From Ceratorhiza oryzae-sativae (lineage: Eukaryota > Basidiomycota > Agaricomycetes > Cantharellales > Ceratobasidiaceae): a DNA stretch of 64,000 nucleotides. The stretch covers positions 1 to 64,000 of the forward strand of contig JARWMV010000042.1 of NCBI GenBank assembly GCA_030998015.1, written 5' to 3'. The position numbers and the translations under genes are program-made. The notes below the pieces were generated by a model that was not told where the DNA came from, made no database searches, and saw only the letters and a list, made by a program, of their open reading frames with translations. Positions within the stretch are counted from its first letter, which is position 1. Every line of letters starts with the position of its first letter. Shown one piece after another: positions 1 through 64,000 of the stretch.

Positions 1-1874
1 CTGAGCTGGCTGAGAGCCATGCGATCATGTGTCGAGCCATGGACGAGAGTCTGGCCCTTCAACAACGGGACATGTATTGGAAGTGAGCCGACGTCATACA
101 GGCACTCCTCCACATGCTGATTCCTATTTGCATGATTAGCCCAACTGGGATGATGAAGTAAGTTTGTAATTATTTGTTTCCCGAGATCGTTTCTAATGTG
201 TCCTTGAACAGCAATTGGTGAGATCGTACTCTATACAAATTGCGCGATACCTTATGGTTTACTAGGTGGTTCCGGGTTGCGATTCACCGCTTCGAGGCAG
301 ACGGTCAAACCATGCTGAGGTTTGAACATCCTACACTTGCAGGAGTGGCACCTGGCGGGTGGATGGAGGTATGCATTTTCCCTGGCTGAGATACGCATCT
401 CACCTTCAACCAAGCGCATGAAAGAGGCTGGCCAAAGCATTACTCAGCCTTCGTTTGGGCCGGTTCAAGAGTCGACGACGGGGCACGTTCCAGCCAAGGC
501 GGTGTCCGAGGTGGTTTCAATGAAGAACCCCAATGTTAATCGAATAATTACTGTTCGAGAGCTGAGATCGCAGCCCAAGGATAAGCCGTGGTTCGTGGTG
601 GATGGCGAAGGTTTGTTTGAAGGGTGCAGGTTTGAAATTGTACTGAAATGGGATAAATTTAGTCTACGACGGGACTGGGTATCTCGCCGATCATCCCGGC
701 GGGGCCGACTCGATCCTGCTTGCTGCTGGGGAAGATGCAACCGAGGACTTTATGGCAATTCATAGCCCTGACGCTAAGAAAAAGATGGCCGCTGTATGTG
801 TTGTTGCTTATTCGCCCATCGACGCACTTACCCCATTTGCGCCAGTTCCACGTCGGTACTCTTTTAAAAGGTGCAGACGATATCAGGCCGACGGCTACTT
901 CTGAGGAGGAAATATCCACAATTTTTCTACACAAGACCAAATGGAAACCGGTCAAGCTTCAAAATATCACGCCGATATCCCCCGACACTTCCATCTTCCG
1001 ATTCACACTTCAGTCACCAGACCAACCGCTCGGGTTACCGGTGGGTCAACACGTGTTTGTGCGGCTCAAACGGAAGGACACTGGGGAGATGGTGCAAAGG
1101 GCATACACACCCGTATCGAGAGAGCGAGAAGTTGGGCACATCGACTTGTTGATCAAGTATGTGATGCGGCTGGCGTTTCGAGCTTGACTGATTGGATGGC
1201 AAGGATGTATTTGCCCACTGACGAGTACCCGCAAGGCGGCAAGATGAGCGTTGGGTTCCATCAGCTCGTAGTCGATGACACGATCGAACTCAAGGGACCA
1301 CTGGGAGCTTTCGTTTGGAAGGGCCGGGGAGTTGCGCTGTGGCGAGGCGTCGAGCACAAGGTCAAACATCTAGGACTTGTATGCGCTGGGAGTGGTAGGG
1401 TATCATCCAAATTATCCTTGATGGGTGCTGAAACATTCTCCTCAGGCATCACACCGATTCTCCAAGTTCTCCGTAGCGTACTCGAAGACCCTGAAGATAA
1501 TGACACAACCGTTTGGCTATTAGACAGCAATCGCACCGAGCAAGATATCCTATGTCGTGACGAATTGCTCACGTTTGCCGAGCGCAAAGGACGTGTGAAG
1601 GCTCATTTCACGCTGAGCAAATCACCCAAGGACGGGTGGGCCTTTAGCACTGGCCGTATCAACGACGAAATGATGAAAGCGCATTTACCTCCGGCGGGTC
1701 AGCCTGACACTCTGATTCTCATCTGCGGTACGCTCGATTCTGAATTTTAAAGTCGAACCAAGACTAAAATTTGATTGACAAACAATAGGGCCAGATCCTC
1801 TGATCAAGCAAACGGTCAGGCCGGGCCTAGAGCGGCTGGGTTGGGATACCTCCAAGAGGCTTGTGGTGTTTTAG
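1..1874 (+). CDS. niaD: Assimilatory nitrate reductase, C-terminal part (5' end outside window)
   Basis: Reduces nitrate to nitrite in the cytosol using Mo-pterin, heme and FAD. Splicing exons 3-82, 140-157, 212-217, 266-368, 415-610, 663-793, 846-1156, 1204-1394, 1446-1727 and 1789-1874 gives 1404 nt, an open frame of 467 residues ending at TAG. In order it shows the end of the Mo/dimerisation domain (WNPTGMMNNWWFRV, LRFEHP, GGWMERMKEAG), a hinge, a cytochrome b5 domain with the heme motif DHPGGADS, the nitrate-reductase FHVGTL linker, an FAD domain (RAYTPVS, then YPQGGKMS and [10 protein letters not shown]) and the NAD(P)H domain ([24 protein letters not shown], the CGPDPL Cys motif, C-terminal VVF). 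Introns are 46-61 nt. The N-terminal sulfite-oxidase-fold part lies upstream of the window. No nitrite reductase or nitrate transporter gene is visible downstream. Identification is firm; exact splice sites are inferred from family conservation. Confidence 0.93.
212..217 (+). other. 6-nt microexon in the nitrate reductase gene
   Basis: The bases CAATTG lie between an intron ending in AG at 211 (158-211, with a CTAAT branch-like site) and one starting GTGAG at 218 (218-265). Including them restores the conserved MMNNWWFR run of the Mo-domain and keeps phase. Skipping them would give MMKWFR, also in frame, so the exon is inferred from protein conservation. Confidence 0.7.
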
Positions 1875-2054
1875 AATTTGATTTATTCATGTACAATAAT
1901 CGAACTGAACATGTCAGAAGGAATGCAAAAGGACTTGGCGCTGTGTCTGGTCTGCAACTGAGTGCTTGATAAATGAGGGACCCTGCTCTATTTGCAATTG
2001 ATGCGCCCCTAAGTACCGTTCCTGCACCCCACCACCACCACCGCGCTCGGGAAC

Positions 2055-4593
2055 ATGGCGGGATCGACGTTACTTGTGCTCGTTCTGGCACCGAACCTTG
2101 CTCTTGCCCTCCACGTTCCGTCACGGCGCGCGAGCCAAATCCCGGACCAAGTGCTTCGGCTCGATACCGCGAATCGGCTCGACGATCCAGCCGGCAACGT
2201 CGAGATTCGACAGCAGCTCCCAAGATTCGAACTTTTCTATGGAAACCCGGCCGAATACAGCCTAGGTCGCGCCCTGGAGGCGGCAGTCACTGTGCGAAAT
2301 CGTCCGCTCAACACATGGTTATATGACATAAACCCCAACCTGTCGGATTTCCGTTGGATGTCGTACGAGCGGTAAGTTGGGCCATCTCGCCCGGTCGGAA
2401 GCGCTGATAGGATTAGATCGAGACGTATACTGAGTGGAACCCCGCCCCTGCTCCAACCACCCCCTATTCCGGTCAACGCACTCTCGTACATCCACGTTTA
2501 TGTGCTCGTAGGGAACGATGGAGACTACACGTTCAGGACCTCCCTCGCCATATCGATCAGTCTTGGAAACTCGTCCGTGTCCGTTGATCCCCGCCCGACC
2601 CGAACTAGAGAGGATGGAACCCCCACTTTGGATGCTGGACCGACTGCCGTGTCGCTCTTTCGGCTGCATGGTCCGGTTTTTACGACTTTACTTACAGCTT
2701 GTGTTTTGTTCTTTATCATTGTTATCGGGGGGCTTGCCTGGTGGGATCGCTATGCGTCGACATCTCAAGAGGCAACGGCCGGCCGTTGCCGACCACGTGC
2801 GAGCACCGAATCGACTGATCCCCGAGGACGATCCCGCACACCTCGTTGGCCACGCAGCGACGATCACCCGCTCTCGTTTGTTCCTCCCAGCCAAGGCTCA
2901 TCGACTCTGACAATCTCGACTCGGCGCCGAGTCCGAACCACAGACCTTGGAAGCCCGACGACGTCCTCTCACCAGTCGTCTCCCGAACCAGCACCTGCCT
3001 CTTCGAAAAACCCTCTGGACCACGCAAGCGCGCTGCAACTCTCCTGCAAACTATCCACACCCGTACCATTCGCGGCTCGCCAGGAATCGGAACCAGCAAG
3101 AGCCTGCTATCGTCGGAACTTCCCCTTCGCAAGTTGTTCTCGCCCAAAGTCTCACCTCGTATCGGCGCTTGCATTCCAGAGGAGGGGCTTCCGCCAGTGA
3201 AACGGTCACCTGGAGACGAATTGACAAACTCGTGGTGTAGCGCGCTGAAGTTAGACCCTTTTCAATCTCGAATCGCGTCCACTGAGGAAGCTCAAAGGCG
3301 AGAAGATCCAGGGCTTAATTCTGTATCTAGTGGCAAGACTCCCGAGGATAGTCGACCGAAATCGCCTAACCGACAAAGCAGGCATGGGGAATCGGCGAAA
3401 AACCATGAGTCTCAGCGAGCTTGGCAGTTCTCGAGCTCTTGTGGCAAACCGTCCTTCTCCCAGGAGGGACTGATGGGAGCATTCGCACCATCGGCTCAAG
3501 CATACTTTCGGTGGGCCGAGTGGGCCAAACGAGGATAGTACTCCGACCGCGGGCCAGCCTAGTGGCTGGGAGTAGCACAAGTCCTCAGAACCCAGCCGGA
3601 TCCTTGACCGAGCAAGGCTCAGGTCGCCACCAAAACCCCACGGACGCCCAAATCAGATCGGATCGGCCGTCCTTGGCCCGTCATCCAACAAAATGCATCC
3701 AAAGAAAACCACGACCCCTCCTCTTGGACTTGCTCTGGATTCTTTCTTCTCGCCAAATCTAGGACTGGGTCAAGCCGACGCAAAGGGAAGCGAGGGCGAG
3801 GCTCGGTGTGTGGATGTGGGTTCCCAGAGAAAGGTTCGGATTGCACCGTCTCAAGAGACGATGGCTACCACGTACGTGACGGCTCCCGAACCCGCTGGAT
3901 CGTCTGCCATGCTCGAAGATGGGTCGAGTTCAGAGCGTGAAATACCCGGACAGATCGGGATTATTGGAAGTCCCTCGACGAACCACTCACAGATGGGAGA
4001 GCTGGACGATATCTCGAGTCCTTTATCGACGGAGCCGGATGGCCGGGAAACTGCATTGTCTGAACTGTCGGATCGGTCGATGGCCATGGAATTCGCTGGA
4101 GAGGACCGATTAATACAGGCGCTAGACAGCTTTCCGGGCATCATGAGGGGCAGCTTGTCATATTTTCCAGAAGATGTCGAGCTTGACACCCGGCGTTGCC
4201 CTCGACGTGCCGGGCAGAGCCGAGCTACCGAGAGTCGGCGGACATTTTGGTGTTACTCGAAGGAGAATCTAACCAAGGGTGTATCCATCTGGCGAGTGCA
4301 GAGAAGCATCGTCAGAGCGACAGTGGTCCAGGACAGACAGACAAGGCTGGCAACTTGTCGACAGTTCACGGGCTTCAGGGCAGTGAATCCCATGGAACTC
4401 CGGAGGATTCGATCACGCTACCTACTACAAATACTCAGACATCGGCAGTAAAGGAAGATGAGAGCATCGATTCGCCACAGGCAAGTCGTTTTGCAATGCT
4501 GATGGGATCGCGGGCTAACTCGGTTTCCAGATGAACAGAAGTTCAAGTGGCTTGCGCTATGCTGCGCATCTTTTCGAGTCTCCACGACTCTGA
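2055..4593 (+). CDS. Predicted single-pass membrane protein with signal peptide and long disordered tail
   Basis: No known family recognised. The start ATG at 2055 opens a signal peptide (MAGSTLLVLVLAPNLALA) and an ectodomain of roughly 200 residues. An intron at about 2372-2421 joins it to a second exon with one strong transmembrane helix (TTLLTACVLFFIIVIGGLAWW, near 2683-2745). A Ser/Pro/Arg-rich cytoplasmic tail follows. The tail's plausible coding frame changes near 3.0 kb, 3.55-3.7 kb and 4.19 kb without obvious introns, so the middle is either frameshifted or spliced in a way I could not resolve. The last exons read ...EDESIDSPQ, a GC-AG intron (4481-4530), then MNRSSSGLRYAAHLFESPRL and TGA at 4591-4593. 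The architecture resembles fungal surface or sensor proteins, but no function can be assigned. Boundaries other than the first and last exons are uncertain. Confidence 0.55.
4481..4530 (+). other. GC-AG intron (50 nt)
   Basis: The exon ends CCACAG and the intron starts GCAAGT, the strong GC-donor consensus AG|GCAAGT. It carries a GCTAAC branch site near 4513 and ends TTTCCAG. Splicing joins ...SPQ to MNRSSSGLRYAAH in phase 0 and gives a normal stop. Confidence 0.7.
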
Positions 4594-5063
4594 CGTTGAA
4601 TGATGTTCTTTCTTTGGGTTTATGCGGCTCGGAAAATAAAATATTGTTTATAGGTAGTAATGCCACCAACGTTAGCGGATTGCACACTCGAGGATGGTGC
4701 TCCAAAGGATGTCAGCGGCGAAAACCAGCTTGGCAGTTACCTCTTGACCTTGCTTGTGCCATTTGGGGGGGGGTGTTTAAGCATACATATACCAGGGACA
4801 AGGTTATTATTCGCCAAATCTGGCTGCTTCAGCGTCAGAGATCGGTTCAAGAGTTGATCGGCGTATCACGTTCAAACCGGAGAAGGATTACAAAACGTTT
4901 CGATCACGGCGTCCGCATCGCATACATGGGTGAATATTTGTTCAATTTACCATCGTTTGGTCTAGAGCTCGATAACGTGGACCGGGCGCTTGGCTGTGAT
5001 GCCACGTGACCATTCCCCTCGCGCGACCGGCCACCACACTTGCGTCTGGTTCTGCTGACGAAG
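4594..5063. other. Intergenic region upstream of ypt6
   Basis: Holds the 3' end of the membrane-protein gene and the ypt6 promoter. There is a G8 run near 4767 and AT-rich stretches. No convincing coding sequence or RNA gene is seen. Confidence 0.5.
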
Positions 5064-5955
<892 letters not shown>

Positions 5956-7161
5956 CCTGGCGCTTGCCATGGTCGGGTGTTCTTATACACGTATGTATCC
6001 ATATCCTGTGCAGTATTTGTCCGTCTAGAATGCTATAATCCAAGTCACACATAATCCCTTGGGGAACCTGATTCTTGGCATGTCGATCACGTAAGCCGGC
6101 CAGGCGATGTCAGACTGGCCTTGTCTGGCGATACAACCTCCCTTTGATTGCCCCTCCGAGCCAAATTTACAGACCCAAGCGCTGGTATGCGCATCCGCTA
6201 CTAACACCTATCGCTGACTGCTTGGATGCACAAGCCATCCATCACGAGTCTGCTTCAACACTGCCCCAACGCTTGGCAAGATTTCCGGATACGGCGGGGT
6301 AATCATGTACATCAAGTGGCGCAAACCCATATAACAATCCTGGCTGGCTAGAAGACATTTGCCATTATCGCACAGCTGGAACACGACTAAACTACGCCAG
6401 GAGACTTGAGACCAGAAACCCTCATCTCCTTTAACTTTAACCTTGGTGCAGCTGATCGACACACCTGCCCGCTCCCGAGCCACAGCCTGATTTCTAGGCC
6501 CCGAACGCCGTACTGACTCGGGCCCCTATCCGAGCACCAGTCGATCCCCGTTTATTCAAAAATATTTACCCCGCTCATTTGACTTGGCACTTGACAAAGC
6601 TCTCTTATCACTCGTTGTTCACCCTTGGGCTCTGGAGTTCGTGAGCCTTGTTTACATAAATATATTAGCTTTTACGTTGTCACGCTACTCACATCGCACC
6701 GAATCTCAATCATAGTGATGTTGTCCGGTCCATGTTATGCCATGCATATACGCAAGGAACGGGCGTGAATCCGACCCGCAAAAACGCTAATCCACATAAC
6801 TCAGTCTGGAATTCTCGTGACTCGCCCACACCTCTTCTTCGCAAGCCCAACTCAGTGTCATTGGTCAATTGGTTCAGAGGTGGCCTTTTGGCCGCTATTA
6901 TCTCAGCCGTGATGCACAGTTTGTCAGGTTGCTCGACGTTACTTATCGTACCAACTCTGGGGGTCTCTACGGGGGGTTTTCTGAAAGCGAGGCCAAGCAT
7001 ATAGCGCAAACCGCGTAGCCAAATTGAGCTCACTGCAAATGCCGTATTAGCCATTGCTCATCATCAATGTGGTAAGGCCGCCAGACGGCGGATATCATAT
7101 AACAAAGATCCGCTCTGCCAGGCCTCCGAGAATACCCTCACAGGCGATAGCTGAAGAAAAC
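5956..7161. other. Intergenic; distal half belongs to the duplicated PalI-like block
   Basis: 5956 to about 6700 holds no recognisable gene. From about 6715 the DNA resembles 16190-16629 (for example, both have a short CAYTQG-like reading followed by an AAAACGCTAAT stretch), so the duplication includes upstream DNA or upstream exons of the PalI-like gene. The conserved part may be an uncalled 5' exon, but both copies contain stops and shifts in any single frame. Confidence 0.4.
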
Positions 7162-8080
7162 ATGGTCTTCGCCAGCTATTTTCTCATATTTTGGATGATT
7201 CCAGGTATGTTGCAGCCTCCGCATGTGCGTAAGCCCATTCAGAAGCTAATATCAATAAATACGTGCCAGTATGTGTACTGGTATTGATAACGTCAGTTCC
7301 CAACTCGATGAAGTACGGGCATCTGTTTGAGATTGGACCGAACATTCCCTTGGGGGCTTCGAGGGATGACCTCGGGGCGGGTATTCGAGGATCCGTTTGG
7401 CAAGCTTGTTATGGCGTTTACACATACAAGTCGGTATCGGGTTTGAAGCTGTACATGCCTCCACTCCTAACCCCATGATAGCTATAGAGAAGGCAAGACA
7501 TCATGGCGCAATACTGGAGAATGTACCCCGGTTAAGCTAGGCTATTCTCTGCGCCAATTGATATATCGCCTTGAGTGCGTGGAACTACTTGGACAGAACA
7601 CTCGTGGAAGCTCACTTTATTTTACCTTGTCAACAAAACAGCCAGTGCGAACGACATTCCAGAATTACCCACAAGAGGATTTGTAGGATATCCCATTGCT
7701 TCCGGCATCGTATCGCTCGCGACTGTAATATCGATCATAGTATCATGTTTTCCAACGAAGCCTCAGGCCAGCACCCGCGTCTATGTAAAGGGAATTCTCG
7801 TAACTTCAGCCATGTTGTTGGCGGCGTTGGCAGTAACTGGAGCATGTGCGACTTCCAGTGAGTTTGTCTATGTGTATATTCAATGTACGCGCTGACTTGA
7901 GAGATTTCAAGCGAATGTTGTACACAGGCTGAGAAAGCAAGTGGAATCTGGAACAAAAGGCTCTCTGAGGGTCTCTTACGGAGAAGATCTGGCGGAGACG
8001 GTGGTGCTTGCCGCGATTGTGTGGGTGACTTGGCTGCTGGCGTGCCTCGATGCTTTCTGGTGCAGGCCGCGTTGAGGCGG
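6715..8080 (+). repeat. Segmental duplicate, copy 1 (partner 16150-17660)
   Basis: Shares high nucleotide similarity with 16150-17660 in the same orientation. The clearest stretch is about 7479-7583 against 16896-16998, including the shared run GGCGCAATACTGGAGAATG and the sequence after it. The match extends through non-coding or intronic sequence, so this is DNA-level duplication rather than only protein similarity. Confidence 0.75.
7162..8075 (+). CDS. Tetraspan SUR7/PalI (Rim9)-like membrane protein, copy 1
   Basis: Four hydrophobic segments in the SUR7/PalI arrangement. ATG at 7162 starts TM1 (VFASYFLIFWMIPVCVLVLITSVP, spliced across an intron after CCAG at about 7204, reopening near 7269). 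A loop follows, then TM2 (GFVGYPIASGIVSLATVISII), TM3 (ILVTSAMLLAALAVTGACA), and a loop with RLRKQVESGTKGSLRVSYGEDLAETV before TM4 (VLAAIVWVTWLLACLDAFW), ending CRPR and TGA at 8073-8075. The G...SYG...T..AxxW pattern before TM4 matches the ASYGNAxWxT pattern of PalI/Rim9 and SUR7 relatives, which act in ambient-pH sensing or eisosomes at the plasma membrane. That family link is inferred from topology and short motifs, so it is moderate. Exons between about 7440 and 7640 are not resolved. A second copy lies at 16629-17660. Confidence 0.5.
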
Positions 8081-8464
8081 CTGGATCTCGTTCACCTGCT
8101 TTCTATACTCGAAACAAGAAGGACTGCGAGTTATAATTCTTTCGCTTACGTATAATCCAGCCCATCATTACATCGAAGCAGTGGAAATAGTAAATCATAC
8201 TAAAGCCAATAAATACTGTATCTATACACCTATTCGGAGGATCGGGATGCGGCCAAGTGAGACCCGAGAGGTTTTGATGGGTGGGTCTCCCGTAAGCAAT
8301 GTCGGTCCCAAATGGCCGCGTCTGTGACTGGCGCTTGTAGCTAGCTCGATACAGTGATACCCCCGATGATGGATCGGTTTGGTCCCATGAATAAGTGGGG
8401 GTCATGCAGGATCTCTGGATTTGATAATTTGAAATATAATTTATTTCGTCGTACATGAGACATT
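8076..8464. other. Intergenic, nothing recognised
   Basis: The 389 nt between the PalI-like stop and the pogo remnant are AT-rich in parts. No coding, RNA or repeat structure could be supported. Confidence 0.4.
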
Positions 8465-10471
8465 CTATGTACTGCCTAAATGCGAAACTTTCTGCTGTAA
8501 GTTTGAAAGCGAAGTCAAATCAGACGGATCAAGTGACCCCAAGCGTGAAAGAAAAGCCTGTACTGCTTTAAGCGACGCAATGGCCTTGCTTTGGGTCTGG
8601 AGTGGACTAGAGTCGGAGGAAACCTTCCATGTGGTTTCGACATCGTCCTCGTATATGAATTGTCCATTTCTATCCGCCTCCGCCTGCCTTTCTTCCTCTC
8701 GCACCTGGTCTACTATCTCATCGTCAGTGAGTTCTTGCTCGGTTGGCGGGTCTCAATCCACCGAGAGGAACTCCTCAGCGCGCATAGGCTCGACCGGCGC
8801 TACAGTCTACGAGTCTGTAGTGCATCAAGGCTTTGCTGAAGTGCCGATATCGATTGTTGAGTGTCAGGTGTGACAGTCAGTGCTGTGGCTGTCGTCGGAA
8901 GCTCATCTGGAGCAGGCATGGGCCCAGAAAGCTTGGTATGTCGCCAGCAGTTTGCGATCGTGGATGGTTTAACATCACGCCAGGCAGCCGCCGCAAGCTC
9001 CATAGCCTCAGGTTGGTTAATCTTGAATGCATAGCTTTCCCCCTGTTCGTAACGCTCAATAGTCTTCTGGATGTATGCGCTTTTGTACTTAGCTTTGAAT
9101 GACTGGATTATGCCTGCATCATTGGGTTGAATCCAAGCTGTCAAGTTAGGCGAAAAGTACTCGACGTGAACATTCGGATAGTCGTCCGGTTTATGAACGT
9201 GTGATGGCGGATTATCACAGAGCAACAAGACTTTCCGGCCTCCCACAGCCATTTTGGCATCTGGTTTCGCTAGCCACCTATGAAATAGAGTTAGAAAATC
9301 CATGTGTGAATGTGCTAAAATAAACCTACCTTTGCCAAATCTTTCAGTTCATCCAAGCCGACTTGGCCCACCAGTAGTCGTATCCCAGCTCTGTCCCATC
9401 TTTGTGGCCGAAAGGGCGAGGCCGTCGTGCATACCCAATAAAAATGGGATCAAACATCTCCATACCGTCTTCACTTGTACAAAGCCCAGCAGTGATTCGT
9501 GTCCTGCCCAGCTTAATGCCTGATGTTTCAACAGCTGCCAGGCCTTTGTCGGGGGCTAGACGATAGTAGAATGCGGTTTCGTCAAAGTTTAGTCGATCTC
9601 GAGGTGATGGATACTCAGCCATGATGGTGCGGACTCTGTTGATCTCATCAGCAAGCTTTTCAACTGGCGCAGAGGCCGCCTCTCCATGGTACCGGTGTTG
9701 AATTTACAAGCATATGCGTGCATGTATGCGCATTTTTGTTCCTGTTTTGTATCCCCTCTCTGATATCATGCACGAGTTCGCGGGAACCCCCTCTCTGCTT
9801 CCTTAGTTCTCTACCTTCGCAGTTGAGCTGAGGTATCGTATTTCTTTTCATTTCATGTATTTTATTCTCACCGTACTTTGTAGTACGAATTGTATATTAG
9901 GTACAGTGAATACACTGTTCTCTACCTTCGTAGTTGAACTAAGTAAGAATTGTATATTAGCCACGAGAAATCTCCCTGCGTGAGAACCGGTGCTGGCCGA
10001 GTCCCATTCTGGATTGCAAACTATGCAGCCAACCATTTGACAGCGAGAGGAAATTTGCTGGATGCCCCAGTGAGACAGCAAATTCTCGAGCCTTCATGCA
10101 GATTGCTGTACCAGTAAGTCGGGGATGGCGACGAGACGCCAAAACTTGCAATACCCATCGCTGAAGAGCTCGATCAACATCCGGTACTCGGTTTGGCGAA
10201 TTCGCTTGAATCGTAGCTCGTTTGAATTCCGAGCTCTGGCTTATAATGCCTTGTCAGCCTTCAGCCATCTAGAGACCGTGGACCGCGAGATTGTACCAAA
10301 ACCTCGCAACTGAAGGACAGCAACCAGCTTGTCTTGGCTCAGACGGCTCTTGTTAGCGCTACAATACTCCAGAGCGGCGAGTTTATCCTTCAGTGTTAGC
10401 CGGTGCCGTGACACTTGCCGCTTTGGAGTAATTATGGAGGAGTATGTTACCTCCCGCTTCACTTTAGGCAC
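8465..10471 (-). mobile_element. Decayed pogo/Tigger-type transposase
   Basis: Reading from 10471 down there is an N-terminal psq-like helix-turn-helix region (KREVTYSS..., LTLKDKLAALEYC, GFGTISRSTVSRWLKADKAL). After a frameshift near 10245 follows a CENP-B-type DNA-binding half (VLASRRHPRLTGTAICMKA, FLSLSNGWLHSLQSRMGL). The DDE/D catalytic core comes next: FDETAFYY (first Asp, near 9577), LLLCDNPPSH (second, near 9210) and IQPNDAGIIQSFKAKYKS (third, near 9113), with 31 residues between the last two Asp, as expected for pogo. The C-terminal tail is acidic (TEQELTDDEIVDQVREEE). Defects seen: a shift near 10245, an interruption at about 9690-9960, an in-frame TGA after AWMN near 9345, and a stop plus shift near 8800-8830. 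An intron (about 9278-9331) fits before WLAKPDAK. Inactive copy; terminal repeats not identified. Confidence 0.85.
9886..9960. repeat. Short direct repeat within the pogo interruption
   Basis: The 13-mer GAATTGTATATTA occurs at about 9887 and again at about 9947, each near a version of the phrase CTCTACCTTCG(C/T)AGTTGA (9812 and 9922). These duplications lie in the roughly 250-270 bp that separate the CENP-B-like half from the catalytic half of the pogo gene. They could be a tandem slip or the footprint of a small insertion. Confidence 0.45.
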
Positions 10472-10676
10472 GGATAGCTGCTATAATTATGTTAGTTGAT
10501 TGAATATATGTGATAAATATTTTGTACACACACCGGGAATAAGGATACAAGGGTGAAAGTGTAGGCTAAAGCGCACGTAGACTGCTTGTGTTATATAATA
10601 TCTCATTAATCTAGCTACTTTTACAGCATTATGAATTATCTTAGCAATACATGAAGGGCGGATATCGGGTACTGAG

Positions 10677-12129
10677 TACACTGGGCAACAAATCAAATGG
10701 GACATGTGACCATCTGACAGAGAATCAACTGTAAAAGATGAAGGATAGACAATATCAGACACATGTGTTAGTAGAATATATAGCTATATGCCATGTGATT
10801 TCCCTGGCAAAATTTCAGGACAACAGCTTGACTCTATGGCAAGATAATGTTTGGAGAAATTTTTGGCTGTCCCATTTGATTTGACCAATTCATACCTGGA
10901 TGCTCATGCTGGGTAAAAACAGGCTAGCCTGCTCATTTCCTGGTCAATTTATCTAAAAAAAATATGGCAGGCATCTTTTCAACACCATAAGAGTATTTTT
11001 TCAGAGTTTCAGCAAGTTGGGATACACTAATAGAAAGTTATAGGCTGTTCAAGATGCTAGGTTTGCATGCTCTCCCACCCCTTGTTTCACACTGATTTAG
11101 GCAGTTCATCTAATACAAATGACATTAAGACATTCAATGATCATTTATAAGCTCTAAATGCATGAATTAAACCAGCTAAGAGGCACATACAGGAGTGGAA
11201 TTAGCTGGGATACATTTCCACACATACACCCCAATGGAATAAACCAGTCATGCTGAGGGCAGGAGTTCAGCTGGAAGTCTAAAAGCTACATGGATCATAG
11301 TACCCCTGGGAGGGAATCTTTGATCTAAGTTTCAAGGGGACAGGGCAAAGACAAGGAAAGTTACAGACCATGCAGTACAAAAATTGGACTTTTTGATCAG
11401 ATTTACTATGAGATTGGAGACAATTTGCACTGCATGGTCTGTAACTTTCCTTATCTTTGCCCTGTCCCCTTGAAACTTAGATCAAAGATTCCCTCCCAGG
11501 GGTACTATAATCCATGTAGCTTTTAGACTTCCAGCTGAACTCCTGCCCTCAGCATGACTGGTTTATTCCATTGGGGTGTATGTGTGGAAATGTATCCCAG
11601 CTAATTCCACTCCTGTATGTGCCTCTTAGCTGGTTTAATTCATGCATTTAGAGCTTATAAATGATCATTGAATGTCTTAATGTCATTTGTATTAGATGAA
11701 CTGCCTAAATCAGTGTGAAACAAGGGGTGGGAGAGCATGCAAACCTAGCATCTTGAACAGCCTATAACTTTCTATTAGTGTATCCCAACTTGCTGAAACT
11801 CTGAAAAAATACTCTTATGGTGTTTAAAAGATGCCTGCCATATTTTTTTTTAGATAATTTGACCAGGAAATGAGCAGGCTAGCCTGTTTTTACCCAGCAT
11901 GAGCATCCAGGTATGAATTGGTCAAATCAAATGGGACAGCCAAAAATTTCTCCAAACATTATCTTGCCATAGAGTCAAGCTGTTGTCCTGAAATTTTGCC
12001 AGGGAAATCACATGGCATATAGCTATATATTCTACTAACACATGTGTCTGATATTGTCTATCCTTCATCTTTTACAGTTGATTCTCTGTCAGATGGTCAC
12101 ATGTCCCATTTGATTTGTTGCCCAGTGTA
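10677..12129. mobile_element. 1.45-kb palindromic (foldback) DNA element with TA target sites
   Basis: Left arm 10677-11376 and right arm 11429-12129 are near-perfect reverse complements (700 and 701 nt, only a few scattered differences) around a 52-nt loop (11377-11428). The ends read TA-CACTGGGCAACAAATC and GATTTGTTGCCCAGTG-TA, so each end abuts the dinucleotide TA, the target site of Tc1/mariner/pogo elements. No arm encodes a transposase, so it is non-autonomous. It sits directly beside the pogo remnant. CpG is essentially absent. It is much larger than a typical MITE. Confidence 0.85.
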
Positions 12130-13026
12130 TTTCGATTAGAGGTGGTGCATTGCCAGCCTGGGTCTTAGTCAGTGTCCAAGGCTGAATTTGCAATTTGGCC
12201 CATCTCATGCATCCACGGGGGTTATGCAGGATGCCAGTATCCATCATCAGGGGTAAGATTGTACTTGAACTCGTCCACCATGTCCAGAGTTTTGAGCTTG
12301 AGTCTGTTGTCACACCAGCAAGACTGATGACCAAATTGTTTAGGTCATCGGTTAGCAAACCCGCAACTTGGTTGTCACTCCGTTTGGGATATTGCCTTGA
12401 GCATGTTGCTGCATTGCATCAGCCCGAGTAACTTGTGGTGTTTTCTGAACTACGTTTAGGCATTTAGAGTGGTCTTGTGGCCATGGAGTAACAAAATGAC
12501 ACTGGTTTTCTGAAAAAAGGTATATACTAATAGACTTAATATATTTTGCTATACACAAGAGGTCACGGTTGAGCCCGTATTCATTTCGATGGTGAAGCCC
12601 GAACCGAAAACCTCTGTAAATACATCTCATTCGCAGGCCTTCGCCAAGATTTCCAAACAGCAGCACCAGGACGAGCCGTATCTCGTGTAGGGGACTAGTC
12701 TTCCTAAATAGTGGAAAGGATATAATAGATTCAATCAAGGTATTTGTACTGGTGGGCGACTCTTCGGGCCTCGGCACGCTGATCGGGGTGTGTTGATGGC
12801 CACTGATCTCAGCCGCGCAGCACGCCTGTTTAGGAAATAAGCGTGACTATATGCGCCCCCTAGGGTTCAAGGTCCAAAATATGATTTCATACTCCAAACG
12901 CCAGAAAAATCGTAGTGCTGATAGGGGAGGAGGGTGTAATAAAAAGGCGGGGAGGGTGGACCGCAGGCTTCTCCCGACCGCGATCTTTGTTGAATACTCC
13001 TCAAAATAATTACCAAAGTTCGCATT
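12130..13026. other. Intergenic; unidentified sequence
   Basis: Follows the palindrome. A minus-strand stretch at 12140-12360 (LNNLVISLAGVTTDSSS...) and another at 12400-12777 (FGNLGEGLRMRCIYRGFRFG...) stay open but match nothing I know and lack clear exon signals. 12850-13026 includes the promoter of the next gene, with an AT-rich stretch near 12940. Confidence 0.4.
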
Positions 13027-15266
13027 ATGACGTTCTATTGCGCTGTCCTCGCTGCCGCCACTCACCTCGCCCTGTCGTTCCTATTCACTGGCAACGGTCA
13101 TGTGGAGAACAAGCTCCTGGGGTGAGTCCCCTATCGTCTGTCTGGCATTCTCAGCTAACACCGCACTGCAGCCTCGTCAAATACCTTGTCTATGCTTACC
13201 TCGCCTTCCGATATGCTGGAACAAAACTTTACCCCCTCCTGTCTCGCCTCGCCCACCGTGCGGTCCAGTCAGCAATGGCCCACTTTTGCAGCCGTCGTGT
13301 CCAACTGCGTTCTCTCCCCTCCGCCGGCTTCACTCTCGGTCTCTGGCTCGGCTACAGGATCGCCCACAAGATAGGTATCGCTAGCCCATTGCGCCATAGA
13401 CATGCAAGCGTCGTTGGTCGCTTACAATCGTAAGTAAAGTGAACCGGCCAAAAAGGGCCTATGCCTTATAATTTCCATACCCGCCCTTTAGCATATGGGA
13501 AATTCCAGCTTTCGGCTGGTTGGGCGTTTTGGAGCTCGTGGAACTAATCGTTACGCGCGTCACCAACCCGGCTCGATGTATATCGAGGGCTTGGCAAGGT
13601 ATACTCCACCGCACCGACCAGCTGTTCGCCGAGGTCTGTGAAGATATTGTCCGAGCGTTGTGGCTGTGCGCGTTGTTCCATGCCGTGGGCCGTCTGTTCC
13701 CCGGCCATGGACTCACGATTCCAGATCTATCCATGTAAGTGTCGAGTAGGGTACGCCAGTATTCGTTGTCATTGATACAGCGATATCTAGCGCGTCAAGA
13801 TACCCGCTCTGCAGTTTGACTGCGATGGTGACCCTAGTGGTCCTTCGGAGCGTGCTACTAAAGGCGCTTTGGTTCAGTGAAGCGACATTATTTTGGGCTA
13901 CTCACATTTACGCCGCGGCCATTTTCCGTTTGGTCAGCGTCGTCGTCCTGGGATCCGTGGGACCGGTTCTACTTGGCTTGCTGGTGTCCTCGATCTGTGT
14001 GTCACCGCGTTCATGGGTCCTGTGAGCCTAGCGACTCTGAGGTTCGAATTAGTGGAGATTCTAGCTAACGGTTTTATAATAGCTACTCCAAGTATGGTAT
14101 CCTTGCATTCCTTATGCATGGGGATACACTGGCGTACGAGTTCATCAGAGCTCGCACATCTCTCCGGCGGGTGTTTACATCCACCTTTCAACTCCTTCGG
14201 TATTGCGTCGCTCTACTGTTTCTGGTACCGCTTCGACTAGTGGTTCGGCTCAGTGTCTCCGCCACGTATTCGGCCTTGCGCCAAGCCGCATGGCTCCTTT
14301 TCACCAAGATGCTCATGCCGGTTGCTCGACTTGGTTTATCCAAGGCCATATGTGGGGCATCGAGTAAGCTCCTCGTGCTGTCTTTGAAACGAACTAACTG
14401 GGTATTTATGGCAGGGTTTTGCGTTGTTGGAGGCATCGTGGTGACTGAGGGTGGCATGCTAGTTTTGGCCATGATTGCGTCGACCTGGGTCACGTGTTGG
14501 AACTTGCTGATTCAAGCCAAGGTAATTAAGCTATGTACGATCATGTGAATGACATCGCTAATCGCGCGTTTGGTAGATCCACTGGGGGGCAACCAAGAAT
14601 GGCCTTGTTGCGTTGTCAAACCCGGACACCGACGCCAGCCGGGCCGAAAGCCGCTCTTCCGGCTCTCCCTCTGTGCGCGCCGATCGCGCTCTCGGGCGGT
14701 CTGAAGGGGTCCATCGACTGGCACTGCTCATCAACGCGTGCGTCAATGGTTCTCTGCCAGCCGAGACGGTCGACGAGCTTGAAGCTGGCTTTGGGGGCGC
14801 CGCTTCGATGCATGCCCCGGCTGCTCCCGAGACAGCATCTCCACCCACCCCATTCTATTCGGTCCCGACAACCCCTATTCTCGCCCCTTGCATCTTCCGC
14901 ACCCCAGTCCCCGCGCCAACCGAGAGTTTGCCCCTCCAGCGTGTCCAACAACAGGAAGACGGGGAGATACTGGCTCTTGTGGATCGGCTGTCAAGCTTCA
15001 ACCTTGCACTCGAGCCGAGCCGGGGCCCGAGGGAGGTCCAGAGGGAGGCCAAGCGGTCGCCGATCACCTTCGAGGCATACCGGCCGAGTTCGAACCCAGG
15101 GCCGGTGACCCCGCCTCGGGCAAAATGGACGTACCGCGAATGGGAGAGGGGTGTGATCGCCTCGTACTGCCTGGGACTAGTTGCCCCAGTCAACGAGGGA
15201 TTGCAGGAGCGTAACCTGGCGAGAGTCAACGCTGGGTATGTAGTCGACATGATCATGAGGAAGTAG
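13027..15266 (+). CDS. Polytopic membrane protein of unknown function
   Basis: Seven exons (13027-13121, 13172-13429, 13492-13734, 13791-14021, 14083-14363, 14415-14521, 14577-15266) sum to 1905 nt, an uninterrupted 634-residue protein ending at TAG. Introns are 50-62 nt with GT..AG ends and branch sites such as GCTAAC. The first about 400 residues hold many hydrophobic helices separated by Arg-rich turns (LAAATHLALSFLF, LVKYLVYAYLAFRYA, GWLGVLELVELIV, ALWLCALFHAVG, VSVVVLGSVGPVLLGLLV, YCVALLFLVPLRLVVRLSV, CVVGGIVVTEGGMLVLAMIA). The last about 230 residues are soluble and low-complexity (Ser/Pro/Ala-rich), ending in a short ordered stretch (KWTYREWERGVIASYC...). I do not recognise the family. 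The intact frame and clean introns argue for a real host gene. Its 3' flank is a very T-rich stretch. Confidence 0.75.
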
Positions 15267-16149
15267 GTTGGGTAGTGGGCGGTGGACGCTGGGTGGAGGG
15301 CGGTGGGCGGTGAGTCGTGCGGCCCCCAAGTTTTATAATTTATTTTTCGTCTTTTTATTTTTATTTCCTTTATATTATCTCTTTTTCTTGTTTATTTTTA
15401 TTTTATTTCTCTTTCTCATACTCCCGGTTGGAAGCTACGAGAGGAGCCGGGTGTGGATTGGTGGATGGGGTCATCTGGGGCCGGTGGAGTTGGCAAATGC
15501 CGAGGCGGCTGGACGAGTCGAACAGAGACCGGACGGACGGGATGGCGAGTTCGTTGATGCACCGTACGGGCAGAAACAGCTCCGACATAAAGGTGTGGAC
15601 CTAGGATGCGGCCGTATTCGCCTAGAGGCCCGCACAGTTCAGCCTATCGCATCCGTGCGAGTGGCCCTCGAGTACCCACCGTGTCGAAAAGCTGGCCCCG
15701 GTTACGCGTCGGCGCGTCAAGCCCAAAGTTGAGTCAATGGGAGCACTCCGGTAAAGGTGGCCGAGGTGTTTGTATGCTCAATCGTCCTTGTTTTGTTCCT
15801 GTCTCGTCTATCCTGACTCGGACATGTGGCTTTCCATCGATATATCACTGTGTCAGAACAGGTTTGATTTTGTTTTGTCCCTTTATGTTTGATTTGTACT
15901 TCTATAAGACTCCTTTAAGGTTCGATTTGTACACCTCTCGGGCTTGTTTTGTATTTCTTTAGCAAGAAAAATTGTCACCGGCTGGACCGGTTTATCATCT
16001 TCTCCAGCCAAAAGCATCAGAGAAACTATCCTAACCACGCTTTGCTATCGAAACCGCACGATTATATATTGTCGCAAGAAACCACGACTGTCCATTCTCG
16101 ACTGGCGACTTAGCTCGTGACTTCTTGACTTGCATATTGCATATCTTTT
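15267..16149. other. Intergenic, with T-rich tract
   Basis: 15268-15310 has short GGGCGGTGG repeats. 15335-15420 is strongly T-rich. 15425-15730 has an open frame without recognisable domains or intron signals, so I do not call it a gene. 15740-16149 is T-rich 3'-UTR-like or intergenic DNA. Confidence 0.4.
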
Positions 16150-17660
16150 CTGCCACCGCGCTACTCACACCTTGATCGATCTCAGCTACAACGACGTCGC
16201 CCAACCTATATCGTACTGCGCATATACCCAAGGGAAGGACCTGGACCCACCCTCCGAAAACGCTAATCTGCCAAGTGGCCCGTACCGCCAAATCTGGAAT
16301 TATTATGATCTGCCCACATCTCGCCTTGGCAAGTTTATCCCAACATCGTTGCGCAATTAGTTCATATATCTTCTGGTCGTTGGCATCTCGGCCATGAGGC
16401 GTAGCCCGACCTTTTTGGGTCACTCGACGTCACTCATTGTGCTAATTCCGAGAGTCTCGCTATGGTTCTGAGCCCAAATTGTGTCGCCAAATACGCTCGC
16501 CACTCATACCGTATTGCTCGTTGCCCCTTGTCGTCAACGCAGCACCCGCCCTGTGCACCAATATCGTATAACCAAGATCCGTTCGCCAGACCTCCGAGAA
16601 ATTCCCCCTCGGACTGTGATTCAGAAAAATGTTCCTCACCTGCTTTGTTCTCATGTTTTGGACGATTCCCGGTATGTTGTAACTGGTGTCTGGGGCGTGC
16701 GTCGGGTCGTAGGCTAATATAATTTCATTCACTATAACACCAGGGTACTTGTGTTGTTAAAGTCGGTTCCTAACTTGGTGGAAAAGTATGACCTGGGGTG
16801 GGTATTCAAGGATCTGTTTGGCAAGCTTGTCATGGCGTTTACCCATAGAGTGGGTATCGGGTTTGAAACTGTGACTCCATTCCTAACCCCATGATAGCTA
16901 TAGAGAAGATAAGACGTCATGGCGCAATACTGGAGAATGTACCCCGGTAAAGCTAGGCTATTCCATGCGTCAATTGATACATCGCCTTGAGTGCGTGAAA
17001 CTGCTTGACCCGGCGACGCTTACTCTGGATTGTTTTCCAGTAATGCTACAGCGAATCCGGATGTCATTCCAAAATTCCCTACGGAAAGATTTATAGTGTA
17101 TCCTATGGTGTCCGGCATTGTATTCCTAGTAGTTGCTATCATAGTATTCTTTTGTCCAGCGAAACCTCGGTTCAGCACCCGCCCCAACCCAAGAGTGCTA
17201 CTTGTAGGCGCAGCCGTCTGGTCGGCGGCGCTAGCAGTGAACACAGCATTTATAGCTCATAGCGAGTTCGCATTCTCAGATATGTATTGGCGCATCCTGA
17301 TTGGAGAGATTTCAAGTGGTGATCGCATACAGGCTGAGAAAATCCGCGACAAAAGGCTCCCTGAGCATGTTCAATGGAAACTCCTTGTCAGGGACAGTGG
17401 GGGTCACCGTCTGGGGGTGGATGAGTGTGTTGGTGGTTTACATCGCAGCTATCTGCTTTAGGTCGTGGCGAGGCTATTTGACACGGTTCACCAACTTTTT
17501 ACACTCGAAACTAGAGAAACTGTTGAGCTTGCTTGTGCTACGTTTGGTTGTGGGGATGGGAAAAAAACTTGCAAAAATCTGTAATCCTGAAGGAAAATAT
17601 TGTCACGCATTTTGCCATGTGCGGGCCGTCCGTGACAACAGTCCCTGTTATGGTCGGTGA
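16150..17660 (+). repeat. Segmental duplicate, copy 2 (partner 6715-8080)
   Basis: Same orientation as copy 1, about 9.4 kb downstream. Similarity runs from the upstream CAYTQG-like stretch through the PalI-like coding region, including the apparently intronic 16896-16998. Confidence 0.75.
16629..17660 (+). pseudogene. SUR7/PalI-like tetraspan gene, copy 2, probably disabled
   Basis: Parallels copy 1. MFLTCFVLMFWTIP (ATG 16629) starts TM1. After an intron ending CACCAG comes VLVLLKSVPNLVEKYDLGWVF. Next are FPTERFIVYPMVSGIVFLVVAIIVFF and LLVGAAVWSAALAVNTAFI (TM2 and TM3), then YRLRKSATKGSLSMFNGNSL and VWGWMSVLVVYIAAICF (TM4), with a longer C-terminus ending CYGR and TGA at 17658-17660. At the first splice junction the phase does not match copy 1: the reading needed for VLVLLKSVP is off by one, and direct joining gives a TAA. 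The exon structure of the extracellular loop is not resolved, so a working alternative splice is possible. Confidence 0.5.
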
Positions 17661-17728
17661 TTCTGGAGGAATTTTCACATTTCATTGATTGCGACAAATG
17701 GTACATTTTATTGCTTGTGGTAGCTATA

Positions 17729-20700
17729 TCAGGTCATTTTTATGTTCTTCACTGTTTGGCTGTCGCTCGACGCATCACGGGGATATGCGCTAGTGATGTT
17801 TTCGTAAGCTGACAGGCGTTTGGATGATATTCTCGTTGACTCACGGTTGTTGATAGTCAGGCCGAGCTCCTCGGCAATCAGGTCGGCGCATTTCTCGCCA
17901 CAGCTGCGTAAAATCGTTAGTAATCCTGAGCGAACTTTGGGGGGTAAAGGAGCTTACAGGAGCGCCGAACTGTATGTGTTGGTGCCCAGATTATCCGGGC
18001 TAAATGAAACGAGCCAGTTACGCTTGAATCTATTGGCACAACAGGCCGTACGTACCAAAGAGAGAGGTCCTGTGAGGCGGCTGATGAGTGCGTTGAAATT
18101 TGGAGGCTATGAGCAACTTACTCCGACTTTCAGGTTGGTAGTTCCATAAACATTCAACCTATCCTCGCTTTGTCAGCCCGGTAGCGCTTTTCCGAACCGA
18201 GTGTTATACCGAGGATCCAATACGCCTTCTTGGTCTCGAGGTTTCATGGCACAAGTTCCGAGACTATGCCAAGTAGTCTCGACATGATCTCGAACCCAAT
18301 TACTACGCCACTCATTTAACGGTGTATTCCATGCGAGCAAATTAGAAACTCACTCGATAGCTTCATCGTCTTCTTTGCCTAATGTCAAGGGGATATTTTA
18401 ATATAATCGGTTCGACACGATGATACCAAAAGGCTTACTATACTTGATCTCTTCAACGACGCGCTTCTCTCCTACGGCAAGAGGTTTGCGCGGCTTCGAC
18501 CATGTGCCCATGTGGATTCCTACAGTTAGCTGACCAGCCGGCATGTACTCCCTGTAAAGGAATGCTCAGTCAGTCACACAAATGACGTATAGCTGTAGGC
18601 ACGTGCTTGGCAGTTTGGAGATCAACGTCCTCACACGCGGCCGGTGAATCGGGGTGGAAATGAGGGTGAAGTGACGTCAATTCCCCTGTTTTTAATGTCT
18701 ATTCACGAGGTTCAAGCGCATATAGGATAGGCTCAACGGACCTCGGTATGCATCCATGCGGCGGGCAACTTCCCGAACCTTTTTGTACGACCACCTACAC
18801 ACGCGGACACTTCATTATTCCGCTCCAGGCCCATTTTCAAACTAAGAGCCTCACCTGATGGGTGCGACGTCCGCCTCGTGGTTGAGGAAGCCACTGTCGA
18901 AGATTGGGTCTGCATATGGATCGGCGCTGGAAATGTGGATGGATCCGCGAGAGAATGGGTATTCTAACGTCATATGCCTCTTTGAGATGAGCAACAAACG
19001 ATCAACGGACTGGACCTACCGAGGTATTGGAACATGGAAAAGTATTTTCCGGGCGGAACTATCGCTCATCGTGTCAATGACCGAAAACAGCGCGAAGAAA
19101 CTGGCCATACCGAGAGTATGGTCACCAAAGAACCCATTCACGACCGAGGCAAACATCACGGGCTTGTCGGGCTTGTCCTACGTCGAGAAGAACGTAAGTA
19201 TTCGTAAGTAAATAGCCTCTTGGCTCACTTTGAAGTACGAGCCCCAAGCTTTTTGGAACGCCGGGCCCATTTCCTTTAGCTCCTCTTCGGTGGGTCGGAT
19301 CTTGAAGCCAGCATCGATTCCGTTGGAGGCCGCAGGTCCTTTTCCAGTCGTAGTGTGCAGACGAAGCCATTCTTCTTGGACTTTGGGGTCCCCCCGAAGC
19401 CAGTCGTCACCTGTAGGCTCGCTTGCCCGAGCACGGAAAACAGAAAAGGTTGTGTAGTGATCTTGATATTGTTTGCCTACTCCCGGGAGGTCTATGAAGC
19501 AAATAAGTATGATCGGATTCAGGGCAAGTAGGATCGAGAAAAACGAACCAACAAGTGTCTTGACCCCGGCTTTGTCAAGTACATCCCTCCCTCCAATACC
19601 AGAGCGCTCCAAGATCTAACAACATCCACTTGAATGGGGGTACGTGATGCACCGGGTGATACAAATACCTGGGGAGTCGCAAGGGTTCCGCTGGTCAAGA
19701 CCACCATCTTTCTCGCCTTTATAATAGTCTCGGTGGTCTGGGTAGCTCCATGGTCACTGCGAATGTTTGAGCTGACGATACAATCAGTTGCTAATCAGCC
19801 TACCGAGAATTGACGTATGCAACTCCAACAGCCTTTGTACCCTCGAATATGACACGCGAGACCTTGGAGTTGCAGCGCAGATGGAGGTTGGTTTGTTCGG
19901 CCATGATGGGGTGAACGTACGCCGACGCAGCATCACTAATCACAGCTCGATATATGCCGGCCCTTCATGTGCGCCAACACTCACCTACGGCGACCGGTAT
20001 CCTTGTTGATCCACTTGGCCCAGATTTCTGCAGCGTGAGATTGGTGGCAGTCTTGCAAATCATCATCGGTCAGAGGGATTCCGACCGCGTTGGCCGCGCG
20101 TAGAAAGTCTTGGGCAATGGGTGCCACCCAGCCTCCGTTGGAGATTGCGACCGGGCCATCGAAGCCGTGAGTATCCTGGGGTTGATAGTCAGTTAGAGTG
20201 AGCTGAGGTACGGTATATGCCCTCACATTATTGCATGGCTTTTGATAGTTTTCAAGACGCTTCATCAGGGGGAGGAGGTCTGGATCGGGCTAGTTGGACC
20301 AGGGCCAGTCGGCTGCAGCAAACAAAAGACTCACCTTCATAAGTCCACCCTTCAGTCTTGAAGTCATCTAGGAGCCTGATTCAGTGTTTGTGCATAAGTG
20401 GACACGTAAGGTCCTCACTCCAATCAGAGGCCGAGGCCCGAGTATACATTTGGAAATTGATGGAGCTCCCGCCGCCTGAAAAGCAATAAGCCGACATGTC
20501 TATTGGTGGGTGACATGGACATACCCAAGACCTGGAGGGGCGATCAACGACAAGGACAAGAGCGGAACGTAACCGACTTACTTTGGCGCAAGGGACGATT
20601 GTCCTCCTGCCACGGAGGAACGGGGACTTATTCGTGTCATAATAAAAATGAGCCTTGTCAGACTCGAGCAATCGCATGTTACGAGGGTATACGGCCGGGG

Positions 20701-21007
20701 TGGAAACCATCGGGTCCTGGATGGACGTGAGTGTAGGATCAAAGACAAAGGGCCGGGAGCGTACATCGATATTATTCGGCCCATACTCGATGAGCATCAC
20801 TTGAAGATTGGGGTCGGCCTTGGCCAAACGGCCTGCAACCACGCATCCCGCGGGGCCACCTGGAGCGATACTATTAGCAATGCCACGATTGGAGAATATA
20901 TGCGACCTGCCTCCCGCAACGATGATGTCAACCTCATCGGGCGCGGGCTTGGGAACTCGGAATGGTTGCATGACGAGGAAGTGTTGAGGTGTGGTGGTCA
21001 GTTGCAT
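17729..21007 (-). CDS. GMC oxidoreductase, alcohol (methanol) oxidase type
   Basis: FAD enzyme oxidising short alcohols to aldehydes with H2O2 production, usually peroxisomal or extracellular in fungi. Minus-strand order: start at 21007 (alternative Met 20971), VDIIVAGG joined over a GC-AG intron to GPAGCVVAGRLA (FAD Rossmann motif), YPRNM, GRRTIVPCAK, a 7-nt microexon, GGGSSINFQMYTRASASDW (GMC signature), DFKTEGWTYEDLLPLMKRLENYQ, HGFDGPVAISNGG, SDAASAYVHPIM, LTSGTLATPQ, SGIGGRDVLDKAGV, LPGVGKQYQDHY and FSRGSIHISSADPYADPIFDSGFLNHEADV. The C-terminal active site has TTWHSLGTCAMKPRDQEGV (catalytic His), LNVYGTTNLK and GTNTYSSALL (NTYS, second active-site residue), then CADLIAEELGLTINN and TGA at 17731-17729. 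At least a dozen short introns are needed. The set of motifs matches the AOX branch closely. No definite defect seen; some middle splice sites were not resolved. Confidence 0.88.
20525..20531 (-). other. 7-nt microexon in the alcohol oxidase gene
   Basis: On the minus strand CTCCAG precedes GTCTTGG, which is followed by GTATGT. Joining ...CAK + GTC TTG G + GC GGC restores the invariant VLGGGSSINF of alcohol oxidases. Without it the Val-Leu of that motif is lost and the frame shifts. Confidence 0.8.
20860..20910 (-). other. GC-AG intron in the alcohol oxidase gene
   Basis: The minus-strand junction is GGGAG|GCAGGT...CTCCAG|GTGGCC. This joins IIVAGG and GPAGC, the FAD-binding Gly motif. The GT four bases into the intron would break the frame. 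Confidence 0.75.
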
Positions 21008-21994
21008 GTCTTGGTCGCACTTTAAATTGAATTCCAGAGTGGAGGTCGTTTGGTAATTTGGTCAATCTGGCCTCGAGACGGCATACGAATGTCCTAAATC
21101 GTTCATCGGCATGGGTCAGCTGCTCAGAGGCCAACGCGCGCAGCCGCTTGGGTTTCCAGCAGTTGCCAAACCTATCTCCACGGGGCGCCGGATGTTTGAC
21201 CAAAAAGGAAGCCACGCGTGCGCCGAGGCGGGTTCGCGACGATGGAAGATATTTTATTGGGCTTAGGATGTGGAACTCGCGTCACTACTCTATGGTTTGA
21301 GGAGCAGATGTTGCGCCCGGCGGGCAGCTCGGAGGGCACGATTGCATTTTGGAGCAGCTGACGGTGGAGGGTGACGTTGTCGGTCGCGTTAGTTGGCGAT
21401 CAGCTGGCTGTCGAAGTGGGTATTTACAGGAACGCTTTGAGGCGAGTGAAATGCCGTAGCTGTTCGAATGCAAAGAAGAGCGGCGTGTGGCGAGTACAGA
21501 AGCATACATCAGCCTACAGAGTGAATTGTCGCAGAGGGTCGGGTTGAACTTTCAGGAGAAGGCACGGTCCGCAATGTTTTCCCTGGCCATATCGAGGGTT
21601 GCCCGGCATTTCCGAGTGCAAAATTCAAGTTAAACGTAGGATTGAATGCTCGCCGAGAAGCAGAGGGTTCGTCCAAAATACGTATAGTAGACGAGTAACG
21701 AGTGCGACCCTCGTGGGCTCCAGACGCCATCGGCCAGCCAGACACGGTTGGTTCTTCTGTGCAGACCGAGCGAGGTGCCATGGACCAAACTGAAACGCCT
21801 CATGGTGCGCCACTCGTCGCCTCGCACAGAACACCGACCGACTCACAAAGTCCGTGTCTCGGGTATGGTGGTCAGGCGCAGGCTCAACGACAAGAGCACG
21901 TGACCCGGGGGTGGTCAATGGCGACATCATTGGTCGATCGCCGGCCGAAGCGACGACCATGGTTTTCTTACAGCGATTCACACCAGCAAACAGC
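21008..21994. promoter_or_regulatory. Shared divergent promoter region (alcohol oxidase / MTHFR)
   Basis: A 987-bp gap between two divergent start codons. No gene in it is convincing. Minus-strand open stretches at 21509-21781 and 21625-22095 overlap the MTHFR start and look incidental. No defined operator could be recognised. Confidence 0.5.
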
Positions 21995-24385
<2,391 letters not shown>

Positions 24386-25306
24386 TTTCAGCGATGGGTA
24401 ATTAAATATTCTTGTCAATTGGTATGGGAGATAGAGTGGGCGACATGAATCAGACGGGATAAAGGACAACATGAGAGGGATGATGAGTGTATTCGAGCCA
24501 ATCATATTCATCAATACGTGTGTGCATGCTTGCGCCGAAAACGAAGATCCTGTACAAGACAAACCTAACATATCTGAGGAAGGCTAAACGAGTATTGGGG
24601 GACTACTTCGTACAGGCATGCCGGCGGTCACCGCCTAGCTTGCCGGATTTCCCTCGATCTCGTATGAAGAGCGCTTCTCAATATCCAATGCGCTGGCCGC
24701 TAGGTCTACGAACTTCTTGATTTGACGCCTAATCCAACTGCGCTTTTTACCAGTTCCCCCCGAAGATCCATCAGAAGGTCAGGCGCCCTCGCTCTCTTCA
24801 AGCATTCTCGGTATATCGGCATTACTATGGTTCGTAGGATCCAATTGATATGCAATCACCGTCGATCCTTCGGCCACTGTTGCTGCTTTGGTCTGTACAG
24901 TAAGCGGAGACCTTGGCGTTCTGTTCGGTGGGGTTGCGCTGTTACTTGGGGCTGGCGTTGGCGTCGGTGTTGGGAATACAGGCAGAGGCTAAACAGGAGG
25001 TATTTCAGGAATTGGTATCTCCATTGGCAGCGCACCGGATGAGGGATTTAGTGCCACTTTGGCGGCCCACTGGAGATGGACATTTCCAATTGCCATCGCC
25101 ATTGGCGGCACGGGCGCGGAGGCTGGTACGATGTTTCAGTCTTTTTTCTTACCGAACGATGTAATGAACAATATGGACGCACTATTTAGCCCATACAATG
25201 TCGGGGAAATGGTACGCGCAACGGGTTCTCTTGCGGTTTGGGCCCCCAGCGCACGTACCAAAATCAATTCGTTCTCCTCCAGGGCCGCGGTCATGTTCCA
25301 CATATA
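24386..25306. other. Intergenic between MTHFR and the Tc1 remnant
   Basis: No gene supported. 24880-25010 gives a Gly/Val-rich reading on the plus strand and a Pro/Arg-rich one on the minus strand, both with stops, probably low-complexity DNA. Confidence 0.4.
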
Positions 25307-26573
25307 CAGTATGAGACAAAAAGGTTCGCGTGTTTTGATCGCAAAGTTCAAAACGCGTATTACTCCTCGACAAGGCCACGAGGTATGATGTAATTGGTAC
25401 CAATCGATAGTATATGACTGTAGCTACAAAACGAATATACATGCGACTCGTTTGGTCTACAAACGGTGGAGTTATAGATGAAACAAGACATGAAAAACAC
25501 TCGAACCATTTTGTCACTTGCATACAACAAAAATTGTTCATGTAAATTATTGAGAAATCGGACCACCTTTTGCTTTCAGAATTTTAGCCATACATTTGGG
25601 CATGCCAGCTATTAACTTTTGGCAATAATCCTCACCAAAATTGTCCCAAACTGCTTGAAACCGATCCCATAGTTCCATAATCCCGCCTGGGGGTGTTCAT
25701 ACTCTCCAAGATGTCGTCTCAGCTCAGCCCATAAGTTTTCGATGGGGTTAAGGTCAGGAGACATAGCTGGCCACTTGAGTAACTCAATACCATGGTCTTC
25801 AATCCAGTTAAGACGCACTTTGGCTTTATGGGAGCTAGCATTGTCTTGCCGAAATATCACCTCCCCAGGCTCCATTCCCAAATGCTCCAGGCTATGCAAA
25901 AGTTCATCACCCAGGATCTCCAGATATAACTCCTTATTCAATGTCCACTCCAGCCTACACCCAAATTCAGTTCCTCCCCAGCCCATACAACCCCAAAACA
26001 TGATTGACCCACCACCAAAATTGGCAGTTGGAACAGTAAGATGTTTACTGAGACCTGACCCTTGCTGTTTCCAGCCCCAATGAACCCCATCTGACCCCAA
26101 CCTATTAATATTGGTCTTGTCTGACCACAGAACACATTTCCAGTCCTCAATAGTCCAATGCCTGTGAGCCCAAGCAAAAGCAAGCTGCTCATCATGGTGT
26201 TTGTGCTTAAGCTGTGGTTTTTTTGGCTTCTTTATAGGGATGAGACCTGTCTCTTTCAGTGCACATTTGACAGTTTTAGGATGTATGGTCTGCCCAGTAA
26301 GTTTGCATAGGGTCTGGGTAGCTTGGCAAGTGGATACAGAGTTGTGGTTGGTGACAAGGCAGATGGCATAGCAGGTAGCAGGGGGATTCAGCTTGCAGTG
26401 ACACCCTCCAGAGGGCTTCACAAGGTCTGGACAATGTGTAGAACAGATTTTAGAGATGGAGCTCTTAGCAATACCAGGTATTCAAGCTCTGATTTGGGAA
26501 TAGCTATGGCCAGAATCAAGTAGAGCAAGCACAGAGTTTATAACCTTGTCAGTCAGTGACTTAGTTATAGGCA
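25307..26573 (-). mobile_element. Tc1-family transposon with disabled transposase
   Basis: The transposase reads from Met at 26573 (MPITKSLTDKVINSVLALLDSGHSYSQI: helix-turn-helix) to a stop at 25547. The catalytic triad is DD34E: VLWSDKTNIN, FRQDNASSH and MSPDLNPIENLW, with 34 residues between the second Asp and the Glu. Defects: an in-frame TGA after SQIRA near 26492, and a one-base shift after EHPQAG near 25690. Beyond the shift the normal tail continues in another frame (LWDRFQAVWDNFGEDYCQKL...MAKILKAKGGP). At 25305 the sequence TACAGTATGAGACAAAAAGG looks like a Tc1-type terminal repeat next to TA. I could not find its partner on the other side. Confidence 0.85.
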
Positions 26574-26584
26574 TGTCACCTGAG

Positions 26585-26755
26585 AAACCTGCAGCTGGTA
26601 TATCAGTGTTCTGCAGGTAAAAATACCTGCAAATACCTGCTGCAGGGTGCAGGTGCAGCTGCAGATATGGCCCAAAACCTGTGGGTAACCAGGCAGGTAA
26701 CCTGCAGTAACCTGCAAACAAGCACTGCTGTACCTGCAGATACCTGCATGGCAAG
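26585..26755. repeat. Cluster of ACCTGC/GCAGGT motifs
   Basis: Within about 170 bp I count seven ACCTGC and three GCAGGT, many embedded in ACCTGCAG or TACCTGCA. It lies just upstream of the Tc1 transposase start. Could be an array of protein-binding repeats or a decayed tandem repeat. Confidence 0.6.
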
Positions 26756-27089
26756 AGCAGTGAGAATGGCTGTGAGAGCAGAATGAGGTTACACAAAAGT
26801 TGCTGCAATTGTTTGTAAATAGCACCATTAAATAGAGTGAAAATCTAGTTTTCTAATTATATATAACACATAGGCAATAAAAAATTTCTAAGGGAGGATT
26901 GCAAGCAAACACATTTCAAAAATAATCCCCCCCAGAGCACAGACCAGTGGCCACTTTCAAAACTCACCAAATACTTGATATATATATATATCATTAGATG
27001 CACATGAGTTAGGAGAGCTCAAATATACTGGTTTTGGCTTCATAGCATTACTGTAGCATAAGTTATAGGGGAAATACAGGGATGAGAAG
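26756..27089. other. CpG-poor spacer upstream of gypsy A
   Basis: AT-rich, with a short TA-repeat (TATATATATA near 26980). It may include the decayed 5' LTR/leader of gypsy A, but no LTR pair could be matched. Confidence 0.35.
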
Positions 27090-27480
27090 GCCTTGATTGA
27101 CCAATTCAAACAAGGCCTCAAACCTGATGTCCACACTGAACTCAAGAAAATGGAGATCACCCATGATGTCTCTGAATGGTCACTAGAGAAATACTGGACA
27201 GTGCCACATGCATTGATGATATGCTGTTTGCAGGACAATCCTTCAAAAATAAGAACCAGGAGGTCAGAAGGACTGAAGCAAAAGCAGCTTCTACCAATAC
27301 CACTACTGCTAAGACAGGACAAGTTTCTGCAGAAATCCTCCAAAAGAGGAAAGAAAAGGGGCTATGCCTCAAATGTGGAAGCAAGGGCCACATCATCAAG
27401 AATTGCAGGGATAAGGAATGGTACCATGGGGACTGATATCCAGAAGGAGAGAAGGGAACGGCAGGGACCATAGAGGAGAT
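27090..27480 (+). pseudogene. Gypsy A gag fragment with zinc knuckle
   Basis: LIDQFKQGLKPDVHTELKKM is typical of the end of a Ty3/gypsy capsid domain. After a frameshift comes a basic linker and a CCHC zinc knuckle, CLKCGSKGHIIKNC (27365-27406). The N-terminal capsid is missing or unrecognisable. Confidence 0.75.
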
Positions 27481-27519
27481 TCAGGAAGAATCTGATTCCT
27501 CAGAGTCAGAAAACTAGAA

Positions 27520-30500
27520 TTGCAGCCTGAGTCCATGTCAGAAACTGCCCAAGAACCAGCAACAAGGAAGAAGAAGAGGCAACATGTATATTACCTAACA
27601 AAATCCAATAATTCTGCCTCAATATCCATCCTTGCTGCTGGAATCATGGACCCCATCAAAACCTTAGTCAACTCAGGATCATCTAAGAATTTCATTGACC
27701 TCAACTTGTGCCAACACCACAACATGCCCCTCACCAGACTCCCAAACCCCAGACCTGTGATTGCCATAGATGGCAAAGAGATCCCAAAGAAGATTGAATT
27801 CAAGACCCAAACAGAGATCAAAGTAGAAGGATTGAAATTCACACCCACCTTCTATGCCATGGATCTAGGAGAAGATACACCAGTCATTTTGGGACTAGAT
27901 TGGCTACAAGAAGCAGGCCCAGATATTAACTGGAAAACACTAGAGATTTCCTGGAAGAAAAAGGAAGTCACTGGAAAAGCTGCAAATGAACCCCAGTCTG
28001 GAATCAACTGGACCAAGGTCCCAAAAGGATGGGAGAGACTCTTCAAGAAGCTTCCAGAACGTTGCCCCTATGATTGCTACATTAACTTCAAAGAGGGGGC
28101 AGAATTGCCCAAACCAGCCAAGATCTACCCTATGTCACCAGTGGAAAACAAGGCACTCAAGGAATTCATTGATCAGGAACTAAAAGACAGGAAAATACAG
28201 CCAAGCAAGTCCCCCATTGCAGAACCTTGCTTCTTTGTCAAAAAGAAGGATGGATCCCTGAGATTAGTCACAGACTATAGAAAGATCAATGCCATCACAA
28301 TCCCAAATTGATTCCCTATTCCACTACAGACCAAACTGGTGGACCAGGTCCAGGGTAAAAAGATCTTCACCAAGATGGACTTGAGGTGGGGATACAACAA
28401 TACCTGGATCAAGGAAAGGGATGAATGGAAGACAGCCTTCAGAACCCACTATGGGATATTTGAATACCTGGTAATGCCATTTGGCCTATGCAATGCACTG
28501 GGGATATTCCAAGAATTCATGAACTGGATCTTCCAAGACATCCTAGGATTATATGTGGTAGTATCCCTTGATGACATCCTAATATTCTCAGACAGTGAGG
28601 AAGACCACAAGAGACATGTGGAGGAAGTCATGTGACAACTCAAGGAAAACAACCTCTTTGCAAAATTCACCAAATGTGAATTTGGTGTCACAGAAGTATA
28701 TTTCCTTGGATTAATCATTACACCTGAAGGTATCTCCATGGAGAAGTCCAAGATCCAAGCCATACTTGATTGGGCAAAACCAGGGACAGTCAAACAGCTC
28801 CAAGCCTTCCTGGGCTTTGTCAACTTCTACAGGTGCTTCATTTACAACTTCAGTAAAATGGCCAGACCCCTTCATGATCTAACACAGAAGGACAAGAAGT
28901 GGGAATGGACCAGGGAATGACAAGAAGCCTTTGAGGAAATCAAGGAAGCAATTGGAAGGACCTAGTCCTAATACATCCAGATTTGTCAAAACCCTTTGTC
29001 CTGGAGACTGATGCCTCAGGGGTAGCCATAGGTGTGGTGCTAAGCCAAAGATACACAGATGGTTACCTGCACCCAGCAGCCTTCATGTCCAAGAGCTACA
29101 ATAATGCAGAATGCAACTATGACATGGCCAACAAGGAATTATTGGCCATTGCAGCAGCCCTCAAACACTGGCACATGTACCTAGACAGAGACCCCAATTG
29201 AGGTCTACAAAAATCATAGGAACCTGGAAAGATGGAAGACGGCAGAAACTTTCAATTGAAGGCATGCTAGGTGACATTTGGAGCTAGCCTCCTACAATTT
29301 CAATATCCATTACAGACCAGGGAAGGTGTCACAGAAGCCAGATGTGCTCTCCAGAAGGCATGACCACAATGATGTCCCTAACCCCCAACAAATCATGATT
29401 GAGGCTGAAAGATTCATTGGATTGAAAGCAGAAACCTCAGTAGATATCATCTCTGAGATTCAAGAAGTCCAAACAGAAGACAAATCCCTCCAGATGCTAA
29501 TCATGAGTACCAAGGAAAAGGAAAATCTACCACCCAGTGTCAAACAACAGTATGACAAATATGAGTGGATGGAAGAACTCCTATGGTACAAAGGGAGAAT
29601 AGTGATCCCAGACAACAAAGGGATCAAACTACAGCTTCTGGAGATGCACCATGATGCCCCAATAGCAGGACACCAAGGACAAGCAAGGACCCTAGAACTC
29701 CTGTCCAGAAGATACTATTGGCCAGGAATGAAGAATCAGGTAAACTGTTTTGTTGAATCCTGTGAAGTCTGTCAAAGAAGCAAGGGACACAAACAATATG
29801 TACCACCAAAACCCTTGCCCATTCCTTCACAGCCTTGGGAAGATATTGCATACAACTTCATTGTGAAACTACCTGATTCCCAAGGATATGACAGCATCCT
29901 GGTAGTCATAGACTGATTCTCCAGACAAGCTCACTTCATACCCTGCTTTGAAAGCATCAATGCAGAAGGAGTGGCAGACCTATTCATCCAGGAGGTATGG
30001 CAATTACATGGTCTGACCAAGACAACAGTATCAGACAGGGGAACTACCTTCAATAGCCAATTCCTCAAGGAACTATACCAAAAGCTGGAGATTGACCCCA
30101 AATTCTCCACAGCCTACCACCCTGAAATGGATGGAATCACAGAAAGGACCAACCAATGGCTAGAAGGATTCCTAAGGAGCTTCTGCAACTACCAACAAGA
30201 TGATTGGGCAATGTGGCTTCCCATTGCAGGATTCTGCCATAACAATCATGTAACTTCTGCTGCAGGGAAGACAGCCTTTGAGACAGTCTATGGGAGACAC
30301 CCCAGATGGAACATCACAGACTTGGAAATTGATTCACTACCAGCCAAACTAACAGCCAAATCAATGCAAGAGATCTGGGATGAAGTCAAGGCTTCCATGG
30401 AATTCCACAGGACAAAAGAGAAGGAACCCCAAAAGAAATATGAAATTGGGGACAAAGTGTGGCTAATCACCACAAACCTGAGGACTGAACAACCAATCAA

Positions 30501-30816
30501 GAAGCTGGATAACAAAAAGGCTGGGCCCTTCACTATCAAGGAGAAGATCTCTTCCCATCCTTACCACCTTGAGCTACCTTCCACCATGAGGATCCATGAT
30601 GTATTTCACATCAACATGCTTCTTCCCTTCACAGAAGACACTGATTTTCACAGATGTCAACTGAGACCACCCCCAATCATCACAGAAGAAGGGGAAGAAC
30701 AATATGAAGTGGACCATGTGGTTGCATGGGAACAAAGGGGAAGCAACTCTACTATCAAATTTGATGGAAAGGCTATGACCCAAGCAAAGATACCCTGGAA
30801 AGGGCTGAAAAAATAG
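27520..30816 (+). pseudogene. Gypsy A pol polyprotein (protease-RT-RNase H-integrase), inactivated
   Basis: Ty3/gypsy order. Protease: LVNSGSSKNFID at 27664-27699, where the catalytic Asp is Asn; ILGLDWL. Reverse transcriptase: [41 protein letters not shown] with Ser for the usual Tyr of YxDD. RNase H: PFVLETDASGVAIG, then HWHMYLD, in another frame. Integrase: H2C2 zinc finger (HHDAPIAGHQGQ...CEVCQRSKG), VVID-stop-FSRQAHFIP, VSDRGTTFNSQF, ERTNQWLEGFLR. Tail: GPFTIKEKI...HDVFHINMLLPF, a typical GPF/chromodomain-like end, stop 30814. Disabling changes: TGA codons at 28309, 28633, 28918 and 29914, each where relatives have Arg, and frameshifts on both sides of RNase H (about 28960 and 29200). 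CpG is nearly absent. An old, dead copy. Confidence 0.9.
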
Positions 30817-31959
30817 CCAAACTCCCTCAGATCATGAAGGACTTAGTCAAGCAACACCCAGAGGCCCCTCTACCAAAGAACTACAAACAAGGACAAAAAG
30901 GGTATAAAAGAAAGGGGGGGGGAGCCTCAAACCTCAGCATCTTCTACTCAGCACAGCTACCCAGAAATCCCTCCCACTCACAACTCTTCAACACTCTAAA
31001 CCTCTTTTACCCAAACCAACCATGCCTGCCCAATGCACTGCATTCACCCCCATTGCCACCACCACTGCCACCCAAAAGGGTCTCAAATGTAAGCCAGAAA
31101 TCCAGCACTCAACCAGAAACCAGTGTAACATCACCACTACAGTCTTGTGCTGCATGTACTCCTACCAGGAGGCAATCAAGCAGTGCAACTCCTTTATCAA
31201 GAGCTACAACTACACAAAGTCACTGGACCCAGAGGCTGAGCTGGACTACATCCCTATGCAAGAGCACTGGGGATGCAGGTGGGTCAACTACAAAACCCTG
31301 CACTGCCCCAAGCAGGGTGACCTGGAGTGGGTGGGTGTTATGGATCACTAACATTTTCTATTATTTTAGTCTGCTCTGCCAACCTCAAGCAATGCCTCTG
31401 TAATTAATTTGTGAAATACTTGAATTTGTATGCACTCCAAATTGTACTATTTTCCATTCCATTAAATAGTACAAATTTCCCGCTCTCCAACGCTTATTTT
31501 ATTAAGTTTTTACGATAAGATCTCAGAGAGATACAGAGGTTGCGATATTTCTTCTTATCAGGAGATATTGATTACAACATCACACCACTCATATCTCGGC
31601 AACCGCTTACGCTATCAAAGCGATCTTGTGCTCTATCGATAGCTAATCTTCGGCCGTATCTGCTGCCTGAAGATCGTCGCGATACACCGGATCCTCGCGC
31701 CGGAATGGCCTGAAGATCATTAGAATCTTACTGGACCATCAATCAAGATCTAATGACTCCAGTCAGTCAGGAGAGCTTCCCAAATTGATCCAGAAGCTTC
31801 TCTGACTCACTTTATGACTCACTGAGATGTAGCCTCTGTTCATTACATGTATATACTATGATAATATGATCTACAAGCCAATAGCAGGTCTCAGATGCAT
31901 CAATGCCTTCAATCCACACCCTGTCTTTACTCTCTTATCCTATACTGGGCTAGGGTGTA
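30817..31959. other. Gypsy A 3' region and unidentified DNA
   Basis: A purine tract ending in G9 near 30912-30922 could be the polypurine tract. 31022-31351 stays open on the plus strand without a known domain. 31430-31750 is not CpG-poor, unlike its flanks, so it has a different history. Confidence 0.35.
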
Positions 31960-32276
31960 CCCCAAGTATAGCAGTACCCTCTTTTGATGATTGCACTGGC
32001 ATGCATGCATCTATTTGGCTCTGGAATGCCCTCCTCAGGGTATAAAAGGACCTCCTCTGAGGCCCTTCCAGACCACCCCTTCACTCCTCTACTCAACCCA
32101 GACTGGTTATTGGTTTCCTTTTTCTCTTTCTCTTTCTCTTGTCTGTGTGTGATTTCTTATATAACTAGTACTGAGGAATAAAGTACCATATTAGTTATAT
32201 ACTGTCTGATTCATTGTATCTTATATACAGAGATTTATAAGGATACAATATTGCCTGATTGAGCGTGACATTAAGT
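31960..32276 (+). repeat. LTR-like promoter/terminator segment
   Basis: Has a TATA box (TATAAAAGG at 32041), a pyrimidine-rich start region with CACTCCTCTACTCAACCC, a (TTTCTC)n tract and AATAAA at 32177, in the order expected of U3-R-U5 on the plus strand. No second copy is seen in the window, so it may be a solo LTR. Confidence 0.4.
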
Positions 32277-32655
32277 ACCAGCTATTAGAGGAAATCTAAG
32301 TACCTGTAGCTGAGGAAGTACACACATTAGGCAGCCCACCATTTATCCTATAAGCTACTGCTTAAAGTCTAGTATTAAGATTAGTATCAGTTAGTCCAAG
32401 CAACTAGGGCTGAACTACATTTAAGATATCTAAGGGAACCTGACCATAGTAGTCTTGCTCTTTATACCTATAAATTAGTCAGTTTACACTGTGAAAGATT
32501 AAGACTACCTTGAGTGTTACTTGATTGCATTGCAACTACTTTGAGCCTTCTTACTCTAGTCTAAGAAGTATTGAGTACAATTAGTGTATACTAACATATC
32601 TACATTGTTAAGCTCTAGATATTCAAGTGTACCCTGACCCATAACATGTACTCAT
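32277..32655. other. CpG-poor spacer between LTR-like segment and gypsy B
   Basis: Short irregular repeats such as TTAAGTACC and TAGT-rich runs. No coding potential recognised. Confidence 0.35.
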
Positions 32656-35600
32656 AACAGTGACGTGTGGAATACAGGGTGGATACCTCTAGTGCACATC
32701 TCTTTCAGTAAGTCAATTTCATACAAGGCTCCTTGTGTGAGCACATGTGCCACTTTATATGGTCCAATGTGTTTTGGGGCTAGTTTGCAGGCCTGGCCCT
32801 TCAGTATGAGCATGTTTTGTGTTGATACATATACTAATTCACCCTCTTTGACTGTTGCAGGTTGTCAGTGCTTATTCACTTGCTTTGTCATTCAGGCTCA
32901 CATGTCAATGAGTGCATTGTGCATGGTCATGATTGCAAGCTTGATGCATCCAACATGTTCACTTATGCCCGGGAATTTCAATTCCATGTTCTGAACCATT
33001 AGGGAGGGGGTTCTACTGTAGTTGAGGTGGAACAGCAATAGTCCAGTGGCTTCCGATCACACTGTATTGACTGCAAATTTGATTGCAGGTAAGTTCTTTG
33101 CCCAATCCTTTTGCATCTTACCAGTGCACATTCTCAGTAGGCTCATGTATGTCCTTTGTACACACTCAGTCATACTGTCAGTCTGGGGATGATACGACAA
33201 GGACATCTGGAGTTTGGTCTTGGTCAGCTCCAACAGCCTTGTCCAGAATGTCAATGTATATAGTGAGTCCCAATCTGATACTATTTGTTCTGGCATCCTG
33301 TGTAGTTTGTAGACATGTTTGAATATGATCTCCACAACATCTTTTGCAGTATATTCTTGTTTTGTCAGTATCAGGTGTACCATCCATGTGAGGCTATCAA
33401 TTATGGTTGTGATCATGTTGAATGCACTGTATCATGTCTCGGACTTGGGTAGTGGTCTGACAAAGTCCACACCAATAGATTGCCATGGGTACAACAGTAC
33501 AGGCATGGCCTGTAGCAGGCCCATAAGTTTCTGTGTGCTTGCTTTGTTTGCCATGCATGTACTGCACAATTTGCAATATTGTTTAACATCGGGTACCATC
33601 GTTTTCCACCATACTTGAGTTCTCAACCATGCTTACATTTTCTTTGCCCCTAGATGCACAAGAATGGAATGTGCATGAGTAATGATCACTTCATGTACTG
33701 ATCTTTTGCCAATCATGATGTCCAGCATGCATAGGACTAGGCTCTTGTCCCTTTGTAAGTACAGTATGTTGTCCTGTATCTTGAAGTTTCAATACTGACT
33801 TGTTTCAGACATGATGTGACTTAGCGTCAGGTTCTCCTTGTAGTGGCCCTTCAGGCTCTCTGGTAGCAAGAACTTGGTCACACATTTGGTGAGTGCTGTT
33901 TCTTGTTCAATTTTGGGTTTATTCTCATGATGCACTTGTTTCTTCTCAGGTTTGGGCTCTCTTGGTGACTTGCTTGGCTCGACTTTTGTTGAGTCAGCCA
34001 TGTCCTGTGTGTCTGGACTTGGCTCAGGTTCCCTTTTTGTTTGGCATTTACACTCAGGTTGTCCAAGGTACTTTTCTACCTGTTTACACTCATGCTGACC
34101 TTGTCTAGGCTCCTTGGTTTGTTTCTGCCAAGCTGCTAGTTTGGCCTTGATCCTGTCTCTACCATATAGCGGTTGGGTAAGTTCTTCAGTGGCTGTGCCG
34201 CTTTTTTGGACTGATCCAACCAGGATGTCCAGTGTCTCTGGATCCAGGTCAGTCACGTATTCTGACTTGTGCCTAACCACTCCCTCTGGTTTGTTACTGT
34301 AGATGTGCAATAGCGCATCAGTGAGTACATTTGTTTTGCCTGGCATGTAATTAACATCTAAGTCGAATTCATTGATCTTCTCTAACCATCTTGTTTGTCT
34401 AGCTGATAGTTGTTGTTGGGTTGAGAAGAACTCAAGTGCTTTATGGTCTGTGAACACTCAAACTTTAACCCCCTGTAGTAAGTTTTTGAATTGCTCTAGG
34501 ATTCTTTTATGGCCAGTAACTCCTGTTTGTGCACAGGATAATTTTGTTGTGTAGCTGTAAATTTACCCAACCAGAATGCCATGATTTTGGCCATCTTTAG
34601 ATCCTCGCCTTGGCTCACAACTCCGCTTGCACCAGTGCAGCATGCATCAGTGGTCAGATTGATTGGTGGGGTGCCAGATGAGTAATCCAATGCTACTCTG
34701 TTCAAATTCCAATATTTTGACATGATTTCCTGGACCTCAGTGAATGCATGTTGTTTGGTTGCCTCCCATTGCCATGGCTGCATCATCAATGCACGTTTCG
34801 ACAGCACTGCCATTGGGATCCTAACATCAGCACAATTCAGTGCTAGATATCCAACTGCACCCAAGAAACTCATCAGTTGTTCTTTCAAATTCAGCACTTT
34901 CCATTTCTTGATCACGTTGACTTTGTGCAGGTCCATTGCGATGCCCTTGCTTGTGATTACATGTCCAAGTATTTCCAGGTGTTCGGCAAATAGTTGCATC
35001 TTGTTGGGGCTTAGGTAAAGTTTTTCCCTCTGTAGCATGTCAAATACCATCTTAATGTGTTTTTCATGTTCTTCAGCTGTATCCGAAAAATTATTATATT
35101 GTCAAGGTAGACAAACATAAATTTACCAATAAATTCCACAAAAATGTGGTTCATGAGGGCCTGGTACGTTGCTCCTGCATTACAGTCTCCTTGCTGTGTG
35201 ACTTGACTGACCATTGTCCCATTAGGTGTCATAAATAACAATCTGGATACATGTTCTGGGATAATGTGTATCTGCTCATACATGTCCTTTCCATTGATCA
35301 GGCTACGGTATGGGTGCTGAGATACCTCCATGAGAATATAGTTGATGTTGCAATTTTCCCATCCTTAGATTTCTTCATGAGGATTTGCATCAGAGTTGCA
35401 TTGATGCCTGGTCAGTATTCCCATTGGCCAGTGTTCAGGTAAGCCCTGAATTTCTTGTTAAATAGCCCTTCAAGTGGTTTTGGACACTGAACTTGGCGTG
35501 ATTTGTAGCACTTTGTCTCATCAATGATCAGGATCATATGATTGATGGTGCAGAATGGCAGGAGTGGGGTTTCAGCCATGGATTTACATAGATCGGCCCC

Positions 35601-37175
35601 ATATTCTCTCAATGCCTCTCATCTTTCCTCAATTTTGTCTTTGAACAGTTGAGCTGCAAGGGATTCGATTACTAATGACCATTCACATTATATCAGCTGC
35701 ATGTCATGGTTGCCAATTGATACAGCTGGTGGGTTGAACAAGACTATTACTTTGTATTGGTAAAGAAATGGAGTGCCTAATATCATATCATAATTGTCCA
35801 GGTATATCACATCAAATTGGTGCATCTTGTCAATGCCCTGATACCCCAAACGTGCCAAGACCAAGTAGTTTATCACACTGCATGAACCTGTTACCACCAT
35901 CTGTAACCCAATCAGTTTTGCTAACGTCTCATGCTCAAGTTTGAGCTGGTCGACAACTGTTGTAGAAATAAAGTCACCAAGGGATCCAGTGTTGATTAAG
36001 GCACATACCTTCTGTCCATTTACCATTGCCTCTACTACAATTGGTTTAGATAGTTTTCACATGATATCTTTCAGCTGCGCTGTGTTCCGTTCAACAACCC
36101 TTGTGCTCAATTCCCTGTGCTTTTTGTCTCCTACTCAAAGCATGTTGAGTTGAACACTTAGGTTGTTTTCTTCAGAATCTAGTTCTGGTTCAGTTGCATT
36201 TAGACAGGTGCTCAGGCCAGCAACCAGTTTCTGGGTTTCTTCATTGTCCTTGTCACTCATGCTCCAGTTCAGTACCCATTTGTCTTTGGTGAGTAGCAAA
36301 TGTCCTTCTTTGGGTATGGGTGTTAGGGTCTGATTATTTTCCTTGTCAGCCCTTGCGTGTTCTTGTTCAGTTGCAAGATACACCTTGCATACCTGTTGTG
36401 CAATTTCCACATATGTCATGTCAAAGGTGATCAGGTTATTCATTGTGATGTGGAATCAGTCTGTGTCAGTTACCACAATGCTCAAGTACAGGGTTATCTT
36501 GTCTAGTATCTCAGTGAGTAAAGATCCTGTGTGCAAAGTATCAAAATATAACAAACTGTACAAAGTACCTGACTTGTTCAAGTTGGTTTTGGCTCTGTTG
36601 TGTGCACTTCTTGGCTGAATATTCACAATACTGACATTCACAATCTTGTGTTCTTTGTGTAGCTGCTTGATGAGGTCATATGTTGGCTTTAGAGCTGTGC
36701 TGTATACACTGGTGGGTTTTGCTGTTGTACAAGATGGGCAATCCTTGACTGTATGTCCAGTTTCCTTGCACAAATAGCACTTGCCAGCTGTGTGAAGCTC
36801 ATTCCGCTCTTCAGCTGACATCTTTGTCCTATTCAGCTTTGGCTTTTGGTTGCATGGACACCCTTGTTGTGGCCTGGATGGTCTGGCCTGATTTCAGGGT
36901 GGATATGGAGGTTTTGCTTGGTTCTGTGATCCTCCTGGCAGGTTATTCAGTGGAGGAGGCAGGGTTGGGTTTGACAGTGGGTTTGGTGGGCCTCCCAGTG
37001 AGTACCTTCGTGGTCCAATGTGTTGTCCCATATGCCTAAACATCATCCTCAATGCAGCTTGCAGGTCTGGCACTGGTTGCACCCTTCACTTAACCTCTTT
37101 GGCCACTTCAAAACATTCTGCTGACTCATGCATTTCATCTAGATCTGCAGTCTCCGCATTGATACCTGCCTCAAT
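32656..37175 (-). pseudogene. Gypsy B pol (zinc knuckle to integrase), inactivated
   Basis: Reading leftward: zinc knuckle CYLCKETGHTVKDC (near 36740-36780); protease ALINTGSLGDFIS (Asn at 35992-35994 in place of catalytic Asp); reverse transcriptase with YEQIHIIPEHV..., a broken palm and FVYLDNIIIF (second catalytic Asp is Asn, 35098-35100); EILGHVITSKGI; RNase H TTDACCTGASGVV and FTDHKALEFF; a spacer rich in Lys/Glu; integrase zinc finger (HSILVHLGAKKM...CKLCSTC), IIDSLTWMVHLI, IVSDWDSLYT and a catalytic-Glu region TDSMTECVQRTYMSLL; and a GPYKVAHVL...HPVFHTSLL tail near 32690. Many stops and shifts separate these pieces. CpG is strongly depleted. The domain order and tail mark it as Ty3/gypsy (chromovirus-like), distinct from gypsy A and C. 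Confidence 0.85.
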
Positions 37176-39082
37176 TCATTTAGTTTTTAGGTACCAATGT
37201 ACAGTGTCCCATAGTTTAATGCATAGCTGATGGTTGGTTATATCAGGTATCCTCTGTTGAAGGTGTTTCAGCAGTCTCAGGTAGTTGATGAATTTCATAT
37301 TTCCTTGCCACGCATCCTTGAAGTCGTGTTGTAGTTGCTCTTTGAGGTTGGGTGGGAAGCAATAACTGAACAATCCTATTTTTACCAAGTTGACAGTATA
37401 TTTCTTCAGATCCAGTGCCACAAAATCCATGTACCACTGTGTGGCCTTGTCTTGTAGGAATGTGCCAACATATTGGACTGCTTTTTTGTTCCTAAATCCT
37501 GACTCCTTCAACCATTGTTTGAGCTCATAGACCCAGAGCTCAAAGTCATTGTAGTCAGGTTGCCCATAATACAGTGAGGGTTCCTTGAGTTTCACCACTG
37601 TGCATTGTGCTTTCCTAATTTCTTTTCGCAGTTTGCAGGTTTTCTCACAGTATTTCACCCTTCGCTTGGCCTTGTAGCACTTGTAGCTCTCACTACTCTT
37701 GTTCTTATGCTTTTTCTTACTGCCCAAACTGCTTGAGCTACTTGAGCTGCTTGATTTGTCCAAGCTATCAGAGCGATCTGACTCACTTGAACTGTCCAAA
37801 TACCCAGGTCCTGCTGAGTCATCCAATTTGTCCAAGCTGTCTGAGCTGTCTGTGCTCAACAACTTGCTGCTGTCACTAGGTGGGTTAAACCTTGCTTGCA
37901 TGTTCTCAATATTTGACTGATCAAATCTGACACTTTTAGCCTGTATTTTCTTGGCAAAATATCCTCCTCCTGGCAGTGTGGCAATGCTGGCCCTTAAGTC
38001 CATGGGTTTAGCCAGGGTTTTCAGTGCGGTCTGCAGTTTGATCAGGTGTATGTTGTCAATCATGATGCCCAGCGAAGGTTGTGCTTGACACTTAACTTTT
38101 TCAGACATCTTGCACCCTTTGCTCAACAGCATGGTCTGTGAGTGATTGGTCTTTGTGGCCAATTTGTCCAATTTGTATTTTACATTTGCCTCATAATCTG
38201 TATCTTTAACCCATTTTCCTTTGTTGAAGTATGATGGGCCAGCTTGTGGGCTTTCCTCATGTGTGACTTCAGTCGACTTCCAAACCTCAATCACTGGGTT
38301 TTTGTTGTCAGTCGGGATAGGGTAGACATTGTCTTCCCAGAGTGTTGATTCATACCCTTTGCTCATGCTTAGAGCTTCCTTGATTTCATCAAGGAGCAGT
38401 TTGGAGTTTGGGATTTCCTCTGACAAAACCTTTTGCACATTGCGAAGGCACTTTCTGTCTGAGATGATTTGATTTAGGTATGCCATGTCCTCAGTGCACT
38501 GTTGTTTTGCTGACTTTTTCTTTGGTTTGCTCAACTGTTTCAAAGTCTTGTTGGAGCATTGTTCAGGCTCAGGCTTGATGTATGTATGTATATTGAATGC
38601 ATTTGTATCTAATACACTATTCCCAAACCATTTTGCACCCTCCAGCCTTGTGCTTGGGGTTTTCGAATATGCTTTTGCCTTGTGGCTAGGCATTTGAAAT
38701 GGGGTGGTCAAGGCCTTGGTGCCATCTTTGATGGTTGCCTCTGTGTAGGTGTGAAACAATGGTGTGTCCATGCATTTGAATTCAGGCCATGTCGAATTGG
38801 GGTATGTTGGTGGCTCCATAGCCTGTCCAATTGCACTCTCCACAGGGCATGGTGTGACACCTACACTTGCTGATGGGGGGCATGCTTGGGGCTCCTGCCT
38901 GGCTATGCTCTCCCCAGAGGGGCACAACTCATTGTTGGTGTGCTCCTCATACTTGGTTATATGTGTGTCTGCAAGGCGCTTGTCAAGTTTGTCACTGTTG
39001 AACTTGGGTGTGGAGTCAAGGGGTGGTCTACTGTAATTGACAGGGCTTGCAGCAAACAAACCAGGTATTTTGAGGTTGGCGG
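37176..39082 (-). pseudogene. Gypsy B gag (5' end cut by gypsy C)
   Basis: A long open gag frame: low-complexity N-terminal half, a Ser/Asp-rich stretch (SDSLDKLDDSAG..., SSSSSSLGSKKKHKNKSS), then a retrotransposon gag/capsid domain (YNDFELWVYELKQWLKESGF, VGTFLQDKATQWYMDF, GNMKFINYLRLLKHLQQRIPD) ending at a stop at 37176. The frame happens to stay open into gypsy C's left terminal repeat, giving an apparent Met at 39131, but the true N-terminus is probably the displaced piece at 46091-46258. Confidence 0.75.
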
Positions 39083-39197
39083 TGCAGTAGGGGTTGGAGA
39101 CCAGGATGTCCAGCACGGCGCCGGCAGTCATGTGACTTTGTACATAGATTCCTGTATCTCATCTTGTCCACCATACCCTCTGCCTGCGGCGTGTCCA
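39083..39197 (+). repeat. Left 115-bp terminal repeat of gypsy C (candidate LTR)
   Basis: TGCAGTAGGGG...GTGTCCA, identical to 45976-46090 except two A/G differences. Very short for an LTR. The likely promoter, with TTTAAACACG and a C/T-rich start region just before the gag ATG (about 39340-39394), lies outside it. Confidence 0.65.
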
Positions 39198-39394
39198 CCG
39201 TGGTGACGAGAGTGGTGATTTGGACACACAGGCCGCATTGCGCGTATTGAGCACACGGTTGCTCAAAGTACGCAAATTTTACCTCAATTCTTTAGGGTCG
39301 CCCTTGCGCCCCACACGTTTTTTTTTCTTTTTTTTTCCGCCTTTAAACACGCCTCCCCCGCCTTGCCTCTTGCTCTAAGTCCCTCTTGCCCACG

Positions 39395-41289
39395 ATGACA
39401 AGAAAGGAGCAGGCTTTACCTCTATGGGACGACCAAGGTCGCTTCCTTCCCCGTTCTGCATCTGCATCATCATCTACCGCCGTTCCCGGTGCTTTCCCCA
39501 CTCCAGTTTCCCTTGCAGGACCTCAGGTCTCTACTCCCCCTGTTCCATCACCCGATTCTAGTTCCCCAAGTCTTGATTCTCTTATTCTCGCTGAATCCAG
39601 CGGCCCTCCTACTCCATACATTCCCTTGTCTAATCTTGCGCCCCCTGGCGTTCCGTTTCCTAGCCCGTTACCTGATCCACCACCTAATCCTTTTCTTTCT
39701 CCGTCTACTCCTACACCAGCCACACACGTTCGTCGCCTAGCCACCTATTCTGATCCACCTCGCCCATCTGCTGCCATTGTTGACCGCCTTGCGCAAACCT
39801 ACGTCATTACAGCACCTACTGTGGCGGTCTCAGCCGCTCAACCTACCCAGACGACGCCCAATCCTCCCCCGGCAACTACCAACTCCCCCCAGACCACGCA
39901 CGCTTCATCTAGGACCTCCAATATGTCGAAGGACTTGCAAGCCGCTCGTTCAAACTTGAGCTCGCTCCCGAGATTCAACAATGACATGGATCCAATGCGC
40001 AAAGCCCAGTGGCGCCATAACTTCACTGTAGCTACCCGCAGAGTTACTGATGATGAGCAAGCGCAGTTGTGGGCCGACTGGTTGGTGTTCCAGGGTGTCG
40101 CATACGATTGGTACGAAGCGTTGCAGCAATCCAGGCCGGACGGGATGCGCGATTCGAAGGACTGGACAAAGCTACTCCCTCTCATTGAAGCTTGCTGGCC
40201 TACTCCAGCCCATGATCCGTTTGTTCTGGCCGAGCAGAAACGCCATCATTGGGACAACAGTGTTCTTTGGGTGGACGACATCCTGGCAGCTCTCATGGAC
40301 GAATCAAACCCTGTCAAGCCTCACAAGGTTTGGGCCAAGCAACATTTGTCGCGAGGCAAGGACCGAGGCAGTTCAAATGCTGATCTAGTCCATGACACGC
40401 TCAAGAGGGCGATCCCATACTACCTGATCCCGATGCTCCCAAAGCGTTCTCGCTACGGCTCAGACTTCGAGGAGCTGTGCAAGGATATCGGCGAGCTTTC
40501 CTCCAGCGAGATCGTGCAGGCGTGGAAGTTTGAACAGGCCATCTCCTTGTTCCAAGGCCTTTCAATGGGTCCGCCGCTGCCAGCCGAACAACCGGCTCCC
40601 CGGACGCCTGCTCGATCGACCTCTCCTCACCCAAGCAGCCTTCGTAGGAGCTCTGCATATGTCACGCCCCAGACACCAGTCCCAGCACCGTCGTTTCCCG
40701 CTGCTCAAGCAACCCCTCGCACCCAGCAAGTCATTTCGCAGGAGCTGCACCTGAGACGCCAGTCCCCAATCCTCCAACCTGGCAGAACCCTCCACATCAA
40801 CCAGCAAGCCAGCTGTTCGCATCCACAGCAGCCAACGCCGCTCCTACGGGACCACAGCCCCCGAGTCGCCAGCCCTTGCGCGACCCGGTCCCGGAACTCA
40901 TAGCTGAGAACACCCCGAGCGAGAGGGCTAGGTACAACGGCCTGGTAGTAGAGTTCAACACCAAGTACGGCGAGGATGCCACACCGACTATGTCGAGCCT
41001 GTACCCTCTGTCTCCCAGTACCTTCAAGCAGACGAGGGATGTGTGTATTAAGTGCGGTCGCGCTTTCCACACCGCGGTGCAGTGCAAGGACCGGAGCGTT
41101 TGGCTTCCCGAGTCGGAACGCACCATGTGAGGGGTGCTGCTAGGTTCACTTATTCGCTCTTCGCAAGCAGGTACCGTCCCCGGCACTCCAACCCCAGGCC
41201 CTCGTTTCGTGCAAGACACAGCCCAGTTGGAGGAAGAGGAAGAGGAACAGGTGGCGCAATATATGTCGGAAAACGAGCAGGGTCAGTGA
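39395..41289 (+). pseudogene. Gypsy C gag
   Basis: ATG 39395 (MTRKEQALPLWDDQGRFLP) opens a Pro/Ser-rich N-terminal region, then a capsid-like domain (SLPRFNNDMDPMRKAQWRHNF, LWADWLVFQGVAYDWYEAL, AWKFEQAISLFQG). The first frame stops at about 40901. From about 40750 the conserved reading is one frame over (PVPNPPTWQNPPHQP...), with a zinc knuckle CIKCGRAFHTAVQC (41044-41085). That frame has an in-frame TGA at 41127 (Met-stop-Gly) and then an acidic end (EEEEEEQVAQYM...EQGQ), TGA at 41287-41289. So gag carries one shift and one nonsense codon. Confidence 0.75.
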
Positions 41290-44200
41290 GCGGAGGTGGC
41301 TTGCTTGCTGACCCCCTTGTGTGCGAAGCCCTGGTGTTGCAGAGTAGGCCGGGGGCAGGACATTTGAGTTGTTGCGAATCGTCTGAGAATTATTTATCTC
41401 TTGATGTAGGCCTCAAGCATGCAATCGATGACATTGACTCTTATATCTTGTCCCTGGAGGTAGTGGACCTCTATGAAATTTTTGACCAAAATAAATACAA
41501 AGATAACCCTTTTCGGGTGTGGGCGCAGGTGGCGCGAAGTGACGAACCGGGACTGAAACTCGATGCTCGGGTGACAGTGGACGGTGGGGCAATGCTATGT
41601 GTAATGGACAAGACGTTTTGGGGGCAAATGGAGGTGCATTTGGGGAACCTAGCTAAGTCACCGATTGTTTGTCGAATGGCCAACGGTTCATGCACACGCT
41701 CTATAGGTCGAGGTGACACGCTCGTCGGAGTCGCCGGGCAGTGGCACTCGATTCAATTTGAAGTCCTCGACGCGAGGGGTAACTATGATTTGCTCTTGGG
41801 CAAACCGTGGCTTCAGACCATCGGGGCCACTCAGGTGTTCTCCGGAGACACGCTACTCATCACGACACCAAACGGCCCAATTGAGTTGAAGAACGGGCAT
41901 CCGCTTCCAGCCACACCAACCACGAGCCACCTCGAAGAGCCAACGACACCGCCACCAGTGGCCCTCCCAAGCGCTGGCACGGATCAGCCATCAGAGCCCG
42001 ACCACACGCCAATGGACGAACCTAAGGACGGACCAACGGTGGGCGAGCAATCGAAACCCGGTGAGCCTGTTCCATTGCGCCGTAGTAGAAGGCTCCGCAA
42101 GGAGGAACCAGTTACATCTGATGAATCCGAGAACCCGTTCTGGTTGGATGGAGCGATGGTGGAACGGCTGGAGAAGTGGGTGGGAATGAGTACGGAGTGT
42201 GAAATTGAGGATGCGAGAGACGTCGAGTTCGAGGTAGTTGAGTCGGTCGTGATCCAGAAGGTGGAAACCGAGTTGGAGGACGAGTTCCTAGAGCGGATGT
42301 GGCGGTTAGCGCACCAGGAGCGAGAGGAGATGACACAGCACGATATACTGCTCACCAAGTTGACTGAACAGGACGCCAAGGTGTACCGCCTACAAGAAGT
42401 GCTGCACCGCGCCATTCAAGCGCTACAGTGGGTGAAGGGACTGGCGGATGTATATGCTTTGGATCACAACCCCGATGAACGACACCCTACAGCCCAGAAA
42501 CGAGTTGACACACCTCCAACCGTCGAGTCCGATCGAGGCAAAGATCCATTTGCACCAGACCGAGTAGCAGATATCCTGCGAAAAGTCTCAATCGGAGATG
42601 ACTTGACACCGGACCAGAGGAAACAGGTTTCGGACCTTGTTGGTGAGTACGCGGACATTTTTGCTCGGTCGTTGTCAGAAGTACTGCCGGTCAATTTCAT
42701 GCAGATGAAACTAGACATACCGGAAGGGTTGCAGTTTCCCAAGCGAGCCAGTCAGAAACGACTCACCGATCCCCAACGACAATGGTTGTACAAGACCCTG
42801 GACGACATGGAACACGCGAAGATAATCGCTAAAGTACCCCAAGACCAGGTCGCAGCGGTATCCCCTACGAATATCGTGCCAAAACTGGGTGGTGCCGAAC
42901 TCCCCAGCCTTGCCTCGTTGAGACGAATGGCAAACGAGCAGTGCCAGCTCTATGGGTTGCCTGTTATGTGGCCAGACGTCGAAATAGAGGGGCCGGAGGA
43001 AGCACCGCGACCTACCAAAAATTAAGTACCGATTAGTCCACAACTTTGCTGCTGTTAATAAAGTCACACAGCTTCGACCGTTCCCGATGGGAGATTTGGC
43101 GAACATGCAACGCAAAGTGGCTGGACATCGCTGGATCTCAGTCATGGACTTTATGGCAGGGTTCAACGCGATTCCAGTTGCTCCGGAGAGCATCCCATAC
43201 ACCGGGTTCCACGTGGACGGACGCGGGTACTACGTCTATCTTAGGATGCCGTTTGGCCTTACTGGAGCTCCTACGACCTTCTGCGAAATGGTGGCGGCAG
43301 CCTTCCACAACTTAATCGGCAGCGTGCTAGAGGTGTGGATGGACGACGTAGCTACTGCTTGTGATGACTTCGATTCCGGCTTGCAGAACATGCGCCTAAT
43401 CTTCGCTAAGTGTTGTGCTCATGGTCTCTCACTATCGCCTGCTAAAACCGTCCTCTTCATGTCTGAGGCTCGATTCGTGGGAGCCCGATGCTCGTCGGAA
43501 GGTGTACAACCAGACCTGAACAACGTTCAGGCGATTCTCAAGTGGCCAGAACCAAAGACAGCACTGGAAGTCATGGGGTTCCTCAGGTGCGTGGGTTCAT
43601 ATCGGTCGAAGATCAGAAATTACACCCGCATTGCACAGCCGCTGTCAGATCTAACAAGAGACGTCCGACCACCGCAAATCAGCACGACTAACGGCAAACA
43701 GGAATACAAACAAGCACTCAAAGATACTAAGGTCAAGCTGGACGAAAAGGGTCTCAAAGCCTTCGCAACCCTCAAGACGATTCTCACGAGCGACACAGTA
43801 ATGCAAGCACCCATCTACGACGGCTGACCTTTCATCGTTATGACAGACAGGTCAAAATATGGGTTCGGTGCTGTATTGTCACAGGAATTTGACGTAACAG
43901 ACGGCACCGGAGTCACGCGCAAGGTGATGTACCTGGTCGCTTTCGCCTCTAAACAAACCTCACGCACAGAAGAACGGTACATACCGTTCCTTCTCGAGTT
44001 CGCAGCACTCAAGTTCGCGCTCGACGAGTTCGACAACATGATCTTCGGACAGGCGATCGAGCTCGAAACCGATTGCAAGGCATTGGCGGATCTTCTCGGA
44101 CACGACAAGCTGAATTTGACTCACGAATGGTGGCGAGAGTCGATCATCGCGAGGAACATCGTAGCAGTCAGGCATAAGCCAGGGACGGAGAACCGGGTGT

Positions 44201-45822
44201 GTGACGCACTTTCTAGAATGTACGAATCGCGACCAGATGACAACACTGGGCCAGGCGCAGATAAGACAGTCGACCCTGGCTGGGAAGCAACGAAAGGAAT
44301 TATCAACAACGTATCCCATCTTGTTGAAGACCACGAAACTGCCCAGTTGCTCCGACGATTTGCAAACAACCCGTTCTTCGCCGATATACTCCTCCATCTT
44401 GTGTTTGACTTGGCCATAGATAACAAATCCTCAACAGCGGACGAAATTCGGGCACAGAAGCGACGTGCACACTGGGCGGAAGACTATCTCATAGAGGACG
44501 GGAAATTGTGGCTGGTACGGGGTAAAGGCGTCAAAGGAGACTCGAAAGTTGAGTGCATCCCAGCGTCCGAAGCTAAAAGTCTCACACTGGCAGTTCATTC
44601 GGCAGGTGGTCATTTCGGGCAAGACATGACAATCCTCACTCTGCAGCTGTGCTATTTCTGGCCCGAGCTCCGTAGGGACATAGTCGAAGCAGTCACGTCT
44701 TGCCCAAGATGCAAAAACTTTGGCCCTCGACTTCTGTCTGCGCATATGCAACCGATCATGCGAGCTCACCTGTTCGATCTGGTGGTTGGCGATTATGTCT
44801 CTCTGCCGGTCGGACTCAGTGGATTCAAAACTGTCTTGGTTCTTGTTGACATCTACAGCTGCTTTATGTTCACGTTCCCTCTTAAGGGCCCTGGTACCGG
44901 CAAATCTACCGTCGACGCACTCTCCAAAATCTCCGATGTCTTGCTCACGCCCCGCACCTTCATGGCCGATGGAGGATCACACTTCGACTGTGAAGAAGTT
45001 CGCGAATGGGCCAGCTCGCGCAGCGTTCAACCACTCAAGACCCCGCCGTATGCTCCGTGGGCAAACGGACTTGCTGAAGGCTTGATCAAGCTCCTAATCG
45101 GGAGGCTCAAAACTCTGTGCACTGCAACTGTCAGCAAGTCGCCAGAGGAGGATGCCGACCCGTCCACCACCCCAGGCGCTTGGCCGAAACACCTTGCGCA
45201 GGCCACAGCACAACTCAACGACCGAGTGCTCCTGTCTCTGCGATACACGCCCCAAGAGTTGCTCACCGGGCAACCCCGAACCGAACACCGATTCCAGCTG
45301 AGTCACCCCAGTTTTGAACCCACCTCTCGTGAGGTGGACATAAATATGGCACTCACGTACGCCCTCCGGCAGGATGCATATGCCTACGCCCTCGAACACG
45401 CCAACAAACGCAAACAAGCGTTCGACAAGCACGTCCGGTCAATCGATTTCAACCCTGGCGATCTCGTGCAACGTTATGACGCCTGCTGGGACGAGACGCA
45501 TAGCTCAACCCGCAAACTGGTGCCACACTGGTCAGGCCCACTTCGGGTCGTCTCCCGTTCGCTCAACTCATATGTGCTGGAGGATCTTCATGGCCAACCC
45601 TTCATGTCAGCAGCACATGCTTGTCTACTCCGACCATTCATACCCCACCCAGGCTCAGCTCTAGCCGCCTATGCCGATGGCTTACGGCAGGCCTGTGAGA
45701 TCAACCCCACGGCCACAGAACCGATCATGCCCCAGTCTACGCTTGTTCTGCCATCTACGCCACAACCCGAAGCCAAATTTCCCCTAGAGCAAGAGGATGT
45801 TACACAACCAAATAAATACTAG
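41280..45822 (+). pseudogene. Gypsy C pol polyprotein, nearly intact
   Basis: Overlaps gag in the -1 frame. Protease: VTVDGGAMLCVMD (catalytic Asp kept), YDLLLGKPWL. Reverse transcriptase: KYRLVHNFAAVNKVTQLRPFP, ISVMDFMAGFNAIPV, YLRMPFGLTGAPTTFC, VWMDDVATA (x-M-D-D active site), VQAILKWPEP. RNase H: FIVMTDRSKYGFGAVLSQ, LETDCKALADLL, HKPGTENRVCDALSRM. Integrase: H2C2 finger (HSAGGHFGQDM...CPRCKNFG), FDLVVGDYVSLPVG, FMADGGSHFDCEEV, PPYAPWANGLAEGLIKLL. Tail: WSGPLRVVSRSLNSYVLEDL. Breaks: an extra A in an A5 run near 43018-43022 causing TAA at 43023, and TGA at 43825 (Asp-Gly-stop-Pro, Arg expected). Stop at 45820-45822. Confidence 0.9.
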
Positions 45823-45975
45823 ATTTGTACAACCAGCTAAGTCTTGATTTGCTTCTCCACTGTCCATATACCCTCCTTTTTTTTGCACTCGTTAAACCAC
45901 ACCCATACCTGACTTCTCTCCTTCTGTAGACTGGAACCCAGCCCAAGGACGGACTTGGCTGTATGGGGGGGGACC

Positions 45976-46090
45976 TGCAGTAGGGGTTGGAGACCAGGAT
46001 GTCCGGCACGGCGCCGGCGGTCATGTGACTTTGTACATAGATTCCTGTATCTCATCTTGTCCACCATACCCTCTGCCTGCGGCGTGTCCA
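45976..46090 (+). repeat. Right 115-bp terminal repeat of gypsy C (candidate LTR)
   Basis: Partner of 39083-39197 in direct orientation, preceded by TATGGGGGGGGACC. Confidence 0.65.
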
Positions 46091-46258
46091 GCTGACCCTT
46101 TGCACTTGAATCTGGGGCTCCCATTGGGTATCTCCTTGATGGAGACCTTCTTCCACATATCTTGCTTGGCTGTGGCTGTCGAGGAGTGGTTGGGGAGCAA
46201 GTCAAAGGTTGGGGCAGCAGCCCCCTGAGCCTTTTGTCAGCTCCTAGTGTTTGTGGCC
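46091..46258 (-). pseudogene. Displaced N-terminus of gypsy B gag
   Basis: From an ATG at 46258 the minus strand reads MATNTRS-stop-QKAQGAAAPTF, then LPNHSSTATAKQ and WKKVSIKEIPNGSPRFKCKG up to the gypsy C border. The 7 kb between it and 39082 is gypsy C. I infer that this is the start of gypsy B gag. The junction frame could not be confirmed because no clear target duplication is seen. Confidence 0.45.
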
Positions 46259-46830
46259 ATGTTTGAAATCACAATTAGTACTTATCCAGATTAAAAGAGA
46301 AAAGGAGAAAAAAGAAAAGGGGTCAAAAGGGAAATGGTTTTGCTTAGCAAAGAGAAAGAGAAAATGTTTTTGGGTCTGATGGGTTGATCACTCCTTGTGG
46401 GTTTTCCAGTTATAGATGAGTCAAGTAAGGAAAAAAAAAAACTTCTAGGTTGGGTTCAAGGTTGTCGTCCAATGTTGGCACAACAATGTTGAGGGGTGTC
46501 AAGTTGTTGAGTAAAGGGTTGGCAAAAGTTAAAAAATGTGAGGCTGTTAGGCCAAGCAATCGAAGACAAGTGTAATGAGGTGAAGTCAGGTCTTAGGAGT
46601 TAGAGTATAACTTGCCAAAGACTTGTATTTGAAGGGAAGCTGAGGAGCTACAGGCAATGAGAGATGGTCTTATATACATGGGTAAAGACAGACAGGGTAC
46701 AGAGTGAAATAGTAACAAGTGACTGTGATAAGATAGAGAGAAGATAAGATGGGCACAGCCAGAGGCTGTGCTGTTTGTGTGGGCGTGTGCCTGCACCTCA
46801 CATCATTCTCACCTAATATGAACAACTGTT
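46259..46830 (-). repeat. Probable 5' LTR/leader of gypsy B
   Basis: On the minus strand there is a TATA box (ATGTATATAAGACC near 46675), then a CT-rich start region, then near 46470-46480 ...TGCCAACA followed by TTGGACGACAACC, which resembles an LTR end plus primer-binding site. The matching 3' LTR was not found near 32.6 kb. Confidence 0.4.
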
Positions 46831-46849
46831 AAGTGCATATATGCATAGC

Positions 46850-47330
46850 TAAACTGAGACTTACCAGCATCTTGATTGCAGGACATGTCTACTGACTGAT
46901 TTAGATTAATACAAACATTTGTCAAATCCAACATTGACAAGTTGTGACAGCCAAAGGGAGGCTTGTCATCTTCACTGTTGTTGTCACTGTCAAAGGGAGG
47001 GTCCTCATTGTTGCTGTCATTGTCACTGAAGCTCTTGTCCTTGGGGAGGCTGATATTGATGGTTTCACAGGCTTGTTTGTGCTCATTTCACCCTGCTGCC
47101 ACCTGGTTTGGAGGCACTGGGTTCCCATCTTGCTTGCTTTTAGCAGTGGCTTTCTGCTTTTGAGCCTTGATCCTCATTGGGTCACTGTACTTCTTCTTCC
47201 ACTGACTAGCCATTCTTCAAAGAATAACATTGAAGAACATGGTTGGGGCCCAATGCTTGAGCTTGTGGAATGCCTCCCACTCAGGGTGGATTGTATAAAT
47301 CTGGAGAGGGCATTACAGCTACAATAAACA
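46850..47330 (-). pseudogene. CpG-poor coding remnant, acidic/basic protein
   Basis: The minus strand reads HPEWEAFHKLKHWAPTMFF, then after a stop RMASQWKKKYSDPMRIKAQ and KATAKSKQDGNPVPPNQ, then an Asp/Asn/Ser-rich tail (SDNDSNNEDPPFDSDNNSED). It is coherent over about 150 residues with stops, which suggests a decayed gene. Function unknown. Confidence 0.4.
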
Positions 47331-48479
47331 GTATAATTTCTTGTCACATACCATTTCAATCGCATCTCTCAAAGCTCCTTTTGGTTGTTTTGTGATGGGC
47401 TGGGTCTTGTTGATTCCAAAGATACTCCTAATAACATTCTTGTGGTTGTCCTACAAATAAAATATGTTAGATTGAGTGAAATGTGGTGCAAGAAGACATA
47501 TGTACATATAACAAGCTGTAATACTCATTGCTCAGTTCAAGTTTATTTTGGAGATTATATCCCCACTTCTTGCCCCTTCCAGGTCCACCCAGGGGCTCCT
47601 TATCAACTTTAATCTTGATCAGTCATGTAGGTGCAAGGCCAGTAATGGCTTTGTTGACTCACTTCAACACCCACTTGCTGTTCAACTTTTGAATGTCCAA
47701 GCCAGCTAGACAGGTGGGTGGTTAGCATTAAGTCAAGGCAAACATATGGCAACAAATGTGAGGCTTACCTTCAGCTGCTATCACTTCCCTGAGGAGGGAA
47801 AAATTGTTGTCTGGCATAGTTACCACAGTGAGAGCAACAGAAAGCTGAAAAAGGTTGAAGGGAGGGGTGGTGAACAAACACTGGCAAAGGGAGTCATAAA
47901 TAAAAGCATGAAAAGGACCTGAAACAAGTCCATAGGTCAGGGACCAGGTGTGAAGTGCTGAGGCCAATTACTGATTAGGCAAATGAGATCTTGAGCAGGA
48001 CATCTAGATGTCCAAATATTGGGGCCAGTGTACAGGACCCACAGTGAGTTAAGCAATTTATTATGCCAATGCATATATGATTCAAGCTTGCTCAGGTCTA
48101 GCAGGCAACTCCATCTATGGTTTGCATATTGTATTCTCAATAATGTATGTAAATGAGTGTATGAATTGAAAATATTTAAGGTACATGCAAAGGTGCAAGG
48201 AGATGCAGAACAGTTAGGCATTATGAAAAAGTACAGAAAGAACAACAAGCTTAGCTAGCATATAATGTGAAACTGATGATGACAAGCACTATAGTAGTGA
48301 TGAGGAGGGTGCCCTACATACCAATCATGCCAGAAGGCAATGTGATGTTGCAGTGCTCAAGGCGCCCAACACCATCCTGCACTGGGGCACATGCAAGGGA
48401 CATGGGTTGTCACAGTGTGCTTGCTCTGCAAGCAAAAACTGTTAGTATAGAATGAGATAGAATGAGTATATGGATTGTA
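47331..48479. other. CpG-poor region, possible decayed exons
   Basis: The minus strand near 47565-47705 reads LDIQKLNSKWVLK and IKIKVDKEPLGGPGRG between stops. Nothing else is recognised. It may be part of the same decayed gene cluster as its neighbours. Confidence 0.3.
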
Positions 48480-48992
48480 GTACATACCAGCACCAATCAC
48501 ATAGCCCTAACCAGGCCTGTGTCCTCCCTGTATAGGATATGGAGGTGGGTCTTTGGGTTGTGATACTTCCTGGCCAGACCAAAATCAATAACATTGACCT
48601 AACAAGCAACATTAGATATGCATGGCCTGAACAGTTAAAGTACTTACAGGAGCAGCAGCCTGGTTGGTACTGTGCAGGCAGTTGAATGTCTCAAATTCAA
48701 CTTGTGTTTTGAGCAATTCTGGTTTGTGAGCACAGTAGAACAAGCACTATATCCCACAAGCAGGCCACCCATAATGAAGTTGTCCAGCTTGATGTCTCAG
48801 TAGATGAGGTCCCAAGAGCCACCATGAGACATCTGCATCTGGCAAGATGAAGGGGAGTACAATACATGTGTTACACAACAAATTCATGCTCACCTTGGTT
48901 CCATGAAGCATAGTCCCTGGTGAAGATTTCATCATAAGCCATGATATGAACAAATGTCATCCAAAATCAAGATTTGTGAGAGCAAATGACAG
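48480..48992 (-). pseudogene. Casein-kinase-1-like protein kinase fragment
   Basis: Minus-strand exons separated by introns. First MAYDEIFTRDYASWNQ-like sequence, then GGSWDLIY-stop-DIKLDNFIMG (catalytic loop; the stop TGA replaces the Arg of YRDIKxDNF), then VNVIDFGLARKYHNPKTHLHILYRED (DFG loop, with the CK1-like KY...THxHIxYRED activation segment). These blocks are characteristic of the CK1 family. The rest of the kinase is missing or decayed, and CpG is depleted. Could be a captured host gene inside a transposon or an old pseudogene. Confidence 0.55.
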
Positions 48993-49904
48993 GAAGAGCA
49001 AAGGTCAATTAGCAAGGGGTAAATCACTTGAAGAAGAATTGTAAGGAAATAAAGGAGGATCAGTGGGGGGATCAGTGAGTTTAGTGATGAACCTGTATGC
49101 CAGGTTTCTATTCTACAACACGAGGACTGACCAGTTGTATAGGGCATGGCTTGGGACTATGTTAATCAATAATTGATTTGGGCACAGGTGATGGAATTGA
49201 ATTAATTGGAGCGCTCTGGTGATGGCATGCAAGCATAAAAAAACTTACTAGACGTCATAAAAGTCCCAGCAGACATCGGACTGTTGGTTGCAGGGATCTC
49301 GGAGATGCTCTGTCGACAAGATGAGCAGCCGGATTGTTGTGGTTGGGGCAAACAAATGGACGTTTGACGTGTTCTAGACAGACATGAGGTGTGAGCAACT
49401 GCTAAGGGTGGTAGAAATACATACGGAAAATACGTACATTGTCTTGTACCCCTAGCGCCACCATGAACAGAGGGAACTTGGCATGTTTGATCAGCATGAG
49501 TCGTAAGTTTTCCAGAGACACTCACGGTTATTGGTTTTTGATAGCAGAGAAAGTGGCTGGTCGGACAAAGGGGGCTGCTCAAGGCAATGATTGTGCAGGT
49601 AGCTGGCAGTCTAGGTTGTGGTCGTGGTGTCGATCGTTGGGGGAGCGTGGCTGTGCCTGCTTGATTGCCCCCAGCGCTCAAGTGAAACTCTACGATAATT
49701 AGTCGCTCGCACTCACCTTCGACCACATCCGCATAAGATGACCCCAGTGTCAATGTGCTCTCCAACATTCCAGTATGCCCGTCTGCCCTTGCTGCCTCTG
49801 AGATTTTGCCACTGACCAGGAAGTTCGGCTGCACAAGGCCGAGAATCGGGCTTGACTGGTTGCTCGTATTGACGTTGCCCGTGCCCAGCGGCGGGTCCAA
49901 CATG
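48993..49904. other. Boundary from CpG-poor DNA to CpG-normal DNA
   Basis: About 49000-49200 is CpG-poor. From about 49210 composition is normal. A 233-codon minus-strand open frame at 49903-49202 has no domain I recognise and overlaps the presumed 5' part of the Tnp2 gene, so I do not call it. Confidence 0.35.
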
Positions 49905-52900
49905 ATAACGGCCTAGCGCCCGAACAGGGCCTTGGTGGCGACAAAGACGATGAAATGCATGGCCCAGCACTTGACCCTAGCATAGCTCCTGGCGATAACG
50001 ACGCTCCCGGAGGCCCAGCTTTCAGTGAAGATAACCCCGCCCCTGCCAACGCAGGTCTCTGTCACGGTATTGATTTGGCAGCCATAATTGCAATGGAGGA
50101 TGAGGATATTTGTGAGTACAAGATTTTGTGAGTCTCGACTAGCTAACTCACCTACTATACCATTCTACTCCCAGAGGATAACATGGATTTCGAGGGTGAG
50201 GATGAGGAGGATGAGGAGGTCAACGATCTGTTCATTCCCCCCCCTGGTAAGCCAAATCAACGTTTCCTACCAGTGATAGCAAGCTAACTCTCCTACACCT
50301 ATTAGAAGTAGCTGGGCCGCTGCCTGTATATCAAAATCATCCAGTGATAATTGAGGATTGGGAGAGCAAGGATGAACCACAGGCTTTTGAGCATGACGTT
50401 GACACCTCATCCGAAGGTAGTCTTGAGCAAGACCCCGAGTTCCACAAACACAATGGGCCGCTTGGTTTGGATGCCGATAACAAGCTGGAAATGACTGAAG
50501 AGGAGTTATGGGCGTTTCTACAACAGTACATTGGCAATATTGCATTCGAAGAATGGATTGAGATGTGTAAGCTGTGTTTATTTGAATCGGTTTTGTTCAA
50601 ATCTAACTCATCCATTTAGACAACCTTGACTTGACCAAGACGGACTGCAAGACCCTCAAGTTCCTGGCCACCTGTCTCCGCTCGCACTTCTCACAGGCAA
50701 TGTACAAGGACCTGTGCTTACACGCCTGCGAGGAGCTTGGACTACCCAGCAATTTCGTTGCCTGGCGCCGCCTCAAGATACTCTCGGGCTTGGAGTCTCG
50801 CCCGTACGACACGTGTATTCAATCTTGCATGTGCTACGTCAGCAAGCACCGAGACCTTGAATTTTGCCCGTACTGCCAAGAACCCCGATTTAGCAATGGA
50901 AAACCCTGGCGTACTTTCATGTATACCCCCCTTATTCCGCAGCTAATCGCCCTCTTTCAGTATGCCCGTGCCGTCATGAACATGGGGCATCGCGCCAAAC
51001 ACGAGTTGCATCGAGCCACCCACCCCGACATAATCTCAGACGTCTTGGACGGGGAGATATATCGGACACTGCGGCAGACTCGAGTCAAACCGAATGAGAA
51101 CTATCAGTATTTCGATAGTCCCGATGATATTGCACTTGGACTGGGGACTGATGTCTTTTCTATGTTCAAGCGACGATGACACAAGGGGAACTCGACCATG
51201 TGGCCACTCATACTGGTCAACTACAACCTTCATACCTCAATTCGGACCCATCTCGAGAACGTCATCTGTGTTGGTGTCATTCCTGGGCCTACAGAGTGCA
51301 AGGATATAAACTCGTTCCTCGTTCCCCTCGTCGAGGAGCTTTTGCAGCTCGCCGATGGTGTCGACGCGATTAAAGTGGCAGTCGGAATAGACCTTGTACA
51401 GGGTGATGTTCTTCCGTTCAAGTTACAAGCCTTTCTTATTATTCTATTCGGCAACATCCTGGCAATTTCGAAGCTACTCTTACTTAGGGGGCACAATGCC
51501 ATGACCCCATGCCGAACATGTCTCATACCAGGTACAGCATACCACGGTCAGACGGTGACGTATTATGTTCCTTTGACCCCCCCTAAAACCCCCGAGGCGG
51601 AGCACGTTGAGGTGGTGTCCCCCGACGAGCTGAATCTTTTCATGCGCACACATGACAATTTCTTGTACTACTTCGATCGGCTTGCTAGGCTTCCTGACTC
51701 CCCAGAACGCACCCGACTCTCACAGGAATGTGGACTTCACAGGAAGCCCGTGCTCGCGAGCCTCAAGTCGATCGACCTTTCGAGCTGCGCACCGTACAAG
51801 ATGATGCATCTCATATTCGAAAACTTGGTCATCAATATGGTTAAGCACTGGAAGGGGATATTCAAGTGGATCACGCAGGGCAACGAGCCTTATGTTCTAG
51901 GTAATGACACATGGAAGCTGATTGGAGAACGGACTGTAGCGGCGGCAAAGACGATACCGTCGCAGTTTGTCAGTTCGATACCCAATATTGATAAAGACTT
52001 CAAACTGTACACGGCTGAAGCACACTCATTCTGGTTTACATACCTCGCGCCGGTTTTACTGAATGGAGTACTCCCCGATGAGTACTATGAGTAAGTCCGT
52101 TTCATATATGCTTAACGACTGCACTAACATACTTATTCAAGGCATTTTCTGGCGATGCGTGAGATCATCCTTTTGTGCCTTGAACTCGAGATATCACTTG
52201 CACAGGTGGATGAGCTCGAAGTAAAAGTTCAAGAATAGGTTCAAGAATACGAAAGGTAAGCAACGCAACGACGATTCCAATTAATTCGCTGTATCATTGC
52301 CAATAGGCTTTACTATCAATACGACCACAATCGGCTCCCGGCTTGCGTTCTGACGATTCACGCGCTCCTGCACATACCGCATTATATCCGCCGAACCGGT
52401 CCACTTTCGGCTACATGGTCCTTCGTAATGGAGCGATTTTGTGGATTTTTGCTTAGACCGGCCCTCTTGAATCGTGTCCGACCATACGAGTTTCTCGACA
52501 ACTACATTCGACAGCGTGCACAGATGCAAATCGTAGCGCATATACATAACATGCCGTCACTCGTACAGCCACCCACTCGTATAGATCCCGATGATGAGGA
52601 GTTAATATCTTCAAAAGAAATAATATATGATGCGAGTGAGTTACCCACATCTTAGTTCTTACGAATTTCCTCAGGCATACGAACGCTTTGTAGACCGCAA
52701 CTTCGCGCTTGGACAGCTGGTGGATCGACCTTATCCGGCCAGCAATCGACTCAAGAGATGGATTACCAGATGCTTCGGACTTGCTGAGGAGAAAGGCTGT
52801 AGGGTCACGTACCAGGAGTTGCACAACAAGGTTGACTGGGACACCCTTGTTCGTCATGGCAGATTTCGCATGACGAGTATGGGGGACCGAGTTCGTGCGG

Positions 52901-53458
52901 CCCGTCTGATTCAGGCCTCCCCAAAGTCTTGCGATAACTCATTCATACGGGTGCGTATTGTGCATGCACCTATCCTTCTTGCGTTTGCAGTACTAATACA
53001 CAAATCTGGCTAGTACGAGCTGTTGCCAGATGAAAACTATCGCTTCAACCACCTTGAGGACCAGGCACATCGCGTGCTCCACTATGGCCGAGTCAAAGAT
53101 ATATTCTACGTCGAATACAAGCAAAACCGCCCGTGAGTCTATATTTTTTGAACCTTTTGTAGTACGCTAACATCAAGATAGGGTGGAAGTTCGGAAACCT
53201 TATCTACTGGCTCTTGTTGAAGAGTGCAGCGACACACGCGGTCTCGATGCGACACTTCCCGAAAACCCCCTCGTTACGTATAACCGACTCGAGACTGCCC
53301 ATATCATCAATCTTGGAACGGTACATGCTGCCGTCGGAAGGATAAAGGTTGGCGGTCGAAATACATGGGCGATTCTGGACCGGAGTCGAGGTGCGCACAC
53401 CCAGTTCAACAACAACGACGGCATCCCCGATCCTGCATTAAACCCCGAGCTGTACTGA
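49905..53458 (+). pseudogene. Tnp2-type (CACTA) transposase gene, plus copy, disabled
   Basis: Multi-exon transposase of the Tnp2/CACTA superfamily. Order: an acidic N-terminal region (AMEDEDI; MDFEGEDEEDEEVNDLF), LAFLQQ-like segments ending FEEWIEM, then TLKFLATCLRSHFSQAMYKDL, LPSNFVAWRRLKILSGLESR and a Cys cluster (CIQSCMCYVSKHRDLEFCPYC). The DDE-bearing core follows: YFDSPDDIALGLGTDVF, VIPGPTECKDINSFLVPL, GHNAMTPCRTCLIPG, THDNFLYYFDRLA, SCAPYKMMHLIFENLV and AEAHSFWFTYLAPVLLNGVLP. The C-terminal domain has SATWSFVMERFCGFLL, VDWDTLVRHGRFRMTS, HRVLHYGRVKDIFYVEY and HIINLGTVHAAVGRIKVGG, ending NPELY at a TGA (53456-53458). Nonsense codons replace Trp at 51177 (KRR-stop) and near 52237 (VQE-stop-VQEYER). 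The 5' boundary is approximate. A diverged partner lies in inverted orientation at 61110-57848. Confidence 0.85.
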
Positions 53459-53739
53459 AACAGCAGCACTCGCTCCTTTACTCTTGCATGTCACGATTCG
53501 TACTTTTATTTCTTGTATTTCGAGTTCACTTTTGCCGTCTACGCACTGTCCCCCTATTCTTTCGCCCATATGACACATGACTCCGCTGTATCATACGTTG
53601 AGCTATTTTGCTCTTCCCCTTTTCTTTATATTTTCCGTGTGTTGTTTAGCTCTCTCCCACACGTGTAGTTCTCACTCTAAACTTATTGCTATATATCATC
53701 TTTTGTTCGACCCCTATATATGCTTTGGACTCCTTAGAG

Positions 53740-53963
53740 GACCTGGCCGCCCTCGAGTCCAGACCGCCGGAGCCGAGGGACTTAGAGCCGTCCACGGCGT
53801 CCCTGGTCGTCCAATTTGCTTTCGCGAGCCCACGGCTCGGCCTGTCAAAAATGGATCCCTATGGACTGATTTTTTGACGGGATCTCCCCGGCGTCCCTTA
53901 GGGACGCCAAGGGAGGACGTTGTAGTCCAGGGGACTTTGATGAGATCCACGCACTTCCTACAG
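53740..53963 (+). repeat. 3' subterminal repeat region of the plus Tnp2 element
   Basis: Rich in short inverted GGGACG/GTCC motifs. It starts 282 nt after the Tnp2 stop and ends ...GATCCACGCACTTCCTACAG. Its reverse complement resembles 57317-57562. The shared outer edge CTGTAGGAAG probably marks the element end. Confidence 0.6.
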
Positions 53964-54440
53964 CACCGAGGTAGATTCGATAGCAGTATTATCTTGCTAC
54001 AATTAGGATCAAGGCAAACGGCGTACCTATTACCAAATGTCTGGATACGCACCCGCGTCAGAATTTTCGGCAGCGACTTCGATAGCGCTGGTGGGGCACC
54101 TGTAAAAAGATTTAACGGAAAGCACCACGAAAAGATAAAATAGAACAGCGTGTACTTGCCTGTTTGGGTATCCTGCGCTCGAGGATCAATCACGCCTGTA
54201 TTCCCTAGGCCCCAGTCTAGCGACTTGTGCATGTATTCGACGCCAGCTCGGGTAAGTCCAAATCGGCTATGAAGGTCAAGTGCCAGGGTTTCCAAGAATC
54301 GGATGTGGGCAGGGAGTGGTGTTGCAGCTTCACCTTTGTTGGGTCGATCTTCATCGCCAGCCTGGTTTTGTAGCGTAGGTGGAACGTGTAGGTTGAGATT
54401 GTGTACTAAGTCAATAAGATCGTTAAGAGAATTAATACGT
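53964..54440 (-). pseudogene. Fragment of another Tnp2-like gene
   Basis: The minus strand reads LETLALDLHSRFGLTRAGVEY, NTGVIDPRAQDTQT, then after a probable GC-AG intron (CAG|GCAAGT) a Cys-bearing stretch, RVRIQTFGNRYAVCLDPNC, like the early zinc region of Tnp2 proteins. It stops abruptly at the edge of the 53740-53963 repeat, so it looks cut by insertion of the plus Tnp2 element. Confidence 0.45.
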
Positions 54441-54443
54441 CAT

Positions 54444-56727
54444 CACCACAGTTCACTCGATTTTTTCCTGGCGCTGTCCAGGCGGGATGGGGCGGGACAG
54501 AGCGGGATGGCGCAGGGACGCGTCTGGGATAATGCTCGAGGGACAGGGTGGGACAGGTTCAGGAAATTCGGCATCCCGCACTGTCCTTCTCTGTCTCTTG
54601 ATATTCTTTTTCCATCCCGGGCCTGTCCTGCGATATCCTTCCTTATCTAGCCATATCATGTAATCTAAAATAATTACTATTATTCGTTTATGGTCAGTAC
54701 ATGCCCAGAACGATAAGTCTCCGTCCAAGCCAGTCGTGGCGGTAGCCAATCCCTCGTTTTACAGTCTCGAGAACTGGTTCGCCGCCCTGAAAAACGACAA
54801 GATAGTGGGTCAACACCCGGTCACATAAAGAACGGGCGCATGAACTCACTTCTTGCTTGGTTTCTCCCCCATCACCATACATGAACCAAATGGCCCCCCA
54901 ATCGAGGCCTGTGACAACTGCGCGTCAATCCCAGTCCAAATCGAAGCTGACAAAGAATCACTCGTACTTACCGCCCAAGCTTGGTGGTTCAACCATGCGC
55001 AAACCATGGGTTCAGGCCTCCAGTCACAAAGTAGCCGAAGGTCAGCAATCAAACCAGAATATATGCATATTATTTGCTCACCAGTTCTCTATAGCTAAAC
55101 TCCGTGGCAAAGGAGAGGCCAAAGGGAGTTCGAGTGACGAAGATGAGGGAAACGAAATCGCAGGAGAGGACGAAAAAGGCAATGATGGTGACGATGATGA
55201 TTCAAGCTGGGGCGGGAACGATCAGGACCTGGACGTTGGTGAGGAAGATGAGCCGCTGCAATATTATGGTGAGAGAAAGTGCGCACTTTGTGTGTCAATA
55301 GCTCACCATTATTGTGGACCGAAACGGCAACCCAGTTCCTATGGAACAGTTTGTGGCCATGTTAAAATGCCCTTGCCTTTCTGGCAAGTGCAGAAAGATT
55401 CCAGCGCCCAAGACCCCCCAAAAGCGTCAAGCCGTTGAAGACAAGAGTGATGAAGGAGAGCTTACCCAACCTGTTAAGACCCCAAAACGCCAGCCACGTA
55501 CCAAGAGCGATGTCGATTTCTGGAAGAAGTCTGAGTTGAGTGTTCAACACAAGTTCCTGGATAGCCTGAGTGACGAACAGATATTCGCACACTTCAAGGT
55601 CCTTACCTGGGTTGAGCACAAGAAGTATGCTACACAAAAAGAGACGAATACATTCGAGGGTAGCGTTGGAAGGCACAAGCGCCAGACGTTAATTAACACA
55701 CGAGCAAATGCTGTAAGTAATAGGTTGCTTATTTCGGCACATATAGCTCACCTTTTGTAGTTTTTACAAAGCGGTGAGGTGCTTGCAAGGTAACAACTGT
55801 TGAAGGCAAGGATTTCGAGTCTACATTTGCCAAATCCACGCAATATGTTAATCCAAGTCATAAAAGGCATATCATTCAGATCGAGCCACAATGGATTGCC
55901 GAAGGAGTAACCAGCAACCGAGGCACAGGTACAGGTTGTCGTGAACTAGAGCAAGACAAGCCACCAGCATATTCCATTTCAGCATCGCCTGTTTGACTAG
56001 GAATTTCAAGTGGAGCGGGAGAGAGCAGGGGGCAAGGGAGAGGACCAAGCGAGGGAGGAGCGAAGCGCTGAGGAGAGCCACGTGAGCCACACAAGCTATG
56101 CACAGAGTCAGGGCGAAACGAGAAGGACCGGCATTATTAGCCACCAGCGCGCTCTTGCTGCTGTCGATTGCAGGATTGCTTTCTCCATAAAGGTACAAGT
56201 ATTTTGCAACGGTGGTGGGCGGGAAGTACTTGAGTTTGCAGCGGTTGCAGTTGCACGGCTTCCGATCAAGACCCAGGAGTGTGCTAACACTAATTTTCCG
56301 CTGTGAAATAGTTAGCGACTGGTCTCTTTATGCCCTCATACCCACTCGTTTCGCTTCCGCCACCGCCAGTTGCATCGTCTCGTCGTCATCCATGTTTGGT
56401 AAAGTGATGTGTATTCGCTCTATGTAATCGGTACAATAATTACAGTTAATTTTTTATGCGTTTTCCGAGCAACTGTGGAGTCTGTCGTGGTCGCGGTCGT
56501 GGTCGAGAGCAGGTTATGCGTCGGCGACGAGTTGCCTTAGCAGGATTGGCGGCCAATTTGCAATTCCGTCGATCCTCCGATACGATGTCCTATAACGGAC
56601 ATCCACATGCTATCCCGCCAGGTCCTGTGGTTGTCCACCTCTGTCCCACCGTGTCCTGTCCCGTCCCGTCCTGTCCCGCCCCATCCCGCCTGGACAGCGC
56701 CGGGAAAAAATCGAGTGAACTGTGGTG
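54444..56727. mobile_element. 2.28-kb DNA element with about 57-bp terminal inverted repeats
   Basis: The left end CACCACAGTTCACTCG... (54444) and right end ...CGAGTGAACTGTGGTG (56727) are inverted copies running through a CTGTCCAGGCGGGATGGGG stretch for about 57 bp with about one difference. Inside is a plus-strand gene of unknown function (54881-55995). No clear target-site duplication was found (ACGTCAT against TGAGATA). Superfamily not determined. Confidence 0.65.
54881..55995 (+). CDS. Unknown acidic protein inside the TIR element
   Basis: Not a recognised family. From ATG 54881 it reads MNQMAPQSRPVTTARQSQ and PPKLGGSTMRKPWVQ, then an acidic stretch (SSSDEDEGNEIAGEDEKGND, DDDDSSWGGND), an intron after LQYY, a possible Cys cluster (MLKCPCLSGKCRKI), a basic linker (KTPKRQPRTKSDVDFWKK), HKFLDSLSDEQIFAHFKVLTW and RHKRQTLINTRANA. 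After an intron ending TTTTGTAG near 55760 come FESTFAKSTQYVNPSHKRH and IAEGVTSN, then a TGA near 55993. The Cys cluster and acidic/basic composition would suit a DNA-binding accessory protein of the element, but this is only inference. Splice sites at about 55038-55098 and 55267-55310 are tentative. Confidence 0.45.
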
Positions 56728-56960
56728 TGAGATAATGGCGTGGTCAGGCTGTGCCGGCCGTCACGCGCTCGTCTGGCCGGGCAAGATTTGATAAGGCATA
56801 GATAAGATGTCAATAATGCTTAAACTAGTAATGTGATCGTAAGGGCTTTTTTGTAAATATTGTAGATCAGGGTCGTGGGCGAGTGATGGGTCTAAGTTGC
56901 GACTCGACCACAACCACGCTTGCCCTCGGTTCCGCCTCAACACCTGCCTCGACTTTACAA

Positions 56961-57316
56961 TGTCTCAGCGCTTGAACTCTGAAGAAGCCCGCAAGAAGGC
57001 GCAGAAAGTGAGTGCAAAAATTAATTAATTCATCGAGAACATGTTCTCACCGGTGTTCGCATTCCCAGTCCAAGAAAAGTACAACTTGGTACTCGGATAA
57101 CAAAGTTTGTGATTGTAGTCAATGCTTCGGGACTAACAATAAAATTCGGCCATCGACGGTTCAAACTCACCACCGACGATATGGCCGCCACATCGACAAT
57201 CCGCCAAACGAACCCCCTTCTCCTTCCCCTCCTCGAAATAGACGACGGCTCAATTCGCCATCTCCACCACCTGCTCGTATCGAAAGTGATCTTGAAGCTC
57301 CCGAATCTGGTCCTCA
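56961..57316 (+). pseudogene. Tnp2-like N-terminal fragment
   Basis: ATG 56961 (MSQRLNSEEARKKAQK), an intron (about 57009-57070), then STTWYSDNKVCDCSQCFG and STVQTHHRRYGRHID, a C-x-C-x2-C...H...H pattern like the N-terminal zinc region of Tnp2 transposases, followed by a Pro/Arg-rich linker (PSPSPPRNRRRLNSPSPPP). The reading is cut at about 57317 by the end of the minus Tnp2 element. Confidence 0.5.
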
Positions 57317-57562
57317 CTGTAGGAAGCGCGTGGATCTCATAAACGTCCCTTGGACTTGCATGTCTTCCTTTGGCGTCCTCAAGGGACTCTGGGGAGATCC
57401 CGTCAAAAAACAAGTCCAAAGGGGTCCATTTTTAGAGGACGAGCCTTGGGTTCGCAAAGACTATTTGGACGACAAGGGACGCCATGGACGGTTTGACGCC
57501 CTCGGCTCCGGCGGTCTGGACTCGGGGGCGTCCCTGGGCCTCCATGGAGTCCAAGGCATGTA
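57317..57562 (-). repeat. 3' subterminal repeat region of the minus Tnp2 element
   Basis: Inverted relative to 53740-53963 and at the matching distance (about 286 nt) downstream of the minus Tnp2 stop. Same GGGACGCC/GTCC-rich composition and the same CTGTAGGAAG outer edge. Confidence 0.6.
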
Positions 57563-57847
57563 TGCACATCGAATAAAGCTACACGGGCAGAAAAGCTAAA
57601 GGGAATACAGCAAGGATGGAGAACACGTGAAGGACAAAGTAGCTAAACGTATGATACAGTAATGTGAAGTCGACCAAAAAGTCGAAACAACAGTGTGGGA
57701 TGGACAACAGGTGCGAAGAACAAAAAGGTACCACCGCAGAACAAGTGCTCAAAAAAAAAATAGAAATAGCGCATGAAGGGCGTTGGGTGACGAAAGGGAA
57801 TTAGAAGGAAAAACACTAGCCGCGGTGCGCGAGGTAGGTGCTGCTGT

Positions 57848-60800
57848 TTAGTTTAGCTCGGGGTTCAGCACGGGATCGGGGACACCGTCTTTGTTGTTAA
57901 ACTGAGTGTGCGCACCTCGAGTCCGGTCCAGGATTGCCCATGTGTTTCGACCGCCGACTTTGATCCTTCCCACAGCAGCATGTACTGTACCAAGATTGAT
58001 AATGTGGGCAGTGTCGAGTCGGTTATATGTAACAAGAGGGGTCTCGGGTCGTGTCGCGTCGAGGCCGCGCGTATTGCACTCTTGTACGAGAGCGAGCAAA
58101 TAGGGCTTTCGAGACTCAACACTATAACAGTGTTAGTGTATAGTAAGGAGGGCGGAGTCGATCAATGCTTACGGGTGATTTTGCTTACATTCAACATAGA
58201 ATATGTCCTGGACATGGCCATAGTGGATCACACGATGTGGTTCATCCTCGCAAAGGCGCTGTCGATAATTTTCGTCTGGCAATAGCTCATACTAGAAAAG
58301 TCGTTTGTTAGTCCATCAAGCATGATCAGAATATATATTGTAGCACATACCCGTATGAATGAGTTATCGCGAGCGATTGATGATTGCTGAATCAGGTGAG
58401 CAGCGCGAACTCGGTCCCCCATACTCGCCATGCGGAACCGACCATGGCGAACGAGTGTGTCCCAGTCAATCTTGTCGTGCAGCTCCTGGTACGTGGCCCT
58501 TCGGCTAAATTCCTCAGCCAGTCCAAAGTACCTAGTGAATCTTCTCTTGAGCTGATCACTAGCGCGATACCGCCGATTGACCGGTTGGCCAAGCGTGTAG
58601 TCATGGTCTACAGACATTTAGATATCAGGATACTATATAGTTAAGGCGGGGATATGCTACTTACTAACATCGTATATCACCTCTTTTGTGGATGTCATCT
58701 CTCCCTCTTGGGGCGCTATTCGGGTGGTCGGTCGTACAAGCGAGGGCATATTGTGTATCTGCGCCACGATTTGTAGCTGTGCACGCCGTCGGATGTAGTT
58801 GTCAAGAAATTCGTACGGTCGAACCCGGTTCATGAGGGCAGGTCTGAGTAAGTGACCACAAAAACGCTCCACGACGAAGGACCATGTAGCCGAGAGCGGA
58901 CCGGCCCGGCGAATATAATAGGGGATGTGGAACAGCGCATGGATCGTCAAAACGCAGGCTGGGAGCCGATCGTGGTCGTATCGATAATAGAGCCTGCTCG
59001 TCTCAATGGTGTGAATTAGGGATGGACGGTTTAAGATTACATACCTCTCGTAGTCTTGAACCCAGTTCCGAATCTTCTCCTCGAGCTCGTCGACCTGTGC
59101 GAGCGTGATTTTGAGTTCGAGACACGAAACAATTATCTCACGCATCGCTAAAAAGTGCCTGATGTGACATATAAGCACAAGAACTAGGCGGTATATACGA
59201 AATAAACTCACTGGTAGTATTCATTCGGGAGCACTCCGTTGAGTAAGATAGGCCCGAGGTATGTAAACCAAAACGAATGAGCTTCAGCCTTGTACAAGTG
59301 GAAATCTTTATCGATATCAGGTATTGTACCGACGAACTGCGCTGGTATCGTCTTCGTCGCTTCTGCGGTCCGTTCTCCGATTAGTTTCCATACAGCGTTA
59401 CCTAGAGCGTATGGTTCGTCGCCCTCCGTGATCCATTTGAACGTCCCCTTCCAGTGCTTGACCATGTTGGGGACCAGATTTTCGAATATGAGATGCATCA
59501 TTTCATACGGGGCACAACTCGAAAGGTCGATTGATTTGAGGCTGGCAAGCACAGGCTTGCCGTGAAAACCACACTTCTGCGAGAGTCGGGTCCGTTCTGG
59601 GGAGTCTGGAAGCCTAGAAAGTCGATCATAGAAATACGAAAAATTGTCGTGCGTGCGCACGAAAGGAATCAAATTGTCGGGAGATGTCACAGCAGCTTCT
59701 TGGCCAGGGGGTTTAGGGACAGTCAAGGGAACATAGTACGTCACTGTGCAACCATGATAGAGTGTCCCCGGCCAGAGACACGTATGACACGGAGTCATGG
59801 CGTTATGGCCCCTAAGCATTAGTAATTTGGAGATGGCAGGGATATCACCGAAAAGGATAATAAGGAAAGCTTGAAGTTTGAATGCAACGGTATCGCCCTG
59901 AAGGCCTCAATCCCAACCATTACTTTAATTGCATCAACGCCCTCAGCGAGCTGCAAAAGCTCTTCGACAAGAGGAACGAGAAAAGAATTTATATCCTTAC
60001 ACTCCTTAGGTCCAGGAATAACACCGACACAGATAATATTCTTGAGGCGTGTCCGAATTGAAGTATGGCGGTTGTAGTTTACCAACATCAGTGGCCACGC
60101 CGTTGAAGTCCCCTTACGCCATCGTCGCTTGAACATAGTGAAACCATCAGTTCCCAGACCGAGAGCAACATCATCGGGATTATCAAAGTACTGGTAATTA
60201 TCGCCCGCCTTGACCTGAATATGCTGGAGTGTTTGATATATCTTGCCGTCGAAGACATCCGATATAATCCCAGGGTGAGTGGCTCGATGCGCTTTGTGAT
60301 TGGCGCGGTGCCACATATCTGTTATAGTACACGCGTTTTGAAACAGGCCGATCAGTGGGGGATGGGGGGAATATATGTGAATTTATGGCAGGACTTCCCA
60401 TTGCTGAACCGAGCATTGACGCAATAGGGGCACGCATCCAGGTCTCGGTACTTGCCGAGATAGCAGATACACGATTCAACACAACAGTTGTATGTGCGAG
60501 ACTCCAGGCCAGAGAGGATCTTGAGGCGCTGCCAGGCAACGAAGTCGCTTGGGAGCCCGAGCTCTTCACAGGTGTGTAATCATAGGTCCTTGTATGTTGC
60601 CTGCAAAAAGTGTGATTGGAGTCGGGCAGCCAGGAACTTGAGGGTCTTGCGATCTGTATCAGTCAAGTCGCGGTTGACTAGAGGATTGGGTTAGGATTAA
60701 GCAGAGTCGGCCTAAAGAGATAAAACTTACACATTTCGATCCATTCCTCATAGGCAATATCGCCAAGGTGATGTTGTAGAAAGGCCAGCAACTCTTCATT

Positions 60801-61110
60801 GTTCATCTCTGGTTCGTTGTCAACGTCCAAACCAGGTGGGCCATCATCACTACAAAAACCGTAGGTGTAATGAAACAGGGGGGTAGTGTAATTGGGGTAA
60901 CGGCATGTAAATGCTCATTGTTACTCCATTAAACCAGTGTCATTTGGCGTAATGACACCATTAACCTAGCCCCTGTTTTCATTACACATCATTATGCACA
61001 GTGACACTTTCAGTTATTGTAGTGATGTTCATGGAACTTGGGGTCTTGCTCAGCACTGCCTACAGAGGAATTGTCAGCTTGAATGATTATAGGGACAGAT
61101 GTCTCAACCC
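57848..61110 (-). pseudogene. Tnp2-type (CACTA) transposase gene, minus copy, disabled
   Basis: Aligns along its length with the plus copy at 49905-53458. N-terminal part: AEQDPKFHEH, then a 177-bp insertion, then GPPGLDVDNEPEMNNEELLAF. Downstream: LKFLAARLQSHFLQATYKDL-stop (TGA for Cys), YNCCVESCICYLGKYRDLDACPYC, YFDNPDDVALGLGTDGF, KRRWRKGTSTAWPL (Trp kept here), VIPGPKECKDINSFLVPL, a one-base shift near 59900 before VAFKLQAFLI, GHNAMTPCHTCLWPG, THDNFSYFYDRLS, AEAHSFWFTYLGPILLNGVLP, NWVQDYERY, SATWSFVVERFCGHLL, VDELEEKIRN, IDWDTLVRHGRFRMAS, and an end at NPELN, TAA at 57850-57848. Divergence from the plus copy is substantial, so they are not a recent inverted duplication. Confidence 0.85.
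60848..61024. mobile_element. 177-bp MITE with CACTACAA ends
   Basis: Starts CACTACAAAAACC and ends GTTATTGTAGTG. Inner blocks GTGTAATGAAACAGGGG and its inverse CCCCTGTTTTCATTACAC extend the pairing. AT flanks both ends. Removing it plus one AT restores the Tnp2 reading ...FHEHDGPPGLD, as in the plus copy (FHKHNGPLGLD). Confidence 0.85.
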
Positions 61111-62150
61111 CCCCTCCCCTAAATTTACTTGCTGATTTTTGTATAAATTATGACCAGATTGCACTAAATACATCAGCTCAAAAGATTCACCAGCTGACAC
61201 TCCACCTTGGTCATGGATGGCCAAGAGCAACAACCTAGTTTGGTCACACAAGAAATCATCAATCTGAAGTGATGGCAGTCCTGGTGCATGGTTGGACTGG
61301 TGAGTGTTCAAGATATGTCAGACCCAAGGTTGGGCTGTGTTGACAAATAAGCATGGGGAAGGGACCCTCAGTTGTGAGGGACATGATCACATGACCAGCT
61401 GCAATCCAAGTGGATTGCAGCAGCAACTGTATCACATCATGGCTGGGGGTGACCTTGCATTGCTGTCTACAGAAGAGTGATTTTACTTTTTTACACACAA
61501 GGGTTGCTTGCATAAAGTAATTTTGAATGGTGGCAGTCATCAAAGAATTATGATTGATGCCAGATCAGCTGCCCAAGTGTATGGGCTGGGGTTTGTCAGA
61601 TGGATTGTGTCACATGACCCACTGCAATCACTTTGGATCACTGCAACCACTTGGGATAGTTGAGGTCAACTAGGGACCAGGTTGGACAAGGGTCACAGTA
61701 TCCATGTGCATGACAACCATCAATACCACAACCTTGGTTGAGCTTGACAACTGTTAGTAAATCAGGGTGCATCAATCAAAATTGATTGCCAGCTGGTACA
61801 GATCAAGTCAAGTCACCATCATACAATTTACAATTACACATCTGAGCATCTGAAGCTGAAGACTGGCTGTGCATTGTTATTGTCTCAATCTTGTCCTGCT
61901 TCTTGGTTGATACTCTTTGAGCATCACATAGTTTCACACCTGTACATGACATAAAATGCATCACATGTGCAAGTGGTTCCTTTGGCACTTGAATTGTTTG
62001 CATCAAGATCTGATCAAGCCCTGTCCCATGTGCCATCCCCCTCCCTTCCTCAACTGCAACCTTGCAACACTGTGCTTTACAATACCAGTTATGGTCCAGC
62101 TTTCAGTGAGCAACAAAATACTCTTGGGCCCTTATGCTTGCTGATACAGC
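61111..62150. other. CpG-poor region, no gene recognised
   Basis: The compositional change begins near 61050-61110. There are many CATG, TGCA and CAACTG words and short palindromes (for example, GCAATCCAAGTGGATTGC at 61401). Open frames are short and interrupted. Confidence 0.35.
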
Positions 62151-62154
62151 AAGA

Positions 62155-62652
62155 TATACAACAGTCCCAGGCAGGAGGAGCACCAGCAAGCAATTTGCAA
62201 AGCAGCATGTGACACTATGCTCCAGCATTTTGTTGCACAACACCTCATCAGGCTCACAAGCAACTACGCTAGTGTCATACAAGATCTATTCAAGGTATGT
62301 ACAAATGTGAGATCAACTGACAGCTGCAACTGACACAATGTAGGTGGCTTACTGGTACATCAACAACCACCACAACCATGATCAGATGCATTGGTATCAT
62401 CATGTAAGTACTTGGCACTATTGTAAAATAGGCTTACTGAACAATTTTGTAGCATTTCAAGAGCCATCCAAATGTCACAAGCCAAGTCACACAGTCCCAG
62501 ACCATGACTGGGACAGCTGTGGATGGTGGGCTTGAGAATGACAAGTTGCAGGTGGTTACTGAAGCTGTGCAGAGCTCAGTCAAAGCTCCACACAAACTTG
62601 GTGAGTGTTAGTTGGTTGAATGAGCAAACCAATGACTCACTATACATTATAG
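62155..62652 (+). pseudogene. CpG-poor intron-bearing gene fragment
   Basis: Exons read EEHQQAICKAACDTMLQHF and RLTSNYASVIQDLFK, intron (GTATGT...GTAG, 62298-62343), VAYWYINNHHNHDQMHWYHH, intron, HFKSHPNVTSQVTQSQ and VVTEAVQSSVKAPHKL. Phases fit at each junction. No family recognised. 5' and 3' ends not found. Confidence 0.4.
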
Positions 62653-62990
62653 AGGTGGTCATACCAGTGTCCAAGGCATGCTTTGCAAGTATGAAGCACA
62701 ACAGACACATTGATCAGTCTGGGAAGGCATGCTCAACTCACCAGTCAGCATAGCTCAAGTGCACATGTTGAACTCCTATGTATGTTGATACAGCAAATAT
62801 ATAAATACCATTTATGGCTATTCATAAAACCTGTATATGAACAGTAACATCCAATTGTGCAGTGAGTGCCTGTTGACTCAAATGCTGATTGGCCCTGCTG
62901 ACACACCCTTAAATGGTACACACTGTGCCTCGCCCCCTTTCCAACCTTTCTTGACATCCCCACAATGCACAAAAACCATTGTAGACAAGA

Positions 62991-63301
62991 TGCCCACCAA
63001 TGCAGAAACCAACCCACCCAGTACACCAGCCCCAGGGAAACCAAATGCACAGGTGAGTGCTCAAACTCACAAGAGAAAAAAAAATGCTAACCTTTTTCAT
63101 TTTATTTCATTCCTGTCCACCATTCACTCTGCCTTTTTGCTTGTGCAAATCAAACATGTTTGCACTGTGTTGCTGGCCAATCCCCATGGCTAGGGATCAA
63201 AAAAGGCAAAGTCAGCCTTGCCCAAAAAGCATGCAAAGGACAGGCAGAGTGCAAACACAAACACAAACTGCAGAGTGAGCAGCACATTAAAAGAAAAGCA
63301 G
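62991..63301 (+). CDS. Small intron-bearing gene start, unknown
   Basis: A TATA-like box (TATATAAATA near 62796) lies about 190 bp upstream of ATG 62991. Exon 1 reads MPTNAETNPPSTPAPGKPNA and ends CAG|GTGAGT. After an intron of about 140 nt ending GGCTAG, exon 2 reads GSKKAKSALPKKHAKDRQS and ends AAGCAG|GTGAGC. Lys-rich, with no known domain. Later exons not identified. CpG-poor. Confidence 0.35.
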
Positions 63302-64000
63302 GTGAGCAAACATACAAATGAAGCAAGCAAATTACACTCACCTGTTGTATCAACAGTGGTTGATTAGGTTGGGGAACCATTTACTGGCATCAGTGGACCA
63401 GCCATTGTGCTGCAGGCATGCACCTGCAGCAAAACAACATTGAGCTGAGGAAACTCTAAGCAGGGTGATGGCAAGCTGGTAGAAGCAGATGATGGTGAGG
63501 CATCTGAGCCTGCAGTTCCAACCCAACCCATGCCTATGATTAGTGCCAGATTTCAGAGGGTCTCCACCATAAGCAGCAGAACTAGGCATATTGATAGGCA
63601 TAGGGAGGTAGCCCCAGTCACATTGTGTAGGTTTTCATCCCTTTTGGGCTCTGAACATGTCTGTAGGGGGAGATATGAGGTCTGAAAGTGTAGGGGGAAT
63701 AGGGATTAGGAGCTAGTATTGCCTAATACATGAATCAGTGCAAACACGAACATGCTGGACATGCGAATAGGGTAAGGATAGTCTCTGAACAATGTAGAAA
63801 TATTTTCATGATTTCTACAAATTTCCTTCAGCAGAAAACAGGCATACAAAGTTTAGTTCAGATGCATATACACTTGCTTTATGTATTAAGTTGATTTCTA
63901 TGAGCTTAAGACAATGCTTAATGAATAAATTTATTGTCTATTTATCTATCAGCATGAATTCTTCATGTAATGCATTTCTAGTGATGTCATGAATGCCTCT
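63302..64000. other. CpG-poor region to window end
   Basis: No coding or RNA gene could be supported. The last 300 bp are AT-rich. Confidence 0.35.

Follow-up and report, generated by a model that had tools for sequence, protein, structure and literature searches.

The window, by which we mean the whole stretch of 64,000 nucleotides analysed here, contains a 1453-bp palindrome that is very probably a non-autonomous fold-back Tc1-like (DD34E, DDE_3) element, which would be mobilised in trans by elements of about 1.6 kb having the same ends. The target TA is duplicated on insertion and the ends are common to the palindrome and to an element encoding a DDE_3/DD34E transposase; because the ends are shared, the ~1.6-kb Tc1-like elements are the candidate source of transposase. 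The first-pass annotation had already proposed a non-autonomous foldback element, and this proposal is now supported by further copies, by empty sites and by the ends shared with Tc1-like elements.

The general description made from the letters alone, of two inverted arms of about 700 nt with terminal inverted ends, TA at both borders and no coding capacity, agrees with what was measured. The arms (705 and 706 nt) are 99.15% identical across 706 columns, with 5 mismatches and 1 gap, the termini are TACACTGGG...CCCAGTGTA, each end consisting of TA followed by CACTGGGCAACAAATCAAATGGGACATGTGACC, and the palindrome fully encloses no ORF reaching 50 aa, two ORFs crossing a border. The loop, given at first as 52 nt, measures 42 nt. 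No tRNA was detected in the window by ARAGORN, and one of the five neighbouring proteins scanned has a Pfam match (window:8800-9303:-). Chance cannot account for arms this long and this identical, and the structure recurs across the assembly. The features are collected in Table 1.

Table 1. Location of the palindrome, of its parts and of related sequences (plain coordinates are window positions; those with a contig name refer to the assembly)
Feature	Location	Strand	Details and basis
Whole element, including both target TA	10677..12129	.	1453 bp; arm alignment and empty site
Left TA (target duplication)	10677..10678	.	lone TA at the empty site
Right TA (target duplication)	12128..12129	.	empty-site alignment
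Left arm	10677..11381	+	705 nt
Loop	11382..11423	.	42 nt
Right arm	11424..12129	-	706 nt
Outer end motif CAAATCAAATGGGACA, left	10689..10704	+	element position 13-28; presumed transposase site
Inner inverted motif copy, left	10868..10883	-	element position 192-207
Inner inverted motif copy, right	11923..11938	+	motif search
Outer end motif, right	12102..12117	-	motif search
DDE_1 (pogo-type) matches of the landing-site repeat, outside the element	8944..9502	-	profile match; equal spacing at C233
Interrupted or truncated family copies	C250; C20:30531+53780; C249:316956; C241:1006718+1049273; C32		genome search
Distant palindromic relative	C236 (L034)		genome search
End alone, outer 35-39 nt	C8 and C4:300280		genome search

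Using the first 724 bases of the element as query against the same assembly (48.8 Mb, 253 contigs), we obtained 57 matches, a number to be taken as a lower bound. Grouped by place, they form at least 24 family loci, namely 19 full-length copies (the window copy and 18 further ones) and 5 interrupted or truncated copies, so that the search for other copies suggested by the first-pass annotation was successful and the window element belongs to a real transposon family. Since contig C198 (21 kb) seems to be the C249:577733 locus assembled a second time, the distinct family loci may number 23. The distant relative L034 has the same length as the window element (1453 bp), and its inner arm aligns with that of the window element with a score of -70, against -237 for shuffled sequences (s.d. 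17, the highest of 200 reaching -186). Relatives of L034 with a single arm (343 + ~108 bp) were also seen at C12:85058-85509, C114:31529-31980, C47:22602-23052 and C46:36483-36929; the first three of these (L055-L057) have a flank in common, and the piece thus seems to travel within a larger repeat.

Target sites were compared in 20 copies, comprising 18 full copies (L017 being left out), L023 and L034. TA is found on both sides in 18 of the 20, L014 and L029 each having one altered base on one side, and the insertion-site consensus, taken over the 20 sites on both strands, is ATATATAT (n=40: A at -3 in 29/40, T at -2 in 21/40 and A at -1 in 23/40, with -5 and -6 near even). This preference is of Tc1 type, and one paper describes it for ZB, SB and Bari (PMC7913693). 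For the window insertion, a genome-wide search with the joined flanks recovered an empty site at C233:148651-148932 (98% match across the join; C14 also matches, at 74%), which aligns with the window flanks over 482 of 482 columns with no gap, carries a single TA and differs by 11 substitutions, all transitions. Four sites were tried in this way, and the three besides the window copy gave no genome-wide match across the join. A separate search with flanks joined by one TA (25 queries, 21 of them with both true ends, against the extracted loci only) gave spanning matches of about 90% or better for L015, L023, L026, L027 and L029; for L014, L024 and L032 the matches were weak (70-77%). The join region is ungapped for L015, L026 and L027, whereas L029 is off by 5 nt some ten bases away and L023 by one nt at the join itself. 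The single-TA empty sites that the first-pass annotation had asked to look for therefore exist, for the window copy and for these five others, and since they carry one TA, the element inserts into TA and duplicates it, with a preference for ATATATAT.

Another reading of the palindrome, which we consider very unlikely, is that of a selected hairpin-RNA locus, the arms being kept complementary by selection for a long double-stranded RNA that benefits the host or the element. The arms are indeed kept complementary and the element folds as RNA at -1341 kcal/mol, but no Rfam family reaches its gathering score in the window, the many copies in unrelated places with TA duplications have the look of plain insertions, and upkeep of the arms through repair accounts for the same fact.

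With respect to the mobilising enzyme, the palindrome carries the ends only, each end having an outer 16-nt motif and, about 180 bp further in, an inverted inner copy, and this motif is the presumed binding site of the family transposase. With 3 mismatches at most, a 28-nt end pattern is found at 78 places in the genome, against 0 for its backward control, and several pairs of such ends bracket ~1.6 kb containing a DDE_3 match (C53, C240 and C237). In L041 and L042, the motif lies at 13-28 and, inverted, at 193-208 from each end; L043 has the outer and inner motifs at the sole end found, L034 has both with mismatches, and L045 a single inner motif copy within 3 mismatches. Of the 28 end positions, 2-4 differ between the palindrome and the nearest Tc1 ends. 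We also considered that the arms could be a piece of a Tc1 coding element, and this was not supported: beyond the family and L034, only the outer 35-39 nt were found, at two places, and the stretch between the motifs is just weakly like Tc1 ends (the two ends of L042 score some 3 and 4 s.d. higher than shuffled sequences, and the L043 end falls below the best of 200 shuffles).

The best preserved protein of this partner family, that of L043, has DDE_3 and HTH_Tnp_Tc3_2 domains, the latter being found in the two best proteins from same-ended elements, and matches Sleeping Beauty 5cr4 with E=1e-46. From motifs, we take D152, D244 and E279 to be its catalytic residues, 34 residues separating the last two. 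Among the best 120 of 2678 matches in a large protein collection, its top six relatives come from Rhizoctonia solani and Ceratobasidium (69-80% identity), and the host is thus probably a member of this fungal group. None of the copies read (L043, L041, L042, L044 and L035, in a genome with 129 transposase matches) encodes a plainly intact transposase: L043 has one end in the stretch taken and a C-terminus that departs from its kin, L041 and L042 keep both ends but have substitutions at catalytic positions, and L044 and L035 are broken. A further Tc1-like DDE_3 transposase remnant, 32% identical to L043 and with one internal stop, is found in the window at 25705-26532 on the minus strand.

The first-pass annotation had named a Tc1/pogo transposase, and the Tc1 half of this name is the one that fits, as the same-ended elements hold DDE_3. 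Movement by a pogo/Fot1-type (DDE_1) transposase is slightly less probable still than the hairpin-RNA reading. TA is a pogo target as well, DDE_1 matches number 76 across the genome and one such region lies 1.2 kb upstream of the palindrome; against this, DDE_1 is found at nearly the same distance from the filled site in the window and from the empty site on C233 (1175 and 1176 bp), hence it is part of the target repeat, a dispersed one that carries DDE_1 and received the palindrome. Moreover, no inverted repeat resembling the element ends flanks the DDE_1 region of the window, where the end motif is confined to the palindrome, and the elements with common ends hold DDE_3.

The architecture is that of the known palindromic Tc1 derivatives, in the mould of C. 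elegans Tc6 and Tc4, which to our knowledge are known mainly from worms. Tc6, a Tc1-related palindrome ~1.6 kb long, is non-coding and has Tc1-like ends at TA; the window family resembles it in being a non-coding palindrome with Tc1-type ends at TA, and differs in its sequence and in belonging to another phylum. A MITE in the narrow sense is short (under ~800 bp) and of high copy number, unlike the present family with its 1.45 kb and at least 24 loci. Tc4 is similar in size to the window element. It is likewise a fold-back element with a mover of the Tc1/mariner superfamily (PMC6829131, PMC11071193), the second paper presenting it as a DDD element whose recognition site is CTNAG and whose target duplication is TNA; the window family, by contrast, duplicates the two-base TA and has a DD34E partner transposase. 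Sleeping Beauty-type IR/DR elements have ends with an outer and an inner motif as direct repeats (PMC7827188). The transposase kinship, the ends of ~210-220 bp with outer and inner motifs and the TA target are all shared with Sleeping Beauty, but the inner motif is inverted in the palindrome, L041 and L042, and the palindrome is gene-less. Long inverted arms and a tie to chromosomal rearrangement are shared with the Galileo/Foldback-like elements of Drosophila, for which PMC4168063 gives 7-8-bp target duplications and a P-type transposase, as opposed to the TA and the Tc1-like partner of the window family. In a search of open-licence papers, among the matches listed, we found neither a fungal palindromic Tc1 derivative nor a study of concert between the arms of such a derivative.

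The window element contains no CpG at all, whereas its 2-kb flanks have CpG observed/expected ratios of 0.87 and 0.91. The ratio ranges from 0 to 0.07 in the 19 full copies, which are CpG-poor even amid CpG-rich flanks (L009, L012, L020, L022 and L030), and is 1.04 in the L043 element. The copies have likely lost their CpGs by decay at methylated sites, and since all 19 are alike in this, the family probably descends from a CpG-poor ancestor. When the window flanks (10437-10676 and 12130-12371) are compared with the C233 empty site (L076), CpG is present only in the empty copy at 8 of the 11 differences and only in the window at 1 of the 11; the loss of flank CpGs is thus on the filled side, a pattern that methylation around the insertion would produce. 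Elsewhere in the window, positions 28000-40000 and 60000-64000 have CpG observed/expected ratios of 0.10-0.33, compared with ~1 in much of it.

The two arms of one copy stay alike while the copies diverge. Within a copy, the arms are 97-99.7% identical and differ on average by 0.93% (19 full copies, a value including an alignment-edge excess in L030), whereas in the same set left arms of different copies are 5.07% apart and left versus right arms of different copies 5.20%. In a count of all paired columns from 18 copies, in which the duplicate L017 is left out, departures from the majority affect both arms in 328 cells and one arm only in 107, or 300 and 66 once positions 270-310 (a homopolymer region) and the apex, starting at 695, are excluded; dealing the right arms to other copies gives an expectation of 68 for both-arm changes (s.d. 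24, largest value 182 in 200), against the 300 seen. In a tree of 42 arms from 21 copies (L034 as outgroup; L016, L021, L028 and L031, truncated or broken up, omitted), a copy's own arms are exclusive sisters in 17 of the 20 ingroup copies, with bootstrap values of at least 98 in 15 of the 17 (L009 79, L030 84); the exceptions, L010, L013 and L017, argue against perfect concert. Among the mismatched arm positions, 61 of 73 are private to one copy; the mismatch at position 701 (A/G), 4 nt from the loop, is common to 17 of 18 copies, and those at 282 and 283, inside the homopolymer region, to 6 copies each.

That the arms are alike merely by reason of a recent origin of the palindrome, with no homogenisation, is a reading of very low probability: it accounts for the high identity within copies, but copies differ by 5% where arms differ by 0.9%, both-arm changes number 300 against the 68 expected when arms are dealt to other copies, the arms are sisters in 17 of 20 copies, and the distant L034 retains arms that are 99.7% identical. 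Arm likeness likely comes from arm-to-arm copying or mismatch correction in a hairpin-folded strand, and such folding could occur in replication, repair or transposition. L034 and L032, two isolated lineages with alike arms, lean towards conversion in place. The C249 and C198 copies have 10 left/right arm differences in common, no position at which the two arms of either contig acquired an identical new base, and, in C198, 2 sites changed in both arms to different bases; this speaks weakly against fast conversion in place there, as 7.9 kb of flank show 0 or 1 substitution between the contigs and the two may be the same locus twice. The some two dozen copies make it possible to measure how the arms of a long palindrome stay alike in a eukaryote.

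One family copy occupies the centre of a ~22-kb palindrome at C249:567600-589300 (L051, L013, L052). The mirrored sequence spans the entire stretch examined (99.4% over 10,855 columns) and is absent at 566000, where 0 of 9 mirror pairs matched; contig C198 has equivalent mirror symmetry over 9,845 columns. The 7.9 kb adjoining the element differ between the arms by 1 substitution and the element's own arms by 12, while the outer 1.75 kb have 30 differences, CpG being involved in 27 of 33 variable columns. This duplication was perhaps nucleated by the hairpin of the element: after a break near it, the strand would fold at the palindrome and copy its flank, and the fold-back would be closed by recombination between copies of an outer repeat. 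In yeast, fold-back inversions arise via hairpins and are mostly resolved by homology (PMC7467729). If so, the C249 copy may represent a natural fold-back duplication seeded by a transposon hairpin.

False inverted duplications occur with long reads, and an assembly fold may be the alternative explanation of the ~22-kb palindrome, whose arms are nearly identical beside the element on both C249 and C198; extended to the family as a whole, an assembly or sequencing artefact is implausible and the least probable of all readings, in view of the different surroundings of the 19 full copies, of their TA duplications and of the empty sites, and this holds for the window copy as for the family. We regard as rather doubtful, though worth stating, a joint scheme in which the folding strand corrects the arms against each other, the gene-less and CpG-free transposon outlives its decaying coding partners and the hairpin occasionally folds the chromosome back, as at C249. 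For annotation, a class of 1.45-kb palindromes in this fungus is accounted for and linked with a Tc1-like partner family. The points worth following are the concert of the arms, the inversion of the inner motif and the duplication at C249.

Several other copies are rearranged. The family copy at C20:30888-53780 (junctions L033 and L021) is interrupted by 22.9 kb; its pieces overlap by 8 bp (AATAGAAA) and the junctions carry inverted ends, which points to a large nested insertion or a nest of insertions. A second copy, at C241:1006871-1049273 (junctions L040 and L028), is interrupted by 42 kb, the overlap being 3 bp and the ends inverted and of CACAGGAACTCATGG type. The pieces at C32:60837-60998 and C32:97878-100390 (L039, L031) belong to one copy, are oppositely oriented and lie 37 kb apart with further inserts, which looks like an inversion or a composite rearrangement via nested elements. 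On C249, a different Tc1-like element of 1594 bp with CACTGGCTT ends (L023:3070-4663) is nested between TA in the right arm of a palindrome copy, whose arms remain alike despite it. Finally, the last 770 bases of the right flank of L020 consist of a tandem repeat with a unit of ~135 bp.
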